From positions 248,001 through 312,000 of the forward strand of contig JADNRV010000050.1 of NCBI GenBank assembly GCA_015499995.1: DNA of 64,000 nucleotides. Direction: 5' to 3'. Below are positions 1 to 64,000 of this stretch, one piece after another. Made by a program: the position numbers and the translations under genes. The notes under the pieces are model-generated. The model searched no databases, was not told the origin of the DNA, and saw only the letters and a list, made by a program, of their open reading frames with translations. How positions within the stretch are numbered: position 1 is the first letter of the stretch; each line of letters starts with the position of its first letter. This stretch comes from Flammula alnicola. Its lineage: Eukaryota > Basidiomycota > Agaricomycetes > Agaricales > Strophariaceae.

Positions 1-543
1 GGGCGCTGACGCTTCCAGAGCCTCTTTCGACCACTCTCCTTTGTCTTTCAGGTTAGGGTCGACGTTTTCGTCCGTGGGTTCTTCGACGTCCCATCTCCTC
101 TTCCGCTTCGTCCCCGACGACTCCTTCTCCTTGTTCATGGCAGCAAGCTCCTTGGCGGCAGCCTCAATCTCCTCGCGAGGCGGCGTTTTGTCAAGGTCCA
201 TCTTCATCTGATTTTCCTCCCTGTCCTTCCTCTGTTTCTCTTCAATCGCCCTCTTCACTCTCTGTTCCTCCTGCTCCAACCGAGACAGCCTCATAGCATC
301 TTTGTAACCACCTTCTACGACTTTTCCATCTCCGCCTTCCTTGAATGCATCGGCACTATCAACGGCCTGGCGGTTGAAGCGACGGTTGTGGTAGTCGGAC
401 TGCCTGGACGCGATTTGGCGCTTGGAAGTGGTCTCAGCGAAGGGGTCGATATCTTCTTCCTCTGCAAGGTCATGGAACTCTTGGAGAATATCCTTGGGCA
501 CTGTGTAGGAGTCAACCAACCTGGGAGAGCCCGGAGATGACAT
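1..543 (-). CDS. Splicing factor 3B subunit 1 (SF3B1/Hsh155)-like, N-terminal part, cut by window edge
   Basis: An open minus-strand frame runs from an ATG at 541-543 to the window start, so the HEAT-repeat body lies outside. The visible 181 residues show the SF3B1 N-terminal signature: a DPFAE stretch near residue 33, an IASRQSDYHNRRFNR segment (compare the family's IADREDEYKKHRR), a DAF..GG element, a YKDAMR..RLEQEEQRVK helix and a KRKRRWD motif. In the family KRRWD-type motifs precede the U2AF-like ligand motifs. SF3B1 is the scaffold of the U2 snRNP SF3b complex and clamps the branch-site helix. Oddity: the acidic segment that normally precedes DPFAE (about 80 residues in human) is absent from this frame and I could not find it upstream. 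It may sit in an unrecognised 5' exon, or this may be a shortened start. Confidence 0.7.
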   Translation of the reverse strand, partial: MSSPGSPRLVDSYTVPKDILQEFHDLAEEEDIDPFAETTSKRQIASRQSDYHNRRFNRQAVDSADAFKEGGDGKVVEGGYKDAMRLSRLEQEEQRVKRAIEEKQRKDREENQMKMDLDKTPPREEIEAAAKELAAMNKEKESSGTKRKRRWDVEEPTDENVDPNLKDKGEWSKEALEASAP

Positions 544-1849
544 TATACCTCGTTTTTTGCGTTTGGAAACAGTTGTTTGGATGGCGGTCAGTGACAAGGA
601 GCAATTCCGAGTGGATGACCAATACGACTGGTAAATATTCCCACGCCTTTCAACCCTATAAAGGCAACTATTTTTTATTCTGTGTTGTCGTCTTCCACTC
701 TCACATGAGTTCCCTTCGAGTCATGGCATGTCTTTTGGTGAGTCTATGTTTCAATTCTTTCAAATGATGATATCATTGCCGCCCCAGTCGTAGCCATCTG
801 ACAATGGTCATGACGACTCGGTACAGCACAAGCCAAACAGTTGCACCACTGACTCCTTTTTTCGAATATCTTGTCGAAATTCATCGTGCTTACTCTTCCT
901 TCTTTCACAGACCTTCTTCCTTCAAGTTCTTCCCCGAGTCATTACTTCGGACATGCAGTAGTTTTGGAGTCAAGTGTGAGTCCTTTTCTTGTATGACTCT
1001 GAAGATGAGAACATATATCACCAACCTCCGGAGCCACGGCGATGGGGAAAAACAATACAAAAAATACTAAGAACAGCCAGCTGATCTTTCCTTCTCCTTC
1101 ATCTGGAAAGTTTTGGACACAGGCTGATGTGTTCTATTTTTCTAGACGTGTACCAATTTCATTCGTTCAATTTTCTCGTCTAGTTCTTCACCTCGTCTTG
1201 TCATTTGTCCTTTGTATTACCTGCCCCCAGTCATGATCAATAAAAAAAATTACCACCCCGGAGACGCGTCTGAACTCCTCGCAAAATCATTCGGTCTGAA
1301 GAAATTTTCCATTCTGAACCTACTTGAAAACAAAATAACGGATTGCATAGTGATGTGCGACGGACAGTAAAGCTACGTATTGTACAGGAGACAGTGTAGT
1401 GGACGTACGAATAACACAATGATCAACTAATATGTACTAGACTTGATTCAAGTCTTCGACCAAAAAAGATATTCCAAGTGATCATGGACGAATGAATGAA
1501 ATGAATACGGAAAAGCAACAGTCAGGATAGATCGATACAAGTCCTGCTGGCTGGCCATCAACATCAACCAACTTGAAATTGAAGGAGAGAGAAAGAAAAA
1601 GAGTTCGAGCTCGAGACCCGTGTCATCACCCATAACCCAAGCCCCGCTATGTAATGGAAGGACGCGTTCATATCAAAAGTATATAAAAAGTCGTTGAAGA
1701 TAAAACGAGACAAAGACAGTATCCAAGTCAAAGAGATAAAGTCAATATGGGCTGATAGATAACGTCGTCGCATTGTCGTAAAATATAGAATCGAGATCGA
1801 GATCAGAACAGACGAGAAACAATGCACCTTTGCCTGCACGAAAAAAAAA
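544..1849. other. Intergenic region, no gene recognised
   Basis: Between the SF3B1-like start and the tail of the forkhead gene I see only short frames without family features. The part next to 543 should hold the SF3B1-like promoter and, possibly, a missing 5' exon. A poly-purine stretch lies near 1580-1620. Nothing else stands out. Confidence 0.5.
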
Positions 1850-1994
1850 CCAAAACGAAAAATGACCGCCACTTGGCAGGACTATCGTATTTAGGACTGT
1901 CATAAAGGAGCGAGTACGAAAACAAAACCCCAAAACGAAAATCACCACCACTTGGCGGGACTGTCGTATCCAGGGCTGTCATAAAGGAGCGAGC
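1850..1994. repeat. Two-unit tandem repeat (~70 bp) at the 3' end of the forkhead gene
   Basis: About 1855-1918 and 1931-1993 are imperfect copies of one unit. Both contain CACTTGGC, a GACT.TCGTAT core and GTCATAAAGGAGCGAG. The copy at 1931-1993 encodes the last residues of the forkhead protein (SLLYDSPGYDSPAKWW, then stop). The other copy lies just past the stop and in another frame would read SLLYDSPKYDSPAKW, so the coding end of the gene was duplicated into the 3' UTR. Confidence 0.8.
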
Positions 1995-4911
1995 CTCGCC
2001 CCTTGCCAAAGATCCCGGCCGGGCTATCATCGTACGCCCTATTCAGCTCGTCGTCGAGAATCGCACGAGGATCATGAGGGTCGAAAATCGAGCGCGAGCC
2101 CGGCGTGCGGAACGGCGACGCACCCAAGCCGCCAATCGGGGTCCGGAACGGCGAGTCGCTCGAAGACCCGAACACGAGCCTCCTCGGCGTCACCGGATGG
2201 CCAAAGAAGACATTCGTGTTCATGGTCGGGTTCGAGGGGACGCGCATGCGCGGCGTCCGCATCGGGTCCTCGTCCTCCTGGTCGTGCGAGACGTCCAGGG
2301 GCTGCACGCCGCCGCTGTATGTGGGAGGGGGGTCGAGGTTCGATTTGTAGTGGGCGAGGCTTGCGGTGGGGCTCATGTGCAGGCCTTTGTGGGAAAGAGG
2401 GGTGCGGATGGATGAGATCTGGTGGGTGCTTCGCGGAGGAGTGGAAGGCATGTTCAAAGAGGAAACGGGCGTGGATGGACGACCTGTGTCGTCTGATTTG
2501 GTGTATGTTTGCTTAACGCGACAGTTGAGAGTAGGAGAAGTAGGAATAGGGGGGAAGGCGGAGTTCTGCATGACGACGTTTAGTTCGACGAATGAAGTAT
2601 ATTTATTGCCGACGCTTACCTTGCGACTGGCTCGCTTTTTCTTTCCCTTCTTATCGAGGAGAGAAGAGCCGTCATCTTTATCAGAGTCGTTGTCAAAGTT
2701 CAGCAGCTCGATGCCTGGCTGCAAAAGCCCTTCCTTCGGCGACTCGCCCCAGAATCGCACGGGGCCTAAGAGCGAAGTGTTGAAAATACTGTCGTCGTCG
2801 ACATCGTTTGAGGATGGGGCATCAATCTCGGGTTTATTAAGCAAGTTGGCGACAGTAACGCTGACAGAGGCGCTGATCTGGCACAAATCACTCTGCGCAC
2901 TAGCAGACCGCCCGTCGTGCATGTCAATATCGGCATCGCTAGTGGCAGGCAAGGAGGAAGGAGGACTCGAAGAATTCCGATTCGGGGTTAATTCCGGAAC
3001 AGAAGAAGAGGATATTGAGGAAGAAATAGAAAGGATCGAGGGAATTGGCGATAAACGACTTTGGGGCGAAGGAGGTGAAGGATCGGTATCCGTGATGGGT
3101 GTATCGTTTTCTTTCGTAATAGGTATGGAGGAAGCACCACTGCTGTTATTCACAACTCTATTGAATGCAGCTGTTGGAGGTAATGGAGGGAATATGACTT
3201 CCGTTGGGAATCCTTGAGGTTGCTGAATGCAACTCTCGTAATAAGGTTGATGATGAGGTGTAGGTCGTGTAGGAGGAAATAATGGATGAGAGGTAAGAGA
3301 GGTCGGTCCCATAAATGACGATTGTAGGCCAGACTCAGAAATTAGCATGCCGGCAAAGGCCGCCTCTTTCCTGATTTTCTTGGCCTTTCGTCCGTCCGCA
3401 GCGTCGTCCTCGTCCACGCGTTTCCGTGCTTTCGCTTTGCCTTTCGAGCCACCAGCTAGCTTCTCTTTGCCGTCGTTGCCATTTATATAGTCCTTGCACA
3501 AGTGCTTTTTGAAACCACCATCCTTAAAGCACTCAAGGTCATGGTCGTAGATGGCCCAAAGTGTCCTGCCGACTGAGCGATCTCTTGGAACTTTACGGAA
3601 GCATACGGTCGTGCTCAAGACGTGGCGTATGCTGTTCATCCAAGTCGTTTCGCCGCGCTTGTAGTGCGGATACACTATTGTAATCCAGTCATAAATTTCT
3701 TGCAGGGTGAGTCGGTGTTCCGGGGATGATAAGATCGCACGGCCGACAAGAGCCGCGTACGATAGGTCGGGTTTAGTAGACGAATAGGGACCAGGAGGAA
3801 GCTTATAGGGTAGGCTATCGTATTCGTTCTCGTCGGGAGCAGGACCCATGGGACCAGGAGAAGAGACGAGATTAATACGGCGGGTGGGTGAAGACATGGG
3901 AGATGACGCAGGAGGGGGCGAAGACGGAGGCAGAGGTGATGTCGTCTTTTTACGAGATGAAGATTGTATACGCTGAGGTTGTGGGGTTATAGGAATGGAT
4001 GAAGAGGAGCTCGCTACTGGAGGTCTATATGCCATTGGCATAAAGTGCGGGTATGCAATATACCCTGGATAAGCATAGTACTGAGGCAAAGGCTGACTCT
4101 GGGGGGGATGTTGCGCCACAGGACGCGTGGGAGTCGGTGTCTCAGTTTTACATGTCGTGTCCTACAAGATATTTAGAGGTGTTTCATAAGACAAGAGAAA
4201 AATAAACACCTTATTAACAGCCTTGCGTGACACTGAATCAGTGCTCAGATTCGTGTGGTCTCGATAATATTTGCTTTTCTGGGGGGTCACAGGTGGAGGT
4301 TCGTTGATCTGGGAACGCTCGATCAGCGAATGGTGGCAGGTACGCGTTAAAACACGTCGACTGACCTCTGTAGTGGCATTAAGGGCTCCTTCGGCACCTC
4401 CAGTACCAGTAATACGCGGGTCATCGCGTGATTGCGTGGAACTGGCGAGGCTTTGGCCAGAATGGGACGCGTTACTGGGGGACGGGGAGGGGGGATGTGG
4501 CATATTTCTGCTAGATTCGCGTTCCCTTCCCCTGCGGCTCCTTCGCTGCCTCCTCTGTCTCTCTATTACCATTTCCATACTATCCATGCGGCGGTGAGGA
4601 ATTTCGGTGTCATGAGGCTCAGGCTTGACTGGGGTAACAGGTGGTGGGGTACCATCACGGAGGGAACTGGAGCTTGCGCGGGACATGGAACGCGCCAACG
4701 ACGACGAGGAGCCTACAGATCTTGATCCCGAGCGTAAATCCGATCCCGACCGTGCTCTGTACTCGTTATCGCGCTCGAGAACGCGTGGAGGCAAGGAACT
4801 GTCCGCTGTGAGAAATTGGCGCATCTGGTCGCTTCGCTTGTTCAGATCTTCACGCGTTATTCCAAGTGTATGGAGGAGCTGAGATATGGGAGACACTTGC
4901 GTGTCTGTCAT
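1942..4911 (-). CDS. Forkhead (winged-helix) transcription factor
   Basis: Exon 1 (4911-4210) begins at an ATG and joins exon 2 (from 4161) across a 48 nt intron in phase 0, giving a protein of over 900 residues. A second clean intron lies at 2566-2619 (54 nt, GTAAGC...ATGCAG, branch GAACTAAAC). A third is possible at about 4306-4362 (GTCAGT...CCCAG). The forkhead domain starts at about residue 360: KPDLSYAALVGRAILSS, then LTLQEIYDWI, then the recognition helix TWMNSIRHVLS and CFRKVPRD, ending with a WAIYDHDL wing and basic KKHLCKDY. The family binds DNA and activates or represses transcription, in fungi often of cell-cycle or ribosomal genes. The rest is Ser/Pro-rich and disordered, with KGKAKARKR and KKGKKKRASRK as likely nuclear signals. 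The exact paralog group is not determined. Confidence 0.85.
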
Positions 4912-5441
4912 GGTAACTGAAAGGCGCCGCAGCAGTGTGGGTTGAATTATTGATACAATTGTCGTGTCTGAGTGTGCGAGAGGAACTGCGAGAAGGGCGG
5001 ACGAAAAAAAAATGGAGGCCTAACACCAGGAGTACTGTATTGAACCTGATATCGCAGGTAAAAGAAGATAGTCGGGGCACAAATACAGAAAGCGAGTAGT
5101 AGAAGAGAGGATTGAAGGCAGCAAGGGGAGGGGAGGAAGAGGGAATTGACGTCTAGTCCAGATTGGGATGTGTACGATGATGCAAAACTGCAAACTCCGA
5201 CACAGCGAAAAAAACACTCAAAAACAATCCACTTTCATCTCACTTCGTGCCACCGCCGCTCAGGTACCTGAGAATCAGCGCCCACGGCAAGACAAATTGC
5301 TTAATTATTCCTATCCTACATACACACGATTTACAATGTATTCTGGGTATTTTTCACTTCAAATCATATCACAGTTTCGACTATCATTTAGGGTACGAAT
5401 TCTTGATGGATAAACGTCATTGTTATGAACCCTGAAGGAAA
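4912..5441. other. Spacer: upstream region of forkhead gene, 3' flank of ligase gene
   Basis: Both neighbours are on the minus strand, so this stretch of about 530 bp holds the forkhead promoter and 5' UTR and the ligase 3' UTR. I see no coding signal in it. Confidence 0.5.
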
Positions 5442-8400
5442 TCAATAATTAAAACAAGGCTCACCATCTTCGTCCAACAGGGTCTCCTCGTCCAAGCACG
5501 CTTGAATGTACTCTGAAATCACAAGATGTCGCCGTTTGGGTCTTAGAAATATTCGTCAGTCCCTATCACCCGATAGAAAACGACGACGACGTACTTGGAA
5601 GTGCGCTTTATCAACTCGAATCGTCGGCTCTCATCGCGTTTGTCAACGACAACATGTGTTAGCTTGGGTTCATCGAGGTCAACAATTTTTCCGCCATTCG
5701 CTGTGATAAATTTCGTTATTTCGGCGAAGCTAGGACGTAAATTAAGTCAGTCAAGAAGGCCGAACGTCAAGAGGAAAATAGTACTTCTTATTGATATCCT
5801 TCTCATGTTTAGATGTCTTGACATTCATTCCGTTCTTGGCCGCATTCTCTGGAGAATCCAGATAAAAGCATCTGTAGATGGGTTGAGTCATAAGTATAAT
5901 GAATCTCAATAGCGACCCACAGATGTTTGAAGATGTGCTCCTGGTCATACTCCATAGCACTCTCGCTTTCGCCCATTTTTAGATCGCCATCCTCCTAATA
6001 ATACGGATGAGTATTGTCTCTTCGCATCGAAGTCTGGTGTATATGTCCTACCTCAGGTTGTTTGCCAGCAGCTTTCGTAGATGTCGAAGCTTTCTCAACA
6101 TTATCCGTCTTGACCTCAAACCAATCATCTAGATCAACTTCCTCTTCAGGTTCTGCCACATCAGCGTTTTCAGAGTCGGCTTCAGTCACAGAGTCTTCGT
6201 CAACATCATTCTCAGCAGAAGGGCCTGCCCTCTTGTCCTCGACCTTGAACCACTCGGCAAGCGCTGGATCCATGGCTTCGTCCTCCTCGACCTTGGGGAC
6301 GATCTCTTTCTCAGGAGGGGTCATGTCCGCGTCTTCGTTTGCCTTCGCTGAAGTCGATGCCTCGGCAGACGCAGGTTCGGCGGCAGTAGTCTCGTCCTCT
6401 TCTCCTCCCAAGTCATAATCGTCCGTCACCATCCGTGAATTCGTAGCATGGAAGAAATACCTGATACAGATTGACAAAGGTAAGTCACTTTGTGCACCAA
6501 ATAAAAATAGCAATCGCACTTCTTCCGCATGGGCAGCCTTTCACCCTCTTCAATAGAATCTACGATCCAGTTGGGTTTGATAATGTCGACTGCGCCCTTG
6601 TCGATGAGCAACTTGAGGTCGTACGCTTTTGGAGCAAAACCAAAACGTCAGCGGTCTTTCCTGGAACGAGGACACGGACGTAGAAGAAGACTGGTACTGA
6701 CGTGTGACAGTTCCTCCATAAACGACGAAGAGTTCGGGTTGATTAGTCGCGATTTGTGCACAGGTCCCACCATTGGCGTAGATCCTAGGTGACGAGCAGT
6801 CAGCGACAAATGTTTCGTCTCAAGATCTACTGGATAAACACTCACTGTTTCGACAAGGTTTTTTTGTCTTCATCGCCTGTTCGTGATTTGGGGTCGGACA
6901 TAACAACTGTTGGTATATACATATTGGTTCCGTTCTATGATGATCAAGTATGGTCAACACGTACCAAATTTCATGTCTTCGAAAATGTTGCTTTCTACTC
7001 TGACGCCCTTCATCTTCGGGCCTTGATACTGTGGAAGAACAGTTGCCTGGTCGGAAAAAAACTTTAATACGATAGATCCAGAACATAGACCATAATGTCC
7101 ATACCTTTTTGGCTACGGTTTTTCTCTTCTTTTTCGTAACACTGAACCCATATTAAAAATAAGTGCCGATTGTGCAGATCACAATTACGATGAACTCACC
7201 CAGCATCGCTCTCCATCTTCCTCTTCCGTTCGGAGCGCAAGCTCTCCAAGACGGCTGATCACTTGGTCAAATCTCATTAAATTGACAGGAAAAGGGTACC
7301 TACACGAAGCCGACATGCAGTCCGCGATGCTGAGATCATCTCGAATGCTCAGAGCACGAGGAAATCTCATCGTAAATCCCATATGATATTGGTCTAGAAT
7401 AATACATAAATAAACATAAGTGGCGCTAATATAAAGACAGAAGTTGAAATTTTTTACCTGAAGGTGTGACTTCCGCCGCCTTGACTTTAATGATGAACGA
7501 GCTAGAAGAGATCGTTAGCAAGCTCGGAGGCACAAAGGACGATAGCTACAACGACCGACTCTTCAGGGTTGAGATAGAGATCTCCTTTGTCGTCCTGGCC
7601 ACGCTTTGCGGTTTGCAGGAACTCAGGCGGATTCTTCGGATCCCAAGGTTTCCAGGGCTTTCCCCGTATCCAGACATAGTCGGCAAACGATAGACCGGTG
7701 CCTATGCGGACGAAAGTGCTGTATCTGATCAAGGCGTCAGTTTTTTGAAGGACAGAAGGGATGAATGTTCATCTCACTTTGGCTCTTCATCGTCATCGTA
7801 GGCAATTCTATCGTCGAAAACAGCGCAAACGAGAGTGGATACGCCTCCAGAGCGTTTGCCGCTGCCGTAGTTGCCAGCTACAGGGTGTCTCGAATAAAAG
7901 AAAGTTTCGGCGAGGTGTGAAATTTGACGTACCGACAACGAGAACGTCGACGGTCTCTCCCATATTGTCCTATTCAGTTGATAAACATCTGGGTCTTCAC
8001 GTTTGATGAAACACATACCATATATTCAGGCTTCACCTTGATCCAGTCCATATTTCGTCCATTGAGGACATACTTGGACAGCGGATGCTTGATGACAAGA
8101 CCCTCTCCTCTAGCAGCCATGACTTCGTCCATCCTCTCTCTGATATCTTTCGCGGTTTTGCCTTTGTATTCAACAGCATACTCGATTCGCCCTTGGATTT
8201 CCTTCAGACAATTGCGCATGTTCTTCTTCCGAAATGCAGTTGAGCGATGGAGAAGGGATTGGCCGTTGAGATATAGGAGATCGAATACTTTGACTATGGC
8301 AAAATAAATGAGTATTTAATAAAGATGAGTAAAGAAAAGGACATACAGCACGGACGAGGATTGTGTTCCTTTTTCGACTTATCTATAAGGCAGTATAATA

Positions 8401-9974
8401 TCAATATCAAGTCCACTAGTCACATTTAAATATCATACCAAGAGCTGCTGTCTTCAGTGTTCCGAAAGGTAAATTGCGTTCTGACACAGGATCCCACACC
8501 AGCATCTCTCCGTCCAGAATGATACTGTGGATAAAAATCAGCGGTAAGCCAAACTTTTCTATGAATATATCGTACTCATCCACACGAGGATCGAAAGCTT
8601 GGTCAATGAAGGGCGTTAAACTGCCTGTGCCAATATGTTTTCCATAGAGGTAAGTGTAATCCTTTCCTTTTCTGACAAAGAGCTTGAACAAAACAACAAA
8701 ATTCATCTAGAGAAATAACACACCGAGAGCAGTAGAAGTATTCGTTTCCTCGCTTGTGCAACTGCATTCTCTCTCCGTCGAGCTTCTCCTCAATGAAAAA
8801 TTCGGAGCCACCCATCTCGCGCACGGTGTCTTCGATCTTTTTCGTTGGACGTTTGCATAGCATTGGCGCAAACGCGTGGAATAGCTGCACAGCTTTGTCC
8901 TACAACCAAATCGTCAGAATGTGCCAAAAGATACATGGTCGATATAAGCTCACTTCAGCGTTCAATCTGAACGAGGGGTCCCAAAGTTCATATGCCACCT
9001 TCTTGAGATCTGAGCAGGTGTTATACAGATCTTGTGCGTCTGGATGAAAGACGGAGAATACTGTGGTTTCCTTGACTGATATGACCATATCTTTCGGCGA
9101 TATTCAGCAGAGAATCTCAAAATGGTACAATGATTGAATACCTTTCAGGATGATACGGACGATCCACCGTTGCTCTTCAGGTGTGGTACGGTTGTAAATA
9201 CGTTGCAAGATCTTCGACTGCACATCTCTGTTCACAACCCATAAGGTAAGAAGAAAAACTACGGGGAAAAACACATACTGCTTGCCCATACTCTTCGAGA
9301 GTTCATCGAGGATGTCATTTAAGTCATCGATAGACAGAGAACCTTCGATAACTGATGAACGCTTGCTGACGACTTCATATAAGACAGTTGGAAAGTCTCC
9401 GGACGTTTTCTGAGCATAAATAAAGCGTTACATTGAGAATGCCACGTTAGATACAAAACGCATACGTCGCGTTCGGTAGGTTTCTTCCAATTGAGCAGAC
9501 GAATGGCATCAGGGTCCCTCATGCCCAGAGGAATGAGCTTGATATATGTCTTGGCCAGATTCTTCTCCTTCAGGCCATAAACTGCGCGTTCTCTGTCTTT
9601 CTGACCACACACAACACAGGATAAGAATGGTTATCCCAAGTGCAAAGAACGAGGCTGAATACCTGGGGAAGAATGAGACGCAAAACGGGGTAGAGATCGT
9701 AGCCCTTCTCTTGCCGCCAATGCTGAATATGAATGATGAACTCAGGGAGTCAAAGAAATGGATAAAAATCATACAGTAAACCAGGCGCCAAGGAGCTTCC
9801 TTCGTCTGTCTTGCTTCCTCTCGATCTGCAATTTCTCAAAAAGACCAACCAGAATGCCAAATGGGGCGCTTGCAATATTTCAGGTGGAGGTGGATATGTA
9901 GGTGTCTCCATTAAAGGCGCTGCTTGACCAGGCGAATTTGGAGCAGAAGTGGGCGCTGGCGTTGGTTGCATCAT
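5442..9974 (-). CDS. LIG4: DNA ligase IV (ATP-dependent, non-homologous end joining)
   Basis: About a dozen short exons in order. The DNA-ligase N domain starts near 9865 (PFGILVGLFEKLQIERK, then DRERAVYGLKEKNLAK). The nucleotidyltransferase domain holds motif I EEKLDGERMQLHKRG near 8790, where Lys is the AMP-accepting residue, followed by YFYCSR, GTGSLTPFI, ILDGEMLVWDP and GEGLVIKHP. The OB fold carries WIKVKPEYM and VVAGNYGSGKRSGG. BRCT1 covers about 6840-6430 (IKPNWIVDSIEEGERLP) and BRCT2 ends near 5470 (HLVISEYIQACLDEETLL), stop TGA at 5442-5444. The enzyme seals double-strand breaks with its XRCC4/Lif1 partner, which binds the inter-BRCT linker; here that linker is long and acidic (about 6040-6420). 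Oddity: the first coding segment (ATG at 9974) and the N domain are in different frames, joined at a GGGG run (9863-9866) with no obvious intron. Confidence 0.88.
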
Positions 9975-10320
9975 GATGTCTGGGGCGTTGTCTTGAACGT
10001 GAAATATGGAATCGCACTGGTGGATAGGATGTCAAGTGGTTGATAATGATTATGTGCTTTTATTACTTCATAGACGAGGTATAGAAACTAAGGAGAGAAG
10101 CGGTCGTGTTGGCTGAAATAGATTCAAGTTGGGATTGAGTCAAAATAGAACCTCGTGATATCAATACGGTTGCGACGCGTTCTTTGTCCTTGTTTGATTT
10201 CTGCCTTTCGTGACTGACCGCATGTCAGGCTGCTTTCCAAGTCCCTCGATATCCAGCTCGTCTTTCAACCATGTCAGCCACAAAATTATCTCTTCTCTCT
10301 GACCATCTATTCTCTTCGCC
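9975..10320. promoter_or_regulatory. Shared divergent promoter region, ligase IV / Gin4-type kinase
   Basis: The ligase gene is read leftward from 9974 and the kinase gene rightward from 10321, so about 345 bp must contain both promoters and 5' UTRs. I see no clear TATA box. The stretch just before the kinase ATG is pyrimidine-rich (about 10260-10320), as is common upstream of fungal start codons. Confidence 0.5.
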
Positions 10321-12795
10321 ATGACTGACGTTCATAGTCCATTTACTATGCACGCGAAGAAGACGCGCGATCCCAAAATGATAGGACTGTGGAAAGTTGG
10401 TCGAACTCTTGGAAAGGGGTTTTCTGGTACGAAAAAAAATTGTATACTTTAGGAAATTTACCCTGATTATCTCTATCTGATACTTAGGTCATGTCAGAAT
10501 AGCGCGTCACTCAAAGACTGGGCAGTATGCTGCGATCAAGATCATTTCGAAGGGCTCTCTCGGAAGTCGGGTGTCCTTGAACCGTCTCGCGGACGAAGTG
10601 GAGCACAATCTGCTCGCAGTAGAACGCGAAATTGTGGTCATGAAGCTAATAGACCACCCCAACATCATGAAGCTTTACGACGTCTGGGAAACTTCGACCA
10701 GCCTGTACCTTATCCTGGAATACGTTCAAGGCGGAGAGCTCTTCGACTACTTGTGCAACAAAGGCCGTCGACCTACCGAAGAAGTCGTCGGGTACTTCCA
10801 GCAGATAATATGTGCGGTTGACTATTGTCATCGGTTCAACATAGCCCATCGTGATTTGAAGCTCGAGAATATTCTCATCGATCACGACTCCAATATCAAG
10901 GTCGCGGATTTCGGCATGGCTACCTGGCAAGATAATTCTCGCGGAAAGCTCCTTCGAACATCATGCGGAAGCCCCCATTACGCAGCCCCTGAAATTATTT
11001 CTGGAAAACCATACGACGGCTCGATATCCGATATCTGGTCTTGCGGCATCATCCTATATGCCTTACTCGCGGCGAAACTGCCGTTCGACGACGACGATTG
11101 TCCCGCGCTGTTGCGAAAAATATCTATAGGCCGTTTCGACATGCCGCAAGATATCTCGCCTCAAGCTCAAGACTTAATCAGCCGCATGCTGACAATCAAC
11201 GTGAAGAAGCGCATAACCATGCCAGAGATCATGCGACACCCATTCTTCTTATCCAATCTCTCAAGAACCCCGCTGCCATGCCATCAGACCCCAATATGAC
11301 CACCCTCGCGCACCCCATTGGAAGTCGATCTGCCATTGACCCCGACATTTTTGCAAACTTGCGAACAATATGGCATGGTGTCCCAGATGCAGAACTCGTA
11401 GAAAGTCTGACGAGCTCTGAGCGCAACTGGCAAAAAGGGATCTATCATCTCCTTGTCAGATATCGGAAAAAATATCTCGACATTCGGCAGGAAGAAGAGG
11501 AACACCTCGCAGCAATGCTGGAACGGAGGAAGAGCAAACAAGCGCAGAGGAAGCTGAGACCTTCAGAATCTATGCTTCCACCTCGCGATGGCCCACCAAC
11601 TCCTCGGCGGGCGAAAGGCCGCGACCGCATGCCAATTGCAACTTCTGAGATGTCCTTTGTTCACGTCCATCTTGCTACCTACGACACCCCTGGGATATGT
11701 CTCTCTGCGCCGTCACCTGATAGACAAGCTAATGCGAATAACCCTTTCACCAGCTCGGATGGCATTAACCTCCCAGCACTTGCTGCACCTGACCTGGAAG
11801 ATGCAAAGATCCAGGTGTTTTTCCAACAGGTCGCCAACCACCTCAACGTTCTTCAGGCTAAAACTGGGACAGCGTCAAATTCTGATGGTTGGGAGGAAAC
11901 AGGATCATCTTCGGGCCACTCTCCTCCAGTCCTGAACGTGGATATTCCATATACGCCGATCAAGATGCGCTACGAAGGACTCTCCTCGAACCATGGAAAC
12001 GTAACTCCGCAGCCAGGCTCTCCAATTGACCGGAGCAGCCCAGGTACGAGACCGCTCACCCTCCGCCGCAAGAGCCGTATTCCACGCCCTATCATAACCA
12101 TCGACACGGGCGATAAAGAGAATGCGCTTCCCATCACTGAATCCGACATCATACACCGACAATCGCCATTGGCCAGGCATGGAATGACAATGGCGGATAA
12201 TACGCATCTCCAACTCCTCGAGACGCCCGTTGTTCGGCGCCCTTCAAAGCTCAAGAAGAAGCGGGCGCCAACGAACCCGCCTGCGTCGCCCATGTTCTCG
12301 GAAGCAGGCTCGTCGTTCAACCTCCCGTCTCCTGTGTGCGCGCAGAGACGGAACTGGCTGGACAACGTGTTCAAGTTCAGGCAGGCCACATACAGCCTTC
12401 TCTCGCTCTACGATGTGCACACCACGCGGAGCGAGTGCCGCAGAATGCTCATGGAGATGGACATGCTCGTCTCGCTCGAGGACTCGGAGAAGCTGGGCCT
12501 GCTCAAGTGTCGCTCCAACGACGTCAAGGACGCCAGCAACATCATGCTCGGGCTAAAGACCGTCAAGTTCCGCGTCGAGATGCAGTGGCCGACGCCTCAG
12601 CTCTGCCATGATGGGTACCTCGTCTCTCTGCTCTTCATCCACGAGAAGGGCCCACTTGAGGTTTTCAAGGCGATATTTCATGAGTTGGAGAGGACGTGGA
12701 CATTGGGCCGTCATCCGAGCAGACCCTCAAGTGTCTCGTCACGTTCCACCCGTTCTTCTATCAACGCTGCTGGTTATTTGGATCGCCAACGATAG
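10321..12795 (+). CDS. Gin4/Hsl1/Kcc4-type (Nim1-related) serine/threonine kinase
   Basis: Exon 1 is 10321-10426, the intron 10427-10487, and exon 2 runs on. The glycine loop LGKGFSGHVRIA spans the intron, with the catalytic lysine in YAAIKII. The protein then has HRDLKLEN, VADFGMAT and an activation loop RTSCGSPHYAAPEII, diagnostic of the Gin4/Hsl1/AMPK-related group. The C-terminal half carries IDPDIFANLRTIWHG and WQKGIYHLLVRYRKKYL, the UBA-like conserved segment of fungal Gin4/Hsl1 kinases, then a Ser/Pro-rich region and a KA1-like tail (VKFRVEMQWPTPQ). These kinases organise septins and link bud-neck or septum assembly to the Cdk1 checkpoint at the cell cortex. Oddity: the kinase frame and the C-terminal frame are offset by one base at a CCCC run (11268-11271), no GT lies nearby to allow an intron, and one more C would join them. 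Confidence 0.85.
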
Positions 12796-14445
12796 GTATC
12801 TTTCTCCGATCTATATAAATCCTTCAATGTACATATATTTCAATTACCAAGTCCTTTTACCCAAGCTGATTCCGCAAAACGGGCGATCGCTGAAAGGGGT
12901 AGTCGTCTATCCAGATAAGGTAAATCAGCGCCTCACATCTCAGGGTCGTGAGATTGCTCCCATCATCAGCAAAAACACACTGAGCGCTGAGGTAGAATAT
13001 CGTGGTGCTGAGTTGCAGAGGTTCATGCACATGTGGTGCTGGCAGTCATCTGTTCATCCGTCGTCCTTATGGAAAACGAACCCCCGAATTCGCACCACGT
13101 CCGCTGAGCTCCAATAAGTAGCATACTCTCATGCTTTGGGTGATGTGTCCACATCCACTGCACTCAGCAAAACTCACTGAAGCGAGTAACGCATGGATAG
13201 ACTTTATGGACCTTCAAACGAACTCTCACAGTGTGTTATCCATGCTACAAGTAGACGACGATCCTATTCTGCTTCCCGGCGAGACGCAGTCAGCGCCGCT
13301 CAGCAAGAAGCCTGGCCCATTCCACGAATCAGCGCAGCGCGGTCGAATGCGACCGCTTGGCAATCGAATTCAAACTTGGAATCGGCTAGTGTTCTATTCG
13401 CCAGGCGTCCTTCCTCCCTTCTTCATCAGTACGACCGAAATTTTCAGCGAATGATGACTACCACAGTTACTAAACGTTAAACCCTCACTGGTTGTCTATG
13501 TATATAATTCAGCTTCCAAGTTTTTATTTTGGGAGTCATTCCAAAGTCATTCCACGGCGGAATGAGCGAAACGCGGCAAAATGCGACCGCTTGGCACTCC
13601 GAGTCAAACTTGGAATAACTTGCCGCGCTTCTTCGACTCGGATTCATCCTTAAGTTCATCCTATAGCTATGCATGCCTTCCTCGATATATATAACTCAGC
13701 GCTCGATTTGTTATTTTTACAACGATCTATTTATCATCTATATGTCTAAGTACGTCTAGAGGTTCTAGGCAATGCCAGTGCAGTGTCCACCTGAGCTTGG
13801 AGGCACATGGTACTTTACTTGGGTCGCAGCAGCACAGATTCTGCGGAAAGCGTCCGTAGCGCAAATGGTATATTATTCAAATTCATTCCTGAATTCGACT
13901 AGTTCACCGTCCACAGAGGTCGGCAGATCCCACTGGGGTACCGCATTGAGAAAGCCTCAAGTATATGCCCTTGAAATAACGTACCCGATTGAAAAGTAAT
14001 TTATTTCGCATCACTGACAGACGAATAAAGGCTCAGAGCTGAATTCAGTCAGGCAGCCGGTCTATGCCAATGAACAGTTTTCACCTGGACAAGCCATACT
14101 TGTGGCCCAATGTAGACTTTAACAAACGAACATTTCTCTTGACTCTCTTCATATAATGCAGAACGCCCGATGAAAGTTAACTGGTCCATGACTCGAGTCC
14201 ATGATGCATGGGCGATATTCCAATTACCCGGCCAACGCTCCAACAATTCAAACGAGTTCACCGCGATCGACCATCAAGGTCCCATCTTCGCTCTTCTCCG
14301 AATGACAACTGGTTTCTAGAGGTCGCTATACTTGTACATGACCGTTGACATCGACAGGGGGCAAGTAGTGGTTCCATTCACGAATCATTCAGGAAGCAGC
14401 CCAAGTTGCAGAGGAGGTCGACGTTATAATTACCTGAGGTCCAGC
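12556..14445. repeat. Long direct repeat, left copy (Gin4-type gene tail plus 3' flank)
   Basis: This segment (about 1.9 kb) reappears in the same orientation at 17571-19262 and in part again at 19266-19865. It begins inside the last 240 bp of the Gin4-type coding region and continues through its 3' flank. Landmarks shared by the copies include CGTCATCCGAGCAGACCCTC, GGGCGATCGCTGAAAGGGG, CACCTGAGCTTGGAGGCACA and CCGTTGACATCGACAGGGG. A short frame at 13772-13999 (with PPELGGTWYFT) is also in the other copy at 18714-18935, but it has no family features and I do not call it a gene. Confidence 0.88.
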
Positions 14446-14762
14446 TCCCACTTCCGAACCTCTGCCTCCGCGTCGCCAAAGGCCATTTTTTCGGTGAAGT
14501 TTTAATTTCGATGTGCAAGGGGCTCCTCAGAGTTGGACTGTGGGGGAATTTGCATTGCAGAACGTTGGGCCCTAGAATTAGATTTTTTGGCAGCCGAGGC
14601 ATGCCGCGAGGCACCATCACTTTTGTCAGGAAGTTTTTTTTTTAAAAGTGCAGTTTGATATGAAGTCACTGTAAGTGTGAATCTAATTTTTTCATACTCG
14701 ATAGCATGTATCGCTAGGGGTTATATCAGGGCGTGTTTGACTCTATAAGCCACTTGAAGCGA

Positions 14763-14802
14763 TGCCACTTGAAGCTTGAAGCTTGAAGCTTGAAGCTTGA
14801 AC
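14763..14802. repeat. Short tandem repeat, 7 bp unit GCTTGAA
   Basis: About five consecutive units of GCTTGAA/CTTGAAG lie some 80 bp upstream of the Crinkler-kinase start. No copy is seen in the flanking direct repeats, so it belongs to the inserted segment. Confidence 0.85.
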
Positions 14803-14878
14803 CGCAACTCTCACAATCTTTGTCATTCCTCAATCGCCAAGTATCGCATCGCGTTGAACTCTACCACATCGTTAGAAC

Positions 14879-17389
14879 ATGGGTACTACTCAAAACTTAT
14901 TCGCAAAAGAGCAGTATTGACCATTGATATCACAGCCGACTCTGTCGTTTTCTACGTTCTAGTGGCCGGTGCCATTGAGCACGTCAAAATAGACCCCCGA
15001 CTCAATCTTGCTGCCCTCTTGATGGATATGAAGTCGCCCCGATACCAACCCTCGCCAAGGCTCAAGCGCATGGAATATCGACAATGCAACTTTTACCTTT
15101 TAAAGGATCCACTCAAGATCGACGACGAGAATTTTCCGGATATTGAACCAATCATCGCATCGCTTCAAGATAAAACCAAGTGCACACAGCTCACTCACAC
15201 GAAGCATTTGAAGAATATTGCGAAAGAATTCCACCATGAACACCTCTATTTGGTCATCGAGGACACGTCTAGTTAGTTTCCTTGCGCTACTGACATGCCA
15301 ATGGTGACTCGTGAGACGCGGAAGCTGACGTTTCCTTTGACAGACAAGGCAGCACAGGCAGTAGCCAGGTTGAGTCAAAACCATGCCGATCTTTATCAAT
15401 GTTTGAAAGTCACGGTTGGAGTTGCTAAACGTTGGACGAGGGATTATGCTGAATCAAACGGAGGGATCTTTGTGAATAACCGGACGAAGCCACCTGAAAT
15501 GAAGGAGCTGGAAACTAGGTTGAAAGACAAGCGTTTTTTCAACGTGAGTCACTTCTCTTTTCAATCGATCTCCTTGAAGAACTTGTTCCTTCTGGTAGGG
15601 TGATACCGAAGATGAAGATCTTTGCACGGCGCGCACGGCGCGCACCAAGTTCGCAATCCAATTTGAGTCGAGTTACACCGACACTTCCAGAAAGGGTCGG
15701 AAAATAGTCAAGGACAGCAGGGAATTTGTAGCATTTTATACTCTATTGCGGTGCTACCTCCCAGACGCAACGTATTACCAAACGGCGCCATCATCATCGC
15801 TCAAGGCCCTCGCATTGAAGGTTAACTTTATCATTCCGGCTTTCTTTCAAGGCCGACAGACCAACGATGATCTCGAGTATCACGAGTAAGCACTCTTATT
15901 CGATGTTTTTGTTGTTGTTGTTCATTTTAACTTTTAGAGAAATGCCCTGGAAGTTTCCACTGTTTATCTCGTGCCCTGCAATGAGCAATTTGCCGCGGAA
16001 GTATGTTCCGTGCAGCAACTTTAGTGTCTGGTTCACGCTGCTCGGATTACCTTTGATCATTGGAGAGATTGTATTGGACCCGAAAGAGGAGGACCGATAC
16101 CGTATGCTCTTGCAAGGCATCACCCTGGCCCGCCTTGTCTTCCACCTTCGTAAACCTGCAACTGCAAGACCCTTTATCGTCGCTATCTATCTAACGAAGG
16201 CCCTAATCGCCGAAAGGTACATCATGATGCAGACAGAGTCGGAGACTGCTAACAAGGTACGTGCTGGCTCTCCGACACGACATGAGTAGTGGCGATAATT
16301 TGCCGCAGGTTTACATTTTGCAGAAGGATTTTGATCTTACCAAAGAAGCAGATGTCATCGCGTTCCAACGCGAGATGTATAATCTTGCTTCCGAGCTCAC
16401 ATCTGTTTTCGAAGCACTGGACTCCAGCAAGGGCGGCATGCTGTCGGCCATCCAGAAGGAGGCATCGGGCATGATGTCTCTACATTCCAGCGGCGCTTGG
16501 AACGAACAAACTCCAGCCCCAACATTGCACTCCACTACTGAAGAGCAATATTATTCAGGACATGAGAATGAGGACGACTTGGGTGTTTTTGGTGGCGATG
16601 ACGTTCGTTATGTTGTCAAGCGGATGGGTTACGAAGTTGCATATGTTGCCTTTGGAGTGTGTTCTTTTCCATTCACGTACTTCCTACTGCTAATTTTATG
16701 CACAGCATCCAAATATGGCTCCAATTTTGAGACTTAGCGATGGAGAAATGGTTGGCTGCCTCAAATTCGTCAAGGATGGCGGCAAGGCGAAAGAGGTCGA
16801 AATTCTCCAATATCTTGTGGGACTGGACGTCGAGTCGAATCACACCGTGCGGCCCATGCGCATCTGGGCGATTACGGGCGGGTGGATCATCGCCATGCCG
16901 GCAGCAGGCAATCGTCTCACTCAGCTGATTGACCTAGATACGCATCTCTGGTCGTTGATGAAACAGCTCTTCGAAGCCGTCAAGTTTATGCACGACCATA
17001 ACGTTGCGCATTTAGACCTCAAGCCTTCTAACATTCTCATCCCGTCGGAGTATGGCCGGCTCACCATTATTGACTTTGGTGTATCTGTCAGACTGAGGAA
17101 TGCGGCACAACTCTTGCAGGGCCGTGCGGGAACCGAAGGATATATTGCTCCTGAGGTTGACGGACGTACGAAATTTAGTCCGATCCGCGCCGACTTGTGG
17201 TCTACGGGCAAAATCGTTCAAGAGCTATGCATGCTTTGTCGCCCATCTCGCTCCCGCGGCGATTTACTCGCTCTGAGCAAACAGCTCCTCGACGACGACC
17301 CTGACAAGCGACCGATGATGTCAGAGGCCCTTCAGTGGATGCTCAATCACGATGTCATCACCGCCGCAAATAGCGTTCCTACTATCTAA
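14879..17389 (+). CDS. Crinkler-type N-terminal domain fused to a protein kinase domain
   Basis: Seven exons fit: 14879-14882, 14936-15271, 15344-15543, 15599-15885, 15938-16256, 16309-16656 and 16706-17389. Exon 1 is only ATGG and gives the N-terminus MADSVVFYVLVAG, like the start of the ubiquitin-like domain of Crinkler (CRN) proteins. It is followed by CNFYLLKDPLKIDDENF and LKNIAKEFHHEHLYLVIED, near the end of that domain. The C-terminal kinase lobe shows GCLKFVKDGG (candidate ATP lysine), HLDLKPSN, IIDFGVSV, a TEGYIAPEV stretch and DLWSTG. The catalytic arginine of HRD is Leu, so it is a non-RD kinase. CRN domains are known from oomycete and chytrid effectors and from proteins thought to act in inter-strain conflict; the role here is unknown. 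The gene sits alone between long direct repeats. The kinase call is firm, the CRN call moderately so. Confidence 0.75.
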
Positions 17390-17570
17390 TGCACAGCGGG
17401 TAAAAAAAAAAACAGGTATGTCCGCCCCCTCCAACTTCTACTACAGCTCCATCTTGATCTCCTCCTCCCACCCAGCATTCTTTTGCAGCACCACAAAGCC
17501 TTCCAGGACATGGGCGAATGGAATATATTCCTCCGTAGCGAGCTCCGCTCTCTCCGTCGTGCGGCTCGTG

Positions 17571-17798
17571 AAGACGGTCAAGTTACGTGTCAAGATAAAG
17601 TGGCCGACGCCTCAGCTCTGCCATGACGGGTACCTCTTCTCTCTGCTCTTCATCCACGAGAGGGCCTGCTTGAGGTTTTCAAGGCCATATTTCATGAGTT
17701 GGAGAGGACGTGGGCGTTGGGCCGTCATCCGAGCAGACCCTCAAGTGACCGTCACGTTCCACCCGTTCTTCGATCAACGTTGCTGGTTACTTGGATAA
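17571..17798 (+). pseudogene. 3' fragment of the Gin4-type kinase gene
   Basis: Matches the last coding portion of the upstream kinase (VKLRVKIKWPTPQLCHDGY compared with VKFRVEMQWPTPQLCHDGY), then shifts frame after LLFIHER relative to the intact gene. It has no kinase domain and no start of its own and is part of the right copy of the long direct repeat. Confidence 0.85.
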
Positions 17799-19262
17799 GT
17801 ATCTTTCTCCGACCTATATAAATCCCTTCAACGTACATATATTTCAATTACCAAGTCCTTCTGCCCAAGCTGATTCCGCAAAACGGGCGATCGCTGAAAG
17901 GGGTAGTCGTCTATCCAGATAAGGTATGTCAGCGCCTCACATCTCAGGGTCAGTGAGATTGCTCCCATCATTAGCAAAACACGCTGAGCGCTGAGTAGAA
18001 TAAGTATCGTGGTGCTGAGTTGCAGAGGTTCACGCACATGTGGTACTGGCAGTCATCTGTTCATCCGTCGTCCTTGTGGAAAACGAACCCCGAATTCGCA
18101 CCACGTCCGCTGAGCTCTAATAAGTAGCATACTCTCATACATTGAGTGGTGTGTCCACATCCACTGCACTCAGCAAAACTCAGTGACGCGAGCAACGCAT
18201 GGGTAGACTTTATGGACCTCCAAACCAACTCTCACAGTGTGTTGTCCATGCTATTGAGAGTAGACGACGATCCTCTTCTGCATCCCGGCCAGAGGAAGTC
18301 AGCGCCGCTCAGCAAGAAGCCTGCCCCTTTCCATGAATCGGCGCAGGCCTTCTTCCTCCCTTCTTCATCAGTACGCCCGAAATTTTCAGCGAGTGATGAC
18401 CGCCCCAGTTACTAAACGTTAAGCCCTCACTGGTTGTCTATGTATATAATTTAGCTTCCAAGTTTTTATTTTGGGAGTCATTCCGAAGTCATTCCATGGC
18501 GGATTGAGCGAAACGCGGCAAAATGCGACCGCTTGGCACTCAAACTTGGAATAACTTGCCGCGCTTCTTCGACTCGGATTCATCCTTAAGTTCTTCCTAT
18601 GTATGCCTTCTTCCTCAATATATATAACTCAGCGCTCAATCATTTGTTATTTTTACAACGATCTATTTACCATCTCTATATCTAAGTACGTCTAGAAGTT
18701 CTAGGCACTGCTAGTGCAGTGTCCACCTGAGCTTGGAGGCACATGGTACTTTACTCGGGTCGCAGCAGCACAGATTCTGCGGAAAGCGTCCGCAGCGCAA
18801 ATGGTATGTTATTCAAATTCATTCCTGAATTCGACTAGTTTACCGTCCACAGCAGTCGGCAGATCCCACTGGGGTACCGCATTGAGAAAGCCTCAAGTAT
18901 ATGCTCTTGAAATAACGTACCCGATTGAAAAGTAATTTATTTCGCATTACTGACAGAAGCCTCAAAGCTGAATTCAGTCATGCGGCCGGCAATGAACAAA
19001 TTTCACCTGGACAAGCCATACTTGTGGCTCAATGCCAACTCTAACAAAGGAACGTTCCTCTTGACCCTCTCCATATAATGCAGACCGCCCAAGGAAAGTT
19101 AAGTGGTCCATGAGGCCTGAGGGTCCATGATGCACGAGCGATATTCCAGTTACCCGACCGATGCTCCAACACCTCAAACGAGTTCACCGCAATCCATCAA
19201 GTTCCCATATGCGCAGAGAATAAATCGATATACTTGTTCATGTCCGTTAACATCGACAGGGG
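17571..19262. repeat. Long direct repeat, right copy
   Basis: Copy of 12556-14445 in the same orientation, diverged by scattered substitutions and short deletions (for example, about 50 bp corresponding to the part after 13340 is missing near 18350). It starts at AAGACGGTCAAGTT, abruptly after unrelated sequence, and includes a dead copy of the end of the Gin4-type coding region. Confidence 0.88.
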
Positions 19263-19265
19263 GTA

Positions 19266-19865
19266 AGTGTTATTTAAATTCACTCCTGAATTCGACTAGT
19301 TTACCGTCCACAGCACTCGGCAGATCCCACTGGGGTCCGTTTGAGAAACCTCAAGTATATACCCTGAAATAACGTACCTGATTGAAAAGTAATTTATTTC
19401 ACATCACTGACAGACGAATAAAGGCTCAGAGCTGAATTCAGTCATGAGTAGGCAGCCGATCTTTGCCAATGAACAATTTTCACCTGGACAAGCCATACTT
19501 GTGGCCCAATGTCGACTTTAACAAACGAACATTTCTCTTGACTCTTTCATATAATGCAGGACGCCCGAGGAAAGTTAAGTGGTCCATGAGGGTCCATGAT
19601 GCATGAGCTATATATATTCCAATTACCTGGCCAATACTCCAACACTTCAAACGAGTTCACCGCGATCCATCAACTTCCCATCTTCTTCTCCGAATGACAA
19701 CTGGTTTCTAGAGGTCGCGACATCGCACATGGGCAGAGAATAAATCGCTATACTTGTACATGACCGTTGACATCGACAGGGGTAAGTAGCAGTGGTTCCA
19801 TTCGCGAATCACGCAGGAAGCAGCCCAAATTGTAGAGGAGTCGATGTTATATTACCTGAGGCCGG
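19266..19865. repeat. Third, partial copy of the direct-repeat unit in tandem with the right copy
   Basis: This segment repeats the part found at about 13865-14445 and 18807-19262 (TTCGACTAGTTTACCGTCCA, ACGTACCTGATTGAAAAGTA, CCGTTGACATCGACAGGGG). It directly follows the right copy, so that end of the repeat was duplicated locally. Confidence 0.85.
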
Positions 19866-21231
19866 CGGTACTTCTGCGCCTAGCGATTCCACGTGAGAGG
19901 TCTAGGGTGCCAAGGTGGTTGGTTTGTTGAAAGTGGGCATGGGCGCTATGGCTCGTTTATCCGAGCCCGACGAGAGCCCATATGGGCAGATATGGGCGCA
20001 TATACGAGTATGCGTAAGCGGTGTATGTGGCATCCTAAAGCATCCATATAGTGCGTGCCGCTGATTTTCTCGCACCGAAATGCGAATACCCGTGCAGTGG
20101 GAAGCATGCACGAGGACATCAAGTCCGGTGGGAGGGAGAACGAGACAGGAACACACGGACACGCTTGGTCCTTGGGAACAACTCTGGTCATGGTAGACAT
20201 TAGTGGTCCTTTGGGCACGCCCATTTGCTGTCCAATGTTTAGCCTCCACGTCTATGAATGGAACATGAAAACCATCCCCCAACGATCTGTTTTCTTTCCC
20301 CAATGTCCCTTAATGTGCCTCGTCCGAGTCCGACGTACATGCTGGTTCTCAGAAACCTCTCAGTGGCCTTCGTCGTACACGAGGACAACACAAGTCTCCG
20401 TGATTGACTTGCGGTGATGTTTGATAAACTTAAGACGCTCGCGCTATGTAAAGATCAGAAGCACGTAGGAGACACGCGGTATTTCGCCGTTGTCATCAGA
20501 AATGGACATCACGGTGGTCGCAGAGGGAAGGAAGTAAACGGATATTCCGCTATCAAACTCCATCGAAGTCGAGTAAATCAAGCATCCTGGGGTCCATCGG
20601 TAGCATCGGCTCGGGTGCGGGTTATCCTTGAAAGCACGGTTTCTCCCAAAGTCTTGGACGCATGTACCAAGGGTCCCAGAGAGACCTGCCCTCCGTCGCC
20701 GTTCGATTGATACTTATCAACCACGGAAATAACTCGAATCAGGTCAGAGAGACGATGTGGATGGACTACGCATGTGCGTCGTAATCAAATAGGTTGCAGC
20801 GTTGCTGCTGCGTGAAGAATGACACAGAAAAATCGTGCCGCCACGGCGTGCTGTGGAGAGACAGCGTTGCAGCGTTTAAGCTATTGGTAGTCTGTGTAGG
20901 TGACGACATTATGAGTTCCTGATAAGACGGAAGTGAGGCAGAACCAGGGCCCGAGGGGGATGGGTTAAATCTAATTCAGGTGTGGGGCATATGGGTGTGT
21001 CGCCTTCTATGTAGACCACGAGGGAGATGCGTTATGTTGGAGGATGTGGTTCAAAGATAGGCGAGTGCAGCACGCGGGTCGCCCAGTTATAAAATGAAAA
21101 TGGGACCGAAGACAGCCGTCGGACGAATGCAGCGACTGTCTGCCCACACGACCCTGTAACCACGTGCTCAATCCAAACCACTACTCAAATACTTACGACG
21201 ACCAACTCCATCTCTCTCCATCATCCTCTGA
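19866..21231. other. Intergenic region upstream of dynein light chain
   Basis: Short frames occur on both strands but none shows family features or a splice pattern that extends it. A pair of GCGTTGC words lies near 20800-20870. The last few hundred bases should contain the promoter of the dynein light chain gene. Confidence 0.5.
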
Positions 21232-21765
21232 ATGTCAGCCAAAATGGACGCGCCCACTTCCTCATCCACAGACACAGCCTCGGCTCCCAGAGACGCCAAC
21301 CTCGCAGGCACTGCGCCCAAAGCCATCATAAAAAACGTCGACATGAGCGAGGAGATGCAACAGGAGAGCGTCGACATCGCGTCCGCCGCACTCGAGAAAT
21401 ATAACATCGAGAAAGACATTGCCGCACAGATCAAGAAGGAGTTTGACCGAAGACACGGCCCTACCTGGCATGTCGTCGTTGGCAAGAACTTTGGCAGTTA
21501 TGTCACCCATGGTATGTCCTCTTCGCCTCCTTTCGCCCCCTCCCATTCCATCCGATCACACCAGAAAACGCGTTCGCGAGGGCGCGTTTTCGGTGCACAA
21601 ACTCGACAGTCTCGCCATTTTCAGCTTTCTTCTGTCACGAGTCTAAAAATACCCTCTGGTTATATTCTTTTTGCTCATGCCACTTTGTATTTCTCATCTC
21701 CAGAAACCAAACACTTCATCTACTTCTACGTCGGCTCCCTCGCTATCCTCATTTGGAAGTCATAA
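21232..21765 (+). CDS. Dynein light chain LC8 (DYNLL family)
   Basis: Two exons: 21232-21511 and 21704-21765 (intron 21512-21703, GTATGT...CTCCAG, phase 1). The protein is about 113 residues with the full LC8 fold: [57 protein letters not shown] and [19 protein letters not shown]. The first 20 or so residues are a Ser/Thr/Ala-rich extension that LC8 proteins usually lack. Start could be ATG 21232 or ATG 21244. LC8 is a dimeric hub that binds short linear motifs in the dynein intermediate chain and other partners. The intron of nearly 200 nt is long for this window. Confidence 0.95.
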
Positions 21766-22102
21766 ACACTCCCTCCTTTCTACCATTCATTTCGAGTTGG
21801 CGCTGGGAAGAAATGGACTTTTCATAGCTCACACGGGCGGTCATGGAGACGGACACGGGGAAGTTGCGACGAGACGCACAGCGACGTGGTTACTGTAAAA
21901 CGCTTTCTATATTATACTCATTTTCTTTTGCTGAAAAAACATTCTCGTCTAATCCGTGAAGTGGCATTCTGAAATTACAGCAGTAAACGAACGTAAGTAT
22001 AGTAATGGTTTGTGCTACATGACAAATAGGTTGTTCTTCAGAAAGAAAGAGAGATACACACGCGATATATGGATACATTTGAACCACAACTTTTCACAAG
22101 CA
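21766..22102. other. Convergent 3' region, LC8 and Axl2-like genes
   Basis: The two genes converge here. The AT-rich stretch around 21905-21960 would suit polyadenylation of both. No coding signal. Confidence 0.5.
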
Positions 22103-25059
22103 TCAACGTTTCCCAACAACCTCAATCATTACTCTCGCAACGCATGCCCCGTCTCTCTCCGCAAATACGCCTATACTCCTCTCCCCAATGTCCCGGAACG
22201 TCGCCACACCAGACAGCTCGAGCACCCCCTTCGTGCTAATCCCATTCAAATTCGGGTGTATAAACTTCGGCAGCGGCTGCCCAGATATCAGCTTGACATA
22301 GTACCCCCGTGTCTGCCCCGGTGTCGACGCGGACGGGATGGGCACGCGAAACTTGAACCTCTCCCCCGTCCTAACCAAAACCTTCATCCCAGAATCCGCA
22401 TTGCCACCTGACTTGTTTCCCAGATGAGAAGACTCCAAAGACGTAAAGGAAGAACGGACATTCGACGTCGCTGGCGACGAGCCGCTTCCACTCCCCGTTG
22501 CCGTTCCAGAACCGCGATGGACAGTCAGCTGGTCCGCGCCCAAAGACCGCACATAGTGCATCCCGATCGACAGCTCGTCGCTCGTCGCACTCGCCTTCAT
22601 CGTCCCTTCCTCGACGATCACATTCATGTCCGTAGAGTCCACTTTACACACTTTCGCGCTCTGGCTGGTGATCCTGTTCCCCACAAACCCCGCGCCGTGA
22701 TGAGCACTCGGAGCGCCAATGACTTGCGGAACAGGGACAGGCACCCGGGTCGAGCTCGTGAACGGAACCAGCCGAGGTCGCGTAGGCGGACCCATGGGCG
22801 CCTCCACTTCGGCCACCGACTCGCCCTCGCCCGAGAGCCCACTGCGATAGCTGCCCCTAAAAATATCGGATGAAAATGAGTCTTGGCATTCATCGTTTAC
22901 GAATAATTAACTTACCCCACCGAGCCCGTAGAAACCTGTCTAACCAAGAGTCCATCATTAAAATGCACCTGTGCTTGAAGATTCCTCGGAGGCGCGAAGT
23001 CCGCGCGTCTGCGTGGAATAGAATGCTCAGCGGTCGACGCAGACGGCGACCCCGTCAACAACGTGCTTCCAGGCCGACTGGGCGGCAGCATATCGTCAAA
23101 CGGATTCTCCGGCGAGTTAGGGACGACCATATGCTCAGACTGGACATTCCCTCGCGTCGACGCCACGAGGATCGGCTTGCCGATCATAGGGCGAGGATGG
23201 GGCGGGCGTTGTTTGCGTGCATACTTGTCGCTGACGCGCCGTACCGTCTCCTTAATCCTCGACAGGAACTCCTTCTTGCTCATGACGCCCGGACTAAGTG
23301 GATCATGGTCCGCGTACCCCTCGTACTGCTGACTCCGTTCCGAGACGCGTCGCAGATCCAAGCCGGCGGAACGGGACCGGCATGCTCCCATAGGTCTCCG
23401 ACAGCGGCGACCGCGAACGATTGAGGTTCGGCGAGAACGTCAGGTCTCCAACCCGCTCGATGACGCGTGTGCCGCGGGGCTGAGGGTCAGGCCGTACCAC
23501 CGTCTGTCCTTCTCGCTCCACGCGTGCCTGCCCTCCTCGCCCAGCACCGCCGTGTCCTCGACCCGCGCCCACCGCCGGACGAGCGCGAATATGCCGGCGA
23601 GCAGCACAGGCCGCCTATCATCCCAAACGTCAGCACCAGGGCCAGAACGAGCTTCTTATGTGCCGCCGTCGCGAGCCCGCTGGGATGCGTCGGCGCGAGG
23701 ACTTGGTGTTGCCCGTGTCGGCGATGTAGATGTCGAGGCTCGTGTGGGACGTCGAGTGCGTAACGTGCGAGTAGGCCGTGAAGGTGACGGTTACGTGGTC
23801 GACGGCGACTCGTAGTCGTCCGGGACGGTTCCAGTTAAATTGGTACTGGCCTCATCGAACCGCAGGAAATTCGCAGCTGTGGGAGGCTCGAACGACACCG
23901 AGATGGTTGTTCATTGGAACCAGCGTTTGCAGTAGGAGAGAACCACTGCTGCAGGTTGAATTGTATCTGACCTCCCTTGGAGACGTTGCGAGCTGGCAAG
24001 TCGGGCATGACAAAGTATGACTCCACCAGCTGCAGAGAAACCGTGTCTCGAGCGTCTGATTGAAGATTGTGTCAATTTACGGGAGGACGGGACTGGGGTC
24101 CGTGATATTATTCCCTGGTGTACCAGACAAGTTCGACTAGGAGCGTCGTATCGCAGCCAGCTGTATGCGGAGACATCAATCTCCAATGACGAGATATTGA
24201 AGGCTGGAACGGCTCGCCGTCCACCTGGACACCCGTGAAGTCGGCAGGCGACAGAAGACTGACAATGAACTGGTCGCAGACGTAACATTAATCGTCGGCA
24301 GAGAAGGGGCCGCCAAAGAGAGCTCGTGGTCCGCCAGTACCACGTCGAACGCGACCTTGGCTGCAGTATATCCTCCTGATCGGAGGCGTGTAGATTAAAA
24401 GGAATCAGCAGGGTGAGGTACCTCATCAGCGGGTGGTATCACCCCATCCAAAGTGACGGTCTTGGAATTAAACACCATGTAATCTGGGATGGCGGAGCCG
24501 TTGGCTAGCCGGAGCTCATAGAAGACATTCTTCCCTCCCGGAGAGACAAAAGTATCGCTCTCGAAGCCGATACTGAAAGACCACTTGCGCGGGATCCGGA
24601 GCGTAGGATTCTCGGTGCCGATCGCAGATTGGGCCGCAGAAAGAAGACCGAGGCAAGGGAGCTACTGTTCGGATTGAATTGGTCCGCGACTGGGAGGCTC
24701 AAAGTCGGCGGGGCCACGTCCGTAACGCAAAGGCTGAACCGAGAGGAAGTAGAAGAACCAGAGGCATGAGCAGTGACAGTGATTTCGGGGTAGCCTGCGT
24801 CGTCTGCGGACGGTGTACCATGGAACGTCTGCGATGCATCATCAAAGGCCAGCCAGGCAGGTAGCGAGGACGTCGTATATCTGAGCGGTCCATCCGTAGA
24901 AATAAAAGTAGCAGGAGAAAACGTCCAGGAGAAAGGTTGGTTGACCCTGGCGATTAAAGGAAGTTGGTCGTCCAGAGATTCAACTACAGTGACTGACGGG
25001 GACGTAGAAAAGACAGAAGCCGTCAGGAAGGCCAGGAAATATAAAAGAACGAAAGTCAT
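22103..25059 (-). CDS. Axl2-like cadherin-fold type I membrane protein, frame repeatedly broken in this sequence
   Basis: The start at 25059 gives a signal peptide (VLLYFLAFLTASVFS), then two cadherin-like (CADG) repeats recognisable by LPAWLAFDDASQTFHGTP and, later, WLRYD and FLRFDEASTNLTGTVP. A membrane helix lies near 23560-23640 (KKLVLALVLTFGMIGGL, continuing LLAGIFALV after a one-base shift) and a long Ser/Pro-rich cytoplasmic tail ends at 22103. Fungal Axl2/Bud10 proteins mark cortical sites for axial growth and interact with septin-associated factors. The 5' half and membrane region (23.4-24.7 kb) switch frame many times, each switch fixed by one extra base, for example near 24615, 24412, 24375, 24283 and 24205. 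The 3' exons (22.1-23.4 kb) are open. I read this as a real gene in error-prone sequence, or else a very recent pseudogene. Confidence 0.7.
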
Positions 25060-25466
25060 AGGATCTTGTGTTGGGCGGGAAAGCGTTCAATACGAACCGG
25101 AGGACGTGTCGGCCAGCGAGTTCACTTCGAGCACAGAGAAGTCGACACGGAGGTGACCATATCCAGAAGTGGATATAATATAAAACGATCAACACACCAC
25201 AACATCGCGCTAACCGTCCCGCCAAATCGTCATCATGCGTCATAAGGGAATTATTCATTTCATCCGCGGTACTAAGCCAAAAGTCGGTATTCTAGGCAAG
25301 GCAAGTTGAATTGTACTGTGAAAGGTGTGGTAATTGTAATGTGGGAATCCATGAGACAAGGGAGAGAGGACGAGGAGAGAGAAAGAAAGAAAGAAAGCAA
25401 TGTACTAGTAGACAAGGAAACGACCAACTGAAATAAGGACATGATAGTAAAGACAAATTAAAATCT
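25060..25466. other. Spacer upstream of the Axl2-like gene
   Basis: Both neighbours are on the minus strand. This holds the Axl2-like promoter and the importin 3' UTR. A short GAAA-rich microsatellite lies at about 25378-25400. No gene seen. Confidence 0.5.
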
Positions 25467-28400
25467 CTATGCGCCGGGTAGGAACACCCCGAGGCTTGCT
25501 GCCCGACCTTCGCTGGCTCTTCTTGGTTGATCAAAGCAATCAGGTGGATAAGCTCAGCCCGAATCTCGTCTCCAATCTGGTCAGTCCACTTGGGTCCAAG
25601 ACGTGTGCGAACACAGGTAGGAGTCGGTCCATGTACGGATACAGAACCGCGCCGTTCGTCTTGAACAGGTGGAACAAAGCACGGAACACCGGGCGATTTT
25701 CGAGGTAGTCGTTCTTCAACGGCAGAGCGTCACGAAGATAGGAAGGACCTGGTCGAGGGGGACGGCCGCGGTGTTGCGGACGATGAGGCGTCCGACGCAC
25801 CGGCGGCGTTGTCCTTGGCGTTCAGGCGGGCAGCAGGGGCCTGGGCAGGCACGACGAACAACGGTCGGAGAGCGCCGAGGAGTTGGAAGTATGAGGTGAA
25901 AGATCGACTTCTGAGAACTCGACAAGGAGACCGATGGCGAACGCTGCGTTGCTCAGGACTTCGTTCTCGGAATCACCAAGGGCACGGTAGAAGAGCTCCA
26001 AGAGCTCCTGGGTACGAGGGGTAATAGCGCCCTTCATGCCCGAGATTATTTCAGCAAGGCAGCCGATGGCGGCCGAGCGGTCGCTGAGCGAGCGGTTCTT
26101 TTTCTATAAAAAATAGGTGTCAGATAAAAAAAATTGCTTGTAGCAGAGAAGCTTTGACATACGTAGTATTTGGAGATAAGAGGGAAGAAGGTGACGAAGG
26201 CCTGGTAGAAATCCGGACCGAAAGCATTGGCTAATGCAGCAACAAGGTCGCCAGCAGAGGAGATCAAAACAGAGTCGTACTCGGCTTGGTCTTCAGGGGC
26301 CTCCTCTTCTTCATCCTGATCAGGATCTTGTTGGCAGAAGGCCTTCTGTTCCAAGATCTGCATGGCGATGCTACAGATGCGTTCGTAGTCTGGTCGGAGA
26401 AGGGAGTAAATAAATGATGCAGAGAGTTTAGAAGCAAGATACGCACGTGTTCCAACGAACCCTGGACCAATCTTGTTGATGGTCTCCGCAAGACCGATAC
26501 ACAGAGAAGCGGCAACAGATCTGCAATAGTGAATGAAGGTCAGAAATATTCGAGACAAGATATTTTGAGAACGAAAATCAGAAAAATATTATTTGTTGGT
26601 CACATTGCCAGAGGCTCGAAGTGAGCTGAGTTATGGTTTTTCATCAAGGAAAGACCGCGAAAGGCCGAGGATGTAAAGCAAAACCATTTTCGTGAATAGC
26701 ACTCACTTGTTATCTTCAGTCTCGTACATCTCAAGAAGAGGAGTCATAGCATGGTTGATGAGTTCCTGGACCTGGGGTTGTAAGACAGTAGGCTAAAAAA
26801 AAGACATCAGTATCGAACGACATCCTATCGCACAAGTACTCACAGAGTTGGCTCCTGCAACCCACTCTTCATGGTCACTCAAATCGTAGAAAGTCCTGAC
26901 GATCTCCAAGAGAGAGTCGGTGGCGCTCTTCCTGATGCCCTCGTAGTAGTGAGGAAGCATGGCAAGGAGCTCAAGCGTGCAAGGCTCGACGAAGGGCAGG
27001 AAGTGGATCTGGGTGGCAGCGAAGAGCGATCCAATGGTGTCAGCTGCGATCTCCTTCTCGACGGCAATGGCGCTGTTGACGTCCATCATCTTGTCAAGGT
27101 CGATGTCCTCGAGCTCGACAGAGGGGTTTCCGTTGACGTCTGTTCCGCGTTCACGGTGATGGCGTTGGCAGGAGACGATCCAGATGCGAAAGCAGAGGCA
27201 GCATCAGCGACAGAAACTGGGAATCAAGGCGTCAATACTGTAAAATAAAGATAGGATGCAAGGTAGCTTACTGTCAAGGGATTCCTCGCCTTGCTCAGCC
27301 TGTTTGCAGCTTGCGAGAAGAGGAGGCACGACCTGGGGCAAGTAAGGCGCGAACTCCTCGCCGAACACGCGAGCCATAACTCCGAAGAAAAGGAAACTGC
27401 ACTCGCGGAGCCTGGCACTGCCCATCTCGCATCCTTGGAATGCATGTTTCATCATATCAGGGAAGTAAGGGCGGAAGACCTCCTTGCCAACTGCCTCAGA
27501 GAACGTGCCAATGGCATCCATGGTGATGCCGCGGAGCTCTGTCTCCTCGCCCTCGCCGGTAAGCGTTAAGAAGTGGGCGAGGTGATTCATGGTGGGCTGG
27601 AAGTAGGGAAGGAAGCGCTCCTTGGAGGCATGCGCGGCGCTGCCGATGGCGCCGGTGACGACTGCCTTCACTGAAATAGGAGCAGTCTCGAGGAGACCAG
27701 CGAGGCGTTCCATGATGAGCTGGAGGTACTGATCGATGGTATCATGAAGAATTTCCAACAAGGCATCGAGAGCGGTGCATGCAGTTCGTTGAGTAGCAGG
27801 GTCGTTGATGAGGTTCATGATGCTCTACGAATGGACGTGAATATCAATGTCATCTGGAGGAATAAGTGATGTGGACTTACTGGAACAAGAATGGCGTGCT
27901 TGGGCGCACACTCGTCTTCGAGCCACTCGCAGAGGCAGCTAACGGCAATGCAAGTACCCTTCCTGACACTGGCATCTGAATCTTGCAGACCAGCCTCAAT
28001 GATGGGCCAAACTTCGCCCATGAGGGGGGTCATGAACTCGCTGCATCCTTCAACGCAAACGCCGAGAGCGAGAACCGCGCCACGACGGAAGTTGGGGTCT
28101 GGCGAAGTGAAATATTGGACAATGAGAGCTCGGAGAGCAGGGAAGACCTGGGTGGGTGGCAAGTTTGTGGCGAGTCCGTCGATGATACGGAGAGCAGACT
28201 ATGGTAGAAAATTAATGAGAAAAAAAAATCATTTAAAAAAGCGTGAAAGGCGGCGTACGCGAGATGGAGCATCATCGTCAATATCTTCAGGTTCCTCCTC
28301 AGTAGTAATGGGCATGAGACCCTCTAAGATGGCAGGAGCAAGGTTTTGGCTTTGAATCTTGGATTTTTTGCTGAAAAAAAAAGGATGAGTAGCTTGCCCC

Positions 28401-29685
28401 AGGTGACTATAAGAGATATGCTCACTATTGAACGGTCCAGTTCAGGGCATTCAGGGCAAGAACACGCAATTCGTTATCGAAACCACGATTGGCACCGCAC
28501 TGCAGAAGGAACTGCACCAACTCGGGTATATGCTTGCCCAAAATGGGTACTTCCTGTAGTTGAATTTAAGATTACGAATAAGATATGAGGTAAAAGTAAC
28601 GTACAAGGATGAGAAGGGTCTCCAAAACATCAAACAATTGCCGAGCACCGGCTTCGTTACCGGCTTCAACAGCTTGACCGATAACTTGGATCATGGAAGG
28701 GAGAAGGGCTTGGAAAGATTTCTAAGAGATGGCGAGTCAGGAATCGGAACATTCATCGAGGCGAAGCAAACGCACGAGCTCGGCCTTGTCATCTGAGTCG
28801 ATGTATTGAGCAACAACACCAAGGGACCTATATCACAAGTTAGGGTGTGAAAAGAAAAAAAGAAATTTTTTCGCCGATATACCTGACGGTGGTGATGCGA
28901 ACTTCGATGCTCTCTGGGTCAGCAAGGAGCCCCTGGAAAAGCTCGAAAAGACCGGGTAAATGTGACTGGAATCCCTCGACGATGCTCTCGAGAACAGTGA
29001 ACAGGATGAAGGATCCGACTTCACGGTGTGCCACTTGCGATGACATACAAGTTTGTTGCAAGAAAGGGAGGAGTTGGTTCCATGTGCCTTGAGGAACCTC
29101 GATGGTAGCAATAGCAGCAATTACGCGTGCAGCGGAATGGCGAACGAGGTTGCTGGGTGAAGATCGAGAGATGAAAAGATGAACGGGGATAGGAGAAGAT
29201 GCACACTCACTTTGGCTCGGCCAAGATGAGCTCAGGAAGTTTTGCCTTGATCTCTTCACGTTCATTTTGGGGCAGGAGAGTCCAGAGGTTGCCACTGTTT
29301 TGCGCGACGCGTTTTCTCAGTTCAACGGCCGCAAGTTGACGAACCTGTGAGGTATAAGTGAGATTGAACAACATCATGTGGATCAGGACTGACAGAAAAT
29401 TCCGGAGAGCTCGCGAGGATGCTTGCGAGAGCCGATATGCAAGCTGGATTCTTGTAGTATTCCTGGTTGAGCTGAGCAGTGGCCTAGATGATGCACGGAA
29501 TAAGTTTCAGGAATGACCCAACACGAAAAGAATCATCATACAGCTTTCAACAGAGTAGTATCATTTGAAGTCGTCTGAAGGAGGAGATTGTGCAGAGACT
29601 GCACGTAATTAGGCTAGAAAAAGATCGAAACGCGATCAGCAACGAGAGATGGAAGGATATAGAGGAAACAGGCGCGTACATCCAT
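25467..29685 (-). CDS. Importin beta-like karyopherin, importin-4/Kap123 type
   Basis: Exon 1 is six bases (ATGGAT, 29685-29680), joined to NYVQSLHNLLLQTTSNDTTLL. Many short introns follow. The HEAT-repeat solenoid is clear: VRQ-type helices, then LVRHSAARVIAAIATIEVP, EVRITTVR, LNALNWTVQYKKSKIQ, PNFRRGAVLALGVCVEGCSE, ATQRTACTALDALLEILHD and ELRGITMDAIGTFSEAVGKE. An acidic loop DPDQDEEEEAPEDQAEYD lies near 26310. Kap123/importin-4 carries ribosomal proteins and histones into the nucleus, releasing them on Ran-GTP. Most exons are intact. The last 430 bp contain at least four one-base frame breaks (near 25890, 25800, 25741 and 25588) although the encoded residues (LDQVLP, ENRPVFRALFHLFKTNGAV, IRAELIHLIALINQEEPAKV) are conserved-looking. 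The exact stop is uncertain; 25467 assumes one further shift. Confidence 0.85.
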
Positions 29686-30100
29686 CTGAGAGGTCGTTAA
29701 AAAGGAGAGAAGAAGAGGATGGGTGAGAGGAGTCGGAGGGAGAGGAGCAAAGACTGATTAAGCTCGAGACAAGCCACACAAATTTTTTGGTCGGAGTTTA
29801 TCAGTTGGCCAGATCGGGACTATTACAGTTAAAGCGCATGCTCTGCTCATGTCATCTTGACAAAAACACCCAATTCACCTCCTGCGCTGCCCTGCTTCAT
29901 ACAACTTCTAGGCAATCTCATTTCTCTCTGTCAACCATTTCTTATCGTCGACGTGAGGCATCCGCATCATGACACTCCCTGCCTATAGTTTCTCGGATAT
30001 TTGTTGTTTTGCTGTCTTTTTGTGTGCTTTTCACAATAATGAACCCCTCATTGGGCCATCCATGCCCTTTGCCCAAGAGATACCCTTCGCTTCCAGGGCC
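29686..30100. other. Importin promoter region
   Basis: Upstream flank of the importin gene up to the start of the left 0.64 kb repeat. Short frames only. Confidence 0.5.
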
Positions 30101-30733
30101 TGGGGCCGGACCTCGCATCCTCAGCAACTCTTTGTACATGATCACATGTAATTGGCACACTTATATTTGTCGAGTCCCTCGCTTCAGCATTTCGGTCAGT
30201 AAAGGCTGGGATTCGTGGACAACACGACTTATTCTATTCGCTTATGCGCTTTGATTTTTCTGACAGCACGCGCTCAAGGCCTGCTTGGCTGAACAGCTGC
30301 GTGAATGCTGCGAAAACCGGTGCTGGACACAGGCGTTTTAAACCGAGCTTCCCATTATTTAACTGCTGGCGCTGAGCTCGGGCGCCAAAACTTTCCGGGG
30401 CTGCAGGACTGGCAAACGTGAAGGTCTAGCCACTAGAATTAAACCTAGCCGCGATTCAGCCTGAGGAGAGATTAAATCTCAATACTCAATTTTGGACTCT
30501 TTCTTTCAGGGACGCACTCGTGCGGATACTAGTCGCCACCGCAGCAGCCTTGAGTCTCCCTGCGCTCGGGTCCCACAGTCAACATAGTGTACTGCCCAGT
30601 TGCGAAGCAAGAGCGTGCGTCTAGACACTTCGGGCAATGTTTGATCAATTCCATATGCTTTACATCATGCGCTGACGAAAAGACATGCGCACTTATGGAA
30701 TAGCGTATGCATATCCAACGGCGTCGGGCTGGA
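30101..30733. repeat. Direct repeat of about 0.64 kb, left copy
   Basis: Matches 34507-35151 in the same orientation along its whole length, with scattered substitutions and small indels. Landmarks: GACCTCGCATCCTCAGCA, CTTTGTACATGATCACATGT, GCTGGGATTCGTGGACAACA and AGAGCGTGCGTCTAGACACT. A minus-strand frame ending at 30529 is kept in both copies, with CLDARSCFAT and LTVGP in common. Confidence 0.9.
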
Positions 30734-30992
30734 ATCTCTAAGGCGCTGTTTATGTTCTCTGGCATCTTTCGATGAGCTTCAGATGAGAGCTGAAGTGAAG
30801 AAGCAATCACAAGCAATATGCGTTAAACCGGCTGAAGTTTTCCCTTCAGTCGTTCAGGTGTGTCACAAGTAACGTTGCTCATGGCTCACTTATCTAAACT
30901 TCCTTTGGAGTTTCCGAGGTGCCTCGAACCTGACAGGGATTTATTTAAAAACCTCTTGCCCAAAATTCCTTGGCGTGTCGGCCTAGGACATA
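30734..30992. other. Spacer between left 0.64 kb repeat and MITE
   Basis: No gene or repeat recognised. Confidence 0.4.
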
Positions 30993-31168
30993 CAGTCGAC
31001 CCCCTCATAACCCATACCTCTGATAACCCATAACCCCTCATATCCCATAGGCTTTAGGGACTACCAAACTGAGATTTACACCAAAACTGACCTCTCATAA
31101 CCCATAACCCCCATAACCCATAGCTTGGGCCGTTCACCGAGGGGTATGGGTTAAGAGAGGTTCGACTG
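30993..31168. mobile_element. MITE of pogo/Tc1-mariner type, 176 bp
   Basis: Terminal inverted repeats: the left end reads CAGTCGACCCCCTCATAACC and the right end, read on the other strand, CAGTCGAACCTCTCTTAACC, matching at 17 of 20 positions and continuing through CCATACC. The element is flanked by TA on both sides (30991-30992 and 31169-31170), as expected for the TA target duplication of this superfamily. The inside holds further ATAACCCATA-like words in both halves and no coding frame, so it is non-autonomous. It lies about 140 bp downstream of the carboxypeptidase gene stop. Confidence 0.88.
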
Positions 31169-31308
31169 TACCCTTCAAATTAACTTTCCAGTACGATACA
31201 GGAATATCATTTTCCACGGGTCCCTTCTATTTTCAAGGCCCTGTCATCGGACGGTCTGTACCAATAAGATTGTGGTTCAAACAAAGTTCCTACATAGCTA
31301 TCAATATC

Positions 31309-33781
31309 TCAAAGGGTCGTGGATTCATCAGCATTGAGAATAAGAGTAGCGAAGAAGCGAATCATCTCCAAGAACGAGTCAACGTCAGTAGCTTTATACC
31401 AGACATCAGGTCAGCATTGTCATCGACCAACAGGCGCATAGATACTTACATTCATTCACAGTGTGGATCCCAGAGAGAGCGTTCTTCGAACTGCCCACAT
31501 TTTGATGGTTATAGCGGAAAATGTGTGGCGAGAGCTTCCAGTAGAAACGCGTATCTATCCAGAAAGAGTCGAAATCAACGAAACACCAAGAGAAAAGAAA
31601 TGTAGTGAAACAGACCTGTATTTCCGGGCATCACACCGGGAGCGACGATGACAGAGTCGGCATCGTTAATAGAGCGGTGTGCGTTATAAGTCGCCCTGAT
31701 CGTGCCAGACAGAAGGTGGTACGGTGCCGCATCATGGTCAGTCGGTGTGATAGGCGCAGGCTCGAGGCCTGCGTTGAATGCGTCGCTCAATGTCAATGAC
31801 CCACTGGCCGGGGCGTCTTCCTCAGAAATCCTGCTTCCGAACGCCTCGTATGTCAAGTTGAATTTGTATCCAAGTTCTTCGAGAAGAGCGGTATCAGCTG
31901 CTTTGACTTCGTCTAGAGAGCTGTTCACGTTCAGTTCCGGGATTACTCCACGTCCAAGATGTAAAAATTTACATACCTGACGACAGAAATGCGATGGTTG
32001 ACGATGGCCCAGGCTTTTTCAGGAAGAGCATTCGATTTCACACCGCCGTGGATGAGATCGATGGCCTGAGTGGTGCCTACCAAGCTGCTGAGAACTCTGT
32101 CTTCGCGGATGAAGGACTGCAGACGATGAAGGGCCTTGTTGGACTGGACAGACTGTTTGATGACCCTGCGCAAATGCGATGGCACATCGTTTGCATGTTG
32201 AGCGACACATTGCAGTGCATCGTAGAAAGGTTCATTTCTTGTCTGTATACCGGTGAAGATGACATATTACTGGTGTAATGAAGATTGGATCGAAGACGTA
32301 CGACTTTGACTTTGTAAGGATTTTTCTCGTAATGAACGAGGAGGGCCGACAGGATTCCGATGCTCTGGAAATGTCGCTCAGCATCGAGCCATAATATTCG
32401 AGGTGCGACCTTACGGTGTGTGATGGAGGAATACTCGAGTGACCACCCGGAGCCGTCACTTCGACGAGGACGTTCAAGAAACCCTTCTCGGCGATTCCAG
32501 GGGTGGCGATGATAGATCCATACTGCTCTATAAATCCGGCTGTAATGGGTGGCACATTAACATTCAGATGTGAACAGGACACAATGACCGCGACTTACAG
32601 CCCTCATCGACGATCATTGCAATACCGTTTTCACCGTAAATGCTCTCGAGATATGGTCCAAGTTTTCCAGCGCCCTGGGTTGAAGTTCAGAACGATTATC
32701 TTTATCTTACGCAGAATTTATTGCAGGCCTACCTGGAATCCACTAGCTTCCTCGTCGAAACCGAAGGATAGCACGACGGTTCTAGTAGGCTGGAATTGAG
32801 CTTCGATGAGCGTCTCGATTGTCGACCTGGTATTAGTGTATTATTTGAGCAAGACGTTGATATTCTAGAGGATTTGGAAAAGCATTACAGAATACCAATC
32901 AACCCGCTCTTGTCGTCGGAACTTCCACGACCCCAGATGCGCTTGCCTGGACAAGAATAATAGGCATAGTCCACAGGTACAGTAATTATAGGTGCATACC
33001 GTCAAAAAATCCTGAGTACGGTGGGTGGGTCCATTGATCGACTGTAGTGGGGTCGACAGGGACGACGTCTAGCATGGAAGACAAATAGCTATGAACAACT
33101 GCGGGTTTTAGGATGTGAACAAGTACCTTGGTGTGCTGCCAGAAGCAGTGGTTTCAGAGACGCGTCCGAGCCCTTCCACTCGTAGTAAAGGCCGTAGGTG
33201 TTAACTTTCTTAACTTAAGAGTTGAATGACTTTAGATAAGAACATGAGCGCCACACAATCAGCGACATCGTGACGCATTAGCTCACACGAGCGGGAATGC
33301 ACTCAAAAGGTAATCGTGGAACGGTCCAAATGCATCCCAACGAGGATCAGTACCGACAGGATCCATATTATCGAACGATTCGGTTCTACATAATTTCGAA
33401 AGAACCCATTATCAGACGAGTTGGATCTTGCAGGGAAAGTAAGGAAAGGACTCACGGTACTCGTACAGCTCCTGCGAGATAGTCGATGGCACTTGCCTGG
33501 AAAGCCGGGGTCCCAATCTTCTCGTTCAACGCATTCCAGAGGTCGGCATTCTTCTCGGGGGTCAGAACATCGGCCTGCGCGCAGCTGGGTGTGCTGAAAA
33601 GATAGAAGTAATCCTGACTTTCGTATACGAGCCGGATGACAAAGTATACCCATAACGCAATGAAGAACTTTGGATGCACGCGATACTTTGCCTTCATCCT
33701 CTCCAGACGAGTAGGCGTAGGAGTCTCGGGCGCGGACGAGGAAGGCAGAATGCCCTCTGTCTTCTCATTAACGAGGGGCAT
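31309..33781 (-). CDS. Carboxypeptidase S-like M20 metallopeptidase (vacuolar)
   Basis: Start ATG at 33781, about nine exons, stop TGA at 31309-31311, roughly 580-600 residues. It has a short cytoplasmic N-terminus, one membrane anchor (FFIALWVYFVIRLVY, about residues 38-52), then the M20 core. Metal ligands are in LAAHQDVVPV, GRGSSDDKSG and GFDEEASG, the dimerisation lid is marked by VTAPGGHSSIPPS, and the last ligand is in GIHTVNE, near 31460. Yeast Cps1 is a zinc enzyme that removes C-terminal residues from peptides in the vacuole and reaches it through the ESCRT pathway as a membrane-anchored precursor; the architecture here is the same. The final intron seems to end in AAAG rather than a pyrimidine-AG. 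The gene is enclosed by two ~0.64 kb direct repeats. Confidence 0.9.
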
Positions 33782-34506
33782 GATGGCGGTGTGAAGAAGG
33801 GAAAATTAGCACCTCCGGGTTTAAATGATGAGATTCCAGCTGTAGATGGTGCACATCTTATCTAGGATGTCCTGATAGCTGGGTGTGAGTAGGATCCCAA
33901 GAGAACGGAGCTCAGCTTCTCTTGGAAAGTAAGGTAGAAGGTATGTAGCTACTAGAAGGGTTGAGTGTAAGGAGCAACCTTACAGCCGTTTTCATAACGA
34001 AAGACGCCTTGGACTTCTGCTTGTTTATAACATGTTTGGTCTTCCCGAGGCTTCTTTGACCTTCCGGCGAAAGGCAACCGGAAGGGCGGCAAGAATTTTG
34101 ACACCTGGTTTTGAGTTTTCCTCAGAGGCTTTGGTCGGCAAGCCCTTCTTTTCTACCAGATCCTCAGATAGTACCGACCATCAGCGCAAACAAGCAGAAT
34201 TTGCAGGGGCCTATCGTATCCTCAGACCTGTGGGAGCTTCGCCATCCAAGTGCGTGACGCAGTTGTACATCACTGTGTCGAATCTCCTGTGCCACCGCAC
34301 GCCGGTTAGGGTTCGCGTTGAGGTTCGCGTTCAAAAGGTCAGTTAGCGTTAGGATTAGGTGCTTATGCTTATCACCCAATTTCAGTACTCTAGTAGTAGA
34401 ATAATCTAATTGGTCAATGAACATGATACCATCTATAGCTAATGCCTTGACCCGAGATCTAGACAATGCTACAAAAGCAATAATATTAAGAGAAAACTTG
34501 AAGAGC
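33782..34506. other. Upstream region of the carboxypeptidase gene
   Basis: Contains the carboxypeptidase promoter. A run of GGTTAGGGTTCGCG-like words lies near 34307-34350. No coding signal. Confidence 0.5.
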
Positions 34507-35151
34507 TGGGCCCGGACCTCGCATCCTCAGCAGCTCTTTGTACATGATCACATGTAATTGGCGTTCTTACTCGCTTTTCCGAGTCCCTCGCTCCAGCATT
34601 TCGATCAGTAAAGGCTGGGATTCGTGGACAACACGACTTATTCTTCGCTTCTATTCGCTTCTGCGCTTCGATTTTTCTGACAACACGCGCTCAAGGCCTG
34701 CTTGGCCGAACAGCTGCGTGAACGCTGCGAACGCCGGTGCTGGACACAGGCGTTTCAAACCGAGCTTCCCATTATTTAACTGTTGATGCTGAGCTCGGGC
34801 GCCAAAACTTTTCCGGGCTGTAGGAAGGCTGGCAAACGTGAAAGTCTAGCCATTAGAATCAAACCAAGTCGGCGATTCAGCCTGAGGAGAGATTAAATCT
34901 CAATACTCAATTCTGAGCTCTTTCTTTCAGGGATGCATTTGTACGGATGCTAGTCGCCACCGCAGCCGCCTTGAGTCTCCCTGTGATCGGGTCCCACAGT
35001 CAATATAGTGTACTGCCTAGTTGCGAAGCAAGAGCGTGCGTCTAGACACTCCGGGCAATGTTTGATCAATTCTATATGTTTTCCATCATGCAACGAAAAG
35101 ACTTGCGCACTTATGGAATAGCGTTTGCATATCTAACGGCGTTGGGCTGGA
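34507..35151. repeat. Direct repeat of about 0.64 kb, right copy
   Basis: Same orientation and extent as 30101-30733. It lacks a codon present in the left copy's minus-strand frame and has a TAG where the left copy has TGG, so that frame is broken upstream here. Neither copy begins TG and ends CA as a pair, and no target duplication is evident. Confidence 0.9.
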
Positions 35152-35647
35152 TTCAGTTGAAGTGTTTCGAATGATAGTCTAGAACTCGTAGTAAGTACTT
35201 GTGTTGTAGGTTGTCTACGAAACGCGGTACGAACAGAGATATACGCTGTCTTGATTATGTAGCTGTTGAAAGACAACGGTTTCTGCCATTCAAGCGGGGC
35301 AAGAGACTTCGGAGGATCGGAAAGGAGATGATCACCATCACAAGACTAAACGCCCAGATGGCGCTTGTGCATGTGGACTCGATGGAGAGTGATGGAGGTT
35401 GCTTTTACAACTCGTTAGCGGAGGGGGGCAATATTCATCAAGCAACTGAAGAAGGGCACAATTCACGTCATAAGAATGAAAGCCTTTATTTGTGTTGAGT
35501 ATACATGTAAAGATAGCAAGTAGATAAAAAAACAAGCAAATAAATTATTCCAATAGAAATCAAGTTCCAACTTCTCCCAATTAGCCATGTACTCTTCCCG
35601 AGAGACCGGCAGTGCGTGAATTATCATTAACGGCGCATCGGTATGGT
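35152..35647. other. Spacer downstream of the CBM19-like gene
   Basis: 3' flank of the minus-strand secreted-protein gene. A frame at 35199-35498 (+) has no recognisable features. Confidence 0.4.
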
Positions 35648-36875
35648 TCAAGCACCAGTGATTCCACCGGTAGCACCGGTCGCACTGATGCGAGCGGCAG
35701 CATCGGCGGTGGTGGTGCAGGTAATTGAAGTACCGCGCGAGTTAACGAGAGGGAGAGCGGCGCAGGTCAGAGTGGCGCCGCATTGGGTGACAACGAACTT
35801 GCCACCGACGCATTGCGCGAAACCGCCGTTGACGCAAGCGTTCTGGCCGGCTAATACCACAAAAGAAAGAGAGGTAAGCGGTGAGATTACAATATGAACC
35901 GAAAAGCCGTGGACGTACCAGTGCAGGCAGAAGAGGCTGTCAGTGTGGCGAACTTGGCGTTGAGAGCCTGTGCATCCTGGCCGTTTGCGAGGGCGAAGCC
36001 ACTAGTGGCAGCAGGTGTGGAGGCGGACGCTTGGGAAGCTGCAGGCGCCGCGGTCGCAGCAGTTTGCGCGGCCGCAGTAGCGGTTTGTGCCTTCGCAGTA
36101 GTAGCAGCCTTTGCAGTGGTGGCAGCCTTTGCAGTGGTGGCAGCCTTTGCAGTGGTGGCAGCCGGAGAAGCTGCCGCGGCACTTCCACCTGGGGCGTTCG
36201 GGTTAGTCGTGATATCGGTCAACTGCTGCCCATCAGCGACAGGACCGGCAGGGTTGGCGGGGCACGATCCAAGAGGGCTAACGGGTGTAGTGCGGCCGAA
36301 TGGAATGGTTCCGGCAGCACCGAGCGCCGCTCCACCAGCAAACGAGTTCTGGTTAGAACCAGCGAACTGGCATTGGAACAGTCCGTTAAGCTCTGCGTTC
36401 TGCGGCGCCGTCTGGCAGTAAGGAATGGCGACAGAGTTGGGCTAGACAAAGCAAAGGGTGAGATTATTAGACAAAGGAGCGGTTAGCATGTTGGGGTCAC
36501 GTACGCTGTTCCTCGGTTGCTGGGCGAAGATCTGAGAAAGAGCGAGCATCTGACTGCTCTTGAGCTGCTTGCTCAAGTTTACAAGCCCATCGGCGGCATT
36601 CTGTTGGTCGCACGGGCCGGCCGCAGCAAGCAAAGTGCTGAAAGCGGTAACCGAAAGCGGGTTACATTGTTGTCCACCACCGGCAGCAAGCTGTTCGATG
36701 AAAGGCGTTAGCGCGCTCTAACGTAAAAAAAGATAGGGGCACATACACAAGCCTGCTCCCATTTAGCAGTCGAGTCGCTGATAACTTGAGCAATTCGCTT
36801 CTCCAAGATCGGGACGGCCTGAACAGAGGCAGAGGCGGCGACCAGGCCAAGGAAAACGACAGAGAGTTGAACCAT
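35648..36875 (-). CDS. Secreted CBM19-like protein with Ala/Thr repeat linker
   Basis: Start ATG at 36875 chosen because it opens a signal peptide (MVQLSVVFLGLVAASASVQA) followed by a Kex2-type site (VPILEKR). Three introns fit: one of about 56 nt with a GCTAAC branch site near 36710, one ending near 36441, and one near 35850-35920. The mature protein has an N-terminal four-Cys helical region (QQCNP, AGPCDQQNA), a low-complexity linker with four tandem TTAKAA units, and a C-terminal Cys-rich module of about 55 residues (NACVNGGFAQCVGGKF, then CAALPLVN and GTSITC). That last module is common in mushroom secretomes and resembles CBM19 chitin-binding modules. Likely extracellular or wall-associated; the function is not proven. 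Confidence 0.8.
36100..36172. repeat. 18 bp minisatellite in the secreted-protein linker
   Basis: Four near-identical units of GCAGTGGTGGCAGCCTTT (plus strand), coding in frame for repeated TTAKAA. Confidence 0.88.
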
Positions 36876-37829
36876 CCTGGATAATTTTTTCTCGGAATAA
36901 CTTGAAGATTGAAAGGTTAAAAGAACAGTATAGATGGACACTGGACTTGACACCGTGAGCGCGAATTCCTGAACCTAGGCAGATACGCAGCACCGGGCTG
37001 GAGAAGGTGAAAAAGAAGGAAAGTGTGAAAGAAGGGAATGGAGCTCAAAGTCCAACTTGGCGTCCTTATATAGTTCTTTGACTGGAACAATGAAGGTCCG
37101 CAAATGGCTTTTTTTTCAACGGAGGTGTTTGTGCGAAACTTCGATTGGTTTGGGCCATATCGGGACCCGCGAAGGAATGTAAAAACAAAGCCAGTACAAA
37201 GCCTTGATCTTAAAGTTCCCCAGGCTACGAGCGTAGCTGATTATGCTCAATGATGATCGCGAGACAGCAGATTTTTTGAACTTCGAAAAAATCGCCTTTG
37301 AGATGGCCTTGCATGTTGTGAGCAGAGATGACCACAAGGATTCGATGGCCAGATGCGGCTTATTTTGATGTCGATCATCGTTGCCTAGGTGCCTGACGAC
37401 CGAGCGGCCCCATGCCGTTCAAACATTTTCTCGATCGCTCGGATTGTCAACGGATCGATCACCCGAAAAAATCAGATACACACATGCCGTTACACCCGTG
37501 TCAGCCCATGTCGCACTCTGGCACGAGTTGGACGCTGTTGGACGCCGTACTGTACTAGTATGTGCGGCGGCTAAACTGCTGGGCAGTGTTGGTTCTTTCT
37601 TGGTCAATAGCTTGACCTCTTCTGAGCATGAATCTCAACTTTCAAACAATCTCATACCCAGCTTCCAAGCAATCTCAGCATAGTACCCCGCTTTCAAGCA
37701 ATATTATACTTTATGTATGTATTCATGTCTGCATGTCTGGGATAATTTCAATCTCACTCAAGCTTGCCTACAGAGATTCCGGGTAGGGCCCGCTCGCATT
37801 ATCGTAATGCATTTCGGGAAATCAGTGGC
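36876..37829. other. Intergenic region upstream of the secreted-protein gene
   Basis: Promoter side of the CBM19-like gene. Near 37620-37700 three related words (AATCTCA, TCAAACAATCTCA, CAAGCAATCTCA) recur. No gene recognised. Confidence 0.4.
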
Positions 37830-38215
37830 AACGACCGTCGACCTGTGCTTCGTTCGCTATCACCAACATCGATGACCTGTTTGTCTTGCTCGCCTTTTTC
37901 TCTGAGGCATCCACCAGCGACACCGTAACACCCCTCAGGATCGTTCTTGGCCAATACATCGGATTCACAGTAATCGTCGCCATCAGTCTAATTGGCTAGG
38001 CGTGTCATATGTGTGCTGCCAACAGACCCGATCGGATTTTTCGGTTTCATACCCTTGCTGTTGGGCATCTGGAAGTTGTTCGATGTTCTCTTCCCAACAA
38101 AGGAGGAAGAATCAGAGAAATCTACAATTGCTGGGATCAAAAGCACGCTCAAAGCTTCGATGATCACGGTGATGAACGGAGGGGACAACACGACTTATTG
38201 CTGTCCTCAATGTAA
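37830..38215 (+). pseudogene. Decayed CadD-like (cadmium-resistance transporter family) membrane protein
   Basis: From about 37855 one frame reads ITNIDDLFVLLAFFSEAST and GQYIGFTVIVAISLIG and then hits TAG at 38001. A second frame resumes with LPTDPIGFFGFIPLLLGIW, EKSTIAGIKSTLK and MITVMNGGDN. Together these match the order expected of the first transmembrane half of CadD-like transporters: the NIDD motif after helix 1, the GFIPL..GI helix and the NGGDN motif. The two halves are separated by a lost base (giving TAG) and a two-base gain a few codons on. There is a further break before 37855, and the second half after NGGDN is missing or scrambled. No intact start or end is visible. Confidence 0.72.
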
Positions 38216-38882
38216 AGAGGCATGATGAAGTGTTCGATGCAGCTAGGCCAACTTGAATCGGTGTAGCCTTTTGGAATGCCATGGTTGCAGACATACCGGA
38301 CGACCATAGGAAGCCGTTCTTGATTCGATGCAAATAAGTTATATCCTATTCTCTATCTTCGCCAGTCCCCCGGATTCGGAAATATTCAAAGACCAACATA
38401 TCGTCCTTCGGTAACTGGAGTTGTTTATCGAGAGATTGGTTTAGTTTGAAGAAATATTTCGCCCTTTGTGCGTGTTCTCTTCCTCAGCAGTAAATACCCA
38501 TACTGTCTCTTGATTATCCACTACTGGTAATTCGGATTCTTTGACTTTTTCTCTGAATTTCGGCTGACCGTGACCGGAACAAATGACTCGGACAAGATAG
38601 TTGTGGCATATACATCTATCCGACAATGATTGGTCTAAGGAATGAATGAGAGAAATGTGTGATAATATTAAGGTTCCAGAGCGACTGGACATTATCGACA
38701 GCTACGCTTTCTAGATTATCAGTAACAGGGACACGGAGTTTCCTACTGCTAGGCAAAAGGTGACCGAAGAAAAAAATACAACATGTAGGAAAACAACGAA
38801 GCTCAACGAAGGGTGTCGCAGGGTGTCGCATAGTAAGGGGAAAATGTCGTGGCTATACCTCCAACCAGATGATGTTGGACGA
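38216..38882. other. Intergenic region 3' of BTB gene
   Basis: Short frames only; possibly contains eroded remains of the CadD-like gene's second half, which I could not align. Confidence 0.4.
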
Positions 38883-40341
38883 TCAAAGCGAACGTACGGT
38901 GGGGGAGAGATCACCTCCCGTCTCCAAACGGAACCAGAAGGGGATCATCTTCCAAATTTTCTCTCGTTCTCGAGCAGCCCAAGACTCGAGCGATTTTGCA
39001 CAAGCCTTGCACTCAGAGAACTCAGCGCTCTTGAGCTGGCCAAGCTCTTCAGCGACATACAAGGGGTCGTAGCACCCTCGCTCCCTGTCGAATAGGTAAT
39101 GCTGCGTCGCGAGGTCGACGAGCTCAGTAAAATCTTTCCGGCATGCCGCCGCAGAGACACAGACACCATTGGCGGATGTCTTTCGGAAGTGAGAGTGGCC
39201 CATGGCATTCTGCTGCGGGTGGCGGATATATTGTCCGCTGCCCATGCTCTGGATCAGCGCAGTTATGGTATGCTGGCTGGCTTCCTTGCCAAGGAATAGG
39301 CGCTGCATGTCGGATGCCAACAGGCTGGGAGGCGGGGGGGAGCGGTACAGCGGCTCGTCCTCGTTCGGCTCAAATATCTGAGTTGTCGAATACCGTGAAA
39401 GCTCGTAGAATGCAGAGGGGAGGAGGTACGGAGCGTTCACTTCGCGCGCGAGGCTGATCACGCTCTGGAGGACGACAAGGTCAGTTTATCTCCGCATATT
39501 GCAGACAAGATACATACGAAGGGATGTGGGTATCTATGTGTCCTGCCCTCGATCTCATAGCCGCGAGATAGATCCTCTCTCGCGTCCCATGTCTTCAAAT
39601 CGGAAGGCCAGGCAATGCTGAGATGGGCCAGCGCTTTCGCACGCAGCGAGTCGATGAGGTATTTCGTTGAAAGACGGAGAATCCCCGACACAGCCCGGAA
39701 ATCGTCGTCGTCGTTATTGCCAAAATTTCTACAATTCATGATGAGTGTCAACACAGCCGGACGGGGTAAGAGACTTACGGGCCATCGTAAAGGGCGGTCA
39801 GCAGGTTCCCTACATCCTCTGCTGAGTCATATAAATACACAACGGGCACTCTCCGCGACGCAGTGGTCTTTCCCTCGTGCACAAGCATGGTCGATTCGAC
39901 TCGTGATGTCTCGGGGTGGGAGAGCATGACCATGTCGTGAAACACAAGAGAGTGGCGCGCCAGCTGGGACATGTGTACGCAAAACAGAGTATTCTCCGCA
40001 CGACAGATGACACTGCCGTCATCGAACCACAGATCTGCATGCCGTTGCACCTCAACGCCCGTCTCCGCGTCGACGATGGTGGCATGCCCACGCTCGTCCT
40101 TTGTCTGCGGATTGTACGCCAAATCGGTGAATTTCGTCTCTGGCGGGTTCGCAGACAGCAGCGTGAGGGTTTCTTCGGATATCCCATGGCGCACGGAGAT
40201 TCTCGAGCTTATGCTTGGTACAGCGCTTGGGGAAGTCGCTGTCGAAACCAAGCTGGTGGCCGAGTCTGAGTCTGTGCTTTTGATTGAAGGGCCCGGAGAG
40301 GTTCTGGCCGTCCGCGGTGTTGTTGGGGGTTCCATTATCAT
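38883..40341 (-). CDS. BTB/POZ domain protein (basidiomycete family)
   Basis: Three exons joined by two short introns (about 39726-39777 and 39463-39518), giving roughly 450 residues. The N-terminal 60 residues are Ser/Thr/Pro-rich. The BTB fold follows: HADLWFDDGSVICRAENTLF, CVHMSQLARHSLVFHDMV, then VYLYDSAEDVGNLLTALYDG. After it comes a helical region (SGILRLSTKYLIDSLRAKAL) and a C-terminal part with Cys pairs (SECKACAK) and a Trp-rich end. This is an abundant BTB family of Agaricomycetes. BTB domains dimerise and often bring substrates to Cullin-3 ligases, but the role of this family is not established. Its first 22 codons and promoter are duplicated at 56742-56809. Confidence 0.85.
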
Positions 40342-40584
40342 GTCAAGAAAATGCGCACCCGTGGGTATATATGATGAATTCTAATTACCCCCAACGAAAT
40401 TTGACTTGGAATTTGACGACTTGATATTGCAAAAGCTTCGCGAGAAGGGGCGGTTGATCGTCGGGTGGCACTACTTAGGAGGTGATATCCCCGATGTGGA
40501 TATGTTCCATGCTTATCTTATCTCCGGCACAATAGTTTTTAAATAATTGTTTTCTACGCGAAAACCATCACAAGGCTGGAAAGT

Positions 40585-41070
40585 CTACGCTGAAGTACTC
40601 TCCCGCATCTCATCTCCAAGTTTATCCAACATTGTCTTCAACTCCTTGTTGAAATCAAATCTGGAAGTGCGCGATCATCTCAAGATCGGACTGAGGGAAG
40701 CAGAGAAATGTTGAATTCCGGTTGGCCTCTGTGAACGTAGGAGGGCAAACGGATGGAGACTAAAGTACACAATGACCGGCTTATGTATGTAGTCTAGCAA
40801 TGAAAATCACGGATTGAATCCCGACGCACGTTGACTGGTGCATCGCGCATGCTCGCACAACCTCCCAATATTCCAACACTCCTCGGCCTCCGAAATTAAT
40901 TGCTGAACAGTAGGTTCAGGTTTATTTTCAGGTATTGGCTCTTTCCAGCTCAGCTTTTCTACAGCCTCGTGCACGACCTGCTCCCAAGATTTACCCTCCT
41001 TCGCGAGCTCGTCCACCAATTCATCTTTTGTCCTCCTGCATGCACCGACACCGTCATACCCAAAGCTAGT
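40585..41070 (-). pseudogene. 3' fragment of dihydroorotate dehydrogenase gene
   Basis: Reads [20 protein letters not shown] and [13 protein letters not shown], as in the intact DHODH C-terminus at 57118-57300, but is interrupted by a 231 bp insertion and ends abruptly at 41070. The FMN-binding barrel is missing, so it cannot be active. Confidence 0.9.
40647..40877. mobile_element. 231 bp insertion with 6 bp target duplication, family unknown
   Basis: Compared with the right copy of the repeat, extra sequence is present between ACTCCT (40641-40646) and a second ACTCCT (40878-40883), consistent with a 6 bp target duplication. I see no long terminal inverted repeats and no frame. A GGATTGAATCCCG stretch faintly recalls a tRNA B box, too weak to call a SINE. 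Confidence 0.6.
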
Positions 41071-41465
41071 AATTATATAATACCATCAAAGGCGTGAAAC
41101 CTCCCTAATTATATAACTGCCATTCCCAAGCCATTCCTTCGTTGTATGCCAAGAAGTTAGCAGCCCTGTCGCAGCCTGAGGACGGGTGTTTTGCTTCTCC
41201 TAAATTTTGAGCTACTGTATTAGTCGTCAAACTCTCCAAGTTGTTGAATTGTCTCCGCAGTGTCGCAGCCTCACTTCAACAGGTGTCGTGGGCAATCACA
41301 TTCACAGGATGAGTCTAAGCACCCGTCGCCTTATTCCAGCTTCGAAACTATGGCAGGAGGTAGGCATACAAACATTTGAAGCAAGAGGATATGTAATTCT
41401 ACAACAGATATGGGAGCATAATAAAAATAAGTAAAAGACTCGGAGAATCAGAGAGTGACAAGTGC
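41071..41465. other. 3' flank of the chitinase gene
   Basis: First unique sequence after the left repeat. No gene seen. Confidence 0.4.
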
Positions 41466-44400
41466 CTAATGAGTGGGCAAGGTATTCAACCAAGTAATAC
41501 TAGGAATGGCGTTCAATATCGACTGTGTCAGCTGCGTCCGCGATACCTGCAAGTCAGCCTTCGGCGCAGCGTTGTTATCCCATGGGCTATTTGGATCGCC
41601 ATTCTCGTGGTCCGTCCAGTAATCCAGCTCTATGGCAAACGAGACTCGGACGTCCTGGGTGGCCGTATCAGCCTGCCCAGGGTTGAACGTCTGAATGTAG
41701 TTCGGTATTTGAGCTTTGAGGTAAGGCACAACGCCGTTGAGGATGTTGTATACCTAGACCCAACATTAAATTCGCAAGTTCGGCCAGAGATTTGGATCGG
41801 CTTACAAAATTATCATAGATATTCGGAACATTCACGTTGCTCGGATTGGGACCACGGGCGGGACTCAGTTGCTGGTAGTTATTATACCAAGCGATCCAGA
41901 TATTCCGTATGCACGTGTTGTCGCGTTTGAAGAGTTGTTGGACCTGTTAGTTTTGACACTTAATTTTTGGCTCAGCAAATTAGCGCTGAGGAAAGTGCTC
42001 ACATTGAAGTTGTTCAAATACGACGGAATGCCCGCAGCTGCGCGTAATCGTGCAACCTGCTTTGTTGGACACATGTTTGCCCACTTCGTCGGATCTACGA
42101 GCCGGATGGTATTCCCGCCCCCAGGGACAAGTTGCCGTTCTGTCTCGTAAAATGCATAATTCTTGAAGACATTCGCTTGCTGCTCCAGCATCACCATAGC
42201 GGTAGCACCGTTTGAGCCGCCTTCAATTACCAGATGTCAGAAAAGGCACAACAAGAAGTCTCGTGCAAAACCCACCAGGATAGCAATTCTGTACCAGCTC
42301 AAAGACCGAATTTGTACCTGATCTCAGATTCTGGTTTACCCATTGACACCAGGACCTAAATGAAGGGAAAGCTGAGCTGAATCCATGGCGCAGTATGATT
42401 AATATAGAAACTCACGGGCCGTTCTGGATTTGCCAAAGGTCAGTGAATTGCTGCAGATGGTCAATGAACAACGACGCTAATCGAGAGCAGGTCATTAAAC
42501 GCCACAGAACGGGCCAAGAAAAATATAAACCCACCCATGCTAACTTCATAGACATGCTCCCTGGCAAATATGGCACCTCCGGACTCGGCAGAAGTCAGGA
42601 CGGGATTGCCATTAGGGTCCTCTTCTATATTGGGAGGCCATGGGTTGTACGTTCCAAAGGTCGGACTCACTTGATCAGCGGGTTTCACGTCAAAGAATGT
42701 GCCGATATCTGTACTTGAATACCCTGACATGTCGAGGAAGTATGCAGGACATGTGCCCATCGTAGCGGTACCGCCAGCACGTCTGAATAAATGACCGTAG
42801 TCTTCGTCCTCGTGAGCACCAGCAGTTGCATTGTTGTATTCATTGGCAAATTCTTCTCCGTATATCGCTGAAAGATTGGCTGGCATGTCGTCGAACCCTC
42901 TTGCCAAGATATCAGCATATTGACCTGAAGTTATCTATTAGAAATTACGTTTAAAAATTAGGCTCATACCAGAACACTCACCTGTCGCACCATTCACGTC
43001 GATATTATTATCCGAGTAGCACAAGCAATCGGTTGCACCACTCGAGCCCGAGATCTCGTTGTCAACAGTAGGACAGACCAGATATCCAGGCAAGAAGGGT
43101 ATGGCTCGACGGTCCAAGATATCACTCTTGTTCTTGTTGGCGTTATCAGCGGTCCAGGACGTCGTGGGTTGCTGGATCACAATAGCGTCACTCGTACTAC
43201 GTTTTCGAGGTGTTGATGACCTTTTTTCGATCACAGCATACGCAGGCACGTTAAGATCATGGTTGGATGAGACGTTTAATCCAAGTTGACCAGAGCCATG
43301 CGCTTCGTATGCATAGAACGGTTCCCCAATACCGCGCCTACTATTGCCTGATGCGGAGGCTTCAGTAACAGAATTGAAGCATGATCCACCGAAAGGGAAA
43401 TCGGCGGAGAAGAAGTTTTTGCTACGCAAGCGGTGAGCCTATTTGGGCATTGACAACAGAAGCTTTGACACATACACAATTGGATTTGGCCTCCAGAACA
43501 ATACTGACCCGGTCAGACCCGCGTTGAGGTCGACACCATAGTGCTTTTCACATATTAGATTACAATCGACGAAACAACAGTTGCATTGCTCACTGGATTG
43601 ACACAAAATTGGGGCGCCGACTAAGAACAGCGTTAGTCAATAGGCATTATGAGCTGCAATATAAAAGGACTTACAGCCTGATTTACACTGCCAGATATCG
43701 ACACACCAACGTACATGTCTGCTTCAGCAAAAAGCTGGAAGGAAAAGGAGTTAAATACAGCGGAACATTTGGAGACAGAATAGTGTACCTCAGCATCAAT
43801 GAGAGAGCCCCCCAGCACGTTGATTCCGAGTTGTAGGGAAGGTATCTGCAGAACCAAGAGGTTAGATAACGGCCTGATGAAGCGTGAAACCAAACAGACG
43901 ATATGGGCCTGACAGGTAAGAGATGAGTTAGAGAAGGCCTAATCAGAGTGAGATTTAAGAATCACGAACATCCAGGGATCCTTCTAGGTTGACGTTATAG
44001 CCAACAGAGAAATCATATCCGACATTGTTGCTGTTGGAATCGACGTTGTCCGATGGATCTTCCTATAAATTCAGGCATAGTTACATGTTACAGCTTATCA
44101 AGATTATCGGTTTACTGGAACTTGCCTCATCGGGATTGTTGTCAGCCAGTCCAAAAGCATAGCTTATAGGCTGATAAAAGCAGAATTGTAAGTTCATTGT
44201 CGAATGGTCGAGCCATAAGATGCATACCGGGAACGTATAGCCAACAGTTGCAGTGTAGCGTCCAGACAAACTCAGCTGCCCTGTGAGTTCTCCGTAAAGG
44301 TGAAGCGACGGCCCGAGCGTCAATAGACCAGGATAATATAACCCGGGGAATCCAAACGTAGCCAATTCTTGTCTGCCGCTACCATAGTGTGCTTCTGCGA

Positions 44401-47400
44401 GTCCAGTGATCGTGAATGAAGCCTGAGCACCGGCGCCAGCGTCAAAAAAGACATATGCTTGCTGAATTGATGGAGGAACAATGGTCGCCTCGAGATAATA
44501 TCCAAATTGGCTCGTAATCTGAGCAGTGCCGGTGACGCTGATGTCAAGACTAGACGAAAAGTGAGGGCATTGTTGCTCTGCGTGGAAAATAGTGTATGTG
44601 TCCGACCACTGGACTCAGGCGTCAAGGCGGCTTATAACACAGAATGATAGTTCCCACATACGTGATAATTTCGACTGACCGTGTCACCAGAACGGACAGT
44701 CGTGAGTTTCTGCAGCCATGAGTCGAAGGGACCAAACCAGCGCTTCTCGTATTCCAAAGGCTGATGGAAATCACGCCTCCGCTTAGTGTTGGTGGTTCCT
44801 GGGTCTGGCGGACTGTCAATAATCGCATCCCTGTACCAAACACTGATCAGACTATGTCTGAGAGTATTGCGAGGAAAACGCGCACCAATAACCTGGGATA
44901 TCCGTCTGAAAGCGCAGATTAACAGAGCCAAGAGAAACGACAATACTCTACTCACCACGTCCGCTCGCATCCTGCAATCCTCGTCAGAGAAGCCAAAACG
45001 CAGTAGCCGGCAAGCACTCACAAAACAGGACCGTTCTCTTCGGGAACAGCAAGGAAGTTGTAGTCAAAAGATAATGAATATACCTTTTCCGTCGATCGTT
45101 TCCTCGTCTGATGCTCTTGTGGCAGAGCGTTCTGATCAGGATGCTCAGTCAACGAAACAACACGAGCATAAGGTCCCAGGCCACAGGACTTGGGCATTCG
45201 GATTATAGTATGTTCGGTTTGGCCGATGAAAATGTGTCCACAGCCTGAGTCCTCGTCATCCATCCCTTTCGAACAATAAGCGAGGACCTAAAAAAGCAGG
45301 ACTAAGGAAATTGGCAAGGTTGGTCTAAGAATTCGACTGACCGTCTGTGGCTGGTCGCTGGTCGGTGAACAGTTCGTAACCACCCAATCAGATGCTATAT
45401 CCATTGAGCTGACAGAGCCAGGATTTGGGGATGAAATAAAGACCTCTACACAGCTCATCAGAGACATAATAAAGGTTCCAGAGAATTCAAGAACCTCCAA
45501 ATGCAGAGTCATTCTCCTCTCCGTCATCGCCGATGCCGCTTGAGCCAGTGCCCGTTGAAGACGTGTCCGATGTCCCAGTGTTGTCATCGAAGTCGACAGT
45601 GAAAGTGGCCGGTTGATCGACGTTGAATCCGTCCCCGGTGGCAGGGAATACGTCAGTCACAGGAATGGGCAAGAAGGAGGATCCTAGGAATCGTTATGGC
45701 CAGCATCCGTGAATACTAGTAGTCTACTTACCGGCAGGTGGGTCACAGCAATAAAAACGTTTATTATTGCCAACGCACTGAGAACTTGCATCCCCCTGAA
45801 TGTCGCTAACTAAATGACAGACTGATCAAGTCTGCCATTCCAACGGCATAAAGAATGCTCACATATCGCAATTTGACCGGCGCTACACACTGCATTCAAG
45901 CAATTGGGTGGATCTCCAACCCATCGACAGTTGGTGTAACCAGCTGATCAGCTCAATTTTCAGTAACATGGAATATCAAATAGTACTTGAAACCTTACAG
46001 TTGCAGCAGACTGGCTTCGTGTTGGACTGACAAATTTCAGGACAAACTGCCCCCTTTTCAGACTCGCAAGAAATTCCGTTGTCGGCGCTTCCTTGTTTCA
46101 CGTGAGTTTGTACGACATATGGAGAGGCACATGAATCTGCATTGCACGCTGAAGAAATTGGACAAGAGTGAATAATTTGCCACAGTACGAAGAATTGCCA
46201 AGCTACTTACATCCGCCAAAGCATGCTCCAGGTTCTGGATCACCTGAAGAACAACAGAATGCCTTGTATCCCTGAATGCAGGTCGGATGGCCGTCGTCTC
46301 CAGTCTCATCCAGAGCTAGGACAACTTCGCCAACATTGCATTGGGCGTTACAGCTTGTTCCTCCGCCTCCACGCCAAGAGCAATTTTGAGGCTCGTTGCC
46401 CTTTGGACAGCAAAGGCGCGCAGGATTGTTCGTTGGACATGACCCCACCATGTTGGGGACTTGAGTCAGCGTAGTGAGCGAATCATATCCGGACGGACAT
46501 TGTTGGCCACATCCTGATTAAGTTGCATTGAGAAAGGCAAGAAGATTTCAGACAAAGAACGTACCAGTGACTTGGCATTGGTTGCCTGACTCGACTAAGG
46601 AGGGATTATTGATATCGATATCTGGATACAAGCCACTGAGGGCACTGTAACTACTGTCGTCCTGATCAACGGACCATATCATTGTACCTTGATAATTTTA
46701 TTAGTATCCATGAGAGGCATAAGTTCTAAATGATCAACCTCCGAGACAAATGCTATTCGCATAGTTCAACTTCATCTGCAATGTCTGAGCATCGTCGTAC
46801 TAGCACACAGCGTGAGTATCCAATGCACCACAAATACTCAGCTAACGCGTACCGACACCCATTGATTATCGTTCCATGTGATGTACTTGACGGCGGCAGC
46901 TTCATCAAATACTGGGATGAGGTCGCTAGTAGTATCCAAGAGCTTTTCGATTTCTGAGAACATAAGAGTCCCAGAACTCAGCGAGCACTCGCCCGGATCA
47001 CCTCCACCGGAGAAAGGACACCCCGGCGTGTTGCATTGCTAAATCAGTAAAGAGCTTATCAATCACCGAACGCATGATGATCAGATGGAAGACGACTAAC
47101 CCCGTCGACAAGCGTGAAAGAGCGCCCATAGAAGCCGATTCCCATCACCATCTGCGAAGGATTGACGCCGACATTTCGGAATAGTTGCATTGTCTCCATA
47201 ATTTCAGTCAAATTTGTATGGGCTAGGACGAAGGGTCCGATGAACGGATCCGTACTGTCCCAGGTGCCGTGGAGGTCATAGGTCATAATATTGACCTAAA
47301 ATGACCAGTTGAGCAAGAGCTGTGATGGCGGAAGTACGACGGACATACCCAATCAGCCGACTCCAGGAGTGATGGGAGGTCAAAATGTTGGAGATACCAA

Positions 47401-48677
47401 TAACTCGAGGGCGCCGTGAAGGTTAGACCGTATCCGCGAGGGGCAAAAGCTGCTTTGACTCTGGACATGAATATTGGATAGTTTGCCCTGTCAGCAGGTA
47501 CTCCGCCGCGTTCGGGGGCCACAGGGTATTCCCAGTCGATATCAATCCCATCGAAACCATATGCCTGCAAGATCGATAGTGTATTCTCTATAAAAGTATT
47601 GGTGGCGTCGAGACTTCCAACCAGATTACTGAAAATATGTTGCGTCGGCTATCCAGTCTGTTAGAGCATAGCACCAATTAGAAGTCTCCGGACATACTGG
47701 GTCATTGAAGCTCCATCCACCCACTGACAGGAAGACCTTCAGGGCGGGGTTCTTCTGCTTCAACGCAGTAGTTCGCACCCAGAGGAGATTGTCGTTGACA
47801 TTCATCTCCTGCAGAAGGAAGTCCTCGGATATGAGAGCAAATGCGAAATTGACTGACGATAAATGAGTACAAGTGCCATATAGATTGTCAAATCTCTTAC
47901 TGTGCGTCAGGGTCTCTGCTGAAATTAATTCTGGAGGATAGACATCGCAAGCGCGACTGTCACTGGATACTGCCCACGCCTGTTAAGCAAATAAATCAAT
48001 TGATCAAGACGTGGAGATGAGAATGATGATTACCTCGTAGTAACCAATACGTCGATGTAGTGCCGTCGCTTGGTTGTCTCCACAGGACTCCTGTGCAGGA
48101 GGACTGCAGAACGACTGGCATCCAGCACCACAGAACTCTAAAACACACGTCGGTCCATCGGTCAACAAATGATACTTATCACATAGTACTAGACAACACT
48201 TACCTTCAGTAGTACCACAGAAACCGAACTATAGTATATATCACAATGAGCAGAGAGAAGATGGAGATCCAAGAAGATGCAGACCTGACTGCAGCAAACG
48301 TTCAGAGGACAGGTATGGTTCTCAGCAGCAGCGAATGGACCACAGTCTGCCAATGCATTGCAGTTTGAAGTACATGGGCCACCAGAAGACACAGGAGTAC
48401 AGAAATCTGGGCCAAATCTGAGAAGAGTTTCAGATGTGCGATATCTCGACGTTGAACAGATGCGACCCACCCGCAGAAACCAGATACTGAGTTGCAGCAG
48501 GCACCATTGGCACATGGAATAGTCGCGGTACAGCTTCCAATGGGTAAACCTGTAGAGTTGCCTTGGGCGATGACTAGATGAGGTATTCCCAAGACTTCGG
48601 AAGAATGTCAGAAAATGACTTCGGAAAATGTTGAAGAACAGCTCACGGAAGAGAAGTGACACAGCGAGGACCAGCAT
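41466..48677 (-). CDS. Large secreted GH18 chitinase with hevein-type (ChtBD1) modules, subgroup C / killer-toxin-like architecture
   Basis: A single intron-rich gene (some 25 short exons) read from ATG 48675-48677 to the stop at 41466-41468. A hydrophobic start (MLVLAVSLL) is followed by two hevein-like Cys clusters (ACCNSVSGFCG and CPLNVCCSQFGFCG). The GH18 barrel has FLSVGGWSF near 47700-47740 and the catalytic DGIDIDWEYP at about 47529-47552, whose final Glu is the proton donor, then YDLHGTWD, MGIGFYGRSF and MIWSVDQDD. Beyond the barrel lie Cys-rich modules (CCPKGNEPQNC, FCCSSGDPEPGACFGGC) and a C-terminal half of more than 1000 residues rich in beta structure, with no catalytic motif I recognise. 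This resembles ascomycete subgroup C chitinases, related to the alpha/beta subunit of yeast killer toxins. I see no LysM in it; the divergent neighbour is all LysM. Predicted to cleave chitin outside the cell. Confidence 0.88.
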
Positions 48678-49865
48678 TCTGGCACGCTGCTACGAAAGCC
48701 CGACCCAGAGGTTTTGCTTCATCTCGCAGTGAATCTGGGGGCATTTATAATTGATTTGGAATGTCCAGAGAGGCACAGAGGCTGTAGGACACGGTCCGAC
48801 GGAAATGTAAGGTACCATAAGGTGAGGAAGAGAAGAAGCGAGAGAATTCCTCTGTAGCAAGAAACCAACCTCCGTTAGTATCGTTAACGTTATCTTCTTT
48901 TCATGGCGAAGAGGTCGGAATTCAGTTCTCCTCCAGCGGCGAACACAGATGGCGGCCGGCCATGCCAGACTTCGTAAGTACGATGGAAGCAGCGGCCCAT
49001 ATATGGTACTCCAGAGCCATGTGCTTTGTACCTTTGCCCCTAAAGCCGCTCATAGCGCCCGCCACCAGCGATGCCCCGTTCAGTAGTATGTAGAGACAAG
49101 ATATGTTCCTGATTGCGATCCTATGCCCAAATATTTCTCGCGATGTCACAATCTTTTTCAATCTTTTTGAAAGATGAAGGTAGGAAAATTTACTTACCTA
49201 GATGGTGGTCAAATGTTGCGCTGGCAATTGCACATATGACCTTTCTCTACTTTAAACTTGTCGTACGGCCTCAAGCGGCATTAACGGGACCGCCACTGCC
49301 CTATTTCGATTCACACATTTCAGAGATCGAGACTGACTTGATGACGAGAAAGAGCCGTTCTATTGTCATCATACAAAAGACAAAACGGAGAACGAGGATG
49401 GAAAAGTGCAGAGAGGTAGGCAAAGCTGATGTATATAAGTATGGTGAGAAGGATTGATCAGGCCACAGCAAGAACAAAGACAATCTGCTCCGTAGGCGTT
49501 GATAGCATTGTGAGAATTAATTTCCAAAATCGTAAGCTGCCAAGCGATTTACGGCAGCGCGACCAAAGGTCCAGATGGATGTGTTCTGTCCTCTCATTTT
49601 TCTGCCATCTGACCAAGGTAGAATTTCGGGAATCCTGGTTCACGTCAACATTCCTTTGTCATTCCAGCAGAACAAACGTTGCACCTTCATGGGATAAGGT
49701 TTCTTCCGAACACATCTGTCAAGACGAAGCAGAGAGCCTCATGGAGCCTTTTCGAAACTGCTTCCAACCTGAATTCACCGTCCGGCGCCAATGGCTAGAG
49801 ACCGATTCATGCGGCTTCATCTGGAGGCCGAATACAACCTTATAGCTCATGCCTTTTATCTCTAG
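48678..49865. promoter_or_regulatory. Divergent intergenic region between chitinase and LysM genes
   Basis: The chitinase reads left from 48677 and the LysM gene right from about 49866, so this 1.2 kb must contain both promoters and could co-regulate them. Frames inside have no family features. I do not see a clear TATA box or repeated operator. Confidence 0.55.
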
Positions 49866-52800
49866 ATGCCCAACTTCCTCTGCTCAGTGGTCCTAATGGC
49901 AGGACGGATTCGAAAATGCCTGCCTCAACTTTTCGTTCCCTTTCTGCTCTTCTCTGTCGCAGATGGGCTCTCTGATTTCCAGAGAAAGCTCAAAGGACAG
50001 GAGAATGCACAGAACGATGCCTTCCATGCCAGCTTGCTCAAACAACTAGCTGACTCTCGGTCCAATACTACTACACCTAACGACACCCTTACATCGTCAA
50101 ATCTGTCCTTGGACTGGGAAGTGTCCAACTCTTTCGTCACATTCGCGACAAATGCCAGCAACAGTCTGCAGATCTATACGTCGGACTCCCTTCCGACCAA
50201 TCCCGCACCTTCCAGTGCGTGTGCAGCAGCCTTGACAGCAACAATACCTTGTAACTCAACCGTTCCTCTCATGGCGTGAGTAGTTCCTATTTTTTCGTCA
50301 ACCTCTTGCTGATGAATCCTTTTCTCCTAGTCTCAGCCCGTACCTCTTCTCAGACGATCTTCAACTTGTCTGCACCAATGACTGCCTTGTCGGGATCGAG
50401 TCATATCGTGCAGGTGTCGTTTCAGCATGCGGAAATTACATGATTACCGACTCGAGTAACAATACATACGCCCCAACCCTGGCACTCGACTATGTCAGTG
50501 GTCCATACACAGTGCAGTGTCTTAAAGACCCGGATAGCGGGGACTTTTGCGGGCCCATAGTCGAGTCGTACAACACCACGAATGGTCTCTTGTCGCTCCC
50601 GACCAACGAACTATGCACATACTGTACCCTCGAGACGCTAAATGCCACGCTATCTAACCCCACGAGTTATTCAATCGCCTTGGCAGACCTTCTCTCAAGT
50701 GCCATTGCCACGTGTGGCGCGTTTGTACCTTCAACCCCCTCAGCTTACCCCGTATCTGACCAATTTTTTCCTTTAGAAACTTTGACAACTACAACGTCAC
50801 AGCCGCTCCTGGTGACCAAGTGGTCGTGTCCGCTCCCTTCGGGGTGAACGCCACTGCTGCACCTACTGTCGATTGTACGCTCAGTGGGCGAAACATCACG
50901 GCCAGCCAGGCAACGAATTGTGCCGACGTTGCTGCCCAGTACAGCGTGAGCGAGTATGACGTCTTTTCGTCAAACCCATTCCTCAATGCCGACTGCACCA
51001 TCGCTCCGGGCGCTGTGCTGTGCGTTCCTCAACAATGCACCACCTACACCATCGCCGTCAACGACACGTGTCAGTCCGTCGCTCAGCTAGCAGGCAAAGT
51101 CCCCGGCACAAACCTCAATGTCACCGCATCCCAAATCCAATCCTTCAACCCCGATCTTGGGACGTACTGCCAACTGATTTCACTTCGCGTTGGGAAAACC
51201 ATCTGTCTGAGTCCGAATGGAGGATGGCCATCCGTGGGGGCAACTAGCCAAGGGAACCCATCTGCTACGCCTACGACTGTTGCACCTGTTCCAACGCCGA
51301 CTGTCAGCGGCACTACCTCCGCATGTGGACGGTATTACCTCGTCCAGGATGGCGATATCTGCCAAACTGTTTGTCTCACCAATTACATCACCTTCAGTGA
51401 CTTCCTCATCCTTAATCCTGGTAAGTTGCAATGGCCTCTCATTCCTGTTTCTCGCTGCTCACCCCATTACATCCAGAGGTCGATGCCAATTGTACCAACC
51501 TGTGGCTGGACTATTATTACTGTGTAGCTCCATATCCGCCGCTCTCGACTGTTACCCCAGCCCCCCTCCCTACGACGAATTACACCAGTGCGACTGTCAT
51601 CAGCTACCCTCTCCCTACGGCGAATTATACCATTACCTACACTACAAGTCCCATCACGGCTGCTGGGGTTTCCGCTCCAACGAACATCGCTGATGGCACC
51701 CGTCCCGTCGCTTGTGGAGGTTACTACGACATCCAGGTAAATACACTGGTTCTCTATCCTCTTTCGCGCGATACTAATTCACCCGATGGTAGGCTGGTGA
51801 CACCCTAGACACTGTCGCCACATTGGTCGGCGTTAATGAATCTCTGCTTGCCACGTGGAATCTCGAGCTCAGCAGTGGATCCCTGCCAGCTGTAGGCTCC
51901 GCTATTTGCATTCTCTTCCCAGAAGGCAATTATACCTTACCCACCGCGCCACGCCCAACCAACGCATACGCCAACGCTACTACCGCCTGCGCGCAATACT
52001 ACACTGTCCAAAATGGCGATGGATGTGGTTCCATTGAGAGCGAGTTCGGGCTTACGAATTCCCAGTTCGATCAGCTGAACCCAGGCCTAGCAAGTGATTG
52101 TACCAACCTTATTCTTGGTCTTGCTTATTGCGTTCTCCCAACCGTTCCCTTCTCGGCATCAAGTTCTACTGGACCGCCAGACAATGTCGCACCTGGAACG
52201 ATCACGGATGGATGTACAGCTTATTATACCATCATGTCGGGCGATACTTGCAGTGTCATGGAAAACAATTTCAATATTACCTTGACGGATATTACGACAT
52301 GGAATCCCGAGATCAACAGCCAGTGTAGCAACATCCAGCTGGGTCTCGCATACTGCGTTGCCTCTAATTCTTCCACTACAACTGGTCCGCCTAGCAATGT
52401 CGCACCTGGGACGATTACAGATGGTTGCACGGCGTATTACACTATTGTGTCGGGAGATACTTGCAGTGTTATGGAGGACAAGTACAACATCACATTGACC
52501 GATATCACGACTTGGAACCCAGAAATCAATAGCCAATGCACCAACCTCCAACTTGGCTTGGCTTACTGTGTTGTCTCCAGCTTGTCGACCTCAACTGGCC
52601 CGCCTAGTAATGTGGCACCGGGAACAATCACAGATGGCTGTCTAGGATATTACACCGTCATGTCGGGCGATACCTGCTCTGTCATGGAAAGCAAGTTCAA
52701 CATCACGTTGACGGACATTACGACATGGAATCCTGAAATTAACAGTCAGTGTACCAACATCCAGCTAGGCCTAGCATACTGCGTCGCCTTCAACTCATCC

Positions 52801-53178
52801 GGTTCATCTGGCAACGGCCCTCCACCCCCTCCAGCAAACCTAGCCACCGGCTCCCTCAGCAACTGCACAAGCTATTACACTGTCGTCTCGGGCGACAACT
52901 GCCCTGCAATCGAGACCACTTTCAAAATCGCCGCAGCCGATTTCTTCAGGTGGAATCCGGAGGTGTCGATCGACTGCTCGAATATCCTGGTTGGTGAGGC
53001 ATATTGCGTGGGCGGTGGTGGAAATGCATGTAAGAAAATCTATGTGGTGCAACCTGGCGATTTCTGCTCTGCCATTACGCAGAGTCAGGACATCACGCAG
53101 CAACAGTTGGACGCTCTGAATCCGTTCCTGGACGCCAACTGCGATTTGAGCGTAGGCGAGAGTCTATGTGTTGGGTGA
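49866..53178 (+). CDS. Secreted multi-LysM protein (about ten LysM modules)
   Basis: Five exons: 49866-50275, 50331-about 50711, about 50777-51420, 51477-51736 and 51793-53178. Start is 49866, or the second ATG at 49896, which gives a tidier signal peptide (LPQLFVPFLLFSVADG). The first ~270 residues are Cys-poor and unassigned. Then come about ten LysM modules, most in the fungal form C..YYTV.SGDTC, N..LT...WNPEI and C..LQLGLAYCV. Modules 6-8 (about 52190-52790) are near-identical and joined by TGPPSNVAPGTITDG linkers. LysM modules bind N-acetylglucosamine polymers; fungal LysM-only proteins mask chitin or protect the wall. Many N-glycosylation sequons occur. The gene is divergent from a chitinase; in Trichoderma LysM genes are known to sit beside subgroup C chitinases. 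No catalytic domain is seen. Confidence 0.92.
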
Positions 53179-53441
53179 CGAGTAATTTTATATGTTCTTT
53201 ATTACGTTCCAGTACTGTCAATCCTTGTAGAATATATTTATGCGACTACAGTCCGCCGTCTAAGAGCTGGCTAAAAGCCCCTTGTTTTCAAGTTCCTATT
53301 CTGAGCCCTGCTGTCATATTCTCCACGTGTTGGAGGATTCCTCATGGGGACGGCTTTCATCCCTTTTCTTCTTTCCACCACGGCCCTTATTTGAGTTCTC
53401 TATATAATGGCCATCAATAGCATGTCTCTGACCTCGTCATC

Positions 53442-55109
53442 ATGTCTACCGCCTGGTTGACTGGCACCCCGGTGCGTTCTAGAGAGCTCTTGTGGCCCAC
53501 CAACGACGATTTTGTCTCTGCCGGAATCTGGGATCGTGAAGGAACATCTGTGTTGAATGGTCTCATTCTTAACTGGTTCTCCTTCATCAGGAACACGAAA
53601 CGGACAGTCATGTACCTTGCAGACACGGCTTCAGATGGATCTGTAGGGAGTGAAGGGTCGATCACACTAGTTCGAGCTGCAAAAGAGCTAGAGTACGCCG
53701 CTGATCGTGTCGCTTTGTTGGGAACAACCAAGTTTGCGTCAGCCGAGTGGATTGCTAGGTAAGTTCAGTCTGGTCATGGAGGAGCTCTTCCCTCCAGAAA
53801 TCTGAGTCTATTCTTTCTGAATAGCGACAGTACACTCAAATTAAGAATACACCGACTTGACGGGTTTTTAGAACGAGAAGACTCTATCTCCGTCCAGGCT
53901 GCATATGGAGATCTTCGCGTTTTCAATTCGAAGGTCTATCTCTGCACCTCATCTGGTCCTACGAACGCCTCCGACGAAGCTGTGACTCCCCATCAAGTCC
54001 GCCTTGGTAGCGACACAGACAATTCGAACACTACTGCTCTGTTCGCTGATCAGATCTTGGAATGGGATACGACGTCCGGCGCGTTCAGGCGCATTAGAAT
54101 TCCTGATCCCATGCGTGTAAGGGTCTATATTTCTCATATTCCAAGCTTAGTTTTTTATCCTCTTCGACAGCATGCTGCAGAGTACTCTTTCCCATTTGAG
54201 CATCAAGTCGCCCTAGCTGGATTGGTTGACGATCAGAACGGACAAGAGCAGCTCGCGTTGACGAGTTTCAACGTCAACCATCAGCCTGAAAACCAGTCTG
54301 CTGCACGTTCATTCTCTCCAGGCGGCACATCGGACGAGCGCAACACGAAAGGAATGGGTGTGGCAACAGAAGGCAATACAAATTCAAGCGACATTATCCT
54401 GCATTCTTTCGACAGAATTGCGGTGTTCAACCGAGCATTTTTCAACAAAGAAATCGCTGTACGTAGCACCTTCCACGATGTGCCATGATAAGTCCACGCC
54501 GTTTGCTCATCTTTCCTCTTGCAACAGGACAATCCTCGTTCAGGCCGTTTGCACTTCCTCAGGTCCCTCCTCCTCGAAAACGACGTGCGGGTACTCCCAT
54601 TCTCCCTGTCAGGTCCGCTACCTGCCGTCGCCAACAACCGCGTTTTGGCATATACGAAAGTGTTAAGAAAATATCACTTCTACATCCTGGACTTCGACCA
54701 ACAGCGAGTCAACGCCCTTCTCAACAAAACTTCAGAAGAACGGGAAGCTCTACACGCTCAACTCACAGAGGCCGGCACCCGTGTCAAAGTCGTCACACGT
54801 CAGTCCTATGCTCAGGAAGAAGGCGTGGGTGGCGGTACTGTCGATGCAGAGTACCCTGCTCGTCGCGTGCCTCCCGAATGGAAGGACCACCTCCGAGCCC
54901 TGGCTCAGCAGGAGAAGCAGGGCGTGTCGCTCATCTATGATGAAGCTCCTGAGGAGCGTAGGGCAGGCAGATGGGGTTTTGTGCAGTCCGAGCTGCGGCT
55001 TGGAAGGGAAATCTCGCTTGTCGGTGTCAGTAGGATGGGTCTTACAACCGATTGTGTGCTTCTTGCACCCGAGCCAGGCGACAGTGGCATGGTCTGGTAT
55101 TTTGAATAA
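53442..55109 (+). CDS. Uncharacterised protein (about 480 residues)
   Basis: Four exons make one coherent frame: 53442-53759, 53825-54116, 54171-54457 and 54528-55109, with consensus GTAAGT/GTACGT donors. There is no signal peptide and no membrane segment. Segments such as ILEWDTTSGAFRRIRIPDP and VLAYTKVLRKYHFYILDFD have the rhythm of beta-propeller blades, which would fit the F-box/propeller families common in Agaricomycetes, but there is no F-box at the start and I do not assign a family. It lies tail to tail with the next gene, inside the block bounded by BTB/DHODH repeats. Confidence 0.65.
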
Positions 55110-55159
55110 AAGCTGTGTTCAATTTTATTTATTTGACATCAGGTTCCTGCTGCTCGTAG

Positions 55160-56600
55160 TTATACCGGAAAGAGTGAAAAATCTACAACTTTTTGTTTCC
55201 TCTGAGGACTACCATCTGAGAAAAACATCCATCCAGAACTCTCATCGAGTACCATGAAAGGTTCAGCGCCACGCCAGATCTTTGGTGCCATGCTATGTGC
55301 GCATCTGATGAGCGATCGCCATTGCTGACACTCCTTCCATTTGATTAACGTGGCATGAGATCCAACAGCAAAAGGATAAAATCTTCTCGACGTAAGCTGA
55401 ACAACGTCGACCCGCTGTTCGTTCTTCGGGACCTGCTTTTGGTCGTAGACGAAGAGTCCTACCCCGCAAGGGTCTACCTCTGTGGCCGATATCAAATTGA
55501 AGAAGCGGTGTCCACCGCAGAGTTGGGGCGTAGAAAACATGCCGGCTCTCAGATCAAAGTATCTCTCCCACAATGCGGGGAGGGTCAGTCCAGGCCACTG
55601 GGAGGGTTTCAGGGGTCTAGGGAAGTTCCTAACCAAGGGCAGAGAGCTATAGTCGTAAAGGGCTACAACTCTCTCGGAGCTGGCACAGATGATAAACTTC
55701 CCGGAAAGGAGATGCATAGCCTATTCATGCCAAATAATATAAAAAGTGCACGTAACTGAAAGAGCAGAAAATTCATACCGAACCTGAAAAATTCCATCCC
55801 GAGGCAAAGCAACGCCTCGGATAACCAATGGAGTTCTGGGGCTGAGGAATGTTCTTCCAATTGAAGACCGTGACAAAACCATCGTTCTTGCATCCGCGGT
55901 ATCGCTGAACCCATCGGGCAGCAAAAGCAAGCAGAGGCCCAGAGAGGGAGATCGATTCAAACAACGTGATCTCAGGATCGAGCGGGAACGACGCCAGTTT
56001 GGATGCGGATAATCCAGTGGAAGGGCCACCCTCGACTGATCTATCCGGAACGACAGCTATGCGCCAGATTTGCACTTCGGCTTTCCTGCGTGCGGCTCCC
56101 TTAGGGAGATGTCGGAGGGAGATGTCGGGCGTATAAGGGTTTGAAGCACAGAGCGATGTTGAATGAAGAGATGGAAGGCTCTTCAACCACGTCCACTGGC
56201 ATGGCTATAGCGAAAGTGGTGTGATTACAATGGGCCGGGATGAGAGGGACTCGTCTGTGGGGAGCGTCCTCTAGGTCAAAGTAGTCAACCGCCCCGTGAG
56301 ACGTGGCGGTCAACAACCATCGTCCGGCTGGCACCAGTTGCATGCAGGTGACAGGTCGAGTTTTGATGTGGCGCGAAGTTTGAGCCTTGACATTGTCCAG
56401 TTCGTGGTTCTTGCGTGAGGTTATCCTACAGGCCTTACTGACCGTTAAAAAGAGCAAAGTGAGACGCTCCAGGTCCTTGGCTGTGTAGAAGTCGAGTGGT
56501 CAATCTAAGCGTGGCATCCGAAAGATATGATCTCGGTGTCGTAAATAGAGCTGCAGCCATATTGGCCTCAACCTGGATGCCTCGGATAGCCTTCTGCACG
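55160..56600 (-). CDS. Propeller-like uncharacterised protein, possibly F-box type, 5' end damaged
   Basis: The 3' exon (55160-55717) and the middle exons (about 55770-56410) give a continuous protein with WD-like strands: RPVTCMQLVPAGRWLLTATS then GAVDYFDLED, VTVFNWKN, KFIICASSERVVALYDYSSL and GWMFFSDGS. This is the layout of the C-terminal propeller of basidiomycete F-box/WD proteins. Upstream of 56457 the frame shifts: another frame continues with LDVQKAIRGIQVEANMA to about 56600 and then stops. No F-box and no convincing start are visible before the right repeat begins at 56742, so the gene may be truncated at the block boundary. Exon limits at the 5' end are uncertain. Confidence 0.55.
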
Positions 56601-56741
56601 TCTAGAACGGTTAGGGGGTGCGGTATAAGCTGGTGAGCCTGGCGCTATTGGACAGTTTGGACTAGGGCGGTTTCTGGGTAGAAAGCGCTATCCCTTTCGC
56701 CTTTATATAGGCTCATCGGGTCCATCAATAACCAAGCTGGC

Positions 56742-56809
56742 GTGCTTTTGATTGAAGGGCCCGGAGAGGTTCTGGCCGTCCGCGGTGTTGTTGGGGGTTC
56801 CATTATCAT
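56742..56809 (-). pseudogene. 5' fragment of the BTB gene
   Basis: Reads MIMEPPTTPRTARTSPGPSI and KST from 56809, identical to the BTB gene start at 40341, then passes into unrelated sequence. It includes the promoter side but no BTB domain. Confidence 0.9.
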
Positions 56810-57366
56810 GTCAAGAAAATGCGCATCCGTGGGTATATATGATGAAATTCTAATTACCCCCAACGAAATTTGACTGGAATTTGACGACTTGATATTGCAA
56901 AAGCTTCGCGAGAAGGTAGTCTCGTACCAAGATCGTGTTGTGAGAGGGGATTTGATTGAGCCTACGCGAGAAGGGACGGTCGATCGTCGGGTAGGCACTA
57001 CTTTAACTTAGGAAGTGATATCCCCGATGTGGATATGTTCCATGCTCATCTTATCTCCGGCACAATAGTTTTTAAATAATTGTTTTCTACGCGAAAACCA
57101 TCACAAGGCTGGAAAGTCTACGCTGAAGTACTCTCCCGCATCTCATCTCCAAGTTTATCCAACATCGTCTTCAACTCCTCAGCCTCCGAAATTAATTGCT
57201 GAACAGTAGGTTCAGGTTTCTTTTCAGGTATTGGCTCTTTCCAGCTCAGCTGTTCTACAGCCTCGTGCACGACCTGCTCCCAAGATTTACCCTCCTTCGC
57301 GAGCTCGTCCACCAATTCATCCTTTATCCTCCTGCATGCACCGACACCGTCATACCCAAAGCTAGT
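56742..57366. repeat. Direct repeat bounding the chitinase block, right copy
   Basis: Copy of 40274-41070 without the 231 bp insertion. Here the DHODH side continues into the intact gene and the BTB side stops after about 68 bp of coding sequence. Confidence 0.92.
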
Positions 57367-58819
57367 GTATACCTGCACCATGGAGGCACCAGATTTTGCA
57401 TAGTCGAGAGCATCTTTGCCGCTCGCGATCCCTCCACACCCGATTAATGGAATAGAGGAAGGTAGATGTGCGCGCAGTGTTTGAAGAGCCTTGAGTGAGA
57501 AAGGTTTGATAGGTGGTCCTGAAAGTCCACCAGCCTCAGATTTGTTGGCTGCAGAAGAATCGTTAGTAATGTCATTTTGTCTTCAAAACCAGACGACTGG
57601 CCATTGACAAGAGTCTTCGGTCGTTGTATCGTCGTGTTGCTGACAATTACGCCATCGATATTGCTTTTTCTTATTACGTCTGCCATCTCAATAATCTGGG
57701 ACTTTTCGAGGTCGGGCGCAATCTTGAGAACGACTTTCGGCTTCCTTGATGTCAAAGGAGACGGTGTTAGCTCATCTCGAGCCTTTGTGACGCCATCTAA
57801 CAGCCGTTCTAGGACATCTTTGTTTTGTAAACCTCTGCATAACTATAAGCAAGGGGTTAGAATCAAACTTATAATATGACAGACTCACCGCAGACCAGGC
57901 GTATTAGGGCTGGAAACGTTTACTACCAACACATCCGAATAGGGTCCAAATGTCCGAACACCAGCAACAAAGTCGTCTATGGAATCGGCAGGCGACTCCT
58001 TGTTTTTACCGAGATTAACAGCCAGCATTGAATCTTCTCTAAGTGCCGCTCGATCAGGTCCACTAAAGAACGTCGGGATTCGTGCGCGCACGCGAGCCAG
58101 AACGGAAGAGTGGCCTTGAGAGGGAAATCCATATCGGTTGATGACCGCGCCATCTTCGTCTAATCGAAACATACGCGGGCGAGGATTTCCGGGCTGCAAA
58201 TATAAATAGGTTGAAAAGTTTGCTGAATACGAACATTGAGACGCACCTGGGGTTTTGGAGTAACACTACCAATCTCCACCCAGCCGAAACCGAGATCAAA
58301 TAGCCCTAGCATACCATCTCAGCATACGAATGTAAGCAATGGCTAGCAATTCTACCATCTATAGCTTCCCCGTCTTTGTCGAAACCCGCGGCCAGGCCGA
58401 TTGGATTCGACACGGCTTCACCCCAAAGCTATGACATATATAAGATAATAAAGTCGAGTGACATGTCTTTGGAAACTCACTTGACATTTCAACCGTTCAT
58501 CATCCCGCACTGGATCCTTCGGTCCAAGACCAGACTTCAGAGTCTTCACCGCCAGCTTATGGCCCGTCTCCGGATCCAAAATATTCCGAATAATTGGCGT
58601 CAAGACATATCTATGCAGGGCAGAGCGAGAGTCGAGATAATAAACTGTGAAAAGCCCAGCAGAGACCACGAAGGCGGTAGTGTACAATGCCGTTCGGATT
58701 GGGTTGCGTTCGACAGGAGCGGATTTGGTGAAAAGGTGGCGGGTTGAATGTACGTGTTTTGGGGCTCTAAATGACGTCCTGGCTAGGGTATGAGGAATGC
58801 CATGATTTAGGATTGGCAT
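57118..58819 (-). CDS. Dihydroorotate dehydrogenase (quinone), mitochondrial class 2
   Basis: Six or so exons from ATG 58819 to TAG 57118-57120. The N-terminus is a basic mitochondrial presequence ([18 protein letters not shown]) followed by one membrane helix ([19 protein letters not shown]), the class 2 layout. The FMN barrel shows [88 protein letters not shown] and [12 protein letters not shown]. The catalytic Ser of class 2 enzymes is in the VNVSSPNT segment. It oxidises dihydroorotate to orotate at the inner membrane, passing electrons to ubiquinone, the fourth step of pyrimidine synthesis. A helical C-terminal extension of about 70 residues (from [13 protein letters not shown]) follows the barrel. 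The 3' end is duplicated, broken, at 40585-41070. Confidence 0.93.
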
Positions 58820-60738
58820 CCTGGATGTCGGGGCAACCTGATGTCTGAAATAACGACCGTGTCAAGCTTGCTCGGGATGTTCGGAGGCGATGTGGGCGTT
58901 TGTTATGTCCCAAAGCCATCGGGCACTCGAACATTCAGGTTAAGCTTCTGTTGAATTGTGTCTAACTCTATCGATATCACAACCATGGCCCAGCGACTTT
59001 TACGAACTAAAATCATCGAGTCGATGACTATCGAAAGAAGATTCGAGGCAGTTGTTCTTACTCTCATACTTTCCCTGACACTGTACCGAAATTCCACTTC
59101 GGGTATTTGGGTCTCTCCAGCCAGCTCGGTGCAACAAAATCGGTCTCCCAGCTTACCATAGGACTGTCTGTTTGTCCTTGCATCTGACTGTTAAGGCATA
59201 TTAAACACGACTATTCCTGGAGTTCTATGGATGTTCTCGCCCGCTTGCCCGATTGTGGACGCCTCGGAAGTATTCTATTGTGGAATATCACCGGTTGACT
59301 AGACGCCTCTCTTGAGCTTCGAGATGTCATGGAATTTGTCGAGACCCAGGATTATGGAGATTTTACAGGAGGCGCAACCGATGGATTGGACCGCTAAGCC
59401 GCTAAATACAAGGTTGATGATACAAGCCATGACGTGCTGTAAGTGCTACAGTATCTAGTTGAACATTTACATTGGATAATTGATGGGGTTTCATAGGTTT
59501 TATATACAGGTAACACCAGGAAGAAGTAATGCCTTTTCCTCAGCCAAACCTTCAGTGAGCTCCACGTAGCGGTAGCATGTTTGACGACGGCTCTGCGACA
59601 GTTGAACGAATTTGGTCTGAAGTACTTCTAGGGGTGCGGCGGAAAGGTTAAAATGCCGCAAATGCATTCGAAATCCTTTGACTACAAGAAATTCAAATAT
59701 CAGTCTGATGGTGTTAGAAGCGGCCAGCTGCTATCACTTACAGGACATTCCTGTCCTGGATAATGTCTTGCGTTGATTCTATGCCGCAGAAGCAGTCCGT
59801 TTAAATGACTCTCTTCCTTGTGAAATTGTAACTGAACTCACCCAGTGTCCGAAGATAGGGTCTATTGTTTTGCGAGTCTTGTTTAGAAGTGGTGGCTCGC
59901 TTTGGCTGATTCGACTTCAAGTTATTTGGAGAGTTCGATGGCTCGCGCGTGCCGCTGATGGGCGCCACAGCCTAGATCCAAAAACATCAATACCCAATAG
60001 GTATATTGTGAAAGAAAGCCGTTACGGATGTGGAATGGGGAGCCATATCAAAATATGCCATTTAAAATTTTTAGAAAGGTGCGGGGTATTGTGAGAGGGT
60101 CGCTCTAGTGTCTGACTAGCAACAGCCGACGCTGACACTCCTTTTAACGAACAGGTACCAATGGAAATAGGATGAAGCAAGGAATTTCACGGTAATGACT
60201 TCATGATGACGATGTTTGGCTGAATCGTAAGTGGCCTGGAATGACTCCCATGTGTTTTATTCTCTTTCGGTTGCGATAAAGGTTCCAGTGCTCACGGAGA
60301 GCCAATATTTCGTAAGTACGTACTATATTTAATTTTAGAAGCCCTTGATGTAAAGGAAGATAATTAGACAGCACCATCAGATTAGATTGAACCCATAGTC
60401 CAAGTCAGCCCCTTTTTCAGACGTTTCCTCTCAACTTCAACATTAATGTACATTGTAGAACCAAAGGGGCGACCAACTTCTTGAACTGCCACCGATATGT
60501 GGATCCGAGAATACGTAGCACATGTCAAAACTGCAATGGGAATCCAGGGAGCATCACTGAAACCGTCGGTGAGACATGCTAAAAGACCATTTCACATGAA
60601 AAATGACCGCCAAGTAGTCGAAGGCAGCGAAACGCAAGTGGTCAAGCTTCAAGACCCAAATGCCTATCTGCAATGAGATATTATGGATTTAGTTGGAAAT
60701 ATGACCGAATCTGTATGACTGACCTCCACTGCTCGCCG
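58820..60738. other. Intergenic region, no gene recognised
   Basis: Nearly 2 kb upstream of DHODH and downstream of the dolichyldiphosphatase gene. Frames are short and unsupported. It holds the DHODH promoter at its left end. Confidence 0.5.
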
Positions 60739-61678
60739 TCACCGAGTCTTTTCTTTTGCAGACTCTTGCCGCCTCTCCCATTCCTTTCTCCACCGTAGCC
60801 ATTCTCCTTCGCGCCCACCATCTGCCCATACAGCCCAGCCGTCGCGTATTTGCAGCCATTTCACGATGGTGTTGTTAAGGATCATTGACTTCGCTTTCCC
60901 GAGAGAAGATGTGGGATATCGGGTGGGAATGGCCTCAGTAACGAAATATAATGGAACTCCAAGTATAGTGCCTATCGCTAATCCCCAGAATATTTGGTTT
61001 CCGTTATGGTACCCGAGATAATACCTACGCGAACAGATTCTAAGCAAAATCATAGTGACAAGGAATGTATCTCCATACCGTGAATAGGCAACGAGACCCG
61101 ACCATCCAAGAAGCCCGGCATAGACGATCATGCGCCAGAGAAAATCGAGGACAGGGTATCCGGTGGAAGAGAAACGGTGTCGGAAGTATAGGTGACACGT
61201 CAAGAAAGACGCGAAGTATGCCATGTATTGGCTATGAGATGAGGGAAATCCATAGCCATTCCCAATGCTTTCTGGAGCCACTAAAATCAGTGGTGCGCCT
61301 TGCTGACGACAAATTAATGCGCACCTATGGGCCTATCTTGCTTGATAGCGCGTTTTATGACCCAATTGAGCAGCTCTCCAAGGATCTGCCCTGCCCACAT
61401 CACGATCACGAGAAACTCTCGCGTTTGGACAGCTAACGCTGCATATGATGCCTATACTTCAAATGAACAACTGGGCCATGGAGTTGAGAACAATCGCTAT
61501 CTCACCATTAGAAGGATTGGACTCAGTGTTACGAGGGCAAGGCCCAGCGAAAAGTATGATGAATCATCATCTGCCAGAACGACTTGGAATAAATGTTCTG
61601 TCATGTATTCGTGATGAATGAGTAGGACGCACATAGGACATGGGTAAGGTCGAGAGACGCCCGTGGCCCTTCGTTCAT
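60739..61678 (-). CDS. Dolichyldiphosphatase (CAX4/DOLPP1-like, PAP2 family)
   Basis: Five exons from ATG 61676-61678. Introns: about 61591-61640, a 54 nt intron near 61440-61495, a 44 nt intron near 61274-61317 (GTGCGC...TTTTAG), and 61025-61078. The spliced product is about 240 residues. After DLTHVLF, several membrane helices (YFSLGLALVTLSPILLM; FLVIVMWAGQILGELLNWVI) carry the three PAP2 phosphatase motifs: KRAIKQDRP, GNGYGFPSSHSQYM and, formed only after splicing the last intron, SRYYLGYH. The DOLPP1-specific CHLYFRHRF is present. The enzyme recycles dolichyl diphosphate to dolichyl phosphate at the ER lumen, needed for N-glycosylation. The last exon ends in a charged helix, WLRWRKEWERRQESAKEKTR. 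Confidence 0.92.
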
Positions 61679-63129
61679 TCTCCCAGCTCCTTGTGTGTTC
61701 GTTCAAGTTTGGTTTCAGTCACTTCTTCAGATGAGTCCGCTTTAGACACCGGCCCGGGCACAACGCTTGATATTCACACGATTTGCCACCACGAGCTGCT
61801 TCTATCACGATGACCGAGGTCGCTATGAACCTGATTGCATTGTAGGAATTCTCAATTCTATTTCAACCTCATATGATGGCGACGGTCTCGCAAAATTGGG
61901 AAGACGTATGCCACGGGCTCTTGCGGTTCTCGTATCTAGACTGCGAGTCAATTCTATGTCTTGCAAATGATTCTAGCTGAACGACCGTATAAGACAGATC
62001 GTCTCCCACTGTTGAGTCAATTCAACAAGGATGGCTGAATAACTGCCAAGGCAGTGCCCGTATTGTGAGTGCATCTACTTGAAGTCATAAACAAATCGTT
62101 GAAGTTTCTTCTCAAGTCGAGTGTGCTTGCTGTCGTGGCAACCTTGCAGTTACTTGAAACTCTGACAACTTTGATGCTGGACCATCATAATTCTCGCGGA
62201 GGCCTTCTGGCGCTGAAATCATTGGATATGCATGCATCGGCTGCTTTATCCTTCTTGATCGTTTTGGCGATGTTCCGTATCGCGCCGCCCGGGATTCCAG
62301 CGTGCCGTTGGGTGGCCAACCTGCTATGGAGCAGCAGAGCATCCTCAGAAAATATGGCATCGGCGCATTATGCAGTGGGTCGTCTGGCATTATTTTCCTC
62401 GTTAATGAGTCCAAATCTCATTTCTAGGAGCAAGAGAATGTGTTGAATGCCAGAACGACTGCGAAAAATAAATTCAAGACTTTGCAAGCTGAGGAACTTC
62501 CCGCTGATCTGGCTGGGTTTGGAGGCCAAACATGTTCGTCTTGACTTTTCAAAGCGATTTAGCTTTTGCTCATGTCTACATTTTGTAGGAAGCTGAGAAA
62601 GAGAAGCCAGTGTCGGGGAGCAATTCAAAGAAGTTGCGATGCAAAAAGACGTCGTGGATGAGACGCAGGCTTCCGAGTCCTCGTAGGACGAAATAAGTGC
62701 AGAGAGGCGCAGAGATATCTTGACGCCATGCAGAAGCGTTAAAGGAGAGGAACAGACGTATGTGAAATATCCGGAGTAAAGTTCATGAATCATCCTGCTG
62801 ATCGTCCCTCTCGATTTTTACAGCCATGATGCCTCAGTCGAAACATGCGATAGAGGTCAAGAAGAATCTCGACAAGCGGAGAAGGAGCTCCGGTAGATGG
62901 TGGTTTTGAACAGGGTCAGTCCGATATTCTTCGTTGTCGCCCTTTACCGCCTATTAATGGAAACCGTAGAAACGCCTTCATTTTCGTAACTAGAATTTGT
63001 ACTGTCTGTCCTGAACTTCACGCTTTAGAGAAGGAATTGCGAGCGAAGCGAGCAATAAGAGCATCCATTACACAAATGGTTCGATTCAATGAAACGCGAT
63101 GTAATTTATGTTGTCCTTGCTAAATCTCT
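61679..63129. other. Intergenic region, no supported gene
   Basis: Frames at 62069-62446 (+), 62112-62414 (-) and 62368-62793 (-) overlap each other and show no family features or supporting splice structure. The left end should hold the dolichyldiphosphatase promoter. Confidence 0.5.
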
Positions 63130-64000
63130 TTAACACAAAGGCCGAAATAGTTCTTCAAACCAATCTAGTCGCAGAAGAAAATGTTCCATGGAGTTTGCTG
63201 TGGTGCGTTCTTCTCTGACTTCTGGTATTTGAGGAAACTCAAATAAAATAACCAAGCCTATTTCCACTGCGTCGAGAACAGCGTGCTTGTGCTCGTGTGG
63301 GACGGCAGCAGTCAAGGTATTCCAAAAGGCTATGGCTATTGAATTGGTGGCTTCATTCAAGATATCCCGTCGCTCTTGATTGATGACGCAGATGAACCGA
63401 ATATGAAAGGCATTGAGACCGAAGGGAAGGAACGTAGCCCCTTCCCAATCAAGAAGAGCCATAATGTTAGGGGGCGACGAATCATCGATGATGATCTATA
63501 TCGTGAATGAGTTGAATGTAACCAGTAAAAGAGGGGAGAACACACGTTAAAACTATGCGGGTCCGTATGACAAAGGATGAGATCGAGAACTTTAAGATTA
63601 TCTGCACAACTTCTTAACCCCTTGATACGGTCGAGATATGCGGCGTGTACGTTTCCAGGTGTGTTTTTAAATGGACCACTGTCCGAGCTGACTATGTCGA
63701 TAATATGGTCAAGACGGGGAATGATATAATTATCGACGACGACGCCACTTTTGCTTTCAATATGGAGGGAGCATCGGACGAGAATGGAAGCGAACTGGAC
63801 CGCAAGTGCACAATCATCCTCGAGCCTCGTCCAGACTAAAGGTCCTGGATCCCATCGCGAACCAGAGACCTTCGGTTGACCGTAAGTGTAGGATGTTTTT
63901 GTGGCCGGAAGCCCTGTCACAATAGGAACAATGTCGCCCAGGAGGGTGTGCGCGAGGAGGACGATCCCAGTGTCGATTGATGAGTCTCTGAGCTGGATGA
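63130..64000 (-). CDS. APH-like (aminoglycoside phosphotransferase fold) protein, C-terminal part, cut by window edge
   Basis: Two exons joined across a 51 nt intron near 63497-63547 (GTGTGT...ATATAG). The spliced line reads LILCHTDPHSFN, then IIIDDSSPPNIMALLDWEGA: this is the H-x-D-x4-N catalytic loop and the DWE metal-binding motif of fungal APH-like kinases. The family phosphorylates small molecules; the substrates of fungal members are mostly unknown. The visible C-terminus is helical and ends FEELFRPLC. The frame upstream (RDSSIDTGIVLLAHTLLGD) runs off the window, so the N-lobe is not seen. Confidence 0.72.

Follow-up and report, generated by a model that had tools for sequence, protein, structure and literature searches.

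A chitinase-LysM gene couple in a 15.7 kb block bounded by a duplicated BTB-DHODH junction in Flammula alnicola

Organization of the locus

In Flammula alnicola, a 15.7 kb block with chitinase and LysM genes (41071..56741, no strand) lies between an unrelated BTB-like gene and a DHODH gene. Positions are those of the window, which is the whole stretch of 64,000 nucleotides that was analysed. To the left of the block, the BTB-like gene is intact on the minus strand (38883..40335; gene model of three exons, 449 aa), its "BTB" label denoting a Pfam match below threshold (PF00651, E 0.2). Between this gene and the block is a broken DHODH 3' end, also on the minus strand (40585..41070), which is split by an LTR and corresponds to about residues 402–483 of the 483-aa DHODH record P0106 in a tblastn search. 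To the right of the block are a broken BTB 5' end and an intact minus-strand DHODH gene (57118..58819) that is collinear with P0106 over its whole length. This pairing of an intact and a broken gene on each side agrees with what the first-pass annotation had proposed. The GC content of the block (0.492) and of the two flanks (0.495 and 0.488) is alike.

The window contains other single-copy repeat pairs. One pair (12556-14439 / 17571-19861) trails two genes sharing a kinase-like stretch and has the appearance of a tandem gene duplication; another is found at 30100-30733 / 34506-35151. Both pairs were considered as candidates for further insertion scars. A tandem-repeat scan returned one 26-bp array and a scan for tRNA genes returned none; neither result favours a mobile carrier.

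Cargo genes of the block

The cargo was originally described as four genes, namely a GH18 chitinase, a multi-LysM protein and two genes without a family, and this composition holds with a full-length chitinase and a weak fourth model. The chitinase (41466..48677, minus strand) consists of a GH18 domain with a long C-terminal extension and is collinear with a 1731-aa Phlegmacium relative across residues 11–1731. At the locus, the Pfam match to GH18 is above cut-off, while CBM18 is below cut-off (E 0.021 on one exon) and is assigned by homology; in the full-length collinear relative P0226, both domains are above cut-off. No LysM (CBM50) modules were identified by Pfam at E 0.05 or better inside the chitinase relatives P0226 and P0228. 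Since neither relative has such modules, the predicted combination of GH18 with CBM18 is termed subgroup C-like only. The C-terminal extension (P0238, 24-row alignment) was predicted with a mean pLDDT of 60 and a search with the model yielded no PDB hit at an E cut-off of 0.001.

According to the gene models, the chitinase and LysM genes are divergent and have a common intergenic region (48678..49865, no strand). The multi-LysM protein (49866..53178, plus strand; 1026 aa, five exons) shares 81.5% identity over 997 aligned residues with a relative from Psilocybe cubensis. It is followed on the plus strand by a 510-aa gene model of no assigned family (53442..55109) with no Pfam match and no paralogue found in its own genome. 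The second gene of no assigned family (55129..56803, minus strand) also has no Pfam match and is a weak model that appears just under relaxed settings. The BTB start codon and first codons in the duplicated stretch read in frame with the first exon of this model, which makes it a candidate for capture of, or fusion to, the BTB promoter. From the families of its members, the cargo would most likely act as an attack-and-shield pair, in which a secreted chitinase is directed against other fungi or arthropods and the LysM protein coats chitin.

A DNA-level search of the genome found the block just once, apart from an allelic contig. This allelic contig, C555, runs through the left junction and 6.8 kb into the block, where it ends. 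As a result, an empty allele on C555 was rejected.

The duplicated BTB-DHODH junction

A stretch joining the 5' end of BTB, the spacer and the 3' end of DHODH is present twice in direct orientation (40274-41070 and 56742-57366), with the block enclosed between the copies. The claim of a junction repeat of about 0.6 kb bounding a block of about 15.7 kb was confirmed by self-comparison, where the copies align as three collinear pieces with E values of approximately 1e-83 to 2e-90: 40274-40448 with 56742-56916 (98.3% identity), 40436-40646 with 56962-57179 (94.0%) and 40878-41070 with 57174-57366 (97.4%). Neither copy is assigned a strand. The left copy (40274..41070) is 797 bp and is reduced to 560 bp when a solo LTR and one CTCCT are subtracted; the right copy (56742..57366), composed of the broken BTB 5' end and the DHODH 3' end, is 625 bp. 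Outside the LTR and a 58-bp insert, the two copies differ at 16/559 aligned bases, a few of which sit at one ambiguously aligned spot. With the LTR and the insert removed, matches to the junction repeat in the genome are confined to its own locus and the allelic contig.

The solo LTR (40647..40878, no strand) is 232 bp with TG...CA ends and a 5-bp target duplication, CTCCT, at 40642-40646 and 40879-40883. When the left copy was compared to the genome, 34 of its 39 matches covered the LTR alone, with a tolerance of approximately 10 bp. The 58-bp repeat in the right copy (56917..56974, no strand) is flanked by the 10-bp direct repeat CGCGAGAAGG, by which its coordinates may shift, and is present in whole or in part at seven further places in the genome. 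The LTR and the 58-bp repeat, one in each copy, arrived after the duplication. An LTR retrotransposon was rejected as the origin of the junction repeats, as these are not multicopy beyond the 232-bp LTR and the 58-bp insert.

The 11-mer AACCAAGCTGG inside BTB (40246..40256, plus strand) recurs at 56730-56740 and is a likely outer edge of the duplication, which probably extends 28 bp further left on this basis. After the 11-mer at 56730, the right copy has lost 16 bp and gained one C.

Because each repeat copy holds both gene edges in one piece, BTB and DHODH were neighbours before the block arrived. The first-pass annotation had read the locus in the same order, with an older adjacency of BTB and DHODH and a later block that duplicated the target flank, and this part of it is upheld by the two copies.

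Linkage of the couple in relatives

A chitinase relative and a LysM relative were found on the same contig at 32/52 LysM places and in 28/37 species, both counts being lower bounds. Mushrooms conserve this pairing of chitinase and LysM genes. The couple was on a different contig than DHODH at 25/26 comparable places from 18 species, with contigs told apart by their lengths; different contigs may still belong to the same chromosome and some are just 3–17 kb. The one exception is a Mycena sanguinolenta paralogue (33% identical) on the DHODH contig. As the couple is off the DHODH contig at nearly all of these places, the reading of the block as a later arrival beside DHODH is indirectly supported.

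Probable mechanism of insertion

We consider it rather probable that a relocated gene couple, possibly acquired horizontally, was inserted by break repair or a template switch. The sequence itself carries the duplication and the order of events; the mode of repair is what we infer. Staggered breaks and template switching can leave long flank duplications around an insertion or rearrangement. Like such cases, the locus has hundreds of bases of target flank on both sides and no transposon ends. Of the mechanisms first suggested for the locus, a staggered-break or replication-based one fits best.

The starting state would be BTB and DHODH adjacent on the minus strand with approximately 250 bp between them. 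A 15.7 kb segment, with a pre-existing divergent chitinase-LysM couple and two more genes, would then have been joined into a break. The junction would have come to lie on both sides in one of two ways: through repair of ends cut far apart, or through a template switch during replication, with copying resumed about 0.6 kb upstream of the point of exit. Since the copied stretch includes the DHODH end and the BTB start, both flanking genes would remain whole. The solo LTR entered the left copy afterwards, and the short repeat the right copy. The block may have come from elsewhere in the genome of its own species or from another mushroom, with horizontal acquisition being plausible. The right junction is untidy (an 11-bp shared word, a 16-bp deletion and one extra base), which counts for insertion by break repair. 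The contig ends 21.4 kb to the right of the right copy, so that a lost or distant local source is conceivable.

A local origin is at the center of one alternative, which we regard as unlikely. In this scheme, a stretch beginning at the BTB start and finishing where a nearby block ends was duplicated in tandem, DHODH and the spacer were deleted from the first unit, and the old block was lost. Tandem gene duplication does seem to occur in the window, as in the kinase-like genes with the repeats 12556-14439 / 17571-19861; however, three events are required, the genome has no second block copy, and the couple is off the DHODH contig at 25/26 places in relatives. Furthermore, five block gene models had no protein match in the flanks examined and there was no DNA match in the flanks. 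Single-crossover integration of a circle, or of other DNA already bearing the junction beside the block, is improbable. While it would yield exactly the flanking direct repeats of the shared stretch that are observed, the junction and block must have been joined earlier and the untidy right junction is unlike a clean homologous crossover.

An undescribed carrier, an option in the first-pass annotation, is not supported by the analysis, and a mobile element making target duplications of 0.6 kb is now very improbable. The block is discrete and bounded by long direct repeats, and the couple is patchily spread with a tree that departs in part from species relations, all of which would suit a carrier. 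Against this, the longest exact inverted match between the 200-bp block ends was 7 bp, which is not beyond the expectation from 200 shuffles (mean 7.3, maximum 11). No Pfam match to a transposase or tyrosine recombinase was found in the scanned block exons and models, with small ORFs covered in part, and neither of two paralogous couples (on C212 and C668) had flanking direct repeats within the 20 kb searched per couple. DNA transposons and Starship-like carriers make short target-site duplications, and the duplication here is 560–625 bp. LINE-type retroposition can give long target duplications; it was rejected since its cargo would be intronless and on one strand, whereas the block genes have introns and occupy both strands. 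Given these introns and strands, the block moved as DNA.

Lastly, a false duplication by the assembly, which does keep separate allelic contigs (C555, C322), is hardly credible because the junction copies differ by 16 substitutions and are set apart by the LTR and the 58-bp insert, and the left junction is seen again on C555.

Phylogeny and possible horizontal transfer

Between Amanita and Phlegmacium, the chitinases are 81% identical versus 65% for DHODH. The GH18 identity exceeds the DHODH identity by 16.2 points in this pair, by 10.6 points between Flammula and Amanita, and slightly (3.3 points) between Flammula and Phlegmacium; the Amanita identities may include assembly contamination. The difference is above zero in 9/91 species pairs, with a median of -10.2 that is pulled down by Mycena paralogues. 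The GH18 tree rejects a clade of five rows that we take to be Agaricineae (p-AU 2.4e-58), a result that old paralogy could also yield. In the same tree, Amanita is sister to three others and not nested among them (87/86). Such departures of chitinase identities from species relations suggest possible horizontal transfer in this group.

For both LysM and GH18, the Flammula copy falls with Psilocybe cubensis, and for DHODH it falls with a second Psilocybe species, P. cf. subviscida (97/98). The GH18 tree departs from species relations in part of the group. Flammula's own chitinase copy also fits vertical descent by these trees, and the grouping with Psilocybe counts against a recent horizontal gain by Flammula. 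Recent transfer from ascomycetes is not supported for the near past, the best LysM and chitinase relatives being basidiomycetes.

A broader proposal is that the couple is a compact attack-and-shield module that travels horizontally among mushroom-forming fungi and enters by break repair and not by an enzyme of its own, with the Flammula locus keeping an entry scar that includes a BTB promoter and start codon captured by the incoming gene. We hold this proposal to be tentative and doubtful overall, and our confidence in it was lowered slightly because a Psilocybe is the partner of Flammula in the DHODH tree as well as in those of the block genes.

Relation to known systems and implications

In Trichoderma, chitinase genes with LysM neighbours are described, and most such LysM genes are reported to be adjacent to chitinases (PMC3218866). 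Like that system, the present locus pairs a GH18 chitinase with a nearby gene for a secreted multi-LysM protein that has no hydrolase domain. It differs in its occurrence in mushroom-forming basidiomycetes, in the insertion with long flank duplication, and in the enzyme, as relative P0226 is composed of CBM18 and GH18 with no LysM module within.

Horizontal cluster transfer in the Agaricales is described for the psilocybin cluster (PMC6121855), and the amanitin genes are closer to one another between distant families, including Amanita, than a housekeeping gene is (PMC6408872). The couple is likewise a patchy gene group. Unlike those systems, it is a two-gene chitin-active couple and not a metabolite or peptide-toxin pathway, and it presents a physical insertion scar, with transfer into Flammula itself as a possibility.

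That fungal chitinases in general can be transferred horizontally is already published: PMC8042737 describes several such events, including one into Panaeolus (Agaricales), as well as a C-I chitinase group in which some Agaricomycetes stand among mostly Ascomycota. As described there, the transfers are of single chitinases from other donors, whereas the chitinase here has a LysM neighbour and an insertion scar. Among the papers listed by literature searches, there was no report of the Flammula locus or of horizontal transfer of a chitinase-LysM couple among mushrooms.

The physical entry of gene groups into mushroom genomes mostly goes unseen, since scars decay. In Flammula, the scar is still readable beside DHODH, a gene of pyrimidine synthesis, and its anatomy suggests a reason for survival in that the duplicated stretch leaves neither neighbour broken. 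Should the couple be horizontally mobile, a chitin-warfare pair would be added to the cargo that Agaricales have in common, next to the genes for psilocybin and amanitin.

Structure of the duplicated junction

In a self-comparison of the window, the two copies of the BTB/DHODH junction (40274–41070 on the left, 56742–57366 on the right) aligned in three collinear matches, with the inserted block (41071–56741) lying between the copies. The match is split into three pieces because a 232-bp solo LTR (TG...CA ends, 5-bp target duplication) interrupts the left copy, and a 58-bp insert that recurs whole or partly at seven other genomic places interrupts the right copy. Since each occurs in one copy only, the LTR and the insert are later than the duplication. 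The left copy has 39 matches in the genome, 34 of them confined to the LTR part. The LTR family is that of a short element, with LTR pairs approximately 1.25–1.35 kb apart at several places (e.g., C112:456921–458407 and C664:2399–3886), too short for a coding retrotransposon.

Outside the LTR and the 58-bp insert, the copies mismatch at 16 of 559 aligned bases. This divergence of 2.9% is within the allelic range of the region and says only that the duplication is not very recent. From tblastn analysis, each copy comprises approximately 20 BTB codons, a spacer of approximately 250 bp and approximately the last 82 DHODH codons. The BTB gene is whole on the left and broken on the right, and the DHODH gene is broken on the left and whole on the right. 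Since both copies hold two independent gene edges together, the sequences imply that BTB and DHODH were neighbors in an ancestor.

The repeat ends at ...CAAAGCTAGT to the left of the block, and the repeat proper begins at GTGCTTTTGATTG to the right. An 11-bp BTB word, AACCAAGCTGG, precedes the repeat start in both copies, after which 16 bp are absent and one C is extra in the right copy. Joints as untidy as these would be more readily explained by end joining or template slippage than by transposase action or a clean crossover. Between the two 200-bp block ends, no exact inverted match exceeded 7 bp, in line with shuffled sequence (mean, 7.3).

Two further pairs of single-copy direct repeats were observed in the window. 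The first (12556–14439 and 17571–19861; approximately 1.9–2.3 kb, in pieces 83–91% identical) is probably a tandem gene duplication, since the repeats trail two genes (10640–12795 and 15981–17389) with a kinase-like stretch in common (34% identity). The second (30100–30733 and 34506–35151; 0.64 kb, 89%) flanks a gene at 31309–33781, presumably an M20-type peptidase. Both copies are also on the allelic contig, and no match to any window gene model was found inside them.

Allelic comparison

The assembly comprises 74.4 Mb in 861 contigs, and the window corresponds to bases 248001–312000 of contig C446. By DNA comparison, contig C555 is the allelic counterpart of 24830–47893, with 97.2% identity over 24830–30993. 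Divergence is 1–7% per 500 bp as far as ~36.4 kb, where it falls abruptly to zero; beyond this point there is a single substitution (47573) and three 1-base gaps close to the left junction. The identical part spans BTB and the left junction, and the switch would be due either to loss of heterozygosity or to read sharing where the allelic contig ends. As C555 extends through the left junction into the first 6.8 kb of the block, both nuclei probably carry the insertion; read sharing could be an alternative source of the identical tail. A genome DNA search found no second contig for the right half of the block.

Genes of the block

The GH18 chitinase gene (41466–48677, minus strand) is collinear with residues 11–1731 of a 1731-residue Phlegmacium protein containing GH18 and CBM18. 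At the Flammula locus, CBM18 was below the cut-off on one exon, and the recorded model of the chitinase on this contig is shorter, at 1362 aa. Divergent to the chitinase is a multi-LysM gene (49866–53178, plus strand, 1026 aa) with matched LysM domains. The other two genes, at 53442–55109 (plus strand) and about 55129–56725 (minus strand, a weak model), have no Pfam match, and no paralogue of either was found in the genome. In the broken BTB copy, the start codon shares its reading frame with exon 1 of the weak model (region 56654–56803), so this gene may be driven by a captured BTB promoter, a candidate to be read against a one-in-three chance of agreement in frame.

The chitinase–LysM couple in other genomes

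Linkage was scored by proxy, as chitinase and LysM relatives on one contig of one species, with contigs matched by their length. A chitinase relative shares its contig with a LysM relative at 32 or more of 52 places, in at least 28 of 37 species, and the locus tags are consecutive in Coniferiporia weirii, Clathrus columnatus, Ganoderma sinense and Mycena latifolia. Flammula contigs C212 and C668 each carry a further divergent couple, whose chitinase records share 39% (P0323) and 37% (P0270) identity with the query. With the couple so widespread in other species and present twice more in Flammula, it is, on these comparisons, older than the insertion. A similar neighborhood is described for Trichoderma (PMC3218866).

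DHODH is on a different contig from the couple at 25 of 26 comparable places (18 species); only in Mycena sanguinolenta does a distant paralogue share the contig of DHODH. The 25 places speak, indirectly, against an ancestral location of the couple beside DHODH, given that several of the contigs are short and that two contigs may belong to one chromosome.

Origin of the chitinase and LysM genes

For the Flammula chitinase, the closest relatives come from Psilocybe cubensis, Phlegmacium glaucopus and Amanita phalloides, and for the LysM protein they come from the first two. Over 91 pairs from 14 species, chitinase identity minus DHODH identity has a median of -10.2 points, lowered partly by Mycena paralogue rows, and is positive in nine pairs. 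The highest are Phlegmacium–Amanita (+16.2) and Flammula–Amanita (+10.6), followed by two Mycena/Favolaschia pairs (+4.9 and +4.1) and Flammula–Phlegmacium (+3.3). The A. phalloides (P0227) and P. glaucopus (P0226) chitinases are 81% identical and the DHODH proteins 65%, an excess that would reflect either horizontal transfer or contamination of the Amanita assembly. Inside the close group of the chitinase tree, Amanita is sister to the other three species and not nested among them. A clade uniting five Agaricineae chitinases was rejected (p-AU 2.4e-58), a result that paralogy could also produce. Since the Agrocybe pediades chitinase is only 56% identical to that of Flammula versus 78% for DHODH, its couple belongs to another lineage.

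A recent gain by Flammula is counted against, since the block proteins cluster with P. cubensis and DHODH with P. cf. subviscida (97/98, among rows that list no P. cubensis DHODH), each thus grouping with a Psilocybe. Horizontal movement is likely somewhere in this group, with Flammula itself a candidate only. Precedents are the psilocybin cluster (PMC6121855) and the amanitin genes, for which short distances were set against a housekeeping gene as here (PMC6408872); for fungal chitinases in general, horizontal transfer has already been published (PMC8042737).

Model of the insertion

As read from the sequence, it is established that BTB–DHODH adjacency came first, that the junction was duplicated, that the chitinase and LysM genes are intact, and that the LTR came later. 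The block would have been captured at a break whose staggered ends were long; alternatively, a template switch may have resumed upstream. Selection would favor retaining the junction duplication because it keeps DHODH and BTB complete. Judging from their families, the chitinase of the couple would serve in attack and the LysM protein in shielding.
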